Source: Methylocella sp.
Lineage (GTDB): Bacteria; Pseudomonadota; Alphaproteobacteria; Rhizobiales; Beijerinckiaceae
Length of the DNA stretch: 64,000 nucleotides
Assembly: GCA_037200525.1 (NCBI GenBank)
Contig: JBBCGG010000001.1
Location: forward strand, 1,592,501 to 1,656,500
Reading direction: 5' to 3'
Part shown: piece by piece, positions 1 to 64,000 of the stretch
How the letters are laid out: every line of letters begins with the position of its first letter
How positions within the stretch are numbered: position 1 is the first letter of the stretch
Made by a program: the position numbers and the translations under genes
The notes under the pieces: model-generated
Told to the model about the DNA's origin: nothing
Seen by the model: only the letters and a program-made list of their open reading frames with translations
Databases searched by the model: none

Positions 1-537
1 GTCGTCCTTTTAACCCAGGGTACTTTGACCACTTACAATTTCAACGAATTGGTCGTCCCCACTTTGGCCGCGCTCGCCGACGAGCCCGACGTGCTGGTGA
101 TGGTCACCGCGAGGGGACGGTCGATCGACGCCATTCCAGGTCCGATCCCGAGCAATGCGCGCCTGGCGAGCTATTTGCCGTTTGAGTGGGCGCTCTCTAA
201 AGCCGACGCATTTGTCACCAACGGCGGTTATGGCAGCGTCAACCAGGCTTTGAGCTTTGGCGTTCCAATCGTCGCGGCCGGAGCTCTGGCGGACAGGGGC
301 GACGTGAACGTCCGCGTCGCCTGGTCCGGCGTCGGCGTTAATCTCGCGACCAATGCGCCGACGTCGGAGGCGCTGCGTTTGGCGATCCGGGATGTGCTGG
401 ACAAGCCGAATTATCGTTCGCGCGCGACGGAGATGGCCAAAGAGTTTAGCCGCATCGACACGCGGTCCGAAATACTCCGGATTCTCGAACAGGTCTCGCA
501 GGCTTCAGAGAAAGAGAGAGGCCTGCGCATCGCCTGA
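1..537 (+). CDS. GT1-type glycosyltransferase, 3' part only
   Basis: This is the C-terminal domain of a UDP-sugar-type (MGT/EryCIII-like) glycosyltransferase whose 5' end lies outside the window. The frame is open from base 1 and reads into a TQGT motif, then a donor-binding stretch containing FVTNGGYGSVNQALSFGVP, the counterpart of the family's HCGxxS region. It is very similar, about three residues in four by eye, to the C-terminal part of the complete enzyme at 3427-4746 on the other strand. The acceptor cannot be predicted. Function is inferred from family resemblance only. Confidence 0.85.
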   Translation, partial: VVLLTQGTLTTYNFNELVVPTLAALADEPDVLVMVTARGRSIDAIPGPIPSNARLASYLPFEWALSKADAFVTNGGYGSVNQALSFGVPIVAAGALADRGDVNVRVAWSGVGVNLATNAPTSEALRLAIRDVLDKPNYRSRATEMAKEFSRIDTRSEILRILEQVSQASEKERGLRIA

Positions 538-648
538 CAATTCAGAATCTTCCCTACATTGGTCCGAAGTTCGCCGGGGTCGTCAGGAACTCTGCTCGAG
601 CGCCGGTCCGATCGTGTTCTGCTCCACTTTCTCAACGAAGGAACTATA

Positions 649-1745
649 ATGAATCCGAAAATTCGGCTGTTATTGACGGCGCTGTCTGTTGCCACATCGT
701 TGCCCAGCGTTGCTTACGCGCAGTCCACAACTGCCCTGCTATATAAGAAAACAGTCCTCGTTTCCGACACCAAGGGAAGCGGCCTCACCCAAGACCCCGT
801 CATGGTCAATCCTTGGGGCATGGCCTTCCAGCCCGACGGCGCGTTCTGGATCAACGATAGCAACTCCGGCGTGGCCACTCTCTATGACGGCAACGGGACC
901 AAGGTGCAAAAAACCTTCACTATCCCGAACCCCATCAATGCGAGCCTGAAGTCCCAGCCGACCGGCTTGGGCTGGAATCCCACTCCCGGCTTCCTCGTTC
1001 CGGGCACGAACTTGACCGCCCTCTTATAATGGGAACGTTTCAAGGCTCCATCACAGCCTGGGCCCCGAATCTGCCGGTTGCGCCAACCGTCGCCGTCACG
1101 GCCGTCGATAATTCGAAGGCCGGCGCGGTCTACACCAGCATCGAACTTGGCGAGAACGACAAAGGCGCCTTCATTTACGCCGCCAATGTTCATACCGGCA
1201 AAATCGACGTCTTCGACTCCACCTTTAAGCCGGCTAACGCCGAGCTGACGGGCACGTTCGCCGATCCGCAGATCCCCGCGGGCTTCACGCCCTTCGGAAT
1301 CCACAATATCCAGGGCAATCTCGCGGTGACCTATGCCAAACAGAACGCCTCGAAGAGCTTCATAACCGCGGGCGCAGGCGTCGGCTTCGTCGACCTGTTC
1401 GACACTGAGGGCAACCTCTTACAGCGCCTCGCCGCCGGCGGCTCGCTCAACGTGCCTTGGGGAGTCGCCCTCGCGCCAATTGGCTTCGGCGGCGCCGGCG
1501 GCGAAATTCTCGTCGCCAATTTCGGCGATGGCCATATCAACGCTTTTGACGGAAAAGGCGGCGTCCAAATGCTGCTGAACCAGAGCGGACAGCCAATCGC
1601 CGCCCCCGGCCTGTGGGAGATCAGGTTCGGCGGCGGGACTGACTCGAGCCCACTCGCACTGTTCATCACGGCCGGCATCGACGGAGGCGCGCACGGCCAA
1701 TTCAGCATGCTGTCGCCGGCACTGCCGGCAGCCCCCGCCAATTGA
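649..1745 (+). pseudogene. TIGR03118-like secreted beta-propeller protein, frameshifted
   Basis: The frame starting at 649 encodes a clear signal peptide ending in SVAYAQ, then a region with NPWGMAFQPDGAFWINDSNSG, and stops at 1027-1029. The rest (GTFQGSITAW, GFVDLFDTEGNLLQR, NVPWGVALAP, NFGDGHINAFD) continues in another frame to 1745. Adding one base near 1025 (reading ALFIMGTFQGS) would join both halves into one protein of the usual domain order, so a single-base deletion is the likely lesion. The family is secreted and of unknown function. A sequencing error cannot be excluded. Confidence 0.8.
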
Positions 1746-1819
1746 TCGACAAACGGTCGGGGTAAAGCCCCGACCATTTTGACGGATGCAGGTAAGTCAG
1801 GCCGCCTCGCGAGGCCTAG

Positions 1820-2683
1820 GCCGTTGTGACGAATTCGGCGTTTGGGGGATTCTCGCGAGGATCTTTCCATGATTCAAGGCTGATTTTTGGAGATCAGCCT
1901 TGATGATTCGGGATGTCGATGCGCTGCGAGACGATCAATGGGAGCGGCTTTGTGATCTTGTGCCAGGCGGAAGAGCCGGCCAGCGCGGGCCGCGCTGCGA
2001 CAATCGACGCTTCGTCGACGCGCTGTTATGGATGGCCCGCTCGGGCGGCCGCTGGCGCGATCTGCCCGAACGCTTCGGCGACCATCAGGCGGTGAAACGC
2101 CGCTACTATCGCTGGATCGAGCGCGGCGCCTTGGACGGATTTCTTGAGGCATTCACCGCCGAGGCCGATCTCGAATGGCTGATGATCGACTCAACAATCG
2201 TGCGCGCCCATCAGCACGCGGCCGGCGCAAGGATCGCCAAAGGGGGGCGGATGCCCAAGGCCTGGGCCGCTCTCGCGGTGGTTTGAGCACCAAAATCCAC
2301 GCCGCGACAGACGCACTCGGCAACCCCGTTCGGCTCCTTCTCGGACCTGGGCAGCGCAACGACATCACAAAAGCGCACGCCCTGATCGAAGGCTTTGCGG
2401 CCGATGCGATCATCGCCGATAAAGGTTATGACGCCAATCACTTGCGCAAGGCTGTTCTTATGCGTGAGGCTGAGCCGGTGATCCCATCAAAATCCAATCG
2501 CCGCGCGCCGCTCCCCTACGACAAGGCGCTCTACAAGGAGCGCAATCTCGTCGAGCGTTTCTTCAATAAACTGAAGCAGTTCCGGCGCGTCGCAACCCGA
2601 TACGACAAGCTCCTCGCAAACTACCGAGGCTTCGTATTGCTCGCCGCTATTGCTATCATGCTCAGGTAATTCGTCACTACTGC
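1820..2683 (+). mobile_element. IS5-family (IS427-group-like) insertion sequence, complete
   Basis: An 864-bp element bounded by terminal inverted repeats: 1820-1835 reads gccgttgtgacgaatt and 2668-2683 is its reverse complement with two mismatches. It holds a two-frame transposase and is flanked by CTAG. It sits between the broken TIGR03118-like gene and the small exported protein gene and interrupts neither. Confidence 0.88.
1903..2669 (+). CDS. IS5-family transposase made by -1 frameshift
   Basis: A DDE transposase in two overlapping frames. The first (ATG 1903, preceded by GGAGA) carries the N-terminal DUF4096-like part with WMARSGGRWRDLPERFG and the first catalytic Asp in LMIDSTIVRAHQHAAG. 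The second carries GRSRGGLSTKIHAATD, the second Asp in IADKGYDA and the final Glu in ERNLVERFFNKLKQFRR. The frames meet at a run of six G at 2242-2247, where a -1 slip gives KGGADAQGLGRSRGG, the usual family sequence. This is the programmed frameshift arrangement of the IS427 group, so the element may still be active. Confidence 0.88.
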
Positions 2684-2687
2684 CTAG

Positions 2688-3035
2688 CTTATAACTCCTT
2701 TTTTGGACGGGATGCTTGGGCGCTCCAAGTCAAGGCTTTCCTCCTCGTCCCTGCGCTGCCGACAGTCCGGCACTCGCACTCGCTGCTCGGCGCCATCGCG
2801 TCGGAGAGGATCGCTGGCATCAGCCGCAGATTGCCCACCTGTCCCGCTGGAACTTGAACAGCCGCCCCTGACAGTGGGTCATTGAATATAAATTTCACAC
2901 ACGCGGATTTGAAAGGCCTTTTGAGCACAGGTCAAAAAATGAACAAGCTTCGGCTTCTTACGTCCGGGCGAGCGTTTCCCGAACGTCCTCGTTCGGGCCA
3001 TGACTCAGACCGCGAAAACGAGAACGGAGCACTCA
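2688..3035. other. Intergenic stretch without a convincing gene
   Basis: About 350 bases between the IS element and the small exported protein gene. Short open frames exist on both strands but none has a ribosome site or recognisable product. It ends with the SD (ggag) of the next gene. Confidence 0.6.
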
Positions 3036-3284
3036 ATGAAACTTGCCGTAGCTTTATCAGCGGCGATGCTCGCGATAGCGCCCGCTATTGCCCTAGCCCA
3101 AGATGGTTCGGCCGCCGCTCCAGGCGATACGGGCGCAGCCGCGGCCTCGGCGAAAACCGCCGCGCCGAAAGGCAAAAGTAAAAAGGCTGCGAAGACGGCC
3201 AACGCGGCCCATGCCAAAAAGGACGCTCATCCAGCAAAACCATCCAGTGACTCCAGTCCCGCTCCGGATGCTGGGAATGAATAA
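3036..3284 (+). CDS. Small exported Ala/Lys/Pro-rich protein
   Basis: An 82-residue protein with a standard signal peptide (MKLAVALSAAMLAIAPAIA-LAQ) and a low-complexity mature part rich in Ala, Lys, Pro and Ser. The ATG at 3036 was chosen because it begins the signal peptide and has GGAG upstream. Such short basic or disordered periplasmic proteins are common in Hyphomicrobiales and have no assigned role. It is followed by a strong hairpin at 3302-3332. Confidence 0.7.
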   Translation: MKLAVALSAAMLAIAPAIALAQDGSAAAPGDTGAAAASAKTAAPKGKSKKAAKTANAAHAKKDAHPAKPSSDSSPAPDAGNE

Positions 3285-3301
3285 GCGTTAAAGCCTGATC
3301 G

Positions 3302-3332
3302 CCGCGCTACCGCAGTCCGAGTGGTAGCGCGG
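3302..3332. terminator. Hairpin between convergent genes
   Basis: A perfect 10-bp stem (ccgcgctacc / ggtagcgcgg) with an 11-nt loop lies between the exported protein gene (+) and the glycosyltransferase gene (-). There is no strong U tract, so it may be a weak bidirectional terminator. Confidence 0.55.
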
Positions 3333-3426
3333 TTAAAGACTCTCAACGACAACGGTCGTCTTCCCTCAGAACCGCTAAAGCCCCGCTGCCAGCAATGTCC
3401 GCGCACCGCGCGGGCGGCGTGGAAAA

Positions 3427-4746
3427 TTAAAGGTTGGCGACGCGGCGACTTTCATCCGAAACGCCAGAAACCTCCTCGATGATGCGGAGAATTTCGGAAC
3501 GCGTGTCGATCGCTCTAAACTCTTTGCCTATGGCCGACGCTCGCGCCCTGTAGTCAGGCTTATCCAGCACATCCCGGATCGCCCCGCGCAGCGCCTGCGG
3601 CGTCGCCTCATTGGTCTTGAGATCTATGCCAACGCCGGACCACGCCACGCGTGCGTTCACGTCCGCTTTGTCTTCCGTCAATCCCGCGGCGACAAGGGGA
3701 ACGCCAAAGCTCAAAGCCTGGTTGACGCTGCCGTACCCACCATTAGTGACAAACGCATCGACCTTGGGCAGCAGCCACTCGAACGGCAAATAGCTGGCCA
3801 AGCGTGCGTTGCTGGGGATGGGACCGGAAATGGAGTCGATGGGACGGCCGCCAGCGGTGACGACCACGAGCACATCGGGCTCATTCGCGAGCGCCGTCAG
3901 CGTCGGCGCAACCAGCTGGTCGAAATCGAAATTGGACAACGTTCCTTGGGTCGCCAAGACAACCTTGCGCGAGCCATCCAACTCATTCGCCCAGGAGGGA
4001 ACCGGGGCTTGATTTGGGATGATCGGAAGCGCCCCCACGAAGTGCACCGAGGTCGGCAAGTCCCGGCGCGGAAATTCAAAGCTCGGAACCGTCAGTTGTA
4101 GATAAGCATCCGGAGATTCTATCATGGCGTCGAGCAAATCCATCGAGAGCGGCTCAACGCCCAAGCCAGTAAGGCAGGCATTCAGATAGCGCCTGACAGG
4201 CTCATCGAGGACCGTGTCGCGCTTTCTGGAGAGGGCGGCATATTCCTCGCGCCGCGCATCGCTAATCGCGGGCGGCAAGCCAGCAAAAAGCGGCGCGCCG
4301 TCATCACGGCGCAAATGCAAAAATGATGTGCCGCAAATAACAATGGAGGGACGTTTCGAGCGCGGTATTTGCAGCGTCGGGAGGATTCCAAGAAACAGAT
4401 TATCGCCGATGATGACGTCGGCCGGGAACTCCTGCAGAACCTTCCGCAAGCCGTCATTCTGCGCCGGAATTGCGTCGACATACACGCGCTCCAAGGCGAA
4501 GCGCAATCGCTCCGGCCCCGGAGGGATCTTTTTCCATTCCGGAAACAACGCATCCCGATTGCTCAAATCAAGGTCGGCGGCCGCCGGAAAAGCGCGAAAT
4601 GCCGCGCCTATTGCTTGAATGCGGTCGCGCATAACGCTTGCGGACAGGCCCAAGACCTCATGGCCATCGTCAATTAATGTGCGTCCGATGGCGAGCAGCG
4701 GATTGAGGTGACCCATCAAGGGCGTCGAGGCGATAAGAACTTTCAT
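3427..4746 (-). CDS. GT1-type glycosyltransferase (MGT/EryCIII-like)
   Basis: A 439-residue cytosolic glycosyltransferase of GT-B fold. The N-terminus has the family pattern MKVLIASTPLMGHLNPLLAIG, the acceptor-domain start. The middle has TQGTLSNFDF, and the C-terminus has the donor-binding FVTNGGYGSVNQALSFGVPLVAAG. The frame is open for another 75 codons upstream, but the ATG at 4746 starts the conserved fold and has an AGGA ribosome site. The related family acts on macrolides, flavonoids or lipids; the substrate here is unknown. It is paralogous to the partial gene at 1-537, on the opposite strand. Confidence 0.85.
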   Translation of the reverse strand: MKVLIASTPLMGHLNPLLAIGRTLIDDGHEVLGLSASVMRDRIQAIGAAFRAFPAAADLDLSNRDALFPEWKKIPPGPERLRFALERVYVDAIPAQNDGLRKVLQEFPADVIIGDNLFLGILPTLQIPRSKRPSIVICGTSFLHLRRDDGAPLFAGLPPAISDARREEYAALSRKRDTVLDEPVRRYLNACLTGLGVEPLSMDLLDAMIESPDAYLQLTVPSFEFPRRDLPTSVHFVGALPIIPNQAPVPSWANELDGSRKVVLATQGTLSNFDFDQLVAPTLTALANEPDVLVVVTAGGRPIDSISGPIPSNARLASYLPFEWLLPKVDAFVTNGGYGSVNQALSFGVPLVAAGLTEDKADVNARVAWSGVGIDLKTNEATPQALRGAIRDVLDKPDYRARASAIGKEFRAIDTRSEILRIIEEVSGVSDESRRVANL

Positions 4747-4972
4747 GCGGTCCTGTTCACTCTGACTGTTGAAAACGCGGAGCCAAGGCCTGGCCCTCTC
4801 ATCTGGAGTGCGGCATATATTTGGCTGAATCAGAGAAGGGTAGTCGGGAGCGATTGCGCCTTTGCTACGGATCGGCGCGAAGCGGTTACGGATGCAATGG
4901 AGACCGCGGCTGCCGCCATTTTTTGAAAACCCTTTGGAATCAACGGTAATCGCTTGCGACATATGCGACATG

Positions 4973-4995
4973 AAAAAGCCGCCCAGATGGCGGCT
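4973..4995 (-). terminator. Rho-independent terminator of the integrase operon
   Basis: On the minus strand a 7-bp GC stem (agccgcc / ggcggct) with a 5-nt loop is followed by five T. It lies about 125 bases past the integrase stop and closes the leftward early operon. Confidence 0.8.
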
Positions 4996-5003
4996 AATTC
5001 GTC

Positions 5004-5068
5004 TAAGTCATTGATTTTATTTGGAGGCCTCGCCCGGAATACGCATTAACTGATAAATCAATGACTTA
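5004..5068. repeat. 14-bp inverted repeat near prophage left end
   Basis: taagtcattgattt (5004-5017) and aaatcaatgactta (5055-5068) are exact reverse complements separated by 37 bases. The position between integrase and host gene suggests arm-type or core integrase sites, which is inference. Confidence 0.55.
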
Positions 5069-5118
5069 CCAAAAGTGGGACTCGGTTTTTGTCCTAAACT
5101 CTCCCGAGTGAACCTTCC

Positions 5119-6300
5119 CTAAAGTGTCCCACTTTTTTCTGTCTTCCGGACGATCAGATGCATCGCATCGCCAGCCACCTGCTTCTGGCGCGCCTTCTTC
5201 GTGTAATGGGCCGCCATATCAGGATCGCTCCAGCCGAAGATGGCCATCAACTGCTTTTCCGTCGCGCCGTTCTCTGCGGCGATACAGGCTCCGGCCTTGC
5301 GCAATCCGTGTGCCGAGCAATGCTTGAGGCCTGCCGCATTACACCATTTCCGCATGCGGTTGCCGAAACCGGCGGCCGAGAAAGGCTTGCCGTATTCGTT
5401 TACCAAGAATGTAAGGTTCCCGCTCGGCCCCTGCTTAATCGAGGCTTGAAGCTCGGGGAGGACGGGAAGGTCTAGAATGACAGGTTTCCTGTTGCGGTTC
5501 TTGTTCTGCGTGAAGTGAATCCAGAGCGTAGGGAGGCCCGTTTCCTGGTCGATCTCCTCCCGCACGTGCTGCCGACCGAAGGCAATGACGTCTGATTTCC
5601 TCTGGCCGGTGAACATGAGGAGGGCGAGCGCCAGGCGCGCCGTTGACCCGACGCGGTGAGTAGCTTCGAACCGCTCGACTTCCTCCAGTGTCCATGTATG
5701 GAAGCCCTGCGAGCCCGTTCTAAAGGCGGGTACGTCGCGCGCCGGGTTGGCCGGCATCGGATAGGCGCGCATAATATCTTCGTCGCCAAGCGCCCATTTG
5801 AAGACGCTTCGCAGCGCCTTGAGCCTGCTATTTGCGGCCTCCGGAGCATCAATCTTACGGTCTCGAAGGATCTTTACAAATTTAGGGCCAAACTCCTTGA
5901 TGGGGCAGTCGCCGAACATCAGTTCATCACCGGGCGCTATTTTCTCATCCCAGCAATTGTTCAGCACTCGCCGGCGAACTGTCCGAGTATCGATATCAAG
6001 GCGCCTGAATTCTGCGCACTGCTCGAAATAGGCCTCACATAGCCATCGAAGAGATCCGGTTTTCGCACGAACAATCGGCGCAGGGACGGCCTTCGGCTGA
6101 TATTGGATGCCTTTGAGCGCCAGGCCGTAGGCTTCCCAGAACTCCGGCGTGCCTTTCTCGGGGCGAATCCTAATCTTTTTCTGGCCCGGCGCCCGGACGT
6201 AGGTTCTAAGGTTTCCGAACCGATCAGTATCCTCAACGAGGTACTTAGGCTTAACCCAAGGCATTCCCGCCACCATGATCATAGCCTGGCCCGTCCCCAC
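5119..6300 (-). CDS. int: Phage tyrosine-family integrase
   Basis: A 393-residue site-specific recombinase that integrates and excises the prophage. The order is an N-terminal arm-binding region, a SAM-like core-binding domain (about residues 85-190) and a catalytic domain with Arg in FTGQRKSDV, His-x-x-Arg in SAHGLRKAG, Trp in FGWSDPDM and the nucleophile in AHYTKKA. All catalytic positions are present. Its start overlaps the 3' end of the excisionase-like gene by 22 bases; ATG at 6282 is an alternative. It is the last gene of the leftward operon and is followed by a terminator. Confidence 0.92.
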   Translation of the reverse strand: MGTGQAMIMVAGMPWVKPKYLVEDTDRFGNLRTYVRAPGQKKIRIRPEKGTPEFWEAYGLALKGIQYQPKAVPAPIVRAKTGSLRWLCEAYFEQCAEFRRLDIDTRTVRRRVLNNCWDEKIAPGDELMFGDCPIKEFGPKFVKILRDRKIDAPEAANSRLKALRSVFKWALGDEDIMRAYPMPANPARDVPAFRTGSQGFHTWTLEEVERFEATHRVGSTARLALALLMFTGQRKSDVIAFGRQHVREEIDQETGLPTLWIHFTQNKNRNRKPVILDLPVLPELQASIKQGPSGNLTFLVNEYGKPFSAAGFGNRMRKWCNAAGLKHCSAHGLRKAGACIAAENGATEKQLMAIFGWSDPDMAAHYTKKARQKQVAGDAMHLIVRKTEKSGTL

Positions 6301-6566
6301 GGACTTTCTGGCTCTTCATCATGCATTGAGACAACGCCGGGTTGCAAATTCGCGGGGGGCGTATGCGGAACGCGACGGAAGGCGGTCGCTACTTCGTCGG
6401 CGTCCCAAACCGTACGTCCTGCAAACTTCCGAGGAAATGGCATTTTCCCTTCGCGGACCAAGCGCTCGAACAGGCTCGGGCTCAGTCCGACATAAGCCGC
6501 CGCTTCCTCGAGGCTTAGGCCGACAGGATCGCGAGGACAACGGATTGATGCGCGGGCGCGGCTCAT
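6279..6566 (-). CDS. AlpA/excisionase-like helix-turn-helix protein
   Basis: A 95-residue small DNA-binding protein. Residues about 15-60 (GLSLEEAAAYVGLSPSLFERLVREGKMPFPRKFAGRTVWDADEV) follow the MerR/AlpA-type winged helix pattern used by phage excisionases: helix-turn-helix, then a Phe/Pro-Arg wing and a conserved Trp. It overlaps the integrase start, which fits translational coupling and a role in directing excision. It could instead be a transcription regulator of int. Confidence 0.8.
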   Translation of the reverse strand: MSRARASIRCPRDPVGLSLEEAAAYVGLSPSLFERLVREGKMPFPRKFAGRTVWDADEVATAFRRVPHTPPANLQPGVVSMHDEEPESPWGRARL

Positions 6567-6569
6567 GGT

Positions 6570-6830
6570 TCAGGCTTGGCCTTTCTCGTTGGCTGGCTTA
6601 CTCGCCTGAAGGGCGGCGCGTGCATCTCGAGCCTTCATGGCAAGTTCGAACATCGGGCCGTAATGGTCCGCATATTCGCCACCAAAAATCGCTTCGGCCT
6701 CGCTGAGCGCATCCTCGTATGTCTCCAGCGCCTCCCGCATCAACGCCAGCTCGGCGTCTTTGGCGGCGATGGTTTCGCGAAGACGCGTGACCTCTGACAG
6801 TGTGGCGGAGTAAATTGCGTCGTAGCTCAT
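6570..6830 (-). CDS. Small coiled-coil phage protein
   Basis: An 86-residue acidic protein. Residues 8-50 form a likely coiled coil (LSEVTRLRETIAAKDAELALMREALE), followed by an Ala-rich tail. There is no recognised domain. Its ATG overlaps the upstream stop by 4 bases (ATGA), so it belongs to the early operon. Confidence 0.65.
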   Translation of the reverse strand: MSYDAIYSATLSEVTRLRETIAAKDAELALMREALETYEDALSEAEAIFGGEYADHYGPMFELAMKARDARAALQASKPANEKGQA

Positions 6831-7135
6831 TCGCCCAGCTCCAATTTCCTGATCTCAGCAGCGATCTTGTACGCCGTGACCATCCGCGTATCTGATGCGA
6901 TCGAACTCGCGATGCTGTGGCAGTTGTCCCGATGTACCGCGTCGGCAATTTGCGCAGCCTTCTCGCGCACCGCCTCAAGCGTGCTCTGGCGGATGGCGGC
7001 GAGTTCGGGTTCGATGATGGACATGGCGACCTCAGCGGCCAGTATGTGCGGCCCGCGAAGATCTTCGGAGTTGGTCAGCCAAGATCCTCTGGCTTCATGA
7101 ATCGCCATCGCAATGCGCTCGCGTAAATCATCCAT
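6827..7135 (-). CDS. Hypothetical phage early protein
   Basis: A 102-residue, largely helical protein of unknown function. The start MDDLRERIAMAIHEARGSW at 7135 is preferred over the longer frame because the preceding residues overlap the next gene deeply. The helical segment around IIEPELAAIRQSTLEAVREKAAQIADAV resembles short phage accessory proteins, but no domain is assigned. It sits within the ATGA-linked early operon. Confidence 0.6.
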   Translation of the reverse strand: MDDLRERIAMAIHEARGSWLTNSEDLRGPHILAAEVAMSIIEPELAAIRQSTLEAVREKAAQIADAVHRDNCHSIASSIASDTRMVTAYKIAAEIRKLELGE

Positions 7136-7271
7136 TGGGGTTGTCCTCGTCTTTGGATGTGAGCCAGCCACACCTCCAATCATCATGCGCTATCGTTCCC
7201 CGATATGGGTTTGTGGTTATGGCAAGACCATCTAGGTGCGCGTCGTAGCCTTCGCGCCATTCGTCGCTCAT
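7128..7271 (-). CDS. Rmf-like small protein
   Basis: A 47-residue protein, MSDEWREGYDAHLDGLAITTNPY... ending in a WRCGW core. The spacing of GYDAHLDGL, NPY and WxxGW matches the ribosome modulation factor family (Rmf), whose host members hibernate ribosomes by dimerisation; in related phages similar small proteins are hypothetical. ATG at 7271 overlaps the upstream stop by 4 bases. The Rmf link is based on a short motif and is moderate. Confidence 0.6.
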   Translation of the reverse strand: MSDEWREGYDAHLDGLAITTNPYRGTIAHDDWRCGWLTSKDEDNPNG

Positions 7272-8197
7272 GGCTTGCTCTCTCCATCGACCGGCGCGGC
7301 GAATGGGTCGATACTGCCGCGTCTCCAGTGCTCCGCCGTATGCCATGCGGGATAGCGCGCCGATGAATAGGCAGGCGCCTTGCCGAAGATGTCTTCCATC
7401 GTCGAGCTTCGGCCCTGATAGCAATCGTTCACCGAGTCCTGAAGATGCGCGAGCCGGATGACTTCGCTCAGCCTATCCCGCTCGGCAATGACCTTGTCGT
7501 ATTCCGCCTTCAACACATCCCAATGAAGCTTCAGGTCTTTGTTGGCGAAGAGGACCGCATCCCGCTCGGCCTCGGCCTTCTCGGCGAGCTCGCGCACAGC
7601 GGCGTAATGCTCCGCGATAAGCCGTGCGGGCAGAACATACCTGTCCCAGTACATTCCCTCGTCGTCATTGTGGCCGAGACGGCGCGCGATCATTCGGGCA
7701 ACCCGTTCAACTTCGTCGACCGCCACCGGCTCGCGCTCGGCTGCAATGTTGATGTTGGCTGCTGTGAGCGCAGCCTTGAGGCTGTCGCTAGTATTTCCAT
7801 CACATTCCCAAAACGCGTTTTCCATCGCCTCCACCGCGTCCGGAGCCGCTTGCGCATCTTCGATGATCTTGATCGCTTTAAGATTGGCCGCTGTGAGCGC
7901 GGCTTGCATGGCCTTAGGGTGGTCGTTCATATAGAATGACGGGTTAACGCTGTCGTAGCCCTCCACTGCCGCTTCGACCGCATCGGAAGCCGCGCAGGCG
8001 GTTGAGATGATGGCATTGAGGCCATTGAAGCGCTTGGCTAAAACGTCACGCTCCTTTTCCACGGCGACGAGACGTGCGTTTAGACGCGCGTTTTCCTGAT
8101 CAAGGCCATCCACTCTATTCTTGAGCCCTGCGATCTCTGCTTCGTAGGCGCTGTCGCTGCGCATGGGGCTGGTGGGGGTGGGGGTGTGCTCGGTCAT
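7268..8197 (-). CDS. Coiled-coil phage early protein with internal repeat
   Basis: A 309-residue protein. Residues about 15-60 are a strong coiled coil (EAEIAGLKNRVDGLDQENARLNARL), and a second helical run lies near 195-250. Two short related units occur (MQAALTAANLKAIKII and SLKAALTAANINIAAE), suggesting an internal duplication. ATG 8197 was chosen because it forms an ATGA overlap with the upstream gene. The C-terminus contains YPAWHTAEHWRRGSIDPFA. No enzymatic motif is seen and the function is unknown. Confidence 0.6.
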   Translation of the reverse strand: MTEHTPTPTSPMRSDSAYEAEIAGLKNRVDGLDQENARLNARLVAVEKERDVLAKRFNGLNAIISTACAASDAVEAAVEGYDSVNPSFYMNDHPKAMQAALTAANLKAIKIIEDAQAAPDAVEAMENAFWECDGNTSDSLKAALTAANINIAAEREPVAVDEVERVARMIARRLGHNDDEGMYWDRYVLPARLIAEHYAAVRELAEKAEAERDAVLFANKDLKLHWDVLKAEYDKVIAERDRLSEVIRLAHLQDSVNDCYQGRSSTMEDIFGKAPAYSSARYPAWHTAEHWRRGSIDPFAAPVDGESKP

Positions 8198-8376
8198 TGC
8201 TTCCACCATTTGATTGCATCCATCTTTCCGGTGAGCACGGCCCAAGCCAGTCGGATGCGCATCCAGGGCGTATCGCATCTGTAGTTGATCGGGCGCGCCG
8301 GCACATATTGCCCGTCTATGCAGGCATGGACTTGGTTGAGTGACTTCGCCAAATCTTCAGCCTTGTAAGCGCTCAT
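8194..8376 (-). CDS. Small phage early protein
   Basis: A 60-residue protein (MSAYKAEDLAKSLNQVHACIDGQYVPARPINYR...). An AAGGA ribosome site sits 9 bases before ATG 8376; the ATG two codons earlier (8382) is too close to it. The C-terminal hydrophobic patch (IRLAWAVLTGK) is short. Function unknown. Confidence 0.55.
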   Translation of the reverse strand: MSAYKAEDLAKSLNQVHACIDGQYVPARPINYRCDTPWMRIRLAWAVLTGKMDAIKWWKQ

Positions 8377-8550
8377 ATCCATCGTTCCTTTCGGGCTTGA
8401 TCTCGGGCGGCGGTCATCGACGCTGCGCTTCATCGCGGGCTTCATTCAGTTCGGCCATTGCCGCAGTTGATCCGCCACGGTCAGGATGGAGCTTTTGCGC
8501 TAGACGGCGATAGGCCTGGCCTGCCCCCATGGGGTGATCCAGTTTGAATG

Positions 8551-9417
8551 TTAGTGCATTGTCGGCCCTGGCGCTATTGCTGGCGTGGCGGGCGAAGCTG
8601 GTCCGGATTGCGAAGCCGGCCATTGCAGGGTCTCCGGGGCTGGCGGCTTGTAGCCCAGCGATGAGTGCGGGCGCACGGTGTTGTAGTGGCGTCGCCATCG
8701 CTCAATGACGACCTTCGCCTCCTTGAGAGTGTAGAAGATTTCACCATTCAAAAGCTCGTCGCGCAGCTTCGAGTTGAAGCTCTCGCAATAGCCGTTCTCC
8801 CAGGGACTGCCCGGCATGATGTAGGCGGTCTTCGCGCCGACGGCGGCAATCCAGTCACGCAACGCCTTGGCGATGAACTCCGGGCCGTTGTCGGAACGAA
8901 TGTGGATCGGAACCCCTCGCAAGATGAAGAGGTCCGAGAGAACGTCGATGACGTCCGCTGCCTTCAGCTGCCGGTTAATCCTGATCGCGATGCATTCGCG
9001 GGTAAATTCGTCGATGATATTCAGCATGCGATATTTCCTGCCATCATGAGTGCGGTCCTCGACGAAGTCATAGGACCAGACGTGGTTGGGGCATTGCGGG
9101 CGCAGCCGGACGCACGAGCCGTCATTGAGCCAGAGACGCCCGCGCTTGGGTTGTCTGGCCGGAACTTTCAGCCCCTCGCGTCGCCAGATCCGCTCGACCC
9201 GTTTGACGTTGACCTTCCAGCCTCGCTCCCACAACATCGCCGTGATGCGGCGGTAGCCATAGCGGCCGTACTGGATGGCGAGCGCCGTGATGTCGGCGAT
9301 CAATGCCGCTTCGTCATCGGGCTTGGTCGGAACCTTGCGCTGCGTGGAGCGATGCTGACCGAGAACCCGGCAAGCGAACCGCTCGGAAACGCCATGTTCG
9401 GCGATCACATGCTCCAC
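8551..9417 (-). CDS. IS3-family transposase OrfB
   Basis: A 288-residue rve/DDE integrase-type transposase. The HTH_21 region (YGYRRITAMLWERGWKVNVKRVERIWRREGL) precedes the catalytic core: Asp in VWSYDFVEDRTHDGR, Asp in IHIRSDNGPEF and Glu in SPWENGYCESFNSKLRDE. The tail has the family's YNTVRPHSSLGYKPP. This sequence type matches the IS407 group. It is normally made as an OrfAB fusion by -1 frameshifting from orfA. Confidence 0.92.
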   Translation of the reverse strand: MEHVIAEHGVSERFACRVLGQHRSTQRKVPTKPDDEAALIADITALAIQYGRYGYRRITAMLWERGWKVNVKRVERIWRREGLKVPARQPKRGRLWLNDGSCVRLRPQCPNHVWSYDFVEDRTHDGRKYRMLNIIDEFTRECIAIRINRQLKAADVIDVLSDLFILRGVPIHIRSDNGPEFIAKALRDWIAAVGAKTAYIMPGSPWENGYCESFNSKLRDELLNGEIFYTLKEAKVVIERWRRHYNTVRPHSSLGYKPPAPETLQWPASQSGPASPATPAIAPGPTMH

Positions 9418-9440
9418 GCAGGCGCGACGACGCGCGGAGC

Positions 9441-9719
9441 TCAGAAGTTTCCCGAGGCAGCCTCTTTCAGGATCAGCTTCTCAAGCGTCAAATCGGACAC
9501 CGCTCGACGGAGCCGCGTATTCTCCGCCTCCAGCTCCTTCAGCCGCTTCACCTGATCGCCCTTCAGGCCGCCGTATTCCGACCGCCATCGATAGTATGTA
9601 ACTTCCGTCACCCCTATCGAGCGGATCGCCTCCGCGACCGGTCGCCCTTGCGCGCTAAGCACTTCGACTTGCCGTAGCTTCGCGACGATCTCTTCCGCCT
9701 TGTGTCTTTTCCTCGGCAT
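9441..9719 (-). CDS. IS3-family transposase OrfA
   Basis: A 92-residue HTH_8-type protein beginning MPRKRHKAEEIVAKLRQVEVL, with the helix-turn-helix at about residues 20-45 (GRPVAEAIRSIGVTEVTYYRWRSEYGG) and a leucine-zipper-like tail (LKELEAENTRLRRAVSDLTLEKLIL). It binds the IS ends and joins OrfB by frameshift. Confidence 0.9.
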   Translation of the reverse strand: MPRKRHKAEEIVAKLRQVEVLSAQGRPVAEAIRSIGVTEVTYYRWRSEYGGLKGDQVKRLKELEAENTRLRRAVSDLTLEKLILKEAASGNF

Positions 9720-10247
9720 TGCGCAGTCCTCCATCAGGCTCATAAGCCCATACTTCACGGAGGATCACTTTTCAGGGGGCAGACCAGGCCCCGTCCACTT
9801 CATTGGAGGTGGCGTTGCGCTCAACGCCGAGAACTTCCCACCAAGGGCGCTTGCCGCCGGGCGCGGGCAGGGCGATAAACCCCTTCATGGTCGCGCGGAC
9901 CACGGCCAGGGTTCCATGTCGCAGTTCCGTCCGCCGCGCTTCAATCACGTGATGGATCGCCTGAAGGTTCGCCGCCGGCGTCGAGTAGCGATCGACCGGA
10001 ATGCAGATCTGTGTGTTTTCCCAAGTGAACCAAACAGCTACGCCGGGGTCGTCCGGCTTCTCGCGGCCCAGCGACACGTTCGAGGAAAGAATGATGTTCG
10101 CGACTGGCTTGCCGCTGCTTTTGCCGAAAGCCGTGAGACTCGTCTCGACGTTCTCCAAGGCGCCAGCGAGCGTCGTCTTAAACTGGCCAGTCTCGCGCCT
10201 TATCGTGCGCGGGAATCCATCGGGCCACGAAAGCGGGAATGCGGTGG

Positions 10248-10682
10248 TCACGACGCGCTCTCCTTTGCCGCGAGATGGCGGGAGACGGTTTTCTTGCCAA
10301 ACCTGCCCGCAATATCTCTGATTCCATCTCGGCGGCCGACATGGGCGAATTTTCCGTCTCGGGCGGCTCTCGACATATTTTCGGTACCGGTAACTGCATC
10401 AAGATTGGTGATGCGGTTCACCGCCTTTCCCGCAACTCCATGGTCAACTTGATGTCCTTCAGGTAGTGGCCCATGAACAGACACCCAGACGATGCGATGC
10501 ACCATAAAGTGCATTTGCTTTCCACCGACACTGACGCATGCGCGAAGATATCCCTTCTTCGTCAAGCATCCGATCGGTTTATCTGGATTGTTGGATTTAG
10601 GCGCGTATACATGCCCGGCTTCCGCATCCACACGCAGGCGTCCGCATTCGATCAGAGCAATGATCGCGAGATCACCGTGCAT
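10248..10682 (-). CDS. HNH endonuclease family protein
   Basis: A 144-residue protein with a beta-rich N-terminal half (GCLTKKGYLRACVSVGGKQMHFMVHRIVW) and an HNH_3-like core (HGPLPEGHQVDHGVAGKAVNRITNLDAVTGTENMSRA), with His in the VDH position and Asn in RITNLDAV. Such free-standing phage nucleases act as homing enzymes or nick DNA. It overlaps the J-domain gene start by 4 bases and the DUF5131 stop by 11. Confidence 0.78.
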   Translation of the reverse strand: MHGDLAIIALIECGRLRVDAEAGHVYAPKSNNPDKPIGCLTKKGYLRACVSVGGKQMHFMVHRIVWVSVHGPLPEGHQVDHGVAGKAVNRITNLDAVTGTENMSRAARDGKFAHVGRRDGIRDIAGRFGKKTVSRHLAAKESAS

Positions 10683-11592
10683 TCGGCATCTCCCTGATCA
10701 TGAGGTACTCTGGAATCGGGGCCTTCTTCGCCATCTGCTTCATGAAGAAGGCCACACCAGCGGCCTTGCATTGATCTCGAAGGCTTTCGGCCCAAGCTTC
10801 TTGCATTGGCCGCGCTCCGGGGCCGCTCTCGCCGCCGCAGATGACCCAATCGAGCCCGCAGCTGCGGAAGCCGATCCCAGCTTTTTTTGAGAGGGCGTTA
10901 AATGTGAATCCGGTTGTCTCTCGGATCTTGAACAGATCGATCGGTCCTAACAACGGCTCGGCCGACACAAAGCGCACGGCGGAGGGCGTTGCCAGCAAAT
11001 CAGGAATGCGCGCGTCGGCGGTTTCCTGATTCTCGGCAGACACGCCAAGCCAAATATGCGCGAACATCACTTCAAACTTGGCAGCGATCGGATCAAAGAT
11101 CTGGTGACCGAACTGCGGATGCGTCCAAAGCAGCCATCGACCTGAAGCTTTAAGTTCCGCAAAATATGAGCGCATTCGCGCGCTGCGTTTCGTCAACACC
11201 TGAAACGTATGCTGCGGACAAAGCGCCATCACGGCGAACATGGGGTCTATCCATTCGTCCGTCACAAAGTCAGCGAACAGATCGGTCATTGAGCAGACGA
11301 AAATCATTCGGGACCGCCTCCAGCGCGTCGGCGCGAGCAGCATCTTCTCGTCGAGGAAAAGGCTAACATCGCGTCGTGTATCGCCGAATGTGTTTCCGTG
11401 CAGGCGCCCGGGCTTAAATTCAAAGCCTGTCCCAAGCCGAATATTCATCCTCTCCGCATAGCAATTCCGGCAACCTTCGCTGACGTGCTCGCAATGCCAG
11501 CCGAAACGCGGGCCTTCGTGCGTCGCCGCCATCGCGCGGATAGGTGACCAGCTCGCATCGGTCCATTCTATCTTGCTATGCTCGCCCATCAC
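10672..11592 (-). CDS. DUF5131 (phage Gp37/Gp68 family) protein
   Basis: A 306-residue protein of the Gp37/Gp68 family. It begins with SKIEWTDASWSPI, then a Cys cluster (WHCEHVSEGCRNCYAERM), RMIFVCSMTDLFADFV, the LTKRSARM segment and VSAEPLLGPID...VICGGESGPGARPM near the end. The family looks like a divergent radical-SAM-type TIM barrel and is common in phages and integrated elements; its reaction is not established. GTG 11592 overlaps the upstream stop, with ATG 11589 as alternative. Confidence 0.88.
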   Translation of the reverse strand: MMGEHSKIEWTDASWSPIRAMAATHEGPRFGWHCEHVSEGCRNCYAERMNIRLGTGFEFKPGRLHGNTFGDTRRDVSLFLDEKMLLAPTRWRRSRMIFVCSMTDLFADFVTDEWIDPMFAVMALCPQHTFQVLTKRSARMRSYFAELKASGRWLLWTHPQFGHQIFDPIAAKFEVMFAHIWLGVSAENQETADARIPDLLATPSAVRFVSAEPLLGPIDLFKIRETTGFTFNALSKKAGIGFRSCGLDWVICGGESGPGARPMQEAWAESLRDQCKAAGVAFFMKQMAKKAPIPEYLMIREMPNAR

Positions 11593-11933
11593 ATGTTCCC
11601 CGCGATCTGCTCCGTCATCTCTCTGCGGAGGCGCCCTGCAATCATCATGGCGTAATAGTCGGTCTCGCCGGATGAACAGAGCGAGAAAGCAAATGCCGTT
11701 TGGTCGCCTTCAATGGACCGCAGATTCCAGTCGTCGCTCATCTCTTGCAGCAACCATCCGGGCTTGCGCGCGGGGAACAGCACGTCCTTGATCCGGTCTT
11801 CCGGTCGCACTGGCGCCGGATAGGCCTGCGAAATGGAGTCGAAAATCACCCCATCATAGCGCAGCGCTAGCGAGCCCTTTTCGACGTAGGCGTGAATTTG
11901 ATCGAGGGATAGTTTGGCGAAGATCATCATCAT
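11589..11933 (-). CDS. Hypothetical phage early protein
   Basis: A 114-residue protein of unknown function. It starts at the ATG forming an ATGA overlap with the preceding gene. Alternating beta-type segments (LALRYDGVIFDSI, TAFAFSLCSSGETDYYAMMIAG) give no known domain. It belongs to the early operon. Confidence 0.6.
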   Translation of the reverse strand: MMMIFAKLSLDQIHAYVEKGSLALRYDGVIFDSISQAYPAPVRPEDRIKDVLFPARKPGWLLQEMSDDWNLRSIEGDQTAFAFSLCSSGETDYYAMMIAGRLRREMTEQIAGNM

Positions 11934-12370
11934 ACCCAAAATTGGAGCCCGGTAGATTTCTCAAAGGCGACACGGCTGATATCGATTTTGTTTTTCGAGA
12001 ACAGGTCTTTGACCGCACGATCATAATCGCGCTCTCGCTGGATCAGTATTTTCGCAGCAAGCGAGAACGATCGATTGGAGGCCAGATCGGCATCGAGGGC
12101 GTTTGGAACTCTGTGCCGTTGCCGCATATTCTCTTTGACCCAATCAGGCACGCCGTGGACTAGAAGCCATTTGGCTAGGCCTTCTCCTGTTTGGTGAGAA
12201 TTCGGTACCGGCATGCCGACGGTGCTATTGTTGGAGAGTCCGATCATCGGGGTGTAACCCCCCAATGCCGTGGCGTTCAGCCCAGCCATGCGCGCCGCGT
12301 CAGCGGCCAATGGAGAGATGGCCGCCGGCGCGGCACCGAGGAATTTCAGGAAAGATCTGCGCAGCATCAT
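11930..12370 (-). CDS. Phage protein with Tat-like leader
   Basis: A 146-residue protein with an N-terminal twin-arginine-type leader (MMLRRSFLKFLGAAPAAISPLAADAA): an RRSFLKF motif, a hydrophobic stretch and an Ala-rich cleavage region. The mature part is unrecognised and has a charged helical C-terminus. Export by the Tat system is inferred from the motif only and is unexpected in an early phage operon. The ATG overlaps the upstream stop by 4 bases. Confidence 0.6.
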   Translation of the reverse strand: MMLRRSFLKFLGAAPAAISPLAADAARMAGLNATALGGYTPMIGLSNNSTVGMPVPNSHQTGEGLAKWLLVHGVPDWVKENMRQRHRVPNALDADLASNRSFSLAAKILIQRERDYDRAVKDLFSKNKIDISRVAFEKSTGLQFWV

Positions 12371-12759
12371 CTCGTTTCCTCTACATAAAGCGGCCTCGGC
12401 GGCAGTGAGGTGCGATCAAATCGACGCTCTTTCGGCTCGGCTCGGCGCGATGGGATCTTGGCGCGGGTCTCGTCTTTGATTCCGAGATGCGCATCCTTCT
12501 GGCGTTTGGCTTTGACGATCGCCGGCATGTCATGCATCGCGGTCTTGACCTCTGCACATTCGAAATGGGCCGGGCCGCGGTTCGATAGGTCATTCGTGCC
12601 GCCGAGACCCAGCGCGCGAACGTGCTCGTCGATCCAAACCTTTCGCGGGTCGATCGGTAATTTGCAGATTATGCAAATCCCGCCATGAGTTTCCCACATG
12701 GTCCGGCGCTGGGTTTTCGTCAGCGGCTTGCGCTTTGTGGTGGCGACATCCTGCATCAT
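12367..12759 (-). CDS. HNH endonuclease-like protein
   Basis: A 130-residue basic protein. A CxxC pair (GGICIICKLPI) is followed by WIDEHVRALGLGGTNDLSNRGPAHFECAEVKTAMHD, with the His/Asn pattern and spacing of a zinc-stabilised HNH nuclease. The C-terminus is Arg/Lys/Pro-rich. The start at 12759 is fixed by the ATGA overlap with the next upstream gene. It may assist phage recombination or packaging. Confidence 0.75.
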   Translation of the reverse strand: MMQDVATTKRKPLTKTQRRTMWETHGGICIICKLPIDPRKVWIDEHVRALGLGGTNDLSNRGPAHFECAEVKTAMHDMPAIVKAKRQKDAHLGIKDETRAKIPSRRAEPKERRFDRTSLPPRPLYVEETR

Positions 12760-13280
12760 GCCGCTCGCCCGGCGTTCTCTTCGAGCTCCTTGCGCGTCAC
12801 GCCGATCAAGGATTGCGCATAATCGAGCACCGCGTTTTTGGACTCGTTGAACGCTTTCTTGCCCATCGCGCGCTCGCTCTGGCTTTGGGCGGTCCAGATC
12901 GTCACGACGCACCGATCCACTAGGATCAGGGCGTATTCGTCATTGCTCGGGCGTACGAACATCTGCAGTTCGCGCGCCTCGGCGCCGGTCCGGGCGACAA
13001 ATTGGCGAGAATCTGCGTATCCGCATTTGATCAGGGCGTACTTGCGCAAATGCTCGGGTGTGGGAAATTGCTCAGCACGGTTCTCTGGCAAATTCCGCCA
13101 GACTTCCTTGAGGGAGGCGAAATAATGGCCGCGCGACGCCTGCGAGACATTCTCGACCACGGCGAGCTTATAGGTTTCGCCGATCACAAGTTCCTTATCG
13201 GCATCTAGCCGACCCCTCGCGCTGAATGGCGTTAGCGCGTCACCGTCCCAGCGCCAATTAATCGTTAAGAGTGCGCTCAT
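12756..13280 (-). CDS. Phage protein of the recombination block
   Basis: A 174-residue protein lying directly after the YqaJ nuclease with a 4-base overlap. It has a beta-rich N-terminus (LLTINWRWDGDALTPFSARG), then EQFPTPEHLRKYALIKCGYADSRQFVARTG and a helical C-terminus. I cannot assign a family. Its constant position with YqaJ and Erf suggests a recombination or DNA-binding accessory role. Confidence 0.6.
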   Translation of the reverse strand: MSALLTINWRWDGDALTPFSARGRLDADKELVIGETYKLAVVENVSQASRGHYFASLKEVWRNLPENRAEQFPTPEHLRKYALIKCGYADSRQFVARTGAEARELQMFVRPSNDEYALILVDRCVVTIWTAQSQSERAMGKKAFNESKNAVLDYAQSLIGVTRKELEENAGRAA

Positions 13281-13918
13281 GCCGCCGCCCTCTCCCCATA
13301 GAGATCGGTGAGTGCCAGAACCTTGTCATTGAGCTCGATCAGGAAAGCGGCGACTTCCGCCTCAAGGCTGGCGATCAGCCTCTCGTCGCGGGTAACGCGC
13401 GAGGTAAAAAGGCGCATGGCCTCTGGTAGGCGAGGATCGAAAGAGACGAAGTCGCACCAGGCGCGACCGGTGCAGGCCAATTGCCATTGGATCTGCGTGA
13501 CGTAGCGGCTGGGCACGTTTTGCCCCAATAGGGTCTCAATATGTGTCGAGGTATTAGGCGCTTTGATTTCGATGAGACCGTCGGCTCCGACCAGTCCATC
13601 GGGGCTGGCGCCGGAACATTCGATTCTCGGATGCAAAACAAAGCCGACTTCCGAAACCCATGTCTCGGTCGCCATTTCATAAGCGGCGCGCGCCTCTGGC
13701 TCTTTTTCCGTGCCCCATGCCATAGCCGCATTGGTGTATTTCTCTGCGGGTTCTCCGGTCAGGCGTTCGGCGATCAATTCGCCCATGTAATTGGCGCGGC
13801 TGGCGCCCCAACCGGATTTAGTCTTGGCGATGACATCGGCGACGCGGCTGGCGGTCACGCGCCCGCATCTTGCGGCGTGCCACTCCGCTGATCCCTGGGC
13901 GCACTCGATGACGTTCAT
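13277..13918 (-). CDS. YqaJ-type viral exonuclease
   Basis: A 213-residue lambda-exonuclease-like (YqaJ) nuclease. Motifs are GSAEWHAARCGRVTASRVADV at the start, WGTEKEPEARAAYE, the catalytic CSGASPDGLVG followed by LIEIKAPNT (the Asp...Glu-x-Lys centre), and YVTQIQWQLACTGRAWCDFVSFDP. It digests one strand at double-strand ends so that the annealing protein encoded just upstream (Erf) can act. Confidence 0.9.
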   Translation of the reverse strand: MNVIECAQGSAEWHAARCGRVTASRVADVIAKTKSGWGASRANYMGELIAERLTGEPAEKYTNAAMAWGTEKEPEARAAYEMATETWVSEVGFVLHPRIECSGASPDGLVGADGLIEIKAPNTSTHIETLLGQNVPSRYVTQIQWQLACTGRAWCDFVSFDPRLPEAMRLFTSRVTRDERLIASLEAEVAAFLIELNDKVLALTDLYGERAAA

Positions 13919-14748
13919 CGGCTCAACTCCTTGCCACGTCGGGAATAAGCTCCGAAAAGCTGCTGATAGCCGGGACGGGGCCCCTGGAGCGTGTTGACTA
14001 GGTCAAGCGCAATGCGTTGCTCTTTCTGCTCGGACCACCAATCGCTCAGCTCTTTGGCTGTCTGGGAGGCAGCGATCTTTTCGGCGGCAAGATCGAGATA
14101 GGCGCGCACGGAGTCTGGCAACTCGGGTTCAGCGTGGCCACCGGCGCGCCCGTCATCGTCCTCGCTGCGGGTGCTGCTCAGATTCAAAAGCGCCATGGCG
14201 ACGTAGCGCTTGCCGTAGCTGGTGGATGACCCCACGGCTTGAACCGCGTTCTTGCTGCCGGTGCTATCGTGCGGCAGCGTCATCGTGGTCTCTTCCTGAT
14301 GGCCTCCCGCGTGACTCAAAATGCCGGTGACGGTGATCTTGCCGTCGCTGGCGAGGCCCGTGCGGAAAGAAATGGCAAACCCGTGCTTGCCGAGAACCGG
14401 GCGGATTGCCTGATTGATGTCGTCCCAGCGCGCATAAGGCGTTTCTTGCTGGATCTCGCCAGGCTTATCCTTTTTGTGGATCGTGATTTTGCCACGCTCC
14501 TGGATAACCGGGAGGTCAGGCTGCATGGCCGAGAGAGCGGCGGAATAGGCGGTTTTCGCCCGCGCGGACTCGACGCGCTCATACATCGACATAAGCCGTT
14601 CCATCTTATCGACGTTGACGGCGGGATCGCGCGCGGCCTTGCTGATTACGGCGAGAAGGGAATCTCCATCCGACACGGGCGCGGAAACCACGGCGCCGCG
14701 CCGATCGTCGATCGCGGCGATTTGCCGTCCGGCTGATTGCTCGTTCAT
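13915..14748 (-). CDS. erf: ERF-family single-strand annealing protein
   Basis: A 277-residue phage recombinase. The Erf core spans about residues 25-190: ERVESARAKTAYSAALSAMQ, then VIQERGKITI, YARWDDINQAIRPVLGKHGFAISFRTG, and TGSKNAVQAVGSSTSYGKRYVAMALLNL. The family anneals complementary strands and circularises phage DNA. The ATG at 14748 has ATGA coupling to the gene upstream. It pairs with YqaJ as an exonuclease/annealase module. Confidence 0.9.
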   Translation of the reverse strand: MNEQSAGRQIAAIDDRRGAVVSAPVSDGDSLLAVISKAARDPAVNVDKMERLMSMYERVESARAKTAYSAALSAMQPDLPVIQERGKITIHKKDKPGEIQQETPYARWDDINQAIRPVLGKHGFAISFRTGLASDGKITVTGILSHAGGHQEETTMTLPHDSTGSKNAVQAVGSSTSYGKRYVAMALLNLSSTRSEDDDGRAGGHAEPELPDSVRAYLDLAAEKIAASQTAKELSDWWSEQKEQRIALDLVNTLQGPRPGYQQLFGAYSRRGKELSR

Positions 14749-14996
14749 GACATCACCTTCGACCAAAGAGACGCCGCGATGCAGACGATCGCGATGGCGC
14801 ACATCAGGCGCCTTACCCAACGCAACTGCGCCCGCACTTCGCGCGCGGCTGGGGATTCCACTTCTCGAACTTCGTCGAGCCCGGAACTAAAAAGCTCGAA
14901 CTCTTCGGGGGTGAAGCGGGCGCGCTCGTGGTGGCTAAGCTCGCGATTAAAATAATTCGGATCATGGTTGCCTCCGACGGCTGATAGGGCTTTCAT
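14745..14996 (-). CDS. Small membrane-anchored phage protein
   Basis: An 83-residue protein with a charged N-terminal region and one C-terminal membrane segment (LMCAIAIVCIAASLW). Unknown function. It is ATGA-linked to both neighbours in the early operon. Confidence 0.6.
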   Translation of the reverse strand: MKALSAVGGNHDPNYFNRELSHHERARFTPEEFELFSSGLDEVREVESPAAREVRAQLRWVRRLMCAIAIVCIAASLWSKVMS

Positions 14997-15301
14997 TCTG
15001 CCGCCTCGGCAACGGGTGGCTGCTCGGCGGTTGATTTCACGGATTCCCGCTTCTGATATTCGGCGTACCAGAGCGCTTGGCGCTTCTCTTCGATGGCGGC
15101 AGCGAGATGAATGATCGCTTCGCCGATTTCCTTGCCGGACTCGCTATCACTGAAGGCCCGCGCCAGATCTGATCCGGATCTATGGGTCAGTCGATCGATA
15201 GCGACGTTCTGATCGTGGACCTTTGCCTCTTCTGCGGTGCGGAACAGGCGCGTTTCATCGAGTTTGCTGGCATAGGCATATGTCGAGCTGTAGGAAATCA
15301 T
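14993..15301 (-). CDS. Hypothetical phage early protein
   Basis: A 102-residue soluble protein with helical segments (SESGKEIGEAIIHLAAAIEEKRQALWYAEYQKRE). No family recognised. ATG 15301 is followed downstream by a 4-base overlap with the next gene. Confidence 0.58.
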   Translation of the reverse strand: MISYSSTYAYASKLDETRLFRTAEEAKVHDQNVAIDRLTHRSGSDLARAFSDSESGKEIGEAIIHLAAAIEEKRQALWYAEYQKRESVKSTAEQPPVAEAAE

Positions 15302-15350
15302 GACGGTATCCTCGGATTAGGAGTGCCGCACTCGGCGGCAATGAAACGGG

Positions 15351-15626
15351 TCAGAAATCGTAAGGGTCGTAATCGTCGTCGGGAGGAGGGTTCTCTTGGA
15401 TGTACGTCGACATCCGCTGTTCCTCGGCGTCGGTCAGCGTGATGTCCTGACTGGGCTCTGCGGTGGTCCACGCCTTGACAATCTCGACCTCGCCGCCCTC
15501 CGCCGGGCAGCAACTTTCCGGCGGCCCGTAGGTCTGCGCGGGGAGGTAGTCGCTGATCGAATACTCGACCGTGATTTCGGTCTCGCCATCGTCGCGCTCG
15601 AACGTTTGGAAGAATGTGCGGGTCAT
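15351..15626 (-). CDS. Small acidic phage protein
   Basis: A 91-residue protein beginning MTRTFFQTFERDDGETEITVEYSI, with a CC pair (PESCCPAEGGEVEI) and a very acidic tail (PPPDDDYDPYDF). The acidic, beta-rich start resembles small phage proteins that bind or mimic nucleic acids, but this is speculation. ATG 15626 overlaps the upstream stop by 4 bases. Confidence 0.58.
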   Translation of the reverse strand: MTRTFFQTFERDDGETEITVEYSISDYLPAQTYGPPESCCPAEGGEVEIVKAWTTAEPSQDITLTDAEEQRMSTYIQENPPPDDDYDPYDF

Positions 15627-15862
15627 GACAGCCACCCGATCAAGAGACACACGCCAGCGACGAGCAGCATCGAGATGAGAAACTCGTCGATGAAATAGAG
15701 GCTGGCCAGCATTTCCGGTGCGCGATCAAGATCGCGGTGCTGGCCGTGATCAGACCACTTCGCGGCATATTCGGCGTGGGAGAAATAGCCCGCGTCCGCG
15801 TTGGCAAGATCGAAGGCGCGCTCGCGCTTCAGATCCATGGGGGTTCGGCTGATCTGGGTCAC
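15623..15862 (-). CDS. Small phage protein with C-terminal membrane segment
   Basis: A 79-residue protein. GTG at 15862 was chosen because it forms a GTGA overlap with the upstream gene and has GGAGGG 7 bases before it. The mature chain has a soluble region and one C-terminal hydrophobic helix (FLISMLLVAGVCLLIGWL). Function unknown. Confidence 0.6.
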   Translation of the reverse strand: MTQISRTPMDLKRERAFDLANADAGYFSHAEYAAKWSDHGQHRDLDRAPEMLASLYFIDEFLISMLLVAGVCLLIGWLS

Positions 15863-16230
15863 GCCCGTTCCCTCCGAGACCAATTTTCGGGGGATTTGGA
15901 ATGCGCCAGCATCGCGTATGCGTGCTCGATCGGCGCGCGATCTAGGTTGAGGAGAAATCGTGCGCAGAGATCCCGCGCCTCCTGCGGTAGCTCGTCATAA
16001 TCGTAGGTCTTGGCGAGTTCCGCCGCGACATCTTCGGTCACATCCCGCGCCGTGCCGGCGGTGAGGTTGATCTCGTAGATCGCGAGCAGATCGGGATATT
16101 GCTCCTCGGCGATATCTTCGAGCATCGTTGCGCGGGCGAGGGGGAATTCAGTTTCAAACGCGCCGGCGGCGGGATGCCCCACACGGCCGTCAGTGAAAGT
16201 CACAATGTGGTGGATGAGATCGGCGCTCAT
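15859..16230 (-). CDS. Hypothetical phage early protein
   Basis: A 123-residue soluble acidic protein ([23 protein letters not shown]...). It has helical segments but no recognised domain. It is the second gene of the early operon, linked by 4-base overlaps on both sides. Confidence 0.6.
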
Positions 16231-16808
16231 GATTGCACCGCACTTTCCGCGACGACCGTAGAATTCAGGCCGACGAGGTCCATGAACTCAACGATCATGC
16301 CTTCGGTGATTTTGGCGATTTGGCTATTCTCCGGGGTGTCGCCCTTATTGATGCCAAGGAACCAGCGCTCGACAGGCCTCGAGCTATCGGCCAGTCCGAG
16401 AGTGTCGTAATAAACCTGCCGGACGTTCGCGATCGTGCCGACCAGGCAAGCGCATTCGCCTTCGTAGGTCGATCCGTTGACGCGACCCTCGCGCAGAGCG
16501 GTCAGGAGCGCCGGAACCTCGGGGATAGCGCGCAGAAGAATATCGTACAGATCCGCCCGCACGGAGCGCAGGTTCGCGCCGATCAGGCTCGCGCCGCGCA
16601 GGTTCACGCCGTCCAGGCTCGCGCCGTCCAGGTTCGCGCCGCGCAGGCTCGCGCCGTCCAGGTTCGCGCCGTCCAGGTTCGCGCGGTTAGAGACGCCCCA
16701 TTTTACCGCCAGCCCGACCTTAATTGAGATCAGCGCATCATCTGCGCATTCGATCTCGGCCGTGAACTGAACGTCTCCGCTCCACCTGTTTCTGATTTCG
16801 AATTGCAT
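16227..16808 (-). CDS. Pentapeptide-repeat phage protein
   Basis: A 193-residue protein, first gene of the early operon. Residues about 42-82 are tandem A(N/S)LxG pentapeptides ([20 protein letters not shown]), a right-handed quadrilateral beta-helix of roughly eight or nine repeats. The C-terminal half ([32 protein letters not shown]) is not repeat-like. Long pentapeptide proteins can mimic DNA and protect gyrase, but this helix is short. The matching DNA (16560-16690) is made of near-identical 15-nt units. GGAG precedes the ATG. Confidence 0.82.
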
Positions 16809-16840
16809 GTCGGCGCTCCATCGGGTTGATGGAGGTAATG

Positions 16841-16852
16841 TGCATTAATGCA
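16841..16852. promoter_or_regulatory. Operator A (perfect 12-bp palindrome)
   Basis: TGCATTAATGCA lies 33 bases before the first gene of the leftward early operon. It matches the sites in the repressor/Cro switch region (21622-21699), so the prophage repressor probably binds here. Confidence 0.7.
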
Positions 16853-16874
16853 TCTTAGCAGTCAACCATAAAAG

Positions 16875-16886
16875 TGCAGAAATGCA
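16875..16886. promoter_or_regulatory. Operator B
   Basis: TGCAGAAATGCA, one mismatch from symmetry, is 34 bases (centre to centre) from operator A. A further GCATGCAT is at 16924-16931. Together they would cover the divergent promoters of the early operon and the small plus-strand gene at 16983. Confidence 0.62.
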
Positions 16887-16982
16887 TTATTTTCTTGCGC
16901 CTGCTCGCTGCCCTGCTATTCTAGCATGCATCTAACGGTCCATTTGCCGAAGGCGGCGTTATGAAAATCGAGGGGTCGATGG

Positions 16983-17216
16983 ATGGATACGCCAAAAGCC
17001 GCAGAGGACTCTATTCGTCAGCCACGATTTTTAGAGAAGGTTTGCCCTTTGGGCGAAGGCTGGACGGAATGGGGATTTTATGAAGAGCCTGATAATCCTG
17101 AAGGGCCTTTACCAAGTACGCCAGGCCGACGAAAGAAAGCGAAAGGTCGATGGATTGCTCTGGGGCGCCGTCGTCTAACTCAAGACGGAGATTTAGAGAT
17201 TGTTTTCCTGGATTAG
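16983..17216 (+). CDS. Small hypothetical phage protein
   Basis: A 77-residue protein with GAGGGG 7-8 bases upstream of ATG. It contains KVCPLGEGWTEWGFYEEPDNPEGPLP, a Pro/Gly-rich start, then a basic patch (GRRKKAKGRW). No family recognised. It is divergent from the early operon and shares the operator region with it. Confidence 0.5.
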   Translation: MDTPKAAEDSIRQPRFLEKVCPLGEGWTEWGFYEEPDNPEGPLPSTPGRRKKAKGRWIALGRRRLTQDGDLEIVFLD

Positions 17217-17300
17217 GGCGACCCGAGGACGATCTTCTTAACCATTTTATAGTCGCCCTGGCGATCGGTGAGGTAATCCAGGTAATCTGTCCGTATTAAT

Positions 17301-17450
17301 TTAGAAGTATTCATCATTATATAGGACGAATAAACCCGCGAACGATATTACGAACCAGATTATGTTCTTCCCAAAGATACCTTCGAGAATATCGGTCAAG
17401 CCGACCAGCATGAGAAAGACAGCTAGGTAGCCTTTGAAGCGTTTCGTCAT
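17301..17450 (-). CDS. 49-residue membrane protein
   Basis: A 49-residue frame with two hydrophobic helices (YLAVFLMLVGLTDILEGI and IIWFVISFAGLFVLY). It is too short for a family match and no ribosome site is obvious. It is a plausible small phage membrane protein. Confidence 0.45.
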   Translation of the reverse strand: MTKRFKGYLAVFLMLVGLTDILEGIFGKNIIWFVISFAGLFVLYNDEYF

Positions 17451-17529
17451 TGAGGAGGCCGCCACCTGTAGGCATTAAACAGTGGAAGGATTATAATTAT
17501 GAAGGAAGAAACCTACGAAGAATTCAAGC

Positions 17530-17730
17530 TTAGGGCTCATCGTCCCCTTCATGGAAAGCGTCCGTGGAATTCGACAAGGCCGCGGACTGCAGACGACGAA
17601 CAGTATTACGCAAATCTTGATTCTCAGATTCGAGAGTTTGCACCTGACGGCTCAAATTCGAGCACCACTCGTTCAGAAACTCAAACTTCTGACCAGGACT
17701 CATGTCCTTCCACGCGGGATATTCAACCAT
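17530..17730 (-). CDS. Small coiled-coil phage protein
   Basis: A 66-residue protein, MVEYPAWKDMSPGQKFEFLNEWCSNLSRQ..., with a heptad run (LSRQVQTLESENQDLRNTVRRLQ) and a ribosome site AGAGGTG before ATG 17730. The pattern 'PAWKDMSPxQKFEFLNEWC' recurs in small Hyphomicrobiales phage-type proteins as I recall it. A plus-strand frame (17499-17732) overlaps and also has a ribosome site; I prefer the minus-strand one. Confidence 0.62.
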   Translation of the reverse strand: MVEYPAWKDMSPGQKFEFLNEWCSNLSRQVQTLESENQDLRNTVRRLQSAALSNSTDAFHEGDDEP

Positions 17731-17862
17731 AGACACCTCTTTGTGAACGCATCGCGGTGTACCGGAATCCAGGAATTGCGGCAGGCAAAAGCTATGCAAT
17801 TTCCTTGCTGCGCAGATGACCATGAAAAAGCCCGCGCGAGGCGGCCTGAAGGAGAAATGAAT

Positions 17863-18138
17863 ATGACGCAAAGCTCGTCGCGAGAACCGGCCGTTAGGAG
17901 GTTCGTGTCGTTTTCGGACATCAGCCCAGAAAGCTCGGACATGAGCCGAGGAGACTCAAAATCACAGGAGAGGTATTCTTCAGAAGAATATATTGCCTTG
18001 GAAGAAGCGTTTAACTGTTGGTGGGCAGATAATTCCAGTGCACTTCATTTAGGTGCGTGCGGCGATTTAGAATCTTTGAGAGATGCGCTTGTCGCCGCCT
18101 GGCCGAATTCTTCGATCGGCGATGGAGGCGCGCCATGA
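17863..18138 (+). CDS. Hypothetical phage protein
   Basis: A 91-residue protein with a Ser-rich N-terminus and an acidic helical C-terminus (SSEEYIALEEAFNCWWADNSSALHLG). ATG 17863 is 8 bases after GGAG; ATG 17857 is too close to it. Unknown function. Confidence 0.5.
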   Translation: MTQSSSREPAVRRFVSFSDISPESSDMSRGDSKSQERYSSEEYIALEEAFNCWWADNSSALHLGACGDLESLRDALVAAWPNSSIGDGGAP

Positions 18139-18159
18139 AAGCCCCGCCGTTCGACCGCG

Positions 18160-18968
18160 TTAAGTCTGACCAGAAGAACGTGATTTTGAGCGAGCTTCTC
18201 CCTCCTGGCTCCGGCGAATATTTTCAGCCTGCAGCGTCTTCTTCTCGGCCCGTGCCTTTTCTTGAGCGCGTTGTGCAGGTGTCGGTCGGGAAGATCTCGT
18301 TTTCGCTGCCTGAATATGCTGTACAAAAAGGTCTTTCTGACCTTCGCTTAGCCACGGGGGAATGTGTTTCTCTACTGGACTATGCTCAGGGGGTGGCTCT
18401 AGTTTTTGTGGCTTTGGCCAGAAGTGGCTTTTTAGACGACCTTGCTTCACAGCTATCTCATGATCCAGAAAATCAAGCCATTCCCGCGCGTAAGCGAAGT
18501 AAGTAAGTTGCTGTTTCAGCAGGCCAATGCTGACATGCCGAAAATGATGAAAAAACTCGGTGTCCGTGTCGAATTCTGATTTTTCAAGGTCGGCAAAAAA
18601 TAAGCCGCCTTTGTGATCTGGAGAATCCGCCCAATTGCAATGAGCGTAACGATTTCGAATGCGCGCGCATATCGCAACCATAGCGACGCAAATTTCAAGG
18701 TCTTTGGCGAGACAAGGTCTTTGGCGAGACCTAGTTCCTTGCATTCTTGCGCGATAATCGATTGCGCAAATTCTACGCGAGCGGACGAAGCTCTGGTTTT
18801 GTAAAGAGCGGTCAAAATCTCACCCAGCATATCCAGGGTTTTGCCTGCATTCCGGCAGACTGAGAATTCAATCTCGCCATACGCGAGGATAATTTTGCCA
18901 ATGAGTGTGGCGTGCCTTGGATGGCGCTCCAACGCCGGGTTTATTCGCGGGCCAGGTGAGTTTTTCAT
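18160..18968 (-). pseudogene. Helical protein gene frameshifted by a 17-bp tandem duplication
   Basis: The 5' part (MKNSPGPRINPALERHPRHA...ECKELGLAKDL) and the 3' part (EICVAMVAICARIRNRYAHCNWADS...RSKSRSSGQT) read in different frames. They are separated by a perfect tandem copy of caaggtctttggcgaga (18696-18712, 18713-18729). Removing one copy joins them exactly as GLAKDLEICVAMVA, giving about 263 residues with a basic C-terminal tail. The region IRNRYAHCNW occurs in a family of unknown function. Either the gene is dead or the repeat switches it. Confidence 0.78.
18696..18729. repeat. 17-bp perfect tandem duplication
   Basis: Two adjacent copies of a 17-mer inside the minus-strand gene at 18160-18968. 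Since 17 is not a multiple of 3, the duplication shifts the frame. Confidence 0.95.
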
Positions 18969-19172
18969 GGAGAATCGAATCGCGCGGCGGCTAGCAGCGG
19001 GCCGGCCAAAGTACTCGGACGAGAGTCGAGGGCGGCTTCTACCAACACGGCAGCTTCCCAACCACGAAGCCGCCCCCAGGAAACGATCCTCTTCCCGGTC
19101 CGCCTACGCAATTCCAAACTGAGCCGCGCAGTGACGAATACCGTCAGCCGTTGTAACGCGGCAACGGCCGCT

Positions 19173-19201
19173 ATGAAAAAGCCCGGCGCTAGGCCCGGGA
19201 T
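19173..19201 (-). terminator. Probable terminator of trpC
   Basis: On the minus strand a cccgg / ccggg hairpin with an 8-nt loop precedes a ctttttc tract, about 20 bases after the trpC stop codon. Confidence 0.6.
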
Positions 19202-19220
19202 AGAGGGAGGCATGTGGAGT

Positions 19221-20078
19221 TTAGCCGAAAAGAAGTGATCGAGTAGCAGCAGCCACGTCTTGTTGCCGCATCAGGCTCTCTCCGACCAGAAAGGTTCGAA
19301 CTCCGGCATTTGTTAGCCGCACTATGTCTGCATGGCTTCCTATGCCGCTCTCTCCCACGACTAAACGGTCGCCAGGAACCCGAGGCGCCAGTTCCTCTGT
19401 TGTGGCGAGTGACACTTCAAAGCTGCGAAGATCGCGGTTGTTGATCCCGATCAATTTCGTTTCCAGCGGGAGGGCGCGCTCGAGTTCATGCGCGTCATGG
19501 ACCTCGACGAGAACATCCATGCCCAGATCATGGGCATGGTTCACGAGTTCCCGAGCCTCGGCGTCGCTGACGCTCGCCATAATGACTAGGATGCAGTCGG
19601 CACCCCAAACGCGAGCCTGATGGACCTGATAAGGCTCGAACAAAAAGTCCTTGCGCAAGACAGGCAGCCCGGAAGCATCGCGCGCAAGCCGAAGGAAATC
19701 CGGATGGCCTTGAAAGGAGGGCTCATCGGTCAAAACTGAGATGCAGCTGGCGCCGCCTTCAAGATAGGCGCGGGCGAGGCTAGGGGGATCGAAATCCGGA
19801 CGGATCAGACCTTTCGAAGGACTGGCTTTTTTAATTTCCGCTATCAGTGCGGGGCGCCCTTCACGGAGATGCGCCTCAATCGCCGACGCGAAACCGCGTG
19901 GCGGCGATGCCTGTCGAGCGAGTTTCAGAATCGCCTCGGATGAAATCTCCGACTTAGCGGCAAGAACCTCGCGGCGTTTATAGGCTTCTATGCGGGCGAG
20001 AATATCGGGTTTCCGTCGATGCGTTTCACTTCCATCCTGCTGGGATAAACGCTCTTCCGCAGTGGGCTCTGTGTTCAA
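19221..20078 (-). CDS. trpC: Indole-3-glycerol phosphate synthase inside the prophage
   Basis: A 285-residue complete TIM-barrel enzyme that closes the indole ring in tryptophan synthesis. The motifs are in family order: [82 protein letters not shown] and [13 protein letters not shown]...TFLVGESLM. It starts at TTG 20078, 7 bases after GGAGG, with about 20 extra N-terminal residues. No other trp gene is near, and phage genes surround it, so it looks like a cargo gene or a captured host gene. It has its own promoter region and terminator. Confidence 0.93.
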
Positions 20079-20414
20079 TTTTAACCTCCAGTGGCATACA
20101 TTTGGAAATTATAGGCGGGGCACATTACGAACCAGTTTCAGCGCACTTATCAGCGCACTTAAACGAGTTTCATCTGAAATAAGTCTCTGCGAACACAACG
20201 GTTCTTATTCAACCTTCGTCGTTCCAAGGCTCAAGACCCTGTCACAATCTGCCGGGCCTTGCCGCCGCATCGCCTCGATCCTATCGCGCCGGCGCTGGCG
20301 ATTTGCGGCCGGTCCGCATTTCGGACCGTGTGCCCGCGCTTGGCCCACACAATACGGCCATTCCACGCTAGCGAATATTAGCTATTGAGCGTTTAATGTC
20401 ATTTAACTCTGCCT
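20079..20414. other. trpC upstream region
   Basis: No convincing gene. It contains the GGAGG ribosome site of trpC. I see no Trp-codon leader peptide or attenuator-type alternative hairpins. Confidence 0.5.
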
Positions 20415-20639
20415 TTAAGATTTCCAAATTTGAGGAGATGCGGCTCTCTTGGAGATCGACGTCATCGTATTTATCATCGTGTTGGCATTATTTTTTACAA
20501 TCAAATTAATAAAAATTAGAATAACAACCCCATCAAATACTGTGAGATTTCGACCTAAGATATTTTTTATGAAATCATATATCCAAGAAGAAATAGAATA
20601 TAAAAACAAGAATGTAGAAATAATGAAATTGTCGGCCAT
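20415..20639 (-). CDS. Small AT-rich membrane protein
   Basis: A 74-residue protein with two hydrophobic segments (FIISTFLFLYSISSWIYDFI and VVILIFINLIV). Its DNA is much more AT-rich than its surroundings, suggesting recent acquisition. It follows the coiled-coil gene at 20655-20855 in the same direction. Confidence 0.5.
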   Translation of the reverse strand: MADNFIISTFLFLYSISSWIYDFIKNILGRNLTVFDGVVILIFINLIVKNNANTMINTMTSISKRAASPQIWKS

Positions 20640-20654
20640 GATAAACTTTCGTCG

Positions 20655-20855
20655 TCAGACTTCAGCCAAATCCAGCCGCGTCTCAATTCGTTCGAGGCGC
20701 CCTTCGATCCGGTCGATTCTGCGCGAAACCGAAGCATAATTCGCCTCAAGCGTTCCAAGCCGCTCTTTCACTTCGCGCATGTCTTCGCGAAGGCCGTCCA
20801 CGGCTCCTCGGATGTGGCGAAGGTGCTCAAGCACCAGATTTTCGGATTCGGCCAT
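20655..20855 (-). CDS. Small coiled-coil protein
   Basis: A 66-residue protein made almost wholly of heptad repeats (LRHIRGAVDGLREDMREVKERLGTLEANYASVSRRIDRIEGRLERIETRLDL). This type is widespread in proteobacterial genomes and often precedes membrane proteins. The ATG at 20855 starts the standard family N-terminus MAESENLVLEHL. Confidence 0.7.
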   Translation of the reverse strand: MAESENLVLEHLRHIRGAVDGLREDMREVKERLGTLEANYASVSRRIDRIEGRLERIETRLDLAEV

Positions 20856-21085
20856 TCGCGTCGTTCCTGAACTCCGTAATGCTCGACAAAAATTAATCCC
20901 CATGGTCGCGTATATACTAAAGAGTGATAAAGCAATCGAGATGCAACCTTATCATTTATTTTGCTATAATAACATTTTCAGGTTCTTATGTCACTGCGTA
21001 GATCGACTAATAATATCTTCGGAATAAATCATTTATCAAAACATGTAGAGTTTGAGCGTTATTTCCGCGAGGCGTGTTTAAATGT
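20856..21085. other. AT-rich intergenic segment
   Basis: The region downstream of the repressor gene has low GC content and no supported gene. It lies between the repressor stop and the coiled-coil gene start. Confidence 0.5.
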
Positions 21086-21610
21086 CTATCTTTGATCTTG
21101 TTCTTTCTCGAGTTCTATCAAGGTTTTTTGAACTAACAGGTCAACTCGAGCTTTGTCAGATGCCTCTAGGTCGAGACCAGCAATCTGAATTGGCCACTCT
21201 AGCCGTTCTGCTACAAACCTTGTTTCTAAAAGTTTTTCCATCTCAGGAGTCATCGGACGTCCCTGACGCTCTAAGCTGCGCGAGAACTCTTTCCAAAGGC
21301 TTACTAGACGTTGCGTTAATGCCGTCTCGGGCAACGCACTAGGGCTCATCAATAATATATTTGAACGTTCCCGTCTGGATTCTGGCGGGCTGGCTTCGCC
21401 ACTGAAAAACGGGGTCCAATCGACACCGGTTGCCCTTTTGATTTTATTCCGCGTCTCCTCTTTCAAGACGAAATAGAAATTTTTCTTGTTGAGCAACCTC
21501 GTGAGAGTTGTGGAACTCACGTGGCTCTCCGCAGCGACGCGGCTAGGGGCCCACTTTTTGACGTCGCAGACATGCCTGACGTAAGCCTTGCTGGCTTCAT
21601 ATAAATCCAT
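21086..21610 (-). CDS. Prophage repressor (HTH, CI-like)
   Basis: A 174-residue protein. The N-terminal helix-turn-helix covers about residues 17-45 (WAPSRVAAESHVSSTTLTRLLNKKNF). The C-terminal part is helical and without the Ser/Lys dyad of LexA-type peptidase domains, so SOS-induced self-cleavage is not evident. ATG 21610 leaves the intergenic space to three operator sites (21622-21699). The same palindrome precedes the early operon, so it likely silences both promoters. Confidence 0.75.
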   Translation of the reverse strand: MDLYEASKAYVRHVCDVKKWAPSRVAAESHVSSTTLTRLLNKKNFYFVLKEETRNKIKRATGVDWTPFFSGEASPPESRRERSNILLMSPSALPETALTQRLVSLWKEFSRSLERQGRPMTPEMEKLLETRFVAERLEWPIQIAGLDLEASDKARVDLLVQKTLIELEKEQDQR

Positions 21611-21621
21611 GACACCAATAA

Positions 21622-21633
21622 AGCATAAATGCA
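21622..21633. promoter_or_regulatory. Operator D
   Basis: AGCATAAATGCA, one of three sites between the repressor and Cro-like genes. With flanks (21621-21635) it is the exact reverse complement of 21647-21661. Confidence 0.72.
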
Positions 21634-21648
21634 CCATGCATATCTCGG

Positions 21649-21660
21649 TGCATTTATGCT
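21649..21660. promoter_or_regulatory. Operator E
   Basis: TGCATTTATGCT, a mirror copy of operator D, 27 bases away (centre to centre). Confidence 0.72.
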
Positions 21661-21679
21661 TGACGACTGTCGCGATTAG

Positions 21680-21925
21680 ATGCATTATGCATTTATACAC
21701 TTTCTTGATGAAGTCACAGAGATTGAACGGAAGCTGAAGGAAGCAAACGTGCCTCTTTCGGTCCTCCTTGGCGCGGCGGGCATTGACCGCTCAACTTGGA
21801 CGCGGTGGCGCGCCAAGACAACCATTCCTCGCCTAGACCGGTGGGAAGGGACTAAGGCCGCGGCTGCCAGAATTTTCTTGACGCATGAGAGTTCCATTCC
21901 TGCAGAAAGTGAGTGCAGAGAATGA
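21680..21925 (+). CDS. Cro-like HTH protein
   Basis: An 81-residue protein divergent from the repressor. The HTH is at about residues 25-50 (VPLSVLLGAAGIDRSTWTRWRAKTTIPRLDRW). The ATG at 21680 lies within an operator (21688-21699 reads TGCATTTATACA) and has no ribosome site, so a leaderless message or a later start is possible. It is the first gene of a rightward string joined by ATGA overlaps. Confidence 0.68.
   Translation: MHYAFIHFLDEVTEIERKLKEANVPLSVLLGAAGIDRSTWTRWRAKTTIPRLDRWEGTKAAAARIFLTHESSIPAESECRE
21688..21699. promoter_or_regulatory. Operator F
   Basis: TGCATTTATACA overlaps the first codons of the Cro-like gene, so binding would block its promoter or start. Confidence 0.6.
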
Positions 21926-22410
21926 GCCAGACGACCCACGCGCTCGATCGATGCCATTTGGCTCTAAAAGTCGGAGCGTTGGCGACAAGGCTGGTCAAAG
22001 CTGCCGACAAAATCAGCGCCCGTTGTGACGATGGGCTGTGTGAATCAGTTCTCGTTTTGCATGCCGACGAACTCTGCGAAGATGTAGAGGGAGCGAAGAT
22101 TGCCGGCGCGCCCGTGCGGAGCAATAAACCTGGCGAACTCCTCAGGCTCGATTTTGACCTCCACGACAAGGAACTCCTGCCGGTATTCAAACAGGCGTGC
22201 CGCATGGCGCTTGAGCCATTCGTCGAAGGAGTTGGGCAAATCAGCGTGGATGACGCGCCGGAGGGCGTCGTAATCCCAGGCTCGATGGTCGGAAAATACA
22301 ATCTGTCCAATCCGCTTCCTCCGCTCTTTCGTCGACCGAAGTTACCGGGGTTCCCGTCAGCGGAGAAGCCGCATGATCAGGGTGTTCCATCTCCGCGAGC
22401 CGATCACTGA
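21922..22410 (+). CDS. Hypothetical phage protein
   Basis: A 162-residue protein starting MSQTTHALDRCHLALKVGALATRLVKAADKIS, with its ATG overlapping the upstream stop by 4 bases. It has Cys residues near C41/C48 and a Pro-rich C-terminus. No recognised family. The minus-strand frame over the same DNA lacks this coupling. Confidence 0.58.
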   Translation: MSQTTHALDRCHLALKVGALATRLVKAADKISARCDDGLCESVLVLHADELCEDVEGAKIAGAPVRSNKPGELLRLDFDLHDKELLPVFKQACRMALEPFVEGVGQISVDDAPEGVVIPGSMVGKYNLSNPLPPLFRRPKLPGFPSAEKPHDQGVPSPRADH

Positions 22411-22573
22411 AATTCGAGACGACGCCGTCAGGATTCCGCTGGACGCGCTTCGATTATTCGGGCGCCGCGCCAACATCCTGCTCAATTGCTTTTTCGTTGC
22501 TGTCATCATCGCGGCGATTTCTGCGCGTGCGGCTTACCGCTGGTCTAAGCGGGCAAAGGGGTTCCGGGCATGA
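22373..22573 (+). CDS. Small membrane protein in the right early string
   Basis: A 66-residue protein with one membrane segment (ANILLNCFFVAVIIAAISARAAY) and a basic C-terminus. It overlaps the preceding gene by 38 bases and the next by 4. Confidence 0.55.
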   Translation: MIRVFHLREPITEIRDDAVRIPLDALRLFGRRANILLNCFFVAVIIAAISARAAYRWSKRAKGFRA

Positions 22574-22704
22574 AGCGGCATCCCATTCTGACCCTTTGGC
22601 GCGACCCTCCGCGCGCCCGCCTGCGGACTGATGCGATCGCCCCACGATCCTCGTCCGCCTTTTCTTTTGGAAAGCCCTCTCAAAGCAAAGGCTACAGAAC
22701 ATGA
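22570..22704 (+). CDS. 44-residue ORF linked by ATGA overlaps
   Basis: A very short Arg/Ser-rich frame whose ATG overlaps the preceding stop and whose TGA overlaps the next ATG. Coupling is its only support. Confidence 0.4.
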   Translation: MKRHPILTLWRDPPRARLRTDAIAPRSSSAFSFGKPSQSKGYRT

Positions 22705-23030
22705 TTTCCGCCTTGCTCGCTCTCGCTCTGCTTGCCCTCCTCGTCGTTCTTATTCGTTCCGGCGACAGGGCTCCCCCTTTCGGCGCCGCTGACAACGACG
22801 TCGACGCCGAGTGCGGCCGAGACTCTCTCTAATGTTCGGTTCCCTTCCAGCAATGCCGCTGTGAGGTTTTGAAAAGACTTATCGAGTTTACGCCGGGCAT
22901 CCATCCGGCGGTGAAGTTTAGAGATAGCCTTCGACGCGCCAACGCCGAGGGTTTCGAAATTAGAGTCACTATCAAGTTCTAGTTCTAGCTGTGTGTGTGC
23001 GTGTCTCAATAGAAACTCCTTTCGCTTCAT
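22692..23030 (-). CDS. Possible minus-strand phage gene
   Basis: A 112-residue charged helical frame (MKRKEFLLRHAHTQLELELD...SKLHRRMDARRKLDKSFQNLTAALLEGNRTLERV). Composition looks protein-like, but there is no ribosome site, and it lies opposite the 43-residue membrane protein. Reported with low confidence. Confidence 0.33.
   Translation of the reverse strand: MKRKEFLLRHAHTQLELELDSDSNFETLGVGASKAISKLHRRMDARRKLDKSFQNLTAALLEGNRTLERVSAALGVDVVVSGAERGSPVAGTNKNDEEGKQSESEQGGNHVL
22701..22832 (+). CDS. 43-residue single-pass membrane protein
   Basis: An N-terminal hydrophobic helix (MISALLALALLALLVVLI) followed by a short acidic tail. It is tied to the upstream gene by ATGA. Shape and size suit an accessory membrane protein of a phage, but no family is recognised. 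Confidence 0.48.
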   Translation: MISALLALALLALLVVLIRSGDRAPPFGAADNDVDAECGRDSL

Positions 23031-23056
23031 GGATTGAAGCACAGGGAGTTTCCAGC

Positions 23057-23368
23057 GTGGCGGAAAAGTCTTCCAGCAAAACGGAAAGTTCTTCCGGCGA
23101 CGGAGTAAGGGTCGTGAACGGTTTGACGCTGACGACGAACGCGGAATTGGCGAATCCCACGAACGCTAAAGCAGGGCAGGCCGGGTCGATTTATATCACT
23201 CAGGATGCGACCGGCGGACGAACGCTGATTTTCGGAACGAACTGGCAATTTGCCGGCGGAACGGCGCCGGTCTTGTCGACGGCGCCCGGCGCGGTGGATA
23301 TTTTGAATTACAAGGCGCGCTCGCCGACAGTGATTGTCGGCCAATTGCTTAAAGGGGTGCAGGCTTGA
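23057..23368 (+). CDS. Phage structural-type protein, possibly a remnant
   Basis: A 103-residue protein starting at GTG 23057 (AGGGAG upstream). The core VVNGLTLTTNAELANPTNAKAGQAGSIYITQDATGGRTLIFGTNWQF is the small beta-rich domain found at the end of phage head/tail and fibre proteins. It overlaps the HNH gene start (TTGA). It is the first late-type gene; genes normally preceding it (terminase, portal, capsid) are absent, so it may be the end of a deletion. Confidence 0.62.
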   Translation: MAEKSSSKTESSSGDGVRVVNGLTLTTNAELANPTNAKAGQAGSIYITQDATGGRTLIFGTNWQFAGGTAPVLSTAPGAVDILNYKARSPTVIVGQLLKGVQA

Positions 23369-23877
23369 CGAAGCAAGAATTGCTTACGCATGAGCGGCTG
23401 AAGGAAGTGCTTCACTACGATCCGGAGACCGGACTCTGGATTTGGCGAGAGAAGACAGCCCCAAAAAGCCATATCCAGGTTGGGGATGAGGCTGGCGATA
23501 TTCAATCTAACGGATATGTAAGAATCCAAATTGACGGGCTTCGATATCTCGCACACCGATTAGCAGTTTTCTACATGACCGGCCGGTGGCCCGAACATCA
23601 AGTCGACCACTGGGATCTGAATAAGAGCAATAATAGATGGTCGAATCTGCGTGAGGCAACCAACGGTCAAAATATGGCGAATACGTCGCTGAGGCGCGAT
23701 AGCAGTTCATCATTCAAGGGCGTTTCGCGGCACAGTGACGATCGTAAGTGGTGGGCACGTATTCAGGTCCGGGGTAGACGGATTTACCTCGGTTGCTTTG
23801 ATACCCGAGAGGATGCTCATGCCGCATATATCGCAGCTGCGGCGGAGCACTTCGGTGAATATGCGAGGGCCGCATGA
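23365..23877 (+). CDS. HNH-AP2 homing endonuclease 1
   Basis: A 170-residue protein. The N-terminal half begins LTHERLKEVLHYDPETGLWIW, with the HNH_3 core VDHWDLNKSNNRWSNLREATNGQNMAN. The C-terminal half is an AP2-type DNA-binding domain (FKGVSRHSDDRKWWARIQVRGRRIYLGCFDTREDAHAAY). This is the standard layout of phage homing endonucleases that spread into late genes. Start TTG 23365 overlaps the previous stop. It is a paralogue of the enzyme at 24968-25489. Confidence 0.9.
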   Translation: MTKQELLTHERLKEVLHYDPETGLWIWREKTAPKSHIQVGDEAGDIQSNGYVRIQIDGLRYLAHRLAVFYMTGRWPEHQVDHWDLNKSNNRWSNLREATNGQNMANTSLRRDSSSSFKGVSRHSDDRKWWARIQVRGRRIYLGCFDTREDAHAAYIAAAAEHFGEYARAA

Positions 23878-24437
23878 GCAATCCGACGGAAAGGGCGAAA
23901 AACGGCGCTGTTCGCTTTGCCCTCAGCATGGGCAAGCGGCAACACTTCGCATCGGGCGGCGTCGTCGGCCCCTTGCATGGCGTTGATGGCGGTCGCACGG
24001 ACACTTTGCCCATATCGGTCCCGGCTGGCTCTTATGTGATCCCGGCCGATGTCGTCAGCGGGCTCCCTGGGGCCGAAGGAAACTCCCTTGCCGGGCATAA
24101 CGCGCTGGCTAAGCTGTTTTCCTCCGCGCCTTTCTCGCCCGACGCCGCACCGTTTGGCGTAAAGTCTCCCGATCTTGCCAAAGGCCACACGATTCCGGGC
24201 CAAGTGCATGCCGAGCGGTCGCTCCTGCGCGCCAAAGGCGGCCACGTCGAAGTTGGCGGTCCGCCGATCGATATTATGGCCGCCGGCGGAGAGCATGTTG
24301 TTCCCCCGGAAGTGGTTCTTGCGATTGGGCAGGGGAATTTAAAGCTCGGTCACGAAATCCTCGACGAGTTCGTCAAGAAAGTGCGCAAAAATAACATCAA
24401 GGATTTGAAGAAACTGCCGGGGCCGGTGAAAAAATGA
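23874..24437 (+). CDS. Phage virion-associated protein
   Basis: A 187-residue protein with Gly-rich boxes FASGGVVGPLHGVDGGRTDTLPISVPAGSYVIPADVVSGLPGAEGN and VEVGGPPIDIMAAGGEHVVPPEVVLAIG. Similar 'xxxGGRTDxLPxxVPxGSYVIPAD' boxes occur in the giant virion proteins of Hyphomicrobiales phages, and an ASGGRV motif appears in the neighbour at 25501-29202. Probably structural. ATGA-coupled at both ends. Confidence 0.68.
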   Translation: MSNPTERAKNGAVRFALSMGKRQHFASGGVVGPLHGVDGGRTDTLPISVPAGSYVIPADVVSGLPGAEGNSLAGHNALAKLFSSAPFSPDAAPFGVKSPDLAKGHTIPGQVHAERSLLRAKGGHVEVGGPPIDIMAAGGEHVVPPEVVLAIGQGNLKLGHEILDEFVKKVRKNNIKDLKKLPGPVKK

Positions 24438-24934
24438 CCGAAGCGCATTCTGATCAGGCGAGTGCTCAGGATATCGATAATGTCCTCCGAATCGCGACGA
24501 CGGATGATTATCAAGAGATATTTCGAATTTGCTGCGTTCTTCACCAAGAAAACGGACAGCACGAATTCTCCGAAGAAAAAGCTAAAAATGTCATTTGGCG
24601 CGGGGTCAATCGGCAAAATGCGATCATCGGCGTTATCGGGCCTTCAAATGATATTAGAGCGGTAATCTATTTGGAAATTTGCCCCGTTTATTACAGCGAC
24701 GAAATGCAGCTTTTGGAATTGTTTAACTTCGTGCGGCCTGATTATCGCAAATCTGATTATGCCAAACGGATGATCCAATTCGCAAAGCATGCCGCCGACC
24801 AAACTGGTCTTGATCTGCTTATTGGGGTAATCTCCGACACAAGGCTTGAGGCGAAGAAACGTCTCTACGAAAGGCTTTTGCCTGTCGGGGGAGTTTTCTT
24901 CAACTACCGTGCGTCGAAAAAGGACGCGGCTTAA
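24434..24934 (+). CDS. GNAT-type acetyltransferase of the late region
   Basis: A 166-residue GCN5-like fold. The acetyl-CoA-binding part is around FNFVRPDYRKSDYAKRMIQFAKHAADQTGLDLLIGVI, with a V/I-RPDYRKS stretch in the motif-A position and YERLLPVGGVFFNYR at the end. Phages with this virion module often carry such a gene beside it; the substrate is unknown. It sits between two HNH-AP2 genes. Confidence 0.75.
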   Translation: MTEAHSDQASAQDIDNVLRIATTDDYQEIFRICCVLHQENGQHEFSEEKAKNVIWRGVNRQNAIIGVIGPSNDIRAVIYLEICPVYYSDEMQLLELFNFVRPDYRKSDYAKRMIQFAKHAADQTGLDLLIGVISDTRLEAKKRLYERLLPVGGVFFNYRASKKDAA

Positions 24935-24967
24935 TCCGGGCGGGATTGGCTGGATGATCAAATCAAA

Positions 24968-25489
24968 ATGGCACTCACCCGTGAGCGACTGCTAGAGGTT
25001 CTGGTCTACGATCCCGAGACCGGGATTTGCACGTGGCTGCCTAGGCCCGTCAGAGAAAAATTTGCACGCACTGACAAGGCGTGGAACGCGCAGCACGCTG
25101 GCAAGATCGCCGGATGCTTTAGCGAGTCTCTCGGCTACATACTGATTCGAATTGATGGCGAACTGCGTTACGCGCATCGTCTCGCGTGGTTCTATATGAC
25201 CGGCGAATGGCCGGATCCAGAATGCGATCACGACGATCTCGACGGCTCCAATAATCGTTGGAAGAATCTGCGTAGAGCGTCTTCCTCTCAAAATCGCATG
25301 AACAGGAGATCTCCCGGAAACGCCGTGGGGCTAAAGGGGGTCTCTTTCTTTAGGGGAAGGTTCAAGGCCCAAATTATGGTGGGCGGTATTAACCTGCACG
25401 TTGGGGTGTTTGATACGGCTGAAGAGGCGCATTTGGCGTACTGTGATCGGGCGAGAAGTGTGCACGGCAATTTCGCGCGTTTCGATTAG
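24968..25489 (+). CDS. HNH-AP2 homing endonuclease 2
   Basis: A 173-residue paralogue of the enzyme at 23365. It has LTRERLLEVLVYDPETGICTWL, the HNH core CDHDDLDGSNNRWKNLRRASSSQNRMN and AP2 part LKGVSFFRGRFKAQIMVGGINLHVGVFDTAEEAHLAY. The two brackets a 1-kb module (virion protein and GNAT), which suggests invasion from the same source at both edges. Confidence 0.9.
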   Translation: MALTRERLLEVLVYDPETGICTWLPRPVREKFARTDKAWNAQHAGKIAGCFSESLGYILIRIDGELRYAHRLAWFYMTGEWPDPECDHDDLDGSNNRWKNLRRASSSQNRMNRRSPGNAVGLKGVSFFRGRFKAQIMVGGINLHVGVFDTAEEAHLAYCDRARSVHGNFARFD

Positions 25490-25500
25490 AGGCAACGACC

Positions 25501-28500
25501 ATGGGAAGCAAACCTTCGAGCCAATCAAACACGTCGCAGAGCTTTTCGCCGCCGCCTAATGTTATGCAAAATTACGATCAGGTCGTGTCGCAGGCGCAGC
25601 AGGACGCCGCCACGCCCTATCAGCCGTTCACTGGGCAACTTGTCGCGCCGGTTAATCAGCAGCAAACGACCGGCATTAACGCGATCAACGCAGCGTCGGG
25701 CGTTCAAGACGCCGATAACGCGCAGGCCACAGGCCTCGCCGGCGCCAGCGCTGCAGCGATCAATCCGACGCAATATTCAGGCGCGGCGCTTGCGCAATTC
25801 GAATCGCCCTATCAGAGCGATGTCGTCAACACGACGCTCGGCGAAATCAATAACCAGAATCAGCAACAGGCTGCGTCGCTCGAGGGCAATTCCATCTCAG
25901 CCGGCGCGTTCGGAGGCGATCGGGCGGGCGTCGCACAGGCGGCGCTGGCCGGTCAGCAGGATATCGCGACGAATGCGACTGTCGCCAGCCTGAATAATCA
26001 GAATTTCCAAAACGCTCAGTCCGAATTTAATAATCAGCAAACGACGGATTTGGGCGCTCAGCAGAATACGGCGGCGCGTCAGCTCGCGGCGAGCCAGCAA
26101 CTCGGCACGCTCGGCCAAACGGAGCAGACGGAAGACCTCAACGAAGCCAACGCGCAAACGAACGCGGGCACGCTGCAACAGCAGACGACGCAGGCTCAGG
26201 ACACCGCAAATTACAACCAATATTTGCAGCAGCTCGCCTATCCCTTCCAGACGACGGGCTGGCTGGCCAATATCGTCGAGGGCATCGGTTCGCAATCCGG
26301 AGGCACGACGACCGGCCAGACGCAACAGCAGAGCGGAAATACCGGGTCGACCATCGCGGGCGGCCTGCTTGGCCTTGGATCGTTCCTGGCGAGCGGCGGC
26401 CGCGTCACCTATGCGAACGGCGGCGGTCTCGGCGGCGGCGTGCTTCAGCCCGCATTCGATCCAACGCAGGGCGTTCCGGCTGGGCTCGGCGGCGGCTCCT
26501 GGGTTCCAACACCGTCGCTGCCGATCGGCCATACCATGCCGCAGGGATCGTCGGGCGCCGCGCCGGGACAGACGCCCGCGCAGCAGGGGCAGAACATGGC
26601 GGGAATCGCCAAGGGCATCCAGGGCCTCGGCAACGCCTTTTCGAATACGAGCGCCGGCGATGCAGTCAGCGACGCGGTGCAGGACAGCCTTGACGATCTC
26701 AACCGCGGCGGCCGCGTGCCGCGCGGGACTGGTCTGGCGGCTGCGGCCTATCGCGACGGCGGAACCGTTCTCGGCGATGGCGGCGTGATGCGTCGGCCTC
26801 ATTATGACGATGGCGGCGGCGTCACCGGCCTTGTCTTCGATCCGGATGCGCTGAACACTCAGGTCCCAGACACCACGCCTTTGGCCGCGGCCGCGGCGAC
26901 GAATCCAGCCACGGCTCTTGGCTTCACGCCCGCCGCTAACGGCGTGTTGCCGCCTGCCGATGTCAGCCAGACGGCCTCCGCGCCTGGACTAGGCGCCGCC
27001 GCAGCGCCGCAACCAAGTCCAGCGCCTGCACTCGCCGCTATCGATCAGGCGACCGCACCGAGGGGAATCCGCAATAATAATCCTGGCAACCTCATCGATA
27101 ATGCCTGGACGCAGAGCCTCCCCGGTTACACTGGCTCGGACGGCCGATTTGCGACATTCAACACGCCGCAGGCCGGATCCGCAGCGCTTGACCAAAATCT
27201 CCAGAGCTATGCGAGCAAGGGCGTATCGACGCCTCTGGCGATCGCGAGCAAATGGGCCCCAGCCGGTGACGGCGACAATAATCCAACGGCCTATGCTGGG
27301 TTTGTCGCAAGCAAGCTGGGTGTCGGGATCAACGATCCGATCGACATGACCAATCCTGCGGTCCGCTCGACGGTGGCCAGCGCCATTACTCAATTCGAAA
27401 ATGGAACAGGCGCCAGCATTCCGGCGTCCGCAAGCTCCTATGCCGATAGCCCGGCTGGCGGCGGCCTTGGTGCGGCTGGCGTCGCCGGCGCTCCGGTCGG
27501 GGCGAGCGCTTCGCCTCCATCTGGCGCGGCTGACGAGATCGCCCCTTCGCCGATCGACAAGGCTATCGGGGCTACCGGCGCGCATCATAAGGGCCTCGCT
27601 GGTCTCGATCTATCGGACAGCACCCGGCTCGGATTGCTTGCGGCCGGCCTCGGGATCATGGGAGGCAAGTCGCTCAATCCGTGGCAGAACATCGGGCAGG
27701 GCGGCCTTGAAGGGCTGCAAACGATGGTCGAAAGTAGCAAGAACCAGGCGAGCACCGGCCTCGCTCGAGCGCAGACGAAGGGGGTTGAGACCGAGAACGC
27801 CATTAAGCAGGGCCAATTGGATCTCATGATGTCGACGCTCAAGAAATTTTCTGGGCTTGGAGCGCCTAGTGGCAGCCAAGCCCCTGCCGCGACTTCTGCA
27901 GCAGCGTCATCGCGCCCGTCGAGCCCTACGGCGCCTGCATCAGCAATCGCGCCCTCGGCTCCATCCGCAGGATCCGCGGCCCCGGCAAATCCCCAGGTTC
28001 AACTCGATCCGAACTTCGACCCGCGCGTGTTGCGTGAGAAAGCATTTGCGCTTGCGGCGTCCCTGTTGCTCGCGAACACAGCGAAACAATATAGCGACGC
28101 TGCCAATCAAATTGAGACGCAGGGCTACTCCTATGATGTGAATGGCAATCGCGTTCCCCTTCCTGGGTTCAATCAAGTCAAAGCTGGGGCGGCCGCGGCG
28201 GTGGCGCGAGCGGAGGGCGAGGTCAAGAACGAACTAGCGCCCGCTATGTCCCCGAGCGGCGTGGCCTATCTCGGGGGTCAGAATCCGGGCGGCGGTGCAG
28301 CGGCCTTACAAGGTCCAACCATCGGAGGAACGCCTCCAGCGATGGAGATCGATCCGAAGACGGCCGCTGTGACGACTTCCATTCCCGCTGCGCCGAAGGG
28401 CGGCGGCTATCCCGTCCCGGACGTCCCGGCTGGAGCCAAAGTGACCGGAATTGGGGAAGGGGCGAAGGAACTCGCCAAGGCGGACGGCCAATTCAGCGAC

Positions 28501-29202
28501 ATGGTTGGCAAGGCGCCGGTTTTGGATCAGGGAATTGCGCGATTTCAAAGTTTGGCGCAGGCCTTCAAACTTTTCCAATCCGGATCGACCACTGAGAAAT
28601 TGCAGGCCGGCGCTGCGATTGCCCAATCATACGGCTATCCCGATCTCGCTAAGCGCATCCTTGGGGGTGATCCGGCAGCGGTTCAATGGGTCGGAAAAGA
28701 AGGCATTCAACTGACGTTGGATACGCTGAAAGCCGCGAACCCCCGTTTCGCTCAATCCGAATTTCAGGCGCTGGCAAATAAAGGCACGCCGAATGCCGAA
28801 CTGCTGCCGCAGGCCAACCATGAATTGATCGCCGAAGGCCTCGGCCTCATGGAGCGCAATCGGGCGTTCGTTCAGGACTGGCAAAAGGCGCAGACCCAAG
28901 GTTGGCAGAGCCCGTCAGCTTTCTATGGACAGTGGAGCAATGCGAATCCGCTGGGCGGCTTTATACGGGCCGCGCAGCGACAAATCGGCAATTTCAAAGG
29001 GATGGACCTGCCGCCATCAAGCGAATGGACGCAAGGCGTGACCTATGTCGCTCCTTCTACGATGAATCCTCAACAGGCCGATGCGTTTGCCAAACGCGGA
29101 ATAAAGCCAGGGCAGATGTTCAAATTCAATGGGCGTGACAGTTCGTCTCCGATCCAACCTATCGCGCCGGGCGCATCCTTTTCCGCCCAATTGGGACAAT
29201 AA
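25501..29202 (+). CDS. Giant phage virion protein with muralytic domain
   Basis: A 1233-residue protein. Residues 1-270 are Gln/Asn/Ala-rich and repetitive (QQQ and NNQ runs); 295-320 and 400-440 hold Gly-rich patches (SGGRVTYANGGGLGGG); around 521-640 is the RNNNPGN box (524-530) and LPGYTGSDGRFATF...ALDQNLQSYASKGVSTPLAIASKWAPAGDGDNNPTAYAGFVASKLGV, the RNNNPGNL-type domain seen in virion peptidoglycan hydrolases. A Pro/Ala/Ser linker and helical C-terminus follow. By analogy with T7 gp16 or P22-type ejection proteins it may open the wall during DNA entry. Confidence 0.78.
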   Translation: MGSKPSSQSNTSQSFSPPPNVMQNYDQVVSQAQQDAATPYQPFTGQLVAPVNQQQTTGINAINAASGVQDADNAQATGLAGASAAAINPTQYSGAALAQFESPYQSDVVNTTLGEINNQNQQQAASLEGNSISAGAFGGDRAGVAQAALAGQQDIATNATVASLNNQNFQNAQSEFNNQQTTDLGAQQNTAARQLAASQQLGTLGQTEQTEDLNEANAQTNAGTLQQQTTQAQDTANYNQYLQQLAYPFQTTGWLANIVEGIGSQSGGTTTGQTQQQSGNTGSTIAGGLLGLGSFLASGGRVTYANGGGLGGGVLQPAFDPTQGVPAGLGGGSWVPTPSLPIGHTMPQGSSGAAPGQTPAQQGQNMAGIAKGIQGLGNAFSNTSAGDAVSDAVQDSLDDLNRGGRVPRGTGLAAAAYRDGGTVLGDGGVMRRPHYDDGGGVTGLVFDPDALNTQVPDTTPLAAAAATNPATALGFTPAANGVLPPADVSQTASAPGLGAAAAPQPSPAPALAAIDQATAPRGIRNNNPGNLIDNAWTQSLPGYTGSDGRFATFNTPQAGSAALDQNLQSYASKGVSTPLAIASKWAPAGDGDNNPTAYAGFVASKLGVGINDPIDMTNPAVRSTVASAITQFENGTGASIPASASSYADSPAGGGLGAAGVAGAPVGASASPPSGAADEIAPSPIDKAIGATGAHHKGLAGLDLSDSTRLGLLAAGLGIMGGKSLNPWQNIGQGGLEGLQTMVESSKNQASTGLARAQTKGVETENAIKQGQLDLMMSTLKKFSGLGAPSGSQAPAATSAAASSRPSSPTAPASAIAPSAPSAGSAAPANPQVQLDPNFDPRVLREKAFALAASLLLANTAKQYSDAANQIETQGYSYDVNGNRVPLPGFNQVKAGAAAAVARAEGEVKNELAPAMSPSGVAYLGGQNPGGGAAALQGPTIGGTPPAMEIDPKTAAVTTSIPAAPKGGGYPVPDVPAGAKVTGIGEGAKELAKADGQFSDMVGKAPVLDQGIARFQSLAQAFKLFQSGSTTEKLQAGAAIAQSYGYPDLAKRILGGDPAAVQWVGKEGIQLTLDTLKAANPRFAQSEFQALANKGTPNAELLPQANHELIAEGLGLMERNRAFVQDWQKAQTQGWQSPSAFYGQWSNANPLGGFIRAAQRQIGNFKGMDLPPSSEWTQGVTYVAPSTMNPQQADAFAKRGIKPGQMFKFNGRDSSSPIQPIAPGASFSAQLGQ

Positions 29203-29207
29203 ATTAA

Positions 29208-32200
29208 GTGGACGATCTTTCTGACATCGATGCAGCGTTTGGTAGTGGCGCGCCAGCCGCCGGGCCTACCTACACCCCGCCACGCGCTTTTCCGGGGGAA
29301 GCCCCGCCGCTGACTGTGCGCGCGCACGACCCATCCGCTGCTCCTGACGACTTGTCGGACATTGACGCGACGTTCGCTCAGGGCGCGCCTTGGGAAGGGC
29401 CTCCGGGGCCGTCAGCGTTGGATACAGCAAAGGATGTTGTGGCGAGCGGCGCAAGCGGCCTCGTCCGCGGCGTCGCGGCTGCGCCTTTTGCACCGGCCGC
29501 AATCGGCAAAATGGGCGCGGACGCCATTGTCAGCGGCGGCGATTGGCTGGCGCGCAAAGCTTTGGGGCTCGGCCCGGCTTCACCAGAAACGCTAGATGCC
29601 CAGGCGAAGGCTGAGGCTCATCGTCCGTTCGGCGTCCCGTCGCTAGACGACGCATCGAATGCGATTCAAAGCGGCCTTGATCCAATTCTTCATACCCCGC
29701 AAACGGGCGCAGGTCGGTTTTCCCAAACGGTGGGTGAGTTTGCTCCCGTCGCGTTGGCGGGGCCGGGGAATGCCGCCAAAAAGCTTGCGATCGGCGCAGT
29801 TGCTCCCGCCGCCGGGTCGGAAGCGGCTGGAAATATGACAGAAGGGACATCGCTAGAGCCTTATGCCAGGTTCGCAGGCGCGCTCGCGGGTGGCGTCGGG
29901 GCGGCCGGAGCGGCGGGAGCTGCTGAAGCAGCATCGAATGTCGCTGCGCCTGTCGTCGCCAAAGGCCTCAAGGCCATTGGTAAACCAGCCATGCAGGAAA
30001 GGCTTGCTGGACAGCGGCTTATGCAAGGCGCTCAGGACCCATCTGCTTTCAGAGAAGCCCTGTCCCAGTCCGATCCTGACGAATTGGTTCCCGGATCAAA
30101 ACCCACGACGTTCCAATTAACCGGCGATCAAGGTCTCGGCCAGATGGAGCGGGGCGATCGCACCACGAACCCTGCGGGCTATCTGCAACGGTCGGCAGAG
30201 CAAAATTCGGCGCGGCTTGGCACGCTCAATGAAATGCAGCCGACGGGCAATCCGGAGGCTGTTTCGGCCCATTTAACCGATCAGTTGGGACAACTCGACG
30301 CGAGGGCGCAGAGCCAGATCGATGTGGCCAAAACGGCGGCCCAAACGGCGGCTTCTGGGATCGGGACGGGCGCAGGCCCGGAACTGACTGGCGCAGATCT
30401 CCGCAGCCATATCGCCGCGGCCAACGATGCGGCCAAGGCAAACGAGCGCCAACTTTGGAATGCGGTCGACCCGGACGGCACATTGGCCAACCCGACAAAT
30501 GCAATCACTCAGGCGAATCAGAAGATTTACGGAGATCTATCGCCAACGGCGCAGGCGTTCATTTCGCCGGACGAGAAAACGTTCAACGGTCTGATCACGG
30601 CCTACCGGCCGGTCGAGCCATTTCAGACGGTAGCCGATTTACGCAGCAATTTGGCGGCGGCGATGCGGCAGGAACGGGCGACAAGCGGCTCGACGCCCGC
30701 TTATGCGCGCATGGCGCAATTGATGTCGAGCGTGCAAGATACTATAAATAACGCCATCGAACACCGCGCGGCGGTCCAGGCGCATGCTGTGTCTCAGGGC
30801 GCGTTGGATCCCGATGCGACGGCGGTCGCTCGTCTAAAACAGTGGCAAGCCAACTTTTATGCCGGACAGCAAGTCGACGCTAGGACAGGCACTGCAACAG
30901 GTTTTGGCGGAGATGCCGGAGCAGGATCGGTTGCCTTTTCTAGCGTACATGGAGCAGGGGGCCAAGGGAGAGGCGGACTTAGAAATCCTCCGAGCGATTC
31001 GGGAATATCGCCGACTGCACTCCAGCCCAACTTCGACGCCGACGCCGCAGCAAGACTGAAGGCCGCGTCCCAAGCGACCAAGCAAAACAAACAGACTTTT
31101 GCCAAAGGACCGGTCGGAGATGTCCTGCGCTCGGCAGGAACAGCCGGAGACTATCGGCTTCCGAACAGCGCGGTCCCGGCCAAACTCTTCCCGGCAGGCC
31201 CAAAAGGCTACGAGGCGGTTAAATCCTACCATTCCGCCGCTGGATCGACGCAAGACGCAGTTCAGTCCATGCAGAACGCGGCGATGGAAAGCCTCAGGAC
31301 GCGCGCCATTAACGGCGAAGGGATTCTCCAGCCGAGCGCCCTCGCCATGTGGAAGAGCCAGCACGCCGATGCCCTCAGGGCCATGGACGAGGCCTCCCCA
31401 GATTTCAGCAAACGGTTTGATAATGCCGCGACGGCGACCGACGATTTAATGAAGTCGGTCACAGCTAAAAACGACGCGCTAAAGGCTTTCCAATCTGGCG
31501 CCATTGGCAAATTGATGGGGGCCGAGAGCGCGGATGAGGTTGTAAACCGCCTCGGCAAGATCATGAGCGCCGACGATCGGGTGTCGCAGGTACAGCGATT
31601 GGTGCAGGCGACTCAGGGTAATCCGGACGCCGCAGCAGGCCTTCGAAAGGCCGCGTCCGATTGGATGGCAAAGCAATTCATGACGCAAACAGAGGCGGGG
31701 ACCTCGGGCGAGAAAGCCATCAGCGCGGACAAATTCAAGAAGCTCGTCGGCCAAAGTGCGTCCGTGCTCTCGCAGTTGTTCACGCCGAAGGAGATGGAAG
31801 GCTTCCGCGCGGTCGCTTCCGATCTCGATCGCGCCAACCGGTCAGTGGTGGGGAGTAAAGTCGCTGGATCGCCCGGTACGGCCCAAGACACCGAACAAGC
31901 CAACAAAGCAAAGCACGCCCCGGCGTCCCTTATGACCGCCATCTTGTTTGCTGGCTCGGCCGGTCTTGAACAGGGGGGCCTTCATGGCGCTGCTTCGGGC
32001 GCCGCATTGGCCGGGGGTGGATACATGCTGAACGCCCTGCGACTGGCGGGCATCCATGACGTGCAGTCCCTTGTGTCTGATGCGTTGCTGAACCCCGATC
32101 GCGCGCGGCAGTACATCAAGAGCGTGCCCGACAAAAGAGCAGCCAAGACGACTGCGGCGACGCTCACTCGGTCATTTCTTGCCTATCCGATGATCGCAAG

Positions 32201-32210
32201 GAACCAATAA
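29208..32210 (+). CDS. Large phage internal/ejection-type virion protein
   Basis: A 1000-residue Ala/Gly-rich protein. The N-terminus has two copies of a DDLSDIDA(A/T)F..GAP unit (residues 2-15 and 47-60), then hydrophobic Gly/Ala helices around 185-240 (FAGALAGGVGAAGAAGAAEAAS). The rest is helical with coiled segments, ending in a Gly/Ala hydrophobic stretch at about 935-960. Composition and place beside the 1233-residue protein suit a DNA-ejection protein. No enzymatic motif is visible. A terminator follows. Confidence 0.65.
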   Translation: MDDLSDIDAAFGSGAPAAGPTYTPPRAFPGEAPPLTVRAHDPSAAPDDLSDIDATFAQGAPWEGPPGPSALDTAKDVVASGASGLVRGVAAAPFAPAAIGKMGADAIVSGGDWLARKALGLGPASPETLDAQAKAEAHRPFGVPSLDDASNAIQSGLDPILHTPQTGAGRFSQTVGEFAPVALAGPGNAAKKLAIGAVAPAAGSEAAGNMTEGTSLEPYARFAGALAGGVGAAGAAGAAEAASNVAAPVVAKGLKAIGKPAMQERLAGQRLMQGAQDPSAFREALSQSDPDELVPGSKPTTFQLTGDQGLGQMERGDRTTNPAGYLQRSAEQNSARLGTLNEMQPTGNPEAVSAHLTDQLGQLDARAQSQIDVAKTAAQTAASGIGTGAGPELTGADLRSHIAAANDAAKANERQLWNAVDPDGTLANPTNAITQANQKIYGDLSPTAQAFISPDEKTFNGLITAYRPVEPFQTVADLRSNLAAAMRQERATSGSTPAYARMAQLMSSVQDTINNAIEHRAAVQAHAVSQGALDPDATAVARLKQWQANFYAGQQVDARTGTATGFGGDAGAGSVAFSSVHGAGGQGRGGLRNPPSDSGISPTALQPNFDADAAARLKAASQATKQNKQTFAKGPVGDVLRSAGTAGDYRLPNSAVPAKLFPAGPKGYEAVKSYHSAAGSTQDAVQSMQNAAMESLRTRAINGEGILQPSALAMWKSQHADALRAMDEASPDFSKRFDNAATATDDLMKSVTAKNDALKAFQSGAIGKLMGAESADEVVNRLGKIMSADDRVSQVQRLVQATQGNPDAAAGLRKAASDWMAKQFMTQTEAGTSGEKAISADKFKKLVGQSASVLSQLFTPKEMEGFRAVASDLDRANRSVVGSKVAGSPGTAQDTEQANKAKHAPASLMTAILFAGSAGLEQGGLHGAASGAALAGGGYMLNALRLAGIHDVQSLVSDALLNPDRARQYIKSVPDKRAAKTTAATLTRSFLAYPMIARNQ

Positions 32211-32223
32211 CCGAAAAAGAAAA

Positions 32224-32241
32224 CCCCGCCGGGAAGCGGGG
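32224..32241 (+). terminator. Terminator after the ejection-type protein
   Basis: A 6-bp stem (ccccgc / gcgggg) with a 6-nt loop lies 14 bases past the stop codon. There is no clear U tract. Confidence 0.6.
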
Positions 32242-32326
32242 TCGGACTTCTACGCTGTAGCAAATGTCTCTACAGCGGCCCCTGGTGGGGTCTTAGACGC
32301 GGATCGCTCGCGCGAGAGCCGCTAAC

Positions 32327-32548
32327 TTAGGCGTATTGAGACTGACGCGCTGGCCGCGGGACCGGTCGATCCATCGCGCGGGCGCGATCTTGCCACACCC
32401 GAATGGCGTCAAGGACGTTTTGGACTGCTTCCGCCTGAGTCTCGCCATCGGACATGCAGCCGGGTAAATCAGGCACAGTCGCGATAAAGCCGCCGCCGTC
32501 CTCTTCGGAAAGCGGCTGGACAACGATCCTATAATCAAGATTGTCCAT
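32327..32548 (-). CDS. hicB: HicB-type antitoxin
   Basis: A 73-residue protein with the HicB fold: MDNLDYRIVVQPLSEEDGGGFIATVPDLPGCMSDGETQAEAVQNVLDAIRVWQDRA. The DGGG(F/Y)xAxVPDLPGCxSDGET core is diagnostic. The ATG at 32548 has AGGAGC upstream. It binds and neutralises the HicA RNase encoded just upstream and usually represses the pair. The C-terminus is short, without an added HTH or RHH domain. Confidence 0.9.
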   Translation of the reverse strand: MDNLDYRIVVQPLSEEDGGGFIATVPDLPGCMSDGETQAEAVQNVLDAIRVWQDRARAMDRPVPRPARQSQYA

Positions 32549-32798
32549 CGGAATTGCTCCTGACCACGTCATCAACAAAGTCCACAAACGCTTTAATATA
32601 CACTGTCTTAATTTTGCGACGCTTAGGGATCGTAAGGATGGCTGCTTGAGACTTATGGGAAACGTCATAGTGCGAACCCCGCGTCGGAGCTTCACACTGA
32701 ATCCCAAAGTGGTCACAAACCACTTGAATATCTTGTATATCCCAATTGTCTCGAGGGTTGTTTTTCATATTCTCAAAGCGTTTAACCGCTTGAGACAA
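32535..32798 (-). CDS. hicA: HicA-type mRNA interferase toxin
   Basis: An 87-residue dsRBD-like toxin. NNPRDNWDIQDIQVVCDHFGI, GSHYDVSH with the catalytic His, and LTIPKRRKIKTVYIKAFVDFVDDV match the HicA family. TTG 32798 was chosen because GGAGG lies 9 bases upstream; an ATG frame from 32837 or 32834 is also open. It overlaps hicB by 14 bases, in the canonical toxin-antitoxin order. Confidence 0.85.
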   Translation of the reverse strand: MSQAVKRFENMKNNPRDNWDIQDIQVVCDHFGIQCEAPTRGSHYDVSHKSQAAILTIPKRRKIKTVYIKAFVDFVDDVVRSNSDGQS

Positions 32799-33094
32799 AG
32801 GCAATCTCCTCCAGACGATACCTTTAAGATACATCATTTATAGTGGTGAGGGCAACAATGTTATTGCCTTCCGCCTCATTGCGCCGTCCAGGCTCATATA
32901 ATGGCCTTTGTCGCAAGAGCCAAATTGCCCACAATCTCGCGGTTACCGCGAGTTTAACCAGAAACGCGCTCTCGCCCGTATCGTTGCCCATTAGGGCAAT
33001 AATTGGATAGGGAACAGCCTTCGAGCAATAGCCGCGCTCACGGCAATCGCACACGCGCACCGGCGCGGGCCGGTCATTTCACGCGGTCCTTGAG

Positions 33095-33150
33095 ATCGAT
33101 TTTACCCAATCCGATCAGTTCAATCGATTTTACCCAATCCGATCAGTTCA
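33095..33150. repeat. 28-bp perfect tandem repeat
   Basis: Two adjacent identical 28-mers (33095-33122 and 33123-33150), each beginning atcgattttacccaatccga. They lie between HicA and the RHH regulator with no gene across them. They may be iterons, operators or a simple replication slip. Confidence 0.9.
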
Positions 33151-33188
33151 CAAGATCGCGCATCTAGTCGGGTGCGCATTAAGATAGA

Positions 33189-33350
33189 TCATTTCAGGTA
33201 CCCTTTAGACCGAAGATAGTCGGTCAGAAGCTTCTCGATCAACTGAGTGAGAGACCGATGGTCGTCAGACGCGGCTTTTTCGGCTGCACTTTTGAGATCT
33301 GGCTCGACCCTGATCGCAAGAGTTGACGTTTTTTTTCGCTTCTCGATCAT
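33189..33350 (-). CDS. Ribbon-helix-helix regulator
   Basis: A 53-residue protein, MIEKRKKTSTLAIRVEPDLKSAAEKAASDDHRSLTQLIEKLLTDYLRSKG, with the RHH pattern: TLAIRVEPDL strand, two helices and TQLIEKLLTDYL. ATG 33350 starts the canonical domain; 17 further codons are open upstream. The upstream DNA holds paired imperfect palindromes (33357-33399), so autoregulation is likely. It could be a lone antitoxin or a phage regulator. Confidence 0.72.
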   Translation of the reverse strand: MIEKRKKTSTLAIRVEPDLKSAAEKAASDDHRSLTQLIEKLLTDYLRSKGYLK

Positions 33351-33356
33351 TATTTT

Positions 33357-33399
33357 GTATCGCCAGTGGATTGACATTATGTATATCCAATGGTTATAC
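33357..33399. promoter_or_regulatory. Probable operator of the RHH gene
   Basis: gtatatccaatggttatac (33381-33399) is a near palindrome, and a related copy, gtatcgccagtggattgac, starts at 33357. Tandem sites of this kind suit a cooperative RHH repressor. Confidence 0.55.
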
Positions 33400-33474
33400 A
33401 AATCATGTCGGGAGCGGTCAAGTGTTTCAGCACTAGCCGCCCCCTAACCCCAGAACGCCAGATGAGGGCGAACC

Positions 33475-33936
33475 ATGGCTAAGACAAATAATATCATACC
33501 GTCCGATAGATGCGGAGATCTATCCGGCATCCATACGGATAGACCGTCCCGTCGTATGATTATGAGCTACGCCCCAGCGGCCGTGCTTCTGCCGGGCGCG
33601 GCTCTAGCTGCGGTTGCGGCGCCGTCGCCAGATCCGATCTTCGCGCTGATCGAAGCGCATAGGGTAGCGAACGTTGACTTAAAGGCAGCGGAAGGCTCCC
33701 CCGATGATGCAGCCTACGAAGTTATCTACGCCCGCGAAGGCGAAGCGCAGAAACGACTCTTCGCAACGAACGCAACCACGATTGCCGGCGTCGAGGCTTT
33801 TGCTGCGCACATCGTGAAATATCCGCGCATCGTAGATTTCGAGCATCCGGATTTCAGCCTGACGAAGGCTCTGACTACCATCGCCGCGGCCTTGCACGAA
33901 ATTCGCGTGACCCCGCACGCCGTCCGGGTAGCCTGA
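33475..33936 (+). CDS. Phage protein with Arg-containing leader
   Basis: A 153-residue protein. Residues 25-50 look like a Tat or Sec leader (SRRMIMSYAPAAVLLPGAALAAVAAP), followed by a helical domain starting DPIFALIEAHRVANVDLKAAEG. This combination is recurrent in short alphaproteobacterial phage proteins with unknown role. It directly precedes the antirepressor, 2 bases apart. Confidence 0.6.
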   Translation: MAKTNNIIPSDRCGDLSGIHTDRPSRRMIMSYAPAAVLLPGAALAAVAAPSPDPIFALIEAHRVANVDLKAAEGSPDDAAYEVIYAREGEAQKRLFATNATTIAGVEAFAAHIVKYPRIVDFEHPDFSLTKALTTIAAALHEIRVTPHAVRVA

Positions 33937-33938
33937 TC

Positions 33939-34712
33939 ATGAACGATGAAATCGAAATGAACTCTGGGCGCCAGCCCGTTGTTGCGATCAAAAACGGCGA
34001 CGTTCTTGCCAACAGCCGGGACGTCGCGTCCTATTTTGCAAAGAACCATCGCGACGTGCTGAGGGATATAGACAACCTGATCGCGTCTGAACCCACCCTG
34101 GGTCTGCGCAATTTTGCGCATACCCCATATATTGAGGCTCAGAACGGTCAAACCTACAGATCCTACGATATGGATCGAAAAGGGTTTGCGGTCATCGCCA
34201 TGGGCTTCACGGGTGCAAAGGCGCTTAAATGGAAGCTGGCATATATAGACGCGTTCGACGCGATGGAGGCGGAGCTTCGCGCCCGGCCGGCGATCGATCC
34301 AATCCAAGTCTTGAACGATCCGACTGCGATGCGCGGCCTCTTGCTGACCTACAGTGAAAAGGTTCTGGCCTTGGAAGCCGATAAGGCCGCAGCGGCGCCG
34401 AAGATTGCCGCGCTTGAGCGCATCGCAGAAGCGGACGGCTCGCTGTGCATCACAGACTCGGCAAAGACCCTACAAGTGCGCCCGACCGAGCTATTCAAAT
34501 TTTTACGTCACCACAGCTGGATTTACCGGCGCCCCGGAACGGATCACGACGTCGCCTATCAATCCAAGCTCGTGGTCGGATTGCTCGAGCACAAGACGAC
34601 GACCGTTCACCGATCGGACGGCTCCGAAAAGATCACAACGCAAGTGCGGATCACGCCAAAAGGATTGACGAGATTGGCTCAAGAACTTCCGCCCGCCTTG
34701 CGAGTCGCTTAA
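33939..34712 (+). CDS. Phage Rha/KilAC-type antirepressor
   Basis: A 257-residue regulator. The N-terminal Rha domain (residues 13-110) reads PVVAIKNGDVLANSRDVASYFAKNHRDVLRDIDNL...YDMDRKGFAVIAMGFTGAKALKWKLAYIDAFDAME. The C-terminal KilAC/ANT domain (about 150-257) has AEADGSLCITDSAKTLQVRPTELFKFLRHHSWIYRRPGTDH and VRITPKGLTRLAQEL. Proteins of this family counter phage repressors or interfere with host replication when expressed. Confidence 0.9.
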   Translation: MNDEIEMNSGRQPVVAIKNGDVLANSRDVASYFAKNHRDVLRDIDNLIASEPTLGLRNFAHTPYIEAQNGQTYRSYDMDRKGFAVIAMGFTGAKALKWKLAYIDAFDAMEAELRARPAIDPIQVLNDPTAMRGLLLTYSEKVLALEADKAAAAPKIAALERIAEADGSLCITDSAKTLQVRPTELFKFLRHHSWIYRRPGTDHDVAYQSKLVVGLLEHKTTTVHRSDGSEKITTQVRITPKGLTRLAQELPPALRVA

Positions 34713-34738
34713 CCCCACGCGGGTCACGGACAAACGGG

Positions 34739-34756
34739 GCCGTCCTTCGGGGCGGC
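34739..34756 (+). terminator. Terminator after the antirepressor
   Basis: A 7-bp stem (gccgtcc / gggcggc, one G-U) with a ttcg loop, 27 bases after the stop codon and followed by a weak T-rich tract. Confidence 0.58.
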
Positions 34757-35048
34757 TCTCTCATTTTGGGGCCTCCGCCTCACATGCTATAACCGAATCG
34801 GCGCAGGTCAGATGAGTAGATCGACCAAGTGACGCCTCGGTTGCCGGCCAGCAGAGCGCGGCGCAACCTCCCAATCAAGCAATAGGACGACTTCTGACGC
34901 GCCCGCCGCGTCGGACGTGTCGATACCTTTCCGTTCGTAAGCCCCGTGCAGGAGCAGGGAATGGCCTTCCGCCTATCGCCGCCCGAGCTACGCCAACAGA
35001 ATCGATACCCCTGCGGCGGAGGGCGCAACGTCGGGGATAGGATTCGGA
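34757..35048. other. Intergenic region before the late small genes
   Basis: About 290 bases with no supported gene. The plus-strand frame of the next gene is open from 34943 but its first good start is GTG 35049. Confidence 0.45.
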
Positions 35049-35267
35049 GTGGACAGCATCACCGCATTTTTCGGAACCACGGGAGTAGTCAGGGCGGCGA
35101 CTAACGCCCCCGTCGTCGTCACCGGAAACCCTTTTGTTATGAATGCGATTTCGCCTCAGCTTGGATCGCATTTTATTCAAGCGCTCGAAAATGGCGATGG
35201 GACGAATACGAACACCTTCAATGCGGGAAGTCCGTTCGCGAATCTCACTGCATCGTTGAGGATGTAG
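35049..35267 (+). CDS. Small hypothetical phage protein or fragment
   Basis: A 72-residue Thr/Asn/Gly-rich protein (GTG start, ggggataggattcgga upstream) with MDSITAFFGTTGVVRAATNAPVVVTGNPFVMNAISPQLGSHFIQALENG. The sequence looks coding, but the open frame before the GTG suggests it may be the end of a longer degraded protein. Confidence 0.42.
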   Translation: MDSITAFFGTTGVVRAATNAPVVVTGNPFVMNAISPQLGSHFIQALENGDGTNTNTFNAGSPFANLTASLRM

Positions 35268-35414
35268 GGCCTTTTGACAGTGACAATCGTCTGATCTCAG
35301 GCTATATACGACACGTGGCGCAGACCAGCAGCGAGCTCGCCACAACCCCCAGCAATCATCATCTAAGGAGGCGCGAGCGGACAGAATTCGCGAGCCCATA
35401 GCAGGACAACCGTC

Positions 35415-36938
35415 ATGCTTAAATTGGTTCGTTCATCTGTCCTCGCACTTGCTTGCGTTGCGATCGGGTCAAGCGTGGAGCCGGCCTCGGCGACGCAGGC
35501 CAGCATTACGATGCCCATCGTCAATCCGCAGCCGGGCGTGCCGTTTCCTCTTTCTGAGCTGAACGGCAATTTTCTCAATCCGGCGCTTCAATCTATCGCA
35601 GGCTGCTTCAGCGGTCCTACGGCGCCGATCGGCCCGCAACTCTTTCAGCATTGGTGCAACACTTCGGCCAATCCCGTCATTGACAACATGTGGGATGGAA
35701 CGCAGTGGGTTGCGACCGGGCAGGTCGATTCGGTAGCCCACACCTTTGGGCTGCCAAGCAGAATTACAATTTCCGCGCCGCAAATCTCATCCCCAACGAT
35801 TTCGTCTCCAACGATCAACGGAGCGGCGGTCGCCACCGGCACGCTGTTTGTTCAAGGGCAGCTCACTGCGTTTGTGCCCTCGACGGGGGATTTTCTTGGC
35901 TCTAATCCATTTTCCGGGGGCAAATACGCCTTTGGCAATGTGGGAAATGTACTAGCGGAGTCTGGCCCTTCGGGTGTCGGAGTGACCGGTGCGGGTAGGA
36001 CCCTGGATACGACCGGCTCGGCGTTTGGTGCGATTTTCTTCGGCTTTAATGACAAACCGAGCGTGCTGAATGCAGCATTTGCTCAATACGGCGAGTGCCG
36101 GATCTATCCGGGCGCCGCGAGCTGCTCGGTTGGCGAGTGGAATATCACGGACTTTAGGACAAGTGGATCGGTCGGGTTTGATTCGTACAATCTAGAGTTT
36201 GCTAGCGGGCACGGGAGCGCGGGACTCAGGCTGCTGAGTGGCGGCGGATGTCTGACGGTGCCGGGGCAAATTTGCCTCAATGTGCAGACAGGGCTGTATG
36301 ACGCGCTTCCGCAACCGGCCGGAGCGGCCCTGGATATTCAAAACAACGGCGCGACTTTCCTGAAGGGTATTTTTGCCGGATACAACGCGCTGCAGGGCAA
36401 TGACGGTATGACGGCTGGGCAAAGCGGAACGCTCATGCAGTTCCCGCGCGGCTCCCGATTCAAGCAGCAGTATTGCGATAACACTGCATCTTATCCCGCC
36501 AACTGCACCGTAGACCTCATTGGCGCATTCTTATCATTCGAAGTCGATAACGCTGCTTCAGTTCAAGATATCACGATCGGCGACAACGGATTCATCATCC
36601 AAAACGGCGGCGGCGGAATCAATCTAATAATTCCGACCAGCAACATCGATGTAAACGGTTTTGAGTTTCTACCGTCAGCAACGGGCGCGCCCATTGTCCT
36701 TGAGCCTCAGGGCTTTGGCGGCGACGCCAGCGTGACGATGCAGATCGGAGCCAAAGGCCCCGCTGGCGTTATCGAATTCATGAGTCCTCTCGAGGTGTCA
36801 GCCGCCAGTTTCACGGCCAATGGAACTGTAGCGACGACGATGACGACGCTCGGACCGACCGGCGCCAGCACGACCATCAAGGAATGGCTGACGGTTTTAG
36901 ACACGACCGGCGCCAAGCACTTCGTCCCTTCGTACTGA
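35415..36938 (+). CDS. Fibre-like late protein with a signal peptide
   Basis: A 507-residue protein. Residues 1-26 are a Sec signal peptide (MLKLVRSSVLALACVAIGSSVEPASA). The rest is beta-rich, Gly/Ser/Thr/Asn-rich and repetitive (SAPQISSPTISSPTINGAAVATGTLFVQG), and ends in a domain with STTIKEWLTVLDTTGAKHFVPSY, typical of phage fibre tails. Signal peptides are not expected on virion proteins, so it may be an exported adhesin or be membrane-anchored during lysis. Position before the endolysin supports a tail or host-contact role. Confidence 0.62.
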   Translation: MLKLVRSSVLALACVAIGSSVEPASATQASITMPIVNPQPGVPFPLSELNGNFLNPALQSIAGCFSGPTAPIGPQLFQHWCNTSANPVIDNMWDGTQWVATGQVDSVAHTFGLPSRITISAPQISSPTISSPTINGAAVATGTLFVQGQLTAFVPSTGDFLGSNPFSGGKYAFGNVGNVLAESGPSGVGVTGAGRTLDTTGSAFGAIFFGFNDKPSVLNAAFAQYGECRIYPGAASCSVGEWNITDFRTSGSVGFDSYNLEFASGHGSAGLRLLSGGGCLTVPGQICLNVQTGLYDALPQPAGAALDIQNNGATFLKGIFAGYNALQGNDGMTAGQSGTLMQFPRGSRFKQQYCDNTASYPANCTVDLIGAFLSFEVDNAASVQDITIGDNGFIIQNGGGGINLIIPTSNIDVNGFEFLPSATGAPIVLEPQGFGGDASVTMQIGAKGPAGVIEFMSPLEVSAASFTANGTVATTMTTLGPTGASTTIKEWLTVLDTTGAKHFVPSY

Positions 36939-36953
36939 TCAAAGGAACAGTAG

Positions 36954-37376
36954 ATGATCAAAACAGCCTTCATTGCAGTGATTCTCGGGCTCTCCCTTTC
37001 GACGATAGCGATGGCCGATGGCGACGGCCGCGTTATTCCGTTCCAGGCCGTGCTGCATGGCGCGCGCGGCGACGAGTTGCGCGAGCCCGCGCCGATCGAT
37101 CCCACGACGAATAAGCCGATTCCTAGCGTCGAGGGCAAGCTCATCACGTTGGGCGATGTTGCGATCAACGCATTGCTGATCGCGACACGGGGTGATGAGA
37201 CTTTGGCCGGCACCGAGAAAGTTCGTCGCGGCGAACTGGCGCGGAATATTTTCGCCCACCCGGAAGAGCCTCTGAAGATCGACGAAATCAAACTGATCAA
37301 GGATCGAATCGGCGTCGTCTACACGGTCGACGTTGTGACGCCGGCTTGGCACATCCTCGAAGGCGATAAGCCTTAA
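36954..37376 (+). CDS. Exported phage late protein
   Basis: A 140-residue protein with a Sec signal (MIKTAFIAVILGLSLSTIAMADG). The mature part IPFQAVLHGARGDELREPAPIDPTTNKPIPSVEGKLITLGDVAINALLIATRGDE is an unassigned family. It lies 15 bases after the fibre-like gene and 11 before the endolysin. Possibly a periplasmic lysis factor. Confidence 0.6.
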   Translation: MIKTAFIAVILGLSLSTIAMADGDGRVIPFQAVLHGARGDELREPAPIDPTTNKPIPSVEGKLITLGDVAINALLIATRGDETLAGTEKVRRGELARNIFAHPEEPLKIDEIKLIKDRIGVVYTVDVVTPAWHILEGDKP

Positions 37377-37387
37377 TAGGTGAAATA

Positions 37388-37822
37388 ATGGACATTTCCG
37401 AAAAGGGCTTGCAGGCCTTGATCGCCCGCGAGGGATCGCGGCTCCAGGCCTATCGCGACAGCCGCGGGATTTGGACCATCGGCGTCGGCCATACGGGCCG
37501 CGCGAGTCCGCCATCGGTTCATGCCGGGATGACCATCACTCCCGACGAGGAAATGCGAATCCTCCATACCGATCTCGCGCCGGAAATCGCCGCAGTCAAT
37601 CGGGCGATCCGCGTTAGCATCAGCCAAGATCAGTTCGACGCTTGCGTTTCGCTTGCCTTCAACATCGGCGCGCATGGCTTCGTCGGATCGACCGTCGTCC
37701 ACATGATCAATGCCGGCAATTTAGAGGCCGCGGCGAATGCCTTCCTGATGTGGGATCACCCATCAGAGTTGAAGGGTCGCCGCGAAGCCGAGCGAGAGCA
37801 ATTTTTGGGAGTCGCCGCATGA
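37388..37822 (+). CDS. Phage endolysin (GH24 lysozyme)
   Basis: A 144-residue T4-lysozyme-type muramidase. The catalytic region LQALIAREGSRLQAYRDSRGIWTIGVGHTGRA has Glu in REGSRLxAYRD and the following Thr in GxGHT; DQFDACVSLAFNIGAHGFVGST is the substrate-binding part. No signal peptide, so it needs a holin; candidates are nearby (38945, 39436). It cleaves the bond between MurNAc and GlcNAc. Confidence 0.93.
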   Translation: MDISEKGLQALIAREGSRLQAYRDSRGIWTIGVGHTGRASPPSVHAGMTITPDEEMRILHTDLAPEIAAVNRAIRVSISQDQFDACVSLAFNIGAHGFVGSTVVHMINAGNLEAAANAFLMWDHPSELKGRREAEREQFLGVAA

Positions 37823-37863
37823 GACTCGCGCGTGCTCTTCCCCTCACGAAAGGAACCAAAACG

Positions 37864-38436
37864 ATGCGTGGATTTCGCTTGATTGTCGCCATTTGTTGCG
37901 CCGCTCTGGTTTGTGCGTCGCCTTCCTTTGCCGCCTCGAAAGCGAAATTGCCGCTGCCGCTCCCGATCGACCCGCTCGGTTTGAATGGCGATGCCGCCGC
38001 GACGACTTCGAAGCTCCCGATCCCGCTGCCGTTCGATCCGCTCGGCCTCAACGAGACCGGCCTCCAGTCACCTGACCAAATGGTCGACAAGGTTCGCGCT
38101 TGGGTCACGAGCGACGCCGCCGCGGATTTGGCCGCGGCTCAGACTGTCGCCAAGGCCGCCGGAAATACGATAACGGCGGCTTGCTGGACGCCAATTCAGG
38201 CCTTCGTCGCGCAGGTTCAGGCGCTCCCGGTGGCTAGCGATATGCCGAAAATTCACCTCGCCGTGGATATCGAGATCATCACGGATCTTGAAATCGCGCT
38301 GTTGCCCAATTCGCCAATCGTCGCCGGTTGCTCCTCACTCGCGAATTTCCAGCTCATCTCCGCGAAGGATCTCGTCTCGGGGATCCTGACGGGCGCAACT
38401 TCGCTCGCGGCTCTCGCTGCTTCGCCGATCAAGTAG
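37864..38436 (+). CDS. Exported phage late protein with repeated PLPxDPLGLN units
   Basis: A 190-residue protein with a signal peptide (MRGFRLIVAICCAALVCASPSFAAS). Two near-identical units follow (KLPLPLPIDPLGLN and KLPIPLPFDPLGLN), then a helical domain with Cys residues (TITAACWTPIQAFVAQVQALPVAS...SPIVAGCSSLANFQL). Start ATG 37864 has AAGGAA upstream; the earlier ATG at 37819 overlaps the endolysin stop and lacks a ribosome site. Function unknown. Confidence 0.62.
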   Translation: MRGFRLIVAICCAALVCASPSFAASKAKLPLPLPIDPLGLNGDAAATTSKLPIPLPFDPLGLNETGLQSPDQMVDKVRAWVTSDAAADLAAAQTVAKAAGNTITAACWTPIQAFVAQVQALPVASDMPKIHLAVDIEIITDLEIALLPNSPIVAGCSSLANFQLISAKDLVSGILTGATSLAALAASPIK

Positions 38437-38484
38437 GAGCTGATCGTTCCCGTTCCGCCCGCGAACACCGCAAGAATTCGCTTC

Positions 38485-38670
38485 GTGACAACGAAGGATG
38501 ACTTTTTTTCGCGCTTGATCCGCTTCGACAATATGGCCGCGGTGAGCCACGTCGAAGCGGTGATGGCCGATGGCACGATCATCGCGGCGCTGACCCAAGG
38601 CGGCGTGCAACGCCTTCCCGGCGACTACGCGCCAGAGGACACGTTACAAATCTTCGTCGATCTCAAATGA
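38485..38670 (+). CDS. Papain-like (YiiX/NlpC-type) enzyme, first part
   Basis: A 61-residue protein: DFFSRLIRFDNMAAVSHVEAVMADGTIIAALTQGGVQRLPGDYAPEDTLQIF matches the first part of permuted papain-like enzymes, with the His of SHVE as catalytic base candidate. It ends at the TGA that overlaps the next ATG. In typical family members this continues into the Cys-containing part encoded by the next frame, so the gene is split. Confidence 0.66.
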   Translation: MTTKDDFFSRLIRFDNMAAVSHVEAVMADGTIIAALTQGGVQRLPGDYAPEDTLQIFVDLK

Positions 38671-38948
38671 CGCCGGAAATGTACGCCCATTGGGTGGCCT
38701 TCCTCGAATATCGCATCGGCTGGCAATACGACATGAAGGCCATTCTGGGGTTCGCGACGTTCAACGGCGGCCTGCATGATCCGCGTAAACTGATCTGCTC
38801 GGCCTCGATCGCCGACTCGCTTCGTCACTGCGGCTGGTGGCCCATCCCGCTCGCCAAACGCTACCACGCCATAGATCCTGTTACGGTTCTGCTCATGCTC
38901 CAAGCGGATGTGCGCAGCATCGTCCATCCCACGGAGACGCTGACATGA
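38667..38948 (+). CDS. Papain-like enzyme, second part with catalytic Cys
   Basis: A 93-residue protein that continues the fold of the preceding frame: MTPEMYAHWVAFLEYRIGWQYDMKAILGFATFNG, then KLICSASIADSLRHCGWWPIPLAKR with the Cys in the LICSASIADSLR motif. ATG 38667 overlaps the TGA of part one. Translational coupling could make two chains, or a -1 slip at ctcaaa could fuse them. Confidence 0.66.
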   Translation: MTPEMYAHWVAFLEYRIGWQYDMKAILGFATFNGGLHDPRKLICSASIADSLRHCGWWPIPLAKRYHAIDPVTVLLMLQADVRSIVHPTETLT

Positions 38949-39397
38949 ACACGCTCGTAAGCATCGGGCCGGTCGTTGAATTTCTGAAGCCCGCCATCCA
39001 GGACGTCGCGGCGGTCGTGATCCTCGCGGGACTCGGCGCCGTGGGGAATCTCGCGCGTAAATATCTCAAGATCCAGATCTCCAGTTCGCAGATGGATCTC
39101 GTGCGCAAGGCGATGGCGGACGAAGTGCATCGCATGGTCGGCGAAGGCGTCGACAAGCTCTCGACGATCAACGTCAACGTCGAGTCGCCGCAGGTGGCGC
39201 GGGTCGCTAACGCCGCGATCGCTAATGCCGGGCCCGTTGTCGCGAAGTTGGGCATCACTCCCGATGAGGTGAAGGCGTTGGCCCTCAGCACGATTGGCGC
39301 CTATCAGGCGAGCGTCGAGAGCAATCCCGCGCCTGTCGTTGTATCGCCCGCGCCGATCGCCGCGCCGCCGGCGGCCGCAGGTCTCGTGACCACCTAA
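38945..39397 (+). CDS. Holin-like membrane protein
   Basis: A 150-residue protein with one N-terminal hydrophobic helix (LKPAIQDVAAVVILAGLGAVGNLA), an amphipathic middle and a Pro/Ala C-terminus. The pattern of a membrane segment plus charged helix, beside an endolysin, resembles small phage holins of rhizobial phages. ATGA overlap with the papain-like part. Confidence 0.6.
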   Translation: MNTLVSIGPVVEFLKPAIQDVAAVVILAGLGAVGNLARKYLKIQISSSQMDLVRKAMADEVHRMVGEGVDKLSTINVNVESPQVARVANAAIANAGPVVAKLGITPDEVKALALSTIGAYQASVESNPAPVVVSPAPIAAPPAAAGLVTT

Positions 39398-39435
39398 GAA
39401 GTTCGCCGAGGAAGGCTTTCAGGGGATAATTCGAA

Positions 39436-39792
39436 ATGGCGGACGAAGGCGAAAATCGTGAACACCGGCTGCTCAACGAGCGCTGGACGTGGGAAAAAGA
39501 AATGGTTGCACTCACATCGGACAACCAAGCCAGGATCAGAAATCTCGAAGAGGGGATTAAGCCGCTAGCCCAGCTTTCCCTCAATCTCGAGCGGTTTGTC
39601 GCGAAGTTCGAAGCGCTCATCGATCGCTTTGAATCCGTAGAGAATATGCGCGAGGACCTCGATCAGCTCATAGCCAGCGAGAACCAACGCAAAGGCGCCG
39701 ACGCGCGGAACATACGAAACTCGCTCCTGGGTGGACTTGGAGGGGGTTTGGCGTCCGGCGTGGGCGCTTGGCTGCTGACGCACATAAAATGA
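39436..39792 (+). CDS. Coiled-coil protein with C-terminal membrane segment
   Basis: A 118-residue protein: long coiled coil (residues 10-85, KEMVALTSDNQARIRNLEEGIKPLAQLSLNLERFVAKFEALIDRFE) and a final hydrophobic stretch (NSLLGGLGGGLASGVGAWLL). This layout is that of XhlA/hemolysin-like phage lysis accessory proteins. Similar in build to the gene at 43023-43313. Confidence 0.6.
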   Translation: MADEGENREHRLLNERWTWEKEMVALTSDNQARIRNLEEGIKPLAQLSLNLERFVAKFEALIDRFESVENMREDLDQLIASENQRKGADARNIRNSLLGGLGGGLASGVGAWLLTHIK

Positions 39793-39803
39793 GGACGCCT
39801 GCA

Positions 39804-40379
39804 ATGACTAGATTGGTGGTCAAGGTCCTTTTGTTTGCGATGCTGGCGCTGGCGCCGGCTGCGGCTCATGCGCAAATGCGCGCGTTCGTTGTCACCTCAT
39901 GCGACTCTCTGCCGGCGATCTATAATCCGGGTAGTCAGGGCATTCCGGTAATCGACGAGACCGGCGCCGCTTGCACGGGTGGTGGAGGAGGTGGCGGCGG
40001 TGGCGCGATCAGTCAGCCTCTGGGTGGCGCAACTCCGCTGGCTCAGGCTGTTGCGGTCACTATCGTCCCCAACGTGAAGACGCTGACGGATCGCAGCGGC
40101 GCGGTAACGACGGGCGGCACCTCTCAGACTTTGGTCGCGTCGGTCTCTGCTAGAATGACGATCTTCATCGAGAATCCGTGCACAGCCGCTTCGCAAAATA
40201 TCACGACGGCCGAGAGCCTCTTCATCAACTTCACGGCTGCTGCATCTACGACGGCAGGCGGCTCGATCGAGCTAGCCCCCTGTGGGGTTTATAGCACGGG
40301 CACGGGACCGGTCTCGACCGAGGCGATTACGGTCACAGCGACGACGACCGGGCATAGGTGGACCGCGAAGATCGAGTAG
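39804..40379 (+). CDS. Exported phage late protein with poly-Gly linker
   Basis: A 191-residue protein with a signal peptide (MTRLVVKVLLFAMLALAPAAAHAQ), a short domain, nine Gly residues and a beta-rich C-terminal domain (PNVKTLTDRSGAVTTGGTSQTLVASVSARMTIFIENPCTAASQNITTAESLFINF...HRWTAKIE). This second domain resembles phage tail or head decoration proteins. ATG 39804 has GAGGAC 8 bases upstream. It is the last gene of the prophage. Confidence 0.6.
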   Translation: MTRLVVKVLLFAMLALAPAAAHAQMRAFVVTSCDSLPAIYNPGSQGIPVIDETGAACTGGGGGGGGGAISQPLGGATPLAQAVAVTIVPNVKTLTDRSGAVTTGGTSQTLVASVSARMTIFIENPCTAASQNITTAESLFINFTAAASTTAGGSIELAPCGVYSTGTGPVSTEAITVTATTTGHRWTAKIE

Positions 40380-40641
40380 GCGCGGAGCGTGTTTTTCGCA
40401 AATGAAATCACGTCGTAACATCGCTGCTCCATAAGCGTTGATCGACTAGGCTGGGCGGTCTGCCGGCTCCAGTCTGGTCAAGAAGCGCGGTGGGGTGGGT
40501 TGCACCCGCGCTGGGAGCCGGGCCGTTTCGCCACCCCCTTGATGTCTTTGCATGAGACTCTCTTCGAGGCCCAACGATCGTGTCCCGGTAGTGATAACTG
40601 CCCCCGCCGCTGTTTAGACCCTGGCGAGCGGGGGTTCCTTA
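40380..40641. other. Prophage right border region
   Basis: About 260 bases with no gene. The right attachment site should lie here or just beyond; no repeat of left-end sequence was found by eye. Confidence 0.4.
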
Positions 40642-40860
40642 TCAAAAGCCAGGGACGTGACTGCCAGCCGCGTCCGTTTTGTCGCCTGTCGCACAAACTC
40701 TGAGCTTTTCGTGCGTCAGCGGCCGTTGAAGCGCAAGCGCTTGATCGAGCGATCCCTCGAGCCACGTATCCCATTGGTCGGGCGTCGTGAGCAGCACCGG
40801 CATGGCCTTGGCGTGAATTGGCCGAAGCGCGTAAAGTTCAAGCCTTGCCCGACATCCGCG
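40642..40860 (-). pseudogene. SRAP (YedK/HMCES) C-terminal fragment 1
   Basis: The frame reads ALRPIHAKAMPVLLTTPDQWDTWLEGSLDQALALQRPLTHEKLRV, the last third of an SRAP protein (DNA-protein crosslink and abasic-site response). The catalytic N-terminal Cys part is missing. A nearly identical fragment occurs at 42637-42870. Confidence 0.78.
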
Positions 40861-40951
40861 CATCGCGAACGGCGCTTCTGGAGCTGGCCACTCAATAAGC
40901 CGATGCTAGCGAGCAGCTCTCTGAATTTCCCTGCGTCCGAACAGGGGCAGT

Positions 40952-42139
40952 TTAGGCATTTGTGCGCACAGCCCGCACCATACGGTTCAGGATCTCGTCG
41001 AGGATCTCAGACGATGTCGCGAAGTTAAGGCGGAGGAAATGACTTGCCGCAGGATCGAAATTTTCTCCTGGGCTCGCGGCGACGCCGGCCCGCTGCAAAA
41101 AAAACTGTCCCGCCGGCATCGGTAGATGCAGCGCTGAAAAATCGATCCAGGAAAGATATGTTGCCTCGGGCGCGTGAACTCGCGCCTCGGGAAGCTCACG
41201 CGCTAGCCGGCCAAGCAACTGATCGCGCCGCGACGCAAGCTTCGAAAGTGTGCGATCCATCCATGGTTGTCCCTCGTCCCAAGCCGCTACTGTTGCGTCG
41301 ACGCCCATGATCGCCGGCGTGCCAAGCAATCGATGCGGCACTCGTGCGTGGAAGCGCGCCTTCAGCCGGGGCGATCCGAAATGCATGATGCTGCAAGTCA
41401 GGCCCGAGATGTTGAAACCTTTCGTCGCGGAGGTGATAGTGACAGTGCGGGCGGCGATCTCCGAGCTAACTGAGCTGAGCGGGATGTGACGTTGTCCCGG
41501 ATACACAAGGTCGGCATGGATCTCATCGGACACGATCACTAGATCATGTGCTACAGCCAGCCTTCCGACGGCTTCCAGTTCTTCCCGGCTAAAGGCTCGG
41601 CCAGTGGGATTGTGCGGATTGCAGAATAGCATCACGCGGGTAGTTGGATTGATTCTGCCGTCTAGCCCAATGAGCTTCATCACATAGCGTGTGCCATCGT
41701 CTTCGAGCGGGTCCTCGACCAAGCGGCGTCCGGTGGTGAGGACGGCCTCGCGGAAAGGCGGGTAACATGGCGTCTGCACCACTACGCCATCGCCCGGTTC
41801 GCTAAACGCAAGCACGCTCGCGAAGCTGGCCTGCACGAGATTGGTGGCGGCGGTGACGTCTTCGGCTGCCACTTCCCAGTCGTAACGAGCGCGCATGCGT
41901 CGAGCGAACGCACGGCCGAGCGATAGATTGGCAGCGGCGCCGTCCCGCAGCGGGTAACCGTAGTCTTGCTGCCCAACCATGCGCTCCAGCGCCGTTTGGA
42001 TCGGCCCAGCAACCGCGAAATCCATCTCTGCGATCCAGCAAGGAATCACGTCGCCTGAATATAAAGTCCACTTCGCGTTGCGGCGTTCCCTAAGTTGCGC
42101 GATGGTCAATTCGCCGCTCGTCGCCTCACTGGTATCCAT
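40952..42139 (-). CDS. PatB/MalY-type C-S lyase (PLP aminotransferase fold)
   Basis: A 395-residue fold-type I PLP enzyme. It opens ELTIAQLRERRNAKWTLYSGDVIPCWIAEMDF, then the substrate region QQDYGYPLRDG, LFCNPHNPTGRAFSREEL, VSDEIHADLVYPGQRHIPL, the PLP Lys in TSATKGFNISGLTCSIM, and a C-terminal domain with FLRLNFATSSEILDEILNRM. The family includes cystathionine beta-lyases and C-S lyases that release thiols from cysteine conjugates. ATG 42139 starts the conserved region, with AAAAGG upstream. It lies among SRAP fragments. Confidence 0.9.
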   Translation of the reverse strand: MDTSEATSGELTIAQLRERRNAKWTLYSGDVIPCWIAEMDFAVAGPIQTALERMVGQQDYGYPLRDGAAANLSLGRAFARRMRARYDWEVAAEDVTAATNLVQASFASVLAFSEPGDGVVVQTPCYPPFREAVLTTGRRLVEDPLEDDGTRYVMKLIGLDGRINPTTRVMLFCNPHNPTGRAFSREELEAVGRLAVAHDLVIVSDEIHADLVYPGQRHIPLSSVSSEIAARTVTITSATKGFNISGLTCSIMHFGSPRLKARFHARVPHRLLGTPAIMGVDATVAAWDEGQPWMDRTLSKLASRRDQLLGRLARELPEARVHAPEATYLSWIDFSALHLPMPAGQFFLQRAGVAASPGENFDPAASHFLRLNFATSSEILDEILNRMVRAVRTNA

Positions 42140-42224
42140 GTTTGTGCCTTTTGAAAAAGTTCCCGGCCGTGCGGACGGATTTGATTGAGACGTTTTACCG
42201 ATCAACGGCTCGACGCGCTCGCAC

Positions 42225-42551
42225 ACCGTTTCGGGCGAACAAGGACCACTCATCATCCACGCGCGCGATGGGACATCATGGCGCAGACTGGTTGTCGTCC
42301 AGCCCAGCCTCGCGGGCGGCTTCCTTGGCATCGTCGGATAAGGAGGCAACTTTTTCCGCGCGCCTAACTTCAGTGCGCTCTACATCGATTTCTCGAGCGG
42401 CGGCGCTAATGCCGCCTTCTGGTTCATCAACGCGCCCGTTTTTCTCGGGGTGTTCTTCGCGCTTGGTCTCGTCTTGACTGCGATTGACCGGGCGCTGCGC
42501 AAATGGCGAAGCCGCCGTCGGAATGAGGTTGGCGGAGCCTCTGCGGCCTAA
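42225..42551 (+). pseudogene. Possible degraded membrane protein
   Basis: A plus-strand frame reads TVSGEQGPLIIHARDGTSW...PSLAGGFLGIVG, then a stop, then GGNFFRAPNFSALYIDFSSGG followed by a membrane segment (FWFINAPVFLGVFFALGLVL) and a basic tail RALRKWRSRRRN. The C-terminal section looks like a genuine membrane protein, the stop may be a nonsense mutation, and no start was found. Identity unknown. Confidence 0.4.
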
Positions 42552-42636
42552 AAGAATTCGATATTCAATCGTTAAGCGTTTTACGCTTGCGGGCGCGGCG
42601 ACTTCACGGAGTTCGCGACGACGCAATGGAAAATCA

Positions 42637-42870
42637 TCAAGGATGAGCTTTGCGCTGGAATCGACCACCCCGCTCGTCGGCCTTTTGTCCTGTTCCCACG
42701 ATCCTCAGCTTTTCGTTCGGCAGCGGCCGTTGAAGGGGAGCAGCTTCATCGACAGATCCGCCTAGCCAAGTGTCCCATTTCTCGGGCGTCGTGAGCAGCA
42801 CCGGGATAGCCTTGGCATGGATCGGGCGCACCACGTCGCTCAACTGTGTCGTCAGAAAGGAGAACAGCCG
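42637..42870 (-). pseudogene. SRAP (YedK/HMCES) C-terminal fragment 2
   Basis: Reads RRLFSFLTTQLSDVVRPIHAKAIPVLLTTPEKWDTWLGGSVDEAAPLQRPLPNEKLRIV, the C-terminal third of an SRAP protein. The sequence before it is unrelated. Its N-terminal half is probably the fragment at 44617-44804, separated by about 1.7 kb. Confidence 0.78.
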
Positions 42871-43022
42871 ACGCTCGCCCGTCTCGCCTTCCGCTGGCTT
42901 GGGCCCTGAACATCTTCGTCGAATATTTGGAGAGCCAGGGCGCTCCTCGTAGGTCGATAAGACTTCGGGTTGAAAAAATCCCGGCACTGAGTCGGCATTT
43001 GGCAGAGATGGTGAGATCTCCA

Positions 43023-43313
43023 TCAGGAGTGTGGGAGGCCAAAGTGCAAAATTAGAAACGCACCACCCAGGATCCCGAATACGAGGGTAATTAACTGCCA
43101 AGTTGTGGGCAGGGTTTCTATTCGGCCACGGACCGTAGACATGTCGACCCGCATCGCTTTGAGATCATCCTTGATCTCCCGAAAATCTTGCTCAAGCCTG
43201 GCGACGTGTGCTTCCTTACCTTCAGATGTGCCACCGCCGCCAATCGATTTTAAAGCGTTACTTCTTGTTCGGTCGACCTCCCTCTTGAAGTCGACGATCT
43301 TGTCGTTGCTCAT
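43023..43313 (-). CDS. Coiled-coil protein with C-terminal membrane segment (XhlA-like)
   Basis: A 96-residue protein: coiled coil around GKEAHVARLEQDFREIKDDLKAMRVDMSTVRGRIETL, then a membrane helix WQLITLVFGILGGAFLILHFG. This is the layout of XhlA-type phage lysis accessory proteins, so it may be a separate phage remnant outside the main prophage. Confidence 0.6.
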   Translation of the reverse strand: MSNDKIVDFKREVDRTRSNALKSIGGGGTSEGKEAHVARLEQDFREIKDDLKAMRVDMSTVRGRIETLPTTWQLITLVFGILGGAFLILHFGLPHS

Positions 43314-43468
43314 CAGTTTTCTCGCAGCTCTCGAAGGTTTCTTCTAATGCGCTTCCCATCCCCATCTGAAGCGCCAGCGGCTCCTTCGATGCAGACATGT
43401 TGCGGTTCATCGACGAAATAGTCACGATAGCGCCATAAGCCTTTATCATCGCTCGCGAAAAGCGGGGC

Positions 43469-43711
43469 TTAGCTCGCAACGCTACGCAGCGTTTCAGTCT
43501 CAACGCCCATAGTTTCGAGTAAGTCCATCTCTTGCAACGCGCGGTCGACCGGCGTGAGGCTTTTGCAAACCGATCGTACTGGCTTCGTTGAGAGCGAATT
43601 CAACCAGAATAGCGACACGTAATTGCCGCTTTCGGACACTCCGACGTCCTGAAACCAAACGACCACGGCTTCGCCCTTGTAGGTCTTCCCTTCGAATTTT
43701 TGAAACACCAT
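43469..43711 (-). CDS. Small hypothetical protein
   Basis: An 80-residue protein (MVFQKFEGKTYKGEAVVVWFQDVGVSESGNYVSLFWLNSL...) with GAAGG upstream. Beta-rich start, then a helical tail. No family recognised. Confidence 0.45.
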   Translation of the reverse strand: MVFQKFEGKTYKGEAVVVWFQDVGVSESGNYVSLFWLNSLSTKPVRSVCKSLTPVDRALQEMDLLETMGVETETLRSVAS

Positions 43712-43947
43712 TAACCTTCGTGCTTGCTACTCAATGTTGTCCAGCTTAGCAACCAGGTTACGGTGCCCGCGTTACACGACGATTTCACTTTCCATAGAAG
43801 AAGTTACCCGTGGTAACACTGCGGCCGTGTGAAACTCCCTGCGGCAGTCCGGAATGCAGTCTCCCGCGGCCTGTGGTCTTGGTGGCGCTACACGTGGACA
43901 CGGCACCAGTCGGCCGAACATCTCAACTGAATAGCTAAGCTCAGAGG

Positions 43948-44568
43948 CTATTCTCGACGCATTAATCTCTTTTTGGAAAACTCTAAGTACAAGATTATCC
44001 GATCCTGATAGGAGGCATTTACCGCAAAGTGGTCAAGAGATCCATCAAAGATATAACCGCTTCCGTTCAAATGGTGCCGAAATTCTCCAGCGACGTTCAG
44101 GTATGCGAAATTACGGTCATCAGGTGCTTGTAATGTCACATGCATTTGTAGCAACCCCTTTACCGGCAGTTCCGGATGCGTGTGCGTCATCAGAAATGAA
44201 CCTGCCGCAAGCCGAGAAAGAGCGGCGACATGAAGCCCTTTTATACCCTGCAACAGAGCCACCGTTTTCGGCAAAGCAGCGCTCGCAAACGGCATGGCAA
44301 GGTCGTCGATTACCAAACCGTATTGCACCCAATCGGTATTGCCCTGAGGCCGTCCCCAGCCCTTTATCCAGCCGTACTTCTCACCTGCCTGAGTTCGCTG
44401 AAGAATTTCATCACGAACCTGATGGTGAGTTTTTTTGTTGCGGTCGATATCCATTACCGGCGCTTGAAGATTGGCAAGCTCGTCACGCATCACGAGCCAA
44501 TCCGAAGCCAGCGCTTTTAGTGTGGGAAAATCGCTAAGCTCAAAAAAAGCCTGTTTAAAGTCACCCAT
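43948..44568 (-). CDS. Aspartyl/asparaginyl beta-hydroxylase-like protein
   Basis: A 206-residue putative 2-oxoglutarate/Fe(II) dioxygenase. The jelly-roll part carries HTHPELPVKGLLQMHVTL, then VAGEFRHHLNGSGYIFDGSLDHFAVNASYQDRIILYLEF, matching the His...His metal-ligand layout and the GE...FDxSxxHxxxN block of the family. The Arg that usually binds 2-oxoglutarate (RxH) is Gln-Met-His here. Related bacterial enzymes hydroxylate lipids, antibiotics or peptides; the substrate is unknown. Confidence 0.75.
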   Translation of the reverse strand: MGDFKQAFFELSDFPTLKALASDWLVMRDELANLQAPVMDIDRNKKTHHQVRDEILQRTQAGEKYGWIKGWGRPQGNTDWVQYGLVIDDLAMPFASAALPKTVALLQGIKGLHVAALSRLAAGSFLMTHTHPELPVKGLLQMHVTLQAPDDRNFAYLNVAGEFRHHLNGSGYIFDGSLDHFAVNASYQDRIILYLEFSKKRLMRRE

Positions 44569-44616
44569 AAGATCTACCCCTCAAGTTCTTTGTATTAGTC
44601 AGCCAAATAAGCGTCC

Positions 44617-44804
44617 TAAGCGAGGTGCCCCAGCGCATCAGGGGCAGTTCGCGCTCGCCGTCGGGGTGCCTTGCGAACGATCGGTGCCATAGCGTCAGGG
44701 AATATGGGCGGCAGCAGCGGCAGGTTGCCCGCCAGGTCGCGCCGGATCCTGAATAGCTGGCGGATTGCGTCCTGGTTGCGGGTCATTGAATAGAGGTTGC
44801 ACAG
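44617..44804 (-). pseudogene. SRAP (YedK/HMCES) N-terminal fragment
   Basis: The minus strand reads CNLYSMTRNQDAIRQLFRIRRDLAGNLPLLPPIFPDAMAPIVR, the N-terminal block of SRAP with the catalytic Cys. The next part DGERELPLMRWGTSL is in another frame, so there is a frameshift; the first codon is CTG instead of ATG (CTGTGC). The C-terminal third matches fragments at 42637 and 40642. Confidence 0.75.
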
Positions 44805-44807
44805 GAG

Positions 44808-45689
44808 CTATTTGAATTTTTCGGGCAGCGTCAAACACTGCTTGACCTCCAGAGCAAACACGTAACCGAACCCATGATGTGTCTGAATGATCCGCCGAGC
44901 GTCCGAGTCGGCCTCCAACTTGCGCCTCAGGCGCAGGATCTGCACATCGATGCTTCGATCGGAGATGTCCTCATGCCGGCCTGTGGTTTGCATAAGATAC
45001 TCGCGAGAGAGCGTTCGCCGAGGCGCTTCGAGGAACGCAATCAGGAGCGCGCGCTCGTTCTTCGTCAGAGTGACCGCGGTTCCACTGGAGTTAGTCAGAA
45101 GACCATAGCGTCGATTGAACTGCCAACCACCGAATGTGTAAACGCTCAGCTCCAAATCTTGCCGAGGCGCAACGCCCTTGGTTTCCCGTCGCCGCAGCAC
45201 AGCCGTGATGCGCGCTAGAAGTTCACGAAGACTGAATGGCTTGGTGAGATAGTCATCAGCGCCGAGTTCCAAGCCAATTATCCGATCAGCTTCATCACAT
45301 CGATAGCCGGTTACGATGATCACTGGGATGTCGGAGCGCGCCCGGATCTCTCGCAGCAGGTCAAGACCATTCTCTTGACCGAGCCGGAGATCGAGGACCA
45401 CGAGGCTAACCTCGTCTCCCGTGAAGTGACGATCGAAGTCTCCTCGTCCCGCCGCCCAAACAGCACGCATGCCGTACTGTTCAAGATAGCTGATGACCAT
45501 GTTCCGCATCGCGCAATCGTCGTCAACGACGAGGACGCAGGCCGGCTGGCCACTTTTGTGTGCGCGACCAACCTCTAAGACCTCGACGCCCGGGTGCCAA
45601 CGTTCGTGGATGATGCCCTGGTCAATGACCAGCTTTTCGGCAAGCGATCCGAGTAGGCTCCCCGCCGCGTCTTGAATCCGCTGTTTCAA
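44808..45689 (-). CDS. OmpR/PhoB-type response regulator
   Basis: A 293-residue two-component regulator. Receiver (about 50-165): VLVVDDDCAMRNMVISYLEQYG, phospho-acceptor Asp in SLVVLDLRLGQENGLDLL, Thr in VIIVTGYRCDEAD and Lys in GADDYLTKPFSLRELLARI. The winged-helix DNA-binding domain (about 190-280) includes LTKNERALLIAFLEAPRRTLSREYLMQTT and SDRSIDVQILRLRRKLEADSDARRIIQTHHGFGYVFA. The first 45 residues are extra and the TTG start at 45689 is uncertain. No kinase is adjacent. It begins 1 base after the GMC oxidoreductase stop, suggesting co-transcription. Confidence 0.9.
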   Translation of the reverse strand: MKQRIQDAAGSLLGSLAEKLVIDQGIIHERWHPGVEVLEVGRAHKSGQPACVLVVDDDCAMRNMVISYLEQYGMRAVWAAGRGDFDRHFTGDEVSLVVLDLRLGQENGLDLLREIRARSDIPVIIVTGYRCDEADRIIGLELGADDYLTKPFSLRELLARITAVLRRRETKGVAPRQDLELSVYTFGGWQFNRRYGLLTNSSGTAVTLTKNERALLIAFLEAPRRTLSREYLMQTTGRHEDISDRSIDVQILRLRRKLEADSDARRIIQTHHGFGYVFALEVKQCLTLPEKFK

Positions 45690-45690
45690 G

Positions 45691-47322
45691 TCATATCCGA
45701 TGCGTGGCCTTCAGCATCTCTGCCGCACGCTCGCCGATCACGACACACGGGGCCATTGTATTGCCTGTCGTCACTCGTGGCATGATGGATCCGTCAGCAA
45801 TGCGAATATTCTCCATCCCGTAAACCTTAAGCTTGTTGTCTACCACAGACATAGAATCCCGCCCCATCTTAGCCGTACAAGTTTGGTGCCAATAAGTGAG
45901 AAGCGAATCTCGAACCAGATTTTCGAGATCTGGTCCTTTCAAGTCACCAGGAATCACCTCGCGCTTCACGAAAGAGCGGAGCGCAGAGGAATGAGCTACT
46001 TCCCGACAGAGCTCGATGCTCCTCAGAAAAACCTTCAGATCGTCTGGATCTCCGAGGAAGTTAGCGTCAATCTCCATCGCATCGAGCGGATTTGGTCCCG
46101 TAAGATGGAGCTGTCCTCGGCTTTTCGGCCTTACGAGACCTGGAACGAACGTCCATGCATTCTCAGGAGGATTAAACTTCGCTGTTCCGGGGCTTATATA
46201 CGCACCTGCAAGATGCACACACTGCATGTCCGGAGCATCGAGTGCGGGGTCGCTCTTCCACAAAAGACATGAATTTCCGCCCGGAGCGGCATCGCCGGGT
46301 TCGTGCTCCCACACACAACCGAACAGTAGAAGGTGATCTTGGAAGTTTTTCCCGACTCCAGGAAGGTGCTGCATCACAGGTATTCCAAGCCGCCGCAATT
46401 CATCTTCATGTCCAATACCAGACTGCATTAACACCTTCGGAGTATTGATTGCACCCAACGATAGGATAACCTCAAACCCAGCAGAGATACGATGGACCTT
46501 GCCATCGTAGGCGATCTCGACACCGGACACCCGCTTTCCCTCAAACACTAGGCGCGTAACCATGGCTTGTGTGAGCACCGTCAGATTCGGCCGATCCATG
46601 TAGGGGAAGGTGTATGATCGGAATATGGAGAGCCTTCGTCCATCACGCTGTCGCAACTCAACTTGGGACCATCCTCCATCGCCCTCCATCATGCGGCCGT
46701 TGAGGTTTTCGAATGTAGAAATACCGAGCGAACGCGCGCCCTCAGACACCGCAAGGGAAAGAGGGGTCGTACGAGTGGGCTCCACATATAGAGGTCCCCC
46801 GGCTCCTCGGTATTTCGGATCCGGCGTCCCCTGCCAGTCTTCGATGTGACGATAGATTTCTAGGACAGAGTCATAGTTCCACGCCTCGTCACCGGCCTCA
46901 GCGGCAAAAAAATCCCAGTCACTTTTATGTCCACGCACCCAATACATGACGTTGATGCTGGATCCGCCGCCCAGGACCTTGCCCATGGCCATTGGAAGAA
47001 TGCGATTGTTCAGGTTGGAGTTTGGCCGAGTTCGAAAACCCCAGTCGCGTTCGCTCCCCAGATTTGACCGCCATCGGTTCGCTTCCATTACGTCAGGCAC
47101 GTCGTCGGAGCCTCCAGCCTCGATCAACAAAACGCTGACCTCAGGATTCTCGGCCAATCGTCGCGCCACGACTGAACCTGAAGAGCCGGAACCACAAACA
47201 ACGAAATCGTACCTGGGTTTCAGATTGTCCGCGAGTTTTTTCTGATTGATACGCACCCGCTGCGTAAATTCGGGTGTTTCGACATTTTGTGTGTAGAGGG
47301 TCATATAAATGCCAATTTCCAT
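45691..47322 (-). CDS. GMC-family FAD oxidoreductase
   Basis: A 543-residue flavoprotein of the choline dehydrogenase/glucose oxidase type. The N-terminus has the FAD Rossmann motif YDFVVCGSGSSGSVVARRL and VLLIEAGGSDD, the GMC signature MGKVLGGGSSINVMYWVRGH, and AINTPKVLMQSGIG. The C-terminus has the active-site His in YWHQTCTAKMG and the closing ADGSIMPRVTTGNTMAPCVVIGERAAEML. It oxidises an alcohol or polyol; substrate not predictable. ATG 47304 is an alternative start. Shares an operon with the response regulator. Confidence 0.9.
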   Translation of the reverse strand: MEIGIYMTLYTQNVETPEFTQRVRINQKKLADNLKPRYDFVVCGSGSSGSVVARRLAENPEVSVLLIEAGGSDDVPDVMEANRWRSNLGSERDWGFRTRPNSNLNNRILPMAMGKVLGGGSSINVMYWVRGHKSDWDFFAAEAGDEAWNYDSVLEIYRHIEDWQGTPDPKYRGAGGPLYVEPTRTTPLSLAVSEGARSLGISTFENLNGRMMEGDGGWSQVELRQRDGRRLSIFRSYTFPYMDRPNLTVLTQAMVTRLVFEGKRVSGVEIAYDGKVHRISAGFEVILSLGAINTPKVLMQSGIGHEDELRRLGIPVMQHLPGVGKNFQDHLLLFGCVWEHEPGDAAPGGNSCLLWKSDPALDAPDMQCVHLAGAYISPGTAKFNPPENAWTFVPGLVRPKSRGQLHLTGPNPLDAMEIDANFLGDPDDLKVFLRSIELCREVAHSSALRSFVKREVIPGDLKGPDLENLVRDSLLTYWHQTCTAKMGRDSMSVVDNKLKVYGMENIRIADGSIMPRVTTGNTMAPCVVIGERAAEMLKATHRI

Positions 47323-47866
47323 GTAGCTTTTGCATGAATCGACGCGGTGATAGTATTTCCAACAGATGACGCCGCCGGGCGCTTAATTGCCGTCGACCTT
47401 GTGGATGCGCCTCTAGGGCTGACATCTTCAAACTCCGGGTGACACCGGTTATGAAGCCGAAGTTACCGGAAGATGTCGGCGATATCGTTCATGGCTACGG
47501 TAGTAGCAATCATGATTCTTGCGTGGCATGGCGCGGGCAATGTGATTCAGTCAAAAGGTGCGAGAAACGAGCGCGTAGCGATAGCGCTTTCCTGATGCTC
47601 CTCGGAATGAATAAGAGAGGATTGCGGCCATTGGGAGAGGCTAGCAGAGGTGCGGGGCACGCGTAAAATAACCATTACAATTCAAATAGCCGTAAAGGGC
47701 CCGCACCTTGCTCTAAATCTTTGATTTATTAGGTTTTATGTCACTTCTCTCCTGGGCACCATAACCTTGGTGTTTTCCGTTAATTTTGATTGGTTGAGCG
47801 GCTGTCGCCAGCTAGGCGGCTGCGCCATTTTTCACGTTCATGGCGCGACAGAACTATCCTGAAGAT
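47323..47866. other. Intergenic region, 544 bases
   Basis: Upstream of the GMC gene. One open frame (47439-47666, +) has no ribosome site and no recognisable product. I see no RNA gene or repeat. Confidence 0.55.
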
Positions 47867-48892
47867 TCAGCACTCGGGTTTTGATGGCCGCGCGAGCAGG
47901 GCGGCGATGGCCTCGTCAATGGTGATGCGCTCGGCCAGCACTGCGTCGACGGCGCTGGCGATCGGCATGTCGACGCCTTCCGCATTGGCGAGGTCGACGA
48001 GGACGCCGCAAGTATAAACGCCCTCGGCCAGGCCAATTCTTTGCGTCGCTTCAGCGATCGTCTGGCCGCGCCCCAGCGCGAAGCCAAGCGAGAAATTACG
48101 CGACATCATGGAAGTGCAGGTCAGCACTAGGTCGCCCAGACCTGAAAGGCCCATCAGCGTGGCGGGCTGCGCCCCGAACGCTCGCCCGAAACGGTTGAGT
48201 TCGGCGAAGCCGCGCGCGAGCAGCGCCGCTCCGGCGCTCGCCCCGAGGTCGCGGCCCGCGGCGATGCCATTGGCGATGGCGAGAACGTTTTTCGCCGCGC
48301 CGCCGATTTCGACGCCGCGAACGTCGCTCGATGAATAAACGCGAAACGCGGGCCCAGCCAGCATGGCCCCTAAGGCTGCGGCGAGGTCGGCGTCATGGGC
48401 CGCCAGCGTCACGGCGGTCGGGAGACCGCGCGCCACATCCTGCGCAAAACTTGGGCCGGACAGAATCGCCGGCGTATTGTCCGGCAAAACCTCGGCGACG
48501 ACGTCGCAAAGAAATAAGCCGGTCCCATGTTCGATCCCCTTGGCGCAGACGACGATCGGCGGCCCGCCGGGCAGCGTTGGCGCAAGCAATTGAAGGGTAG
48601 ACCGCAACGCCTGCGCGGGAACCGCGGCGAAAATCACGTCGGCGACGCATGTTTCCACCAAGTCGGCGGTGGCGCGGACATTTGACAGCAGCGGCACGCC
48701 CGGCAGCTTGCGCGCGTTGACGCCGGTCGCAGCCATCTCGGCGACGTGATCCGCGTCGCGCGCCCACAGCGTCACTTCGGCGTCAGCCTCCGCCGTCGCC
48801 TCGCCGCCGCCGCGCGCCGCGAGGTTGGCGAGCGCCGTGCCCCAAGCCCCCGCGCCGAGTACTGCGATCTTGCGGCTGCGCTCCATAGCCAT
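47867..48892 (-). CDS. gpsA: Glycerol-3-phosphate dehydrogenase (NAD(P)+)
   Basis: A 341-residue enzyme reducing dihydroxyacetone phosphate to sn-glycerol 3-phosphate for phospholipid synthesis. The N-terminal Rossmann GAGAWGTALANLAARG is followed by ILSGPSFAQDVARGLPTAVTLA, GGAAKNVLAIANGIAAG with the catalytic Lys, and TLMGLSGLGDLVLTCTSMMSRNFSLG. A short Gly/Glu/Ala insertion (GGGEATAEADAE) is seen after the Rossmann loop. ATG 48892 begins the conserved region. Divergent from ybgC. Confidence 0.93.
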   Translation of the reverse strand: MAMERSRKIAVLGAGAWGTALANLAARGGGEATAEADAEVTLWARDADHVAEMAATGVNARKLPGVPLLSNVRATADLVETCVADVIFAAVPAQALRSTLQLLAPTLPGGPPIVVCAKGIEHGTGLFLCDVVAEVLPDNTPAILSGPSFAQDVARGLPTAVTLAAHDADLAAALGAMLAGPAFRVYSSSDVRGVEIGGAAKNVLAIANGIAAGRDLGASAGAALLARGFAELNRFGRAFGAQPATLMGLSGLGDLVLTCTSMMSRNFSLGFALGRGQTIAEATQRIGLAEGVYTCGVLVDLANAEGVDMPIASAVDAVLAERITIDEAIAALLARPSKPEC

Positions 48893-49096
48893 AGAGATTC
48901 CTTCCTTACAAGGGATCATTCATATTGGCGCCGGGACGCTGAGCGCCATCGAGCCTGCCGATTGTGACAGGAGATAGGCTCAGCTTGGCGAGAGGAGATA
49001 TTTTTCTCGCCCCGACAGACCAGCGCGGAGCTTGAGCGAGTGCGCACAAAAAAGCTAAGGATTTCGACGCGCCCAAAACTCCAGCCCATCAGGCCC

Positions 49097-49549
49097 ATGC
49101 CACCTAATTTTGAGCCGCCGGCGAGCGCGGCTTCGGCCCCGCACCGATTCGGCGTCCGCGTCTACTACGAGGACACGGATTTTTCCGGCGTCGTTTACCA
49201 CGCTTCCTATCTGCGTTTCCTCGAGCGCGGACGCACCGAATTTTTGCGCGCGCTCGGGATCGAGCATCGAGCTGTTTTTGCGGGAGACGGCGGCGGCTTT
49301 AATTTCGCGGTGCGCGCCATGACCATAGATTTTCGCAGAGCCGCGCTGATGGATGACCGTCTTTTGGTAGAGACGCAAATTGAAGCTCTTGGCGGCGCCT
49401 CGATCGAAATGGCGCAGGCGATTCTCCGCGAGAAAGAGATTCTGGTTACGGCGAAAGTCAGAATAGCCGTGATCGCGGGAGGCAAGGCGATCCGAATTCC
49501 GGAAGAAGTTCTGGTCAAGCTCAAGTCAAATCCCGTCAATTCGCCGTAA
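49097..49549 (+). CDS. ybgC: YbgC-type acyl-CoA thioesterase of the Tol-Pal cluster
   Basis: A 150-residue hot-dog fold thioesterase. The signature YYEDTDFSGVVYHASYLRFLERGRTEFLRALGI contains the catalytic Asp, and RRAALMDDRLLVETQIEALGGASIEMAQAI follows. It is the first gene of the tol operon, where it likely affects phospholipid metabolism at the envelope. ATG 49097 lies closest to the domain; an upstream in-frame ATG at 49040 adds 19 residues. Confidence 0.9.
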   Translation: MPPNFEPPASAASAPHRFGVRVYYEDTDFSGVVYHASYLRFLERGRTEFLRALGIEHRAVFAGDGGGFNFAVRAMTIDFRRAALMDDRLLVETQIEALGGASIEMAQAILREKEILVTAKVRIAVIAGGKAIRIPEEVLVKLKSNPVNSP

Positions 49550-49692
49550 CGGGATATTAACTCCGATTGAGGTTAAACTTCCGGCATTGTAAAGCCGCAG
49601 AAATGACCGATTTCCCCGCCAAAACAGAATTGGCGTGCAGTGCGTGAGGCGGCCGCCATTTTAGAACCCGCCAGCCGACGAGGACGAACACA

Positions 49693-50439
49693 ATGAATCC
49701 TGCCGACATTGCGGCTACAGGCGTCGCAGCTTCCGGTTTGGCCGCTTCTGGCTCCGAAGTCTCCCTTTTGGCGATGTTTTGGTCCGCGCATATCGTGGTC
49801 AAGATCGTCATGATCGGCCTGCTCTCCGCGTCGGTCTGGTGCTGGGCGATCATCATCAACAAAGCCATTCTTCTTCGCCGGACGCAGCGCGCCATGGCGC
49901 AATTCGAGGAAGTGTTCTGGTCGGGCGCCTCCCTTGATGAGCTTTTTGCGACCTTATCGTCGCGGCCGACGACCGGAATGGCGAGCGTTTTTGTCGCGGG
50001 AATGCGCGAATGGCGGCGTTCCGTGCAAGGCGCCGCCTCGTCCTTCATGGGCTTGCCGGCTCGAATCGAGAAAGCGCTTGATGTGTCCATCTCGCGCGAG
50101 ATCGAAAAGCTCGAATCCAATCTCCTGGTGCTGGCGACCGTCGCGTCAGCCAGTCCGTTCATCGGCCTGTTCGGAACGGTCTGGGGCATTATGTCGTCGT
50201 TTCGCTCGATCGCGGCGTCGCGCAACACTTCCCTCGCGGTAGTCGCCCCGGGCATAGCCGAAGCGCTTTTCGCCACCGCGATCGGACTTTTCGCCGCAAT
50301 TCCGGCGCTGATCGCCTATAACAAACTGCAGGGCGACGTCGCCAAGAAACAGGCGCAGCTCGAAGGGTTCGCGGACGAATTTTCGTCGATCTTGTCGCGT
50401 CAAATCGATCAGCGCGCGGCGCATGATCAAGCAGCTTAA
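49693..50439 (+). CDS. tolQ: Tol-Pal system inner-membrane protein TolQ
   Basis: A 248-residue ExbB/TolQ/MotA-type proton-channel protein. It has three membrane helices: one near residues 38-60 (IVVKIVMIGLLSASVWCWAIIIN), one in ATVASASPFIGLFGTVWGIM and one in IAEALFATAIGLFAAIPALIAYN. With TolR it converts the proton gradient into movement of TolA for outer-membrane invagination. It is preceded by a 140-base gap after ybgC. Confidence 0.95.
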   Translation: MNPADIAATGVAASGLAASGSEVSLLAMFWSAHIVVKIVMIGLLSASVWCWAIIINKAILLRRTQRAMAQFEEVFWSGASLDELFATLSSRPTTGMASVFVAGMREWRRSVQGAASSFMGLPARIEKALDVSISREIEKLESNLLVLATVASASPFIGLFGTVWGIMSSFRSIAASRNTSLAVVAPGIAEALFATAIGLFAAIPALIAYNKLQGDVAKKQAQLEGFADEFSSILSRQIDQRAAHDQAA

Positions 50440-50448
50440 AGCATGATC

Positions 50449-50471
50449 CCGAAAAGTTGCGGACTTTTCGG
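50449..50471. repeat. Hairpin in the tolQ-tolR gap
   Basis: ccgaaaagt and acttttcgg (50449-50457 / 50463-50471) form a 9-bp stem with a 5-base loop. The gcatgatcccgaaaa context is that of a family of short intergenic repeats in Hyphomicrobiales. It lies between tolQ and tolR. Confidence 0.6.
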
Positions 50472-50583
50472 AGACGGTGAGCGCCAGCGATTTGAAGCAT
50501 TAAGGCTCTACGGCGCTGGCGCTGCGGGTTTATCGCATTTTGGCTGAAAACGCCTTTTGCGGCTGGCGCGGGAGATAGCGAAT

Positions 50584-51030
50584 ATGGGGATGTCTGCGAT
50601 TTCAGCGCGCGGAGGCGGACGCCGGGGACGGCGCGCGCGGCGCTATAGCGCGATGGCCGAGATCAATATGACGCCGTTTATCGACGTCATGCTGGTTCTT
50701 TTGATTATTTTCATGGTTGCGGCGCCATTGCTCGCCACGGGCGTGCCTATCGACTTGCCGCAGACCAAATCGGCGGCGTTGAACGTCGATCAGAAGCCGC
50801 TCTCGGTCGCTGTGGACGACAAGGGCGACGTTTACGTCATGGACGCGCCGGTGGCCATGAATCAGCTGGCCGATAAATTGAAGGACGTCGCCAAATCGGG
50901 ATTTGACGAGCGGATTTATGTGCGCGGCGCCAATCAGGTGAATTACGGCAAGATCGCCGAGGTGATGTCGATCATCACCACCGCCGGCTATAAGAAAGTC
51001 GCGCTGGTCACCGATCCGAACAAGAACTAA
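50584..51030 (+). CDS. tolR: Tol-Pal system protein TolR
   Basis: A 148-residue ExbD/TolR protein. The N-terminal membrane segment contains the key Asp in MAEINMTPFIDVMLVLLIIFMVAAPLL, and the periplasmic domain has VYVRGANQVNYGKIAEVMSIITTAGYKKVALVTD. A basic Gly/Arg tail precedes the membrane segment. ATG 50584 starts MGMSAISARGGG. Confidence 0.95.
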   Translation: MGMSAISARGGGRRGRRARRYSAMAEINMTPFIDVMLVLLIIFMVAAPLLATGVPIDLPQTKSAALNVDQKPLSVAVDDKGDVYVMDAPVAMNQLADKLKDVAKSGFDERIYVRGANQVNYGKIAEVMSIITTAGYKKVALVTDPNKN

Positions 51031-51036
51031 ACGGCA

Positions 51037-52179
51037 ATGTCGCTGCGCGAAAATCCAGGCACGGCGATTTCCGGCGGCGCACATGTCGTGTTGCTCCTCG
51101 CCGCCCTGATTTCATTTTCGCGCGCGCCTCGATTTGACGATGCGAGTGAAAGCGTTCCGGTCGAGATGGTGAGCGACCAGGAATTCAATCAGATCATGAA
51201 AGGCGAAAAGACAGCTCAGCAAAAGGCCAAGCCGCAGCAAAGGGTTGAGAAGCTGGCCGACCTCGCCGAGACGAAGCCCGTTTCGCCGCTGCCCGAAGCC
51301 AAGACGGACGTTGCAACGCCTCCGCCGCAAGCCAAGCGCGAGCAGGATCCCGGCCGCGACGAAACAAAGGACATCCCGACGCCGCCGGAGCGTAGCGCGA
51401 TCGCGCCGCCGCCGCGACCGGTCGAGGAGCCCGTCAAATCGGCCCCCAAGCCAGAGCCAGTCAAACCAGCAGCGGCCGCTCCCGCCCCGGTGAAGCCGCC
51501 GCCGCCCGACTCGGCCGAGGCGATCGAACCAAAGGCCGCCCCCAGTCCCAAAGTCCCGCCCAAGATTGAGGCAAAAGACCAGCCGGCGACGGAGCCAAAG
51601 CCGGTCGAGCGGCCGAAAAAGCTTGAGCCCAAATTCAAGCCGGACGAGGTCGCGAAACTGCTTGACCAAACCAAGCCGAAGGATCCGCCCCCAAAACCGA
51701 CGCCGAAGCCGAAATCAGGCGATGAAGCCGCAGATCCGATCGATAAATTCGATGTGGGCGACATCAGCAAATTCTTGAACAAGGATGCGCCGCAGAGGAA
51801 AGCCGCGACCGGCTCCGAACTTCAGCAAGTGGCCTCACTTGGTTCTCCGACCGCGAGCGCGGCTAAAATGTCGCCATCGCTATGGGGACAGCTCGACGGA
51901 TTGCTGCAAGAACAGTACAAGCGTTGCTGGAATTATGTCGGCCTCGGCGGACTGAAGTATGTTCCCGAGATTCATGTTCAATATGCGGAGGATGGCGCCT
52001 TGATCGGCCAGCCCTCGCTGCTCAACCCACCATCGGATCCCGCGCTCCGGGGCCTCGCCGAGAGCGCGGTGCGGGCGGTGCGGCGCTGCAATCCGCTGCG
52101 CATTCCTGTGCAGTTCCAACCCTATTATGACCAATGGAAAGGCCGGATCGTCCGTTTCGATCCCGAGGACATGCTTTGA
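51037..52179 (+). CDS. tolA: TolA-like protein with long Pro/Lys linker
   Basis: A 380-residue protein with an N-terminal membrane anchor ([21 protein letters not shown]). A Pro/Lys/Ala/Glu-rich linker (about residues 55-240) spans the periplasm. The C-terminal domain has [43 protein letters not shown] and [24 protein letters not shown]. It links the TolQR motor to Pal and TolB in the outer membrane. Six bases after tolR. Confidence 0.92.
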
Positions 52180-53519
52180 AAATTGCCGTTTTTTCGCGAC
52201 GTTTCCCGGCGCAGCTTCTGTTTTGCGCAATCTTGTTCGCTTCAGCTCTCTTCGCGGGATTTGCGGCGGCGCCTGTCCGGGCCGAAGACCGCTATCTCGA
52301 CGTGCGTCGAGGAGGCGATTTTAAGCCGATCATCATCGCTGTCGCCCCATTTACAGGCGACCCGGCGGCGGGCGCTCAAGTCACCAGCATCATCACCAAT
52401 AATTTCAAGCGCTCGGTGTTTCTGGCGCCAATCGATCCGGCGACTTTCGTCGATCAGATCGCCAACCCGGATCAGCCGCCGAATATGGACGCCTGGCGCA
52501 GCCTCAACGCGCAGTTCGTCGTGACCGGGCGCAGCGGGCGCAGTTCTGATGGGCGCCTGCAGACGGAGTTCCGGCTGTGGGACGTGAGCACCGGCGCACA
52601 GGTCGCCGGCCAGCAATATGTGACGGACCCCAATAACTCGCGGCGAGTGGCGCATATTATTTCCGATGCCATCTTTACCCGGATTACCGGAGAATCCGGG
52701 TTTTTCGATACGCGCGTCGTTTTTGTCGACGAGACGGGCGCGAAAGAACATCGCCGCAAGCGCCTGGCGATCATGGATCAGGACGGGGCCAATGTGCGCT
52801 ATTTGACGCGGGGCGATGATCTCGTCGTGACGCCGCGTTTTTCGCCTTCCTCGCAGGACGTAACCTATATGTCCTTCGGCGCGTCTGACCCCAAAGTGCT
52901 GTTGCTGAACATTGAAACAGGGCAGCGGGAGGTCGTCGGCAACTTCCCCGGCATGACTTTTGCTCCTCGGTTTTCTCCCGATGGGCAGAAGATCATAATG
53001 TCTCTTTCACAAGGCGCTGCGACGAACCTCTTCACGATGGACACTCGCTCGCGCACAACGACGCGCTTGACTGATTCGAGCGCGATCGATACGTCTCCAT
53101 CCTATTCGCCGGATGGAACCCAGATCGCCTTTGAATCGGATCGCGGCGGAACCCAGCAGGTCTACCTTATGTCTGCGAGCGGGGGAGCGCCAAAGCGGAT
53201 CTCGTTCGGCGAGGGACGTTATTCGACGCCGGTCTGGTCGCCAAACGGCGATTTGATCGCGTTCACCAAGCAAAAGGCCAATACCTTTGCAATTGGCGTC
53301 ATGCGGCCGGATGGAACCGGCGAACGAATCTTGACTGAAGGCTATCATAATGAAGGGCCGACTTGGGCGCCGAATGGTCTTTATTTGATGTTCTTTCGTG
53401 ATCCGGGAGGCTCCGATGGCCCGAGAATTTTCATGGTCGACGTGTTCGGCCGCAGCGAGTTTCCAGTCCCGACGCCGGGCTTTGCGTCGGATCCCGCCTG
53501 GAGCCCGCTATTGAACTGA
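52176..53519 (+). CDS. tolB: Tol-Pal periplasmic beta-propeller TolB
   Basis: A 447-residue protein. TTG 52176 was chosen because it overlaps the tolA stop (TTGA), has GAGGA 8 bases before it and starts a signal peptide ([38 protein letters not shown]); ATG 52134 is open too. The N-terminal domain ([16 protein letters not shown]) and beta-propeller units ([55 protein letters not shown]) match TolB. It binds Pal. Confidence 0.95.
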
Positions 53520-53690
53520 TGCTGTCCAGATTCTGGCAAGCATGTGCTGTTAATTTTTGGCTAACCATGGGCTTCGAATGCTCAAATGCAACGGTTGTTG
53601 ATAAGCTTCAATCAAGGTTGACGGAACCTTCCATTAACGATCGAAGTGGTACGACCAAGCTTGTTCTGCGATCATACAAGGAGTTTAGGG

Positions 53691-54191
53691 ATGAGCTTTC
53701 TCAAACGGAGGGGCGCTTGGAAAATCGCCGCCGTGCTGGGCGCCGCCCTCACGATCGCCGCCTGCGCGAAAAACCCCGCCGAAGATCCGGCTGCGCTCGC
53801 CGGCAATGGCAGGGTGGCGACGCCCGGCAGTCCGCAGGATTTCGCTGTTAATGTCGGCGACCGAGTTTTCTTCGATAGCGATTCCAGCGAATTGAGCCCG
53901 ACCGCGCAAGCGACGCTCGACAAGCAGGCGCGCTGGCTGCAGCAATATGCGCGTTATAATTTCACCGTTGAAGGCCACGCGGACGAGCGCGGCACGCGCG
54001 AATATAATTTCGCTCTCGGCGCGCGCCGGGCCGAAGCGGCCAAGCAATATCTGGTCGCGCGAGGCATTCCGGCCGCACGCATTCGCACCACCAGCTACGG
54101 CAAGGAGCGGCCCGTCGCGGTTTGCAACGACATTTCGTGCTGGTCGCAAAACCGCCGCGCGGTCACGGTCCTCGCAGGCACGCAGTCCTGA
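53691..54191 (+). CDS. pal: Peptidoglycan-associated lipoprotein Pal
   Basis: A 166-residue lipoprotein with a lipobox LTIAAC (residues about 18-23). The OmpA-like domain has DRVFFDSDSSELSPTAQATLDKQARWLQQY, FTVEGHADERGTREYNFALGARRAEAAKQYLVARGI and SYGKERPVAVCND. ATG 53691 follows AAGGAG. It anchors the outer membrane to peptidoglycan and ends the forward tol cluster. Confidence 0.95.
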   Translation: MSFLKRRGAWKIAAVLGAALTIAACAKNPAEDPAALAGNGRVATPGSPQDFAVNVGDRVFFDSDSSELSPTAQATLDKQARWLQQYARYNFTVEGHADERGTREYNFALGARRAEAAKQYLVARGIPAARIRTTSYGKERPVAVCNDISCWSQNRRAVTVLAGTQS

Positions 54192-54223
54192 ACAGCGGCT
54201 GCGCTTTCGTCACGTCGAACATA

Positions 54224-54256
54224 AGAGCGCCTCACCCTGTGAGGCGCTCTTTTTTT
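54224..54256 (+). terminator. Strong terminator after pal
   Basis: A 12-bp stem (agagcgcctcac / gtgaggcgctct) with a cct loop and six T. It closes the tol operon. Confidence 0.9.
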
Positions 54257-54407
54257 GGCCATGCCGCATAGGCTTGGCGAGAACGCAAATGTGCTGAGCT
54301 GGCTGGTTGCGGGAAAGCAATCCGGCTCAGACGGCAGCGGCGCGCCATCACGAGCCGCCTTCGCCCTTGCATCGGGTGAAGCGAAGGAATCCACCAAGGG
54401 GAAATTT

Positions 54408-55643
54408 ATGCAAAACCTCACAATCGATGCGGCGCGGCTCTGGGACGACCTGCATGAGACGGCAAAGTTTGGCGCCTGCGCTGGCGGAGGCATCAACAGG
54501 CTCGCGCTGACCGATGACGACAAAAACGTAAGGGACTGGTTCAGGAAAGCAGCAGAAGCGCTCGGGTGCAGCGTGACGGTCGACGAGGTTGGCAACATGT
54601 TCGCCCGGCGTCCCGGCAAGAGGGCCGACTTAGCCCCGATTGCAATCGGCAGCCATCTTGACACTCAGCCGACAGGCGGGAAGTTCGACGGCATTCTCGG
54701 CGTGCTCGCTGGACTGGAAATCCTCCGCACCTTGGAGAACGCCGGCTACCTGACCAACGCCCCGCTGGAGGTAATCAACTGGAGCAATGAGGAAGGCGCC
54801 CGTTTTGCGCCGGCGATGCTGGCCTCCGGGGTGTTCGCGGGCGTTTTCACGCCGGATTATGCATGGTCCCGCAAAGACCGCGACGGGTTAAGTTTTGGCG
54901 AGGAGCTGGCGCGCATCGGCTACAAGGGGATTGAGAAGGCTGGCGGCCATCGATTGAGCGCAGTCTTTGAACTGCACATCGAGCAAGGCCCAATCCTTGA
55001 GGCCGAGAACGTCGCGATAGGGCTTGTCACCGGCGTGCAGGCCGTGCGCTGGTACGACGTGACTCTCACTGGTCGGACGGGTCATACGGGCGCGACGCCG
55101 ATGTCCATGAGGACCAACGCGCTCTTGGGCGCAGCCCGACTCGTCGAGGCCGTAGACCGCATCGCTCACGACCATGGCCCCAAGGCGGTCGCCTCGGTTG
55201 GGCGATTGGAGAATTCCCCAAATTCCCGCAACGTTATTCCCGGAGAAGTCTTTCTCACCGTCGATCTTCGACATCCGGATGACTCTGTGCTGACATCCAT
55301 GGCTGACGCCTTCAGCGCCAACCTCGTTCGAATTGCCGCCGAGATCGGCCTCGAGCATTCTGTCGAGCCTGTCTGGAATTCACCGGCGGTAAAATTCTCC
55401 CCCGAGCTGATGGCCTGCGTTGAGACCGGCGCGAACCGGGCTGGGCTCAACCACCGCAGACTGGTGTCTGGCGCCGCGCATGATGCGGCCTACCTCAACC
55501 GCATCGCTCCAACGACGATGATCTTTGTGCCCTGCCTTGGCGGCGTCAGCCACAATGTGAATGAGTCGACCTCGCGCGAGGAATGCGCCGCGGGGGCGCA
55601 GGTATTGCTCAATGCGGTTCTCGCGTTCGACGACGCGCTTTAG
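54408..55643 (+). CDS. M20-family amidase/hydantoinase-type hydrolase (allantoate amidohydrolase/carbamoylase-like)
   Basis: A 411-residue zinc enzyme. It has PIAIGSHLDTQPTGGKFDGILGVLAGLEILR (metal His/Asp), VINWSNEEGARFAPAMLASG, FELHIEQGPILE, GRTGHTGATPMSMRTNALLGAARLV, and VSGAAHDAAYLNRIAPTTMIFVPCLGGVSHNVNESTSREEC. It hydrolyses N-carbamoyl-amino acids or allantoate. ATG 54408 follows AAGGGGA. It lies inside the tol-pal/ftsH locus, where this gene is not usually found. Confidence 0.92.
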   Translation: MQNLTIDAARLWDDLHETAKFGACAGGGINRLALTDDDKNVRDWFRKAAEALGCSVTVDEVGNMFARRPGKRADLAPIAIGSHLDTQPTGGKFDGILGVLAGLEILRTLENAGYLTNAPLEVINWSNEEGARFAPAMLASGVFAGVFTPDYAWSRKDRDGLSFGEELARIGYKGIEKAGGHRLSAVFELHIEQGPILEAENVAIGLVTGVQAVRWYDVTLTGRTGHTGATPMSMRTNALLGAARLVEAVDRIAHDHGPKAVASVGRLENSPNSRNVIPGEVFLTVDLRHPDDSVLTSMADAFSANLVRIAAEIGLEHSVEPVWNSPAVKFSPELMACVETGANRAGLNHRRLVSGAAHDAAYLNRIAPTTMIFVPCLGGVSHNVNESTSREECAAGAQVLLNAVLAFDDAL

Positions 55644-55720
55644 GGAGAACGCCGCGCCTCGCAGCGAGCCATGTTGTATCGATAGATCGGCAGGGAATTT
55701 CCGAAGGGCTTAAATATGTT

Positions 55721-55754
55721 TGTGGCTGCTTTCTCTTGCGAGAAAGCAGCCACA
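55721..55754. repeat. 15-bp perfect inverted repeat
   Basis: tgtggctgctttctc and gagaaagcagccaca with a 4-nt loop lie between the hydrolase gene and ftsH (convergent). It may be a bidirectional terminator; no U tract. Confidence 0.7.
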
Positions 55755-55786
55755 AGAAATCATTAGCGCCGCGCTGATGGCTTTAT

Positions 55787-57721
<1,935 letters not shown>

Positions 57722-57874
57722 CTTAACTTCCCGCTACAGGCCATTGAGACCGGAAGGCCGGCCGCCCGTTGAAAGAAAAACTCACTTCACGCCAATCCTT
57801 TAGTAAGGTCAATGTAGGCGCGGCGTCCAACCTTGCCAAGGGGAACAGCGCTGGGATGACGACTGGCTGGCAAT

Positions 57875-58984
57875 TTACAAGCCATCGTCCGGCATTTGCA
57901 AATTTGCTCTGCCTCGCCGTCGCGGCTGTTCCGTTCGGATTGTCAAAACCCCTCCGCGACCAAGTTGAAGCGCCGTCCCGCCCATCGTCGCCGCCAGAGG
58001 GGCGCCGGCGCGGAGCGCCTGCCGCATGGCGAGCGTCAGGGTCTCCAGGCGCTCGAGGCGCAAGGCGCGGGTCGGATCGCCGAGCGCGGCGATTTCTTGG
58101 CCGAGAAAGCGCAAAAAAACTTCCTCGGGCTGATCCACGAGGGGCGAAATATCGGCCGAGAAGCAATTTGTATCGCGCTTGGCGGGGAGCGCGGCGCTTA
58201 CGGCTCTCGCTTGCTCGACGAGAGAAGCCTCAGCTCTAGCGGCGCGGCGACCAAGCCGCAGCAGAGCCTCGCTGTCGAGACCATGTTCCGCGAGCAATGC
58301 TCCAAGGGAGCGCATACGGGTTCGGGCATAGGCCGGATTGTGGTTGGAAGGGTCGGAGATAAACGAATGCGCCTTGGCGCGGCAAATAGCGATCAGCTCT
58401 ATTTTGCTGCGCTGCAGCAAAGGCCGGGAAAGGGTGATTTCCCCGCGCTTCAGGGCGGGGGTCATGCCGGACAATCCGCCAATCCCGCTTCCCCGGAGCA
58501 GACGAAACAGGATCGTTTCTGCTTGATCGTCGGCATGATGCGCAGTCGCCACAATATCGGCGCCGACGATGGCGGCATGGCGAAGCAGAAGGTCATAGCG
58601 AGCCTCGCGCGCCAATTCCTGGATTTTTGATTTGGGCCGCGAACCAACCCAGACAAGGGTAGCGTGCGGGAGGCCCAGCGCGGCGGCCCATGCGGCGACC
58701 TGTTCCGCCTCGAACGCTGAATCCTTGCGCAGACGATGATCCACAGTGGCGACGTAGATGCGCTGGCTTCTGCTGCCCGCCCATTCCGCGGCCAGCAGCA
58801 TCAAGGCGATGGAATCGGGGCCGCCCGACACGGCGAGAAGAATTTTTTGCGCGGTTTCCCAAGAGCTGAACAGCCGCGCGATCGCCTCCGGCGAAAATAA
58901 TGCGGCGCGGTTGGCCGATAGAGCGCAGCCCGCGTCCGCCTGGACGAGATCAATTCCGGCCTCGTGGTTTTCGGCGATCAACAT
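57875..58984 (-). CDS. tilS: tRNA(Ile)-lysidine synthase
   Basis: A 369-residue essential enzyme that makes lysidine at C34 of the tRNA(Ile) reading AUA. PP-loop motif AVSGGPDSIALMLLAAEW, then YVATVDHRLRKDS, ELAREARYDLLLRHA and IVATAHHADDQAETILFRLLRGSG. It overlaps the cpoB stop by 7 bases and precedes ftsH in the same direction. Confidence 0.93.
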   Translation of the reverse strand: MLIAENHEAGIDLVQADAGCALSANRAALFSPEAIARLFSSWETAQKILLAVSGGPDSIALMLLAAEWAGSRSQRIYVATVDHRLRKDSAFEAEQVAAWAAALGLPHATLVWVGSRPKSKIQELAREARYDLLLRHAAIVGADIVATAHHADDQAETILFRLLRGSGIGGLSGMTPALKRGEITLSRPLLQRSKIELIAICRAKAHSFISDPSNHNPAYARTRMRSLGALLAEHGLDSEALLRLGRRAARAEASLVEQARAVSAALPAKRDTNCFSADISPLVDQPEEVFLRFLGQEIAALGDPTRALRLERLETLTLAMRQALRAGAPLAATMGGTALQLGRGGVLTIRTEQPRRRGRANLQMPDDGL

Positions 58985-60159
58985 TGCGCGCGTTTGGCCT
59001 CCCTCTCCGCGCCGGACTTAACCGACGCCGAGGCGTTTGGATATTTACGGGAGATTTCGCCGAAAGTAGCGCAGGCCTGCTCCTTCGCGCCGAGCGCGTT
59101 GAGCGATTGGCCAAGACGCAGCATGGCGTCGGGGGCGCGAGATGAATTCGCGTATTGCGTTGAAATCTTGAGATATTGCTCCGCCGCCTCGCGCTGGCGT
59201 CCGCGCTGGAAAAAGCTTTCGCCAAGATAATAGGTCGCGTCAGAGGTGAATTTGCTTTTGGGGTTCTTCTGAATAAAGGCGGCGAAACTCTTTTCGGCGC
59301 TTTCATATTCTTTTTGCCGGAAATAGCCGAGCGCGACGTCGAACTCTTCTTTCACCGGATTGATTGGCGCTGCGCCCGGCGCGACGCCGTTCGGGGTCGT
59401 CAAGGCGGCGACAGGGGCGTCGGCTGGGCCATTGCCCGGCGTCGCCGATCTCGGACTGGCCGGATAGGGGGCGGCAGGCTGCGCGTTGCGCAAGCGGCCG
59501 CCGGAAAGATCGAGCGGGGCCTCGGGGTCTGCCGGGTCAAGGCCCGCGTCGCTTCTCATTTGCGTCCCGCGCGCGCTGGACCCGCCCGCCGCCGGATAGG
59601 CGGACGCTGTCGGGTTGCCGAGCGAGCGCGGCGCGCCGGGCGCGTCTGGATCCGCGGAAGGATCAAACGCATCGCCGCGCCAAGCGGCCCGGGAAGGCGT
59701 CGCGGCCGGGTTTGGCGCCGCGATGGGAGCCTGGGATTCATCGTCGGAATCGATCAGATTGTCGATCGCCTCGCTGCGCTTCTGCAAGGGCTTGGCGGGA
59801 GCGGCGGACGGGCCGCCCCGTCCATTATCCTGGAACCGAAAATCGACGTCTTCCTGGAATTTCTTAAGCTGGTCTTCCAATCTGCGGTTTTGGAACTGCA
59901 ATTGCTCGATCTGCCCATTGATCTGGCGGATTTGGTTCTCCAGACGATCGATCCGAACGAGAAGGGCGGAGGGGTCCTGTTGCGGCGCGCCATAGGAGTT
60001 ATCCTCGCCGACGCTGCCGGGAGGGGAGCCATAATATTGCGCGACTTCGAACCGCGTCTCTGGAGCCTTCGTGGTTTCCGCGCGCGGCGCGACCGGCGCG
60101 ATGGCGATGCATAGATTAGCCGCAAAGCAGGCGCCTAAAAGTTTCTCGAAAAGCCTCAT
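58978..60159 (-). CDS. cpoB: Tol-Pal cell-division coordinator CpoB/YbgF
   Basis: A 393-residue periplasmic protein. The signal peptide MRLFEKLLGACFAANLCIAIAPVAPRAE precedes a coiled coil (LLVRIDRLENQIRQINGQIEQLQFQNRRLEDQLKKF), a Pro/Ala linker and C-terminal TPRs (EEFDVALGYFRQKEYESAEKSFAAFIQKNP and EAAEQYLKISTQYANSSRAPDAMLRLGQSL). It binds TolA and couples outer-membrane constriction with peptidoglycan synthesis. Normally it follows pal; here it is in the inverted block. Confidence 0.93.
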   Translation of the reverse strand: MRLFEKLLGACFAANLCIAIAPVAPRAETTKAPETRFEVAQYYGSPPGSVGEDNSYGAPQQDPSALLVRIDRLENQIRQINGQIEQLQFQNRRLEDQLKKFQEDVDFRFQDNGRGGPSAAPAKPLQKRSEAIDNLIDSDDESQAPIAAPNPAATPSRAAWRGDAFDPSADPDAPGAPRSLGNPTASAYPAAGGSSARGTQMRSDAGLDPADPEAPLDLSGGRLRNAQPAAPYPASPRSATPGNGPADAPVAALTTPNGVAPGAAPINPVKEEFDVALGYFRQKEYESAEKSFAAFIQKNPKSKFTSDATYYLGESFFQRGRQREAAEQYLKISTQYANSSRAPDAMLRLGQSLNALGAKEQACATFGEISRKYPNASASVKSGAEREAKRAQC

Positions 60160-60388
60160 GCACGAGTTCCCGTTGTAAATTTGGCGCGATTTAGGATAAA
60201 ATAAGCGCTTTCATCGGAATTTAATCCAGAGCGCTTTTGGTTCCGCAATTGCGATTTAATCAAGCCAGCCTCGTGCAGGTGTAAAACGGCGGGGGAATGC
60301 AAGATAGAGTGGGGCCGTGGCGGGAATTGGGTCAAATGCGGTGCCGGCGCGATCTGTTCGCTGAATTTTCGCTCAAGGATATTTATTT
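60160..60388. other. Divergent promoter region of cpoB and glmM
   Basis: 229 bases with no gene. It must hold the promoters for the leftward cpoB-tilS-ftsH and the rightward glmM. AT-rich patches occur near 60190-60240, but no clear -35/-10 pair was identified. Confidence 0.5.
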
Positions 60389-61738
60389 ATGGTGCGCAAA
60401 CATTTCGGAACGGACGGAATCAGGGGCCTCGCAAATGCAGTCATCACGCCCGAACTGGCGATGAAGGTCGCTCAGGCGACCGGCGTCCTGTTTCAGCGCG
60501 GCGAACATCGCCACCGGGCTGTGATCGGCAAGGATACCAGGCTCTCCAGCTATATGATCGAATACGCCATGGTCGCCGGTTTCGCTTCGGTCGGCATGGA
60601 TGCGCTTTTGCTCGGGCCGATGCCGACGCCCGCCGTCGCGATGCTGACCCCTTCGATGCGCGCCGACGTCGGCGTGATGATTTCCGCCTCGCATAATTCC
60701 TTCGAGGATAACGGCATCAAGCTGTTTGGCCCGGACGGATTTAAATTATCCGATGAGGTCGAAGCCAAGATCGAGACGATGCTCGAAAAAGACTTCGCGC
60801 TCAAATTGTCCAAACCGGCCGATCTTGGCCGCGCCATGCGAGTCGAGGGCGATCGCGCCCGCTACATCGAGTTCGCCAAACGGACGCTCGTGCGCAATCT
60901 TTCTCTCGAGGGCCTGCGCATCGTCGTCGATTGCGCTAACGGAGCGGCTTACAAGGTCGCCCCCGAAGCCTTGTGGGAGCTGGGGGCCGAGGTGTTCTCG
61001 ATCGGCGTCGAGCCGGACGGCTTCAACATCAATCGCGGCGTCGGCTCCACGTCGCCCGAGGCTCTGGTCAAGAAAGTCCGGGAGGTGCGCGCCGACATCG
61101 GGATTGCGCTCGATGGCGACGCGGATCGCGTGCTGATCGTCGATGAAATGGGCAAGATCGTCGACGGCGATCAATTGATGGCGGTGATCGCGCAGAGCTG
61201 GAAGGAAGATGGGCGATTGTCGCAGCCCGGCATCGTCGCGACGGTGATGTCGAACCTTGGACTTGAGCGCTATTTGGAGGGAAGCGGCCTCACCCTGGCG
61301 CGCACGCCGGTCGGCGACCGTTATGTCCTCGAGCATATGCGCCAAAACGGCTACAATCTCGGCGGCGAACAATCCGGCCATATTATCCTGTCGGATTACT
61401 GCACCACCGGCGATGGCCTCGTCGCCGCGCTGCAACTGCTGGCGGTCGTCAAACGGCAATCAAAGCCGGTAAGCCAGGTGTGCCACCGGTTCGAACCTGT
61501 GCCGCAGGTGCTGAAAAACGTGCGAGTCAACAAAGGCAAGCCCCTGGAAGACGCCAGCGTGGTCCGCGCGATCGAGGCTGGTCGCCAGACATTGGGCAAT
61601 GCCGGCCGCCTGGTTATTCGCGCGTCCGGAACCGAATCCGTCATCCGGGTGATGGGGGAGGGCGATAACCGCGACCTCGTCGAGCGTATTGTCGATGATG
61701 TTTGCGGCGCCCTCGCCAACTCGGCGCAGGCGGCGTGA
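60389..61738 (+). CDS. glmM: Phosphoglucosamine mutase
   Basis: A 449-residue enzyme converting glucosamine 6-phosphate to glucosamine 1-phosphate for UDP-GlcNAc synthesis. Start [16 protein letters not shown], active-site Ser in [19 protein letters not shown], metal-binding DGDADR in [25 protein letters not shown] and the C-terminal phosphate-binding [15 protein letters not shown]. Usually downstream of ftsH. Confidence 0.97.
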
Positions 61739-61788
61739 ACGGGGCGCAATTTGCCTCCGTCCGATAAGGCCAAACAGCAGTTCGAGAA

Positions 61789-61825
61789 CATGCAACGCAG
61801 GATCGTTTCAATCCTGCGTTGCATG
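61789..61825. repeat. 15-bp perfect inverted repeat after glmM
   Basis: catgcaacgcaggat and atcctgcgttgcatg with a 7-nt loop. Terminator-like for glmM, without a U tract. Confidence 0.65.
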
Positions 61826-61840
61826 GTCGCCGCCTTTAGG

Positions 61841-62086
61841 TCAGCGAGTCTCCTCGGAGCGCTGCGGAGCGACGATCGCGCGGCAGGCGGGCGTGAGATA
61901 CGCTTGATATTCAACGAGGCAAGCGCGAATTTTTTCATGATCGGGAATGACGGGACCGCAAAGGCGCAGGGCGTCTCCCTCGCAGTCGGCTTGCTCCTCC
62001 TCGTAGGTCGGCTCAGCTAGGCCAGCTGTCGTCATGGCGGTCAAAATGAATGCAGCGCCAAGGATGCGTTTCAGGTTTTTCGGCAT
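61841..62086 (-). CDS. Small exported Cys-rich protein 1
   Basis: An 81-residue protein. Signal peptide (MPKNLKRILGAAFILTAMTTAGLAEP), then CEGDALRLCGPVIPDHEKIRACLVEYQAYLTPACRAI with four Cys in the pattern C-x7-C-x12-C-x10-C. The same pattern is in the neighbour at 62388. Function unknown; similar small Cys-repeat periplasmic proteins occur in Hyphomicrobiales. Confidence 0.72.
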   Translation of the reverse strand: MPKNLKRILGAAFILTAMTTAGLAEPTYEEEQADCEGDALRLCGPVIPDHEKIRACLVEYQAYLTPACRAIVAPQRSEETR

Positions 62087-62110
62087 TTCTCTTTCAACCT
62101 CCAATTCCAC

Positions 62111-62356
62111 GTTGCGCAGTGCGAGCGAAGTCTCAAAACAGATTGGTCAGCACCCATCCGAACTATTGGTCCGGGTTAAGGGTGAGGTCCCGGAGCTTAG
62201 CCGCAAGACGCGCTCAGTCAAAGGTCTTGACGAAAAGATGAACCCAAGATTGGACATGCCTTCGTTAGCCTCTGCATTCGGCGGGTCCGCAGCTAAGAGG
62301 GAGCTGAACAGCAGGCTGGATCAGTTGAATTGATGGCGAGCATGCCTCGTCGCACT
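62111..62356. other. Region between the two Cys-rich genes
   Basis: A plus-strand frame here (ending 62333, RELNSRLDQLN) looks partly protein-like but has no start or ribosome site. I leave it unassigned. Confidence 0.35.
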
Positions 62357-62394
62357 CAGCCTGACAAACTATATGCAGCCTGACAAACTATATG
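62357..62394. repeat. 19-bp perfect tandem repeat
   Basis: cagcctgacaaactatatg occurs twice in a row (62357-62375 and 62376-62394), ending inside the last codons of Cys-rich gene 2. Confidence 0.93.
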
Positions 62395-62600
62395 ATGGCG
62401 CGGCATGCGTGCGAAATATGCGCCCTGTGCGCCGTCAGGCAAGCGTGAATTCTGCCGTGGTCAGGAATGAAGTGACCGCAAAGGCGTATGGCGTCGCCCT
62501 GGCAAGCCTGCTGCTGATGCTGTGTGAAGCCAAAGGCGACCGTTGTCATGGCGCACGAAAAGGCGATCGCGCCCAGCGCGCGTTTCATATTCATCGTCAT
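62388..62600 (-). CDS. Small exported Cys-rich protein 2
   Basis: A 70-residue paralogue of protein 1: signal peptide (MTMNMKRALGAIAFSCAMTTVAFG), then CQGDAIRLCGHFIPDHGRIHACLTAHRAHISHACRAI with the same four Cys. ATG 62600 has a GGGGG run before it. The two genes lie in tandem on the same strand, so one came from duplication. Confidence 0.7.
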   Translation of the reverse strand: MTMNMKRALGAIAFSCAMTTVAFGFTQHQQQACQGDAIRLCGHFIPDHGRIHACLTAHRAHISHACRAII

Positions 62601-62789
62601 GTTGTTGTTCCCCCCAAACTTAAAATCAGCGCGGTCCCGACGCGGCGGGTTCATCTAGCATGAATCCAAGCCAAAGTAATTGCGCTCGAGGGATATATCG
62701 CAACGGGGGCCGCCACCGACTATATTCTCGTGTAGCCGATAGGATTCGCCTGCGATATCAGGCTGCCGGCGCTGAGGAGCTTGGGATCA

Positions 62790-63626
62790 TTGCGAACGCC
62801 GACTGAAGCCATATTCTCGCCTCAAGAAATCGAGCGTTATGCGCGCCATATCGTTTTGCGCGGCGTCGGCGGCCCCGGCCAGCAGAAGTTGAAAGCCGCG
62901 CGCGTTCTCGTGATTGGCGCCGGCGGCCTCGGCTCGCCGGCGATCCAGTATCTTGCGGCGGCGGGCGTTGGCGAAATAGGCGTTATCGACGATGACGAAG
63001 TTTCGCTGTCCAATCTGCAGCGTCAGGTTCTGCATGGCGCGGCCGACGTCGGCCGGCCCAAGGTTTCGAGCGCGGCTGCGGCGATCGAAAGGCTGAATCC
63101 GCATGTCAAGGCGACGCAGCATCAAATGAGGCTCACGGAGCAAAACGCGCAGGAAATAGTTGCCGCTTATGACGTAATCGCGGACGGATCGGACAATTTT
63201 GCAACCCGCTATGTCGTCTCAGATGCCTGCTTTTTCGCCAGGCGGCCGCTGGTCACTGCTGCTGTCGGCGCTTTCGACGGTTCGCTGACGGTTTTGCGTC
63301 CCTATGAGCAAAGCGAGGCTGGCGAGCCGAATCCGACATATCGATGCCTGTTTCCAGAGCCCCCGCCCGAAGGCGTCGCCCCTTCTTGCGCCGAAATCGG
63401 CGTTCTTGGCGCCCTGACCGGCGTGCTCGGCGCAATGATGGCGCTGGAGGTCACGCGTGAAATCGTTGGTTTCGGAGAAGGATTGGTCGGCAGACTTGTG
63501 CTTTTCGATGCGCTCGGCATGCGATTCGAAACATTGCGCTACCGGTGGGACCCGGTGAACCCCTTGAACGGCGAAAAAGCCGCTGGCTCTCAAGCGGCGG
63601 AAGCCTTGGCCGGGGCAAAACGTTGA
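62790..63626 (+). CDS. moeB: MoeB/ThiF-type E1-like adenylyltransferase
   Basis: A 278-residue E1-like enzyme that activates the C-terminus of a sulfur-carrier protein (MoaD or ThiS) with ATP. RHIVLRGVGGPGQQKLKAARVLVIGAGGLGSPAIQYLAAAG is the nucleotide site, then DDDEVSLSNLQRQVLHGAADVGRPK, DGSDNFATRYVVSDACF and AALTGVLGAMMALEVTREI. TTG 62790 has GAGGAG 10 bases before it; TTG 62781 is too close. Only one Cys of the usual zinc pairs is obvious (TYRCLFP...PSCAEIG). Confidence 0.85.
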   Translation: MRTPTEAIFSPQEIERYARHIVLRGVGGPGQQKLKAARVLVIGAGGLGSPAIQYLAAAGVGEIGVIDDDEVSLSNLQRQVLHGAADVGRPKVSSAAAAIERLNPHVKATQHQMRLTEQNAQEIVAAYDVIADGSDNFATRYVVSDACFFARRPLVTAAVGAFDGSLTVLRPYEQSEAGEPNPTYRCLFPEPPPEGVAPSCAEIGVLGALTGVLGAMMALEVTREIVGFGEGLVGRLVLFDALGMRFETLRYRWDPVNPLNGEKAAGSQAAEALAGAKR

Positions 63627-63731
63627 CAGCGACCGGGCAAGGAACTAGATCTCCCGACCATTCGCACGCTTTGCAAAGCCCCTGAGGATTTGCCGAACGG
63701 CCTAGCGAAAGCCTCAATCGCGAGAGCTTCG

Positions 63732-63805
63732 TTGGGGGATAGTTCAACGGTAGAACAGCGGACTCTGACTCCGTCAATCTTGGTTCGAATCCAGGTCCCC
63801 CAGCC
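63732..63805 (+). tRNA. tRNA-Gln (CUG)
   Basis: A 74-nt cloverleaf. Acceptor TGGGGGA pairs with TCCCCCA, the D loop is AGTTCAACGGTAGAAC, the anticodon loop is ctCTGac and the T arm is TGGTTCGAATCCA. The encoded G discriminator and CCA end follow (63802-63805). Confidence 0.95.
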
Positions 63806-64000
63806 AATATTCTCAATGACTTAGACGGTCGCGCCAGAGCTAACGAAATCCAGGGCTACCACCCGGCTACCGCGCAGCAAAGGCACATTGGCACGGTCAC
63901 TCTCGCTTGGGGGCGGCGCCGGCAGCGACAGACCGGCGTGGTCCAACGTTCGGCACGCGTTGCGCATGAAATCAGAACGAGGGTCACCTCACCACTCGGG
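63806..64000. other. End of window, no gene seen
   Basis: About 195 bases after the tRNA without a supported gene or repeat. It could be a site for elements targeting tRNA genes, but nothing recognisable is present. Confidence 0.5.

Follow-up and report, generated by a model that had tools for sequence, protein, structure and literature searches.

The stretch of DNA analysed here (64,000 nucleotides; 'the window' hereafter) holds a trpC gene for indole-3-glycerol phosphate synthase (IGPS) among the genes of a prophage, and we consider it probable that the gene is functional and that a temperate phage carries it as cargo (a 'moron'), giving an extra IGPS. This reading draws on an intact gene with its conserved residues, an origin foreign to the host genus, a position in a variable block linked to the immunity region and a phage hairpin behind the gene. 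As a kind, a metabolic or moron gene carried by a prophage is already known; as a gene, trpC is unusual in that place. A tryptophan gene in a phage record can easily be host DNA, and the examples viewed here are of that kind, so a trpC that lies among phage genes, is foreign and intact and is absent from near-identical siblings makes a clean test case for the question of whether individual steps of amino-acid synthesis are among the functions that temperate phages acquire. The locus also offers a repressor-linked block in which the genes differ among otherwise near-identical prophages of one chromosome.

An intact trpC among phage genes

The gene and the phage genes around it are, in window coordinates:
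5119..6300 (- strand), phage integrase, left part of the prophage
13277-13918 (- strand), YqaJ exonuclease
13915-14820 (- strand), Erf annealing protein
19221..20078 (- strand), trpC, IGPS, 285 aa, TTG start
20085..20089 (- strand), ribosome-binding site GGAGG, 6 nt from the TTG of trpC, read from the sequence
25501..29202 (+ strand), ejection-protein-like/virion-associated protein
33939..34712 (+ strand), phage antirepressor (Rha/KilAC)
37388..37822 (+ strand), endolysin

The first-pass annotation had described an intact IGPS gene with a GGAGG-TTG start, and both points are borne out. The 285 codons run without an internal stop, the complement of GGAGG stands at 20085-20089, Pfam family PF00218 aligns over profile positions 1-254 of 254 and the NCBIfam equivalog NF001370 scores 424.4 bits (curated cut-off 348). 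Residues 24-285 align with residues 7-268 of the chain of a solved IGPS of the alphaproteobacterial type (PDB code 3tsm; E = 1.6e-106), with the motifs kept. The prophage protein differs from PDB entry 3tsm in an N-terminal extension of ~22 residues: TrpC homology begins at residue 23-24 and the first 22 residues are the extension. An extension of a similar kind can be read 5' of some Methylobacterium trpC genes, although homology between the two is not clear.

That the gene is a lone trpC carried by a prophage had also been proposed, and the surroundings agree. Phage genes lie on both sides of it (the integrase, YqaJ, Erf, ejection-protein-like, antirepressor and endolysin genes listed above, together with HNH genes), which identifies the setting as a prophage. 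Whereas bacterial genes of the alphaproteobacterial type stand in the order trpD-trpC-moaC, neither trpD nor moaC is found among the ORFs neighbouring this copy, and no biosynthetic gene was recognised next to it in the ORF list or with Pfam. None of the listed short upstream ORFs has the adjacent Trp codons of a trp leader peptide, so attenuation is not suggested. Rfam at gathering thresholds matched only a tRNA. A search for att sites (2-9 kb versus 20-64 kb) gave a single 14-base exact repeat, in GC-rich sequence; with no att repeat found, and no terminase or portal recognised in the set of scanned proteins, the prophage may be defective and perhaps no longer mobile.

The chromosome has four copies of the Erf gene, and the three outside the window mark sibling prophages:
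about 3.535-3.554 Mb (inverted), sibling A
about 2.086-2.10 Mb, sibling B
about 1.064-1.078 Mb, sibling C

Sibling A matches window positions 7259-15005 with 99.87% identity (7.7 kb) and again 15623-16834 (in two pieces), 17821-18462 and 18949-19198 (90.4% identity). The first-pass annotation had suggested looking for trpC at the same site in related prophages; all three siblings lack it and have other sequence in the equivalent block. Two further genes were noted. A DUF5131 gene lies in the early region of the prophage, at 10672-11592, and a gene at 18160-19061, seemingly split between two reading frames, has an RNxxxH motif, which we take to be HEPN-like; Pfam matched neither piece.

Three trpC copies and their origin

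The genome is a single contig of 5,244,354 bases with three trpC genes. A second trpC in a trp operon had been put forward as something to check, and this canonical gene (copy 3) is present at contig positions 2,621,473-2,622,258 in an intact trpG-trpD-trpC-moaC-moeA operon, its TrpG- and TrpD-like upstream and MoaC- and MoeA-like downstream neighbours being named by eye from their sequences. Copy 2, at 1,796,099-1,796,881 (positions 8079-8882 of locus L033; 267 aa), is another lone gene, with an MFS transporter on one side, a methyltransferase on the other and a tyrosine integrase close by. The MFS gene has a relative in 3/14 genus genomes (E up to 1e-100), so the neighbourhood of copy 2 is also variable. 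A tRNA-His-like 3' fragment alongside the tyrosine integrase was recognised by eye, and ARAGORN found no tRNA in this locus. The prophage TrpC is 64% identical to copy 3 and 68% identical to copy 2. The trp genes looked for, namely trpG, trpD, trpC, trpF and trpB, are all present in the host, with a single TrpF.

Across 397 family genomes, including this one (E threshold 1e-30, with scoring limited to six candidates in any one genome), three TrpC matches occur only here among the matches listed, and the sole other genome with an ordinary second TrpC among them is that of Microvirga terrae, in which it is borne on a plasmid. A second trpC of the ordinary type is absent from all 14 other genus genomes; eight of the 14 give a second TrpC match that is very divergent (32-37% identity). 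In two genus relatives (L256, 6077-6922; L257, 5772-6599) such IGPS-like paralogs have the AEIKK motif altered to ADIQG and AELKG, respectively; this genome has no divergent paralog at E up to 1e-3.

To place the copies, 140 TrpC loci were collected (the two large searches behind the set contributed their best 30 and best 80 loci), of which 91 entered a quick tree and 50 a careful tree, the latter without two long-branched rows and many close relatives. Copy 3 and the genus TrpCs form one clade (support 100/99). The prophage copy and copy 2 group outside it with Microvirga, Alsobacter and similar genera: in the quick tree both fall in a 46-row set (support 98*) and a nested 38-row set (support 90), and in the careful tree neither is in any starred set up to half the rows. 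We place the prophage TrpC, as judged from these trees, among the TrpCs of the Microvirga/Alsobacter side, without a fixed nearest neighbour. Its closest sequences are Microvirga-side TrpCs with 75-77% identity, with no closer relative in 397 order-level genomes. Forcing it into the genus clade costs 74 log-likelihood units (AU p = 0.0039), and forcing copy 2 there costs 66 units (AU p = 0.0025); pairing the two, as for one acquisition, is neither supported nor rejected (AU p = 0.36). The first-pass annotation had allowed for this being the only trpC of the genome and orthologous to the chromosomal copy of relatives; it is one of three, and is a xenolog, foreign to the host genus and horizontally acquired. 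Its GC3 is 0.57 (copy 2, 0.69; copy 3, 0.68), compared with 0.79-0.96 for four trpC genes on the Microvirga/Alsobacter side of the tree, which is unlike what a recent direct arrival from a GC-rich donor would give.

Capture of a host gene by recombination, which the first-pass annotation had also raised, finds no support if the source is this host's own gene (AU p = 0.0039). A local duplication of the host's trpC that was carried into the prophage would account for the same protein family in the same genome, but the two proteins are only 64% identical, the clade with the genus copies is rejected by the same test under the model used and the nearest rows are the Microvirga-side TrpCs, so that we regard this origin as scarcely credible.

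The protein has changed a good deal, mostly away from the conserved positions. Comparison with 137 other TrpCs gave 259 well-filled aligned columns, 109 of them conserved at 95% or above. The prophage TrpC departs from the majority residue at 62/259 columns and at 3/109 conserved columns (I38V, L113I and E154Q), where ~26 would be expected if departures were evenly spread (P = 1.4e-13, against what is a weak null). When each of the 137 was left out in turn, the median was one conserved-column departure and 26/137 had three or more; the prophage copy is thus within the ordinary range and looks like a working TrpC. The columns that are invariant across nine aligned sequences include Glu81, Lys83, Lys143, Glu192, Asn213/Asn214, Glu243 and Ser244 of the prophage TrpC, onto which we take the catalytic positions of the Sulfolobus IGPS to map. 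It stands on a long branch (0.47 changes per column by the quick tree, 0.31 by the careful one), and a long branch with so few conserved-column changes shows that selection acted for most of its length, perhaps partly in the donor before phage entry. Copies 2 and 3 each have 0/109 conserved-column departures, and by this comparison the prophage copy (three departures and the long branch) is the least constrained of the three.

These results bear on the main rival to a reading in which the gene adds IGPS capacity, namely that trpC is a passenger, brought in by chance with an exchange of the immunity block or by illegitimate recombination, with no selected role in the phage and merely undecayed. 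In favour of a passenger, the host has two other TrpCs, and its prophages are mosaics that include IS copies. The pattern of change along the branch is rather that of a gene mostly under selection, though possibly in the donor, and we hold passenger status to be possible but somewhat unlikely.

A variable block behind the repressor

The block containing trpC has the following features:
19199..22466, immunity/cargo block, with other sequence in its place in siblings A, B and C; only the comparison with A gives a firm left edge
19182..19199 (- strand), stem of a terminator-like hairpin immediately behind trpC, in phage backbone sequence that sibling A also has
20265..20347, ~70-bp repeat upstream of trpC
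20415..20639 (- strand), 74-aa ORF, perhaps not a real gene, that separates trpC from the coiled-coil gene
20655..20903 (- strand), 82-aa coiled-coil protein, weak phage-family matches
21086..21610 (- strand), CI-like repressor, without a family match and named from its position, its operators and an HTH-like sequence (by eye)
21621..21696, operator-like palindromes between the divergent regulators; 15-nt arms 100% complementary, plus related copies
21680..21925 (+ strand), small divergent gene, called Cro-like from its position and without a family match

The match to sibling A ends at 19198, inside the hairpin and 22 bases short of the trpC stop codon, and matches to all three siblings resume at 22467 (67% identity to A and C, 86% to B). 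The hairpin had been read as the gene's own terminator; since it lies in sequence common to sibling A, which lacks trpC, it belongs to the phage. The left edges in B and C are given by terminator-like matches of 26-31 bp and are less certain than that in A. These boundaries also speak to the idea that trpC is not a prophage gene at all and lies in a piece of chromosome with a phage remnant on either side. The element is mosaic and no att repeat was found, as would suit such a patch, but phage genes stand on both sides, sibling A sequence stops only 22 bases short of the trpC stop codon and returns (at 67% identity) from 22467, and a CI/Cro-like switch with operators lies directly upstream; we therefore think a chromosome patch very improbable.

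Within the block the leftward order is CI-like repressor, coiled-coil gene, trpC, with trpC as the last gene of a stretch headed by the repressor. A scan gave four terminator-like sites, a number not above that in shuffles (3.3 +/- 1.9), none of which is on the - strand between the repressor and trpC. In lambda, rexAB follows cI. Like moron genes of the rexAB type, trpC is co-directional with the repressor in front of it and precedes a terminator-like hairpin; it differs from them in that the cargo is a biosynthetic enzyme, the expression of which is only predicted. In a lysogen, trpC would be transcribed leftwards from the repressor transcript, as rexAB is behind cI, or else from a weak promoter-like site (20402-20374), which matches the consensus but lies in DNA rich in A and T.

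The siblings have other genes in this position, next to repressor-like ORFs that we named by eye. In sibling A the repressor-like ORF is a different one and is accompanied by an 86-aa and a 100-aa coiled-coil ORF; in sibling B it is different again, and the genes with it are a 220-aa ORF and a Gp49-like/HTH pair that looks like a toxin-antitoxin system; sibling C has yet another repressor-like ORF and a DUF3800 protein. Anti-phage models gave no match to the prophage TrpC, the DUF3800 ORF or the 220-aa ORF; in sibling B some of them matched the HTH protein (best 9e-9) and the Gp49-like protein (best 4.2e-9), in both cases weakly. Searches with the repressor of the trpC-bearing prophage found no relative in viral contigs, one partial weak match in phage records and matches in 5/298 family genomes (its own and four weak ones).

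The ~70-bp repeat is also found beyond the cargo in siblings B and C, and was not found in sibling A. It contains a small hairpin and adjoins phage or IS sequence. Its 15-base core has six exact copies in this genome (the others are at contig positions 1074896, 1308099, 2098262, 2150743 and 3031319), none in the 11 other genus genomes searched and one copy in 1/8 genomes of other families of the order. The repeat was considered as a genome-wide REP element, which we dropped as the core occurs only six times and at phage or IS loci. Other repeated sequence was noted as well. An apparently non-coding stretch at window positions 40497-40660 recurs near prophage genes at contig positions 2098451-2098599, 1075085-1075233 and 2150962-2151110; the 3 kb at window positions 37378-40377, which includes the endolysin gene, recurs at contig positions 2144409-2147408 (99.5% identity). 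Contig positions 1303472-1310697 and 3026690-3034251 are stretches of ~7 kb each that are 99.9% identical over 5.7 kb; both have copies of the IS from window positions 8517-9786 on their flanks, an arrangement resembling a composite transposon.

A more speculative reading, which we consider improbable, is that this prophage family uses the sequence behind the repressor as a dedicated slot for the exchange of genes that benefit the host, bounded by the terminator and, in several loci, by the 70-bp repeat. Such a slot would swap toxin-antitoxin-like, DUF3800 and amino-acid-biosynthesis cargo, and TrpC, in the role of the defence-like genes of the siblings, might give the lysogen or a superinfected cell resistance to tryptophan limitation (for example, starvation by competitors or a defence response).

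Comparison with other trpC genes and possible function

A tblastn search with TrpC of 50,697 phage records gave 10 with a match, all below 60% identity. In all eight of the 10 whose neighbours were viewed, other trp genes stand beside TrpC: three Acinetobacter phage records have trpD annotated directly upstream, and five unannotated records have ORFs resembling other trp genes (by eye), which in a 1.5-kb Salmonella phage record amount to a TrpD-like end. Two further Listeria records make up the 10. When 2.9 million viral contigs were scanned by alignment with two peptide patterns as the limit of the scan, six TrpC loci emerged, all with a TrpD-like ORF directly upstream and five of the six with a TrpG-like one too. 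With trp genes adjoining TrpC in this way, the viewed phage records and viral contigs look like host trp operon DNA. The TrpCs of phage records and IMG/VR contigs (e.g. that of Acinetobacter phage Ab105-3phi) are likewise listed under a phage, but have trp genes directly beside them wherever viewed, whereas the prophage trpC is alone among phage genes. Window-specific TrpC peptides found no relative in the viral contigs, nor did the 1000-aa virion-like protein of the prophage there or among phages. Two PHROG families of unknown function match the prophage TrpC strongly (phrog_21787, 5e-88; phrog_28358, 5e-50), from which TrpC-like proteins exist in some virus-labelled genomes, and this counts against uniqueness. 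Within reach of these phage-record and viral-contig searches, no lone trpC inside a prophage was found elsewhere. Bradyrhizobium phage ppBeUSDA76-2 has a similar early order from integrase to YqaJ-Erf (Erf 57% identical over 62% of the query); it has no trpC annotated in the 22.9 kb viewed and is absent from the 10 phage records with TrpC.

Searches of open-licence PMC literature met no report of trpC inside a prophage in the portions of text returned. In those portions, PMC10683058 mentions trpC once, among functions that it lists for keystone microbes and not for viruses, and PMC6008428 has a line for tryptophan synthase in a virome table.

An auxiliary metabolic gene that boosts tryptophan synthesis, as the first-pass annotation had suggested, is a plausible function and the leading one. 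The prophage TrpC would turn CdRP from the host's single TrpF into indole-3-glycerol phosphate, which would then feed the host tryptophan synthase; the result would be added IGPS capacity uncoupled from the host trpGDC-moaC transcript. We propose that this extra capacity favours the lysogen and therefore the prophage too. The benefit is not obvious, as the host already has trpG, trpD, trpC, trpF, trpB and another extra trpC.

The enzyme might instead be repurposed, with its indole-3-glycerol phosphate or indole going to a product other than tryptophan (an indole derivative or a signal), as in secondary-metabolite clusters. A TrpC match occurs in 83 plasmid records, and the only one opened, Microvirga terrae plasmid pR24_1 (NZ_CP102846), is again an accessory replicon with a trpC additional to that of the trp operon; its product is 73% identical to the prophage copy. 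Unlike the prophage copy, this lone trpC lies in sequence without annotated phage genes (14.8 kb viewed), and it adjoins a type III polyketide synthase and a methyltransferase; copy 2 is likewise beside a methyltransferase, as well as an MFS transporter. Against this stands the lack of any recognised biosynthetic gene beside the prophage trpC, and we judge repurposing to be improbable. A precedent for such a use is that trpC is among the precursor-supply genes of some scytonemin clusters (PMC6939163).
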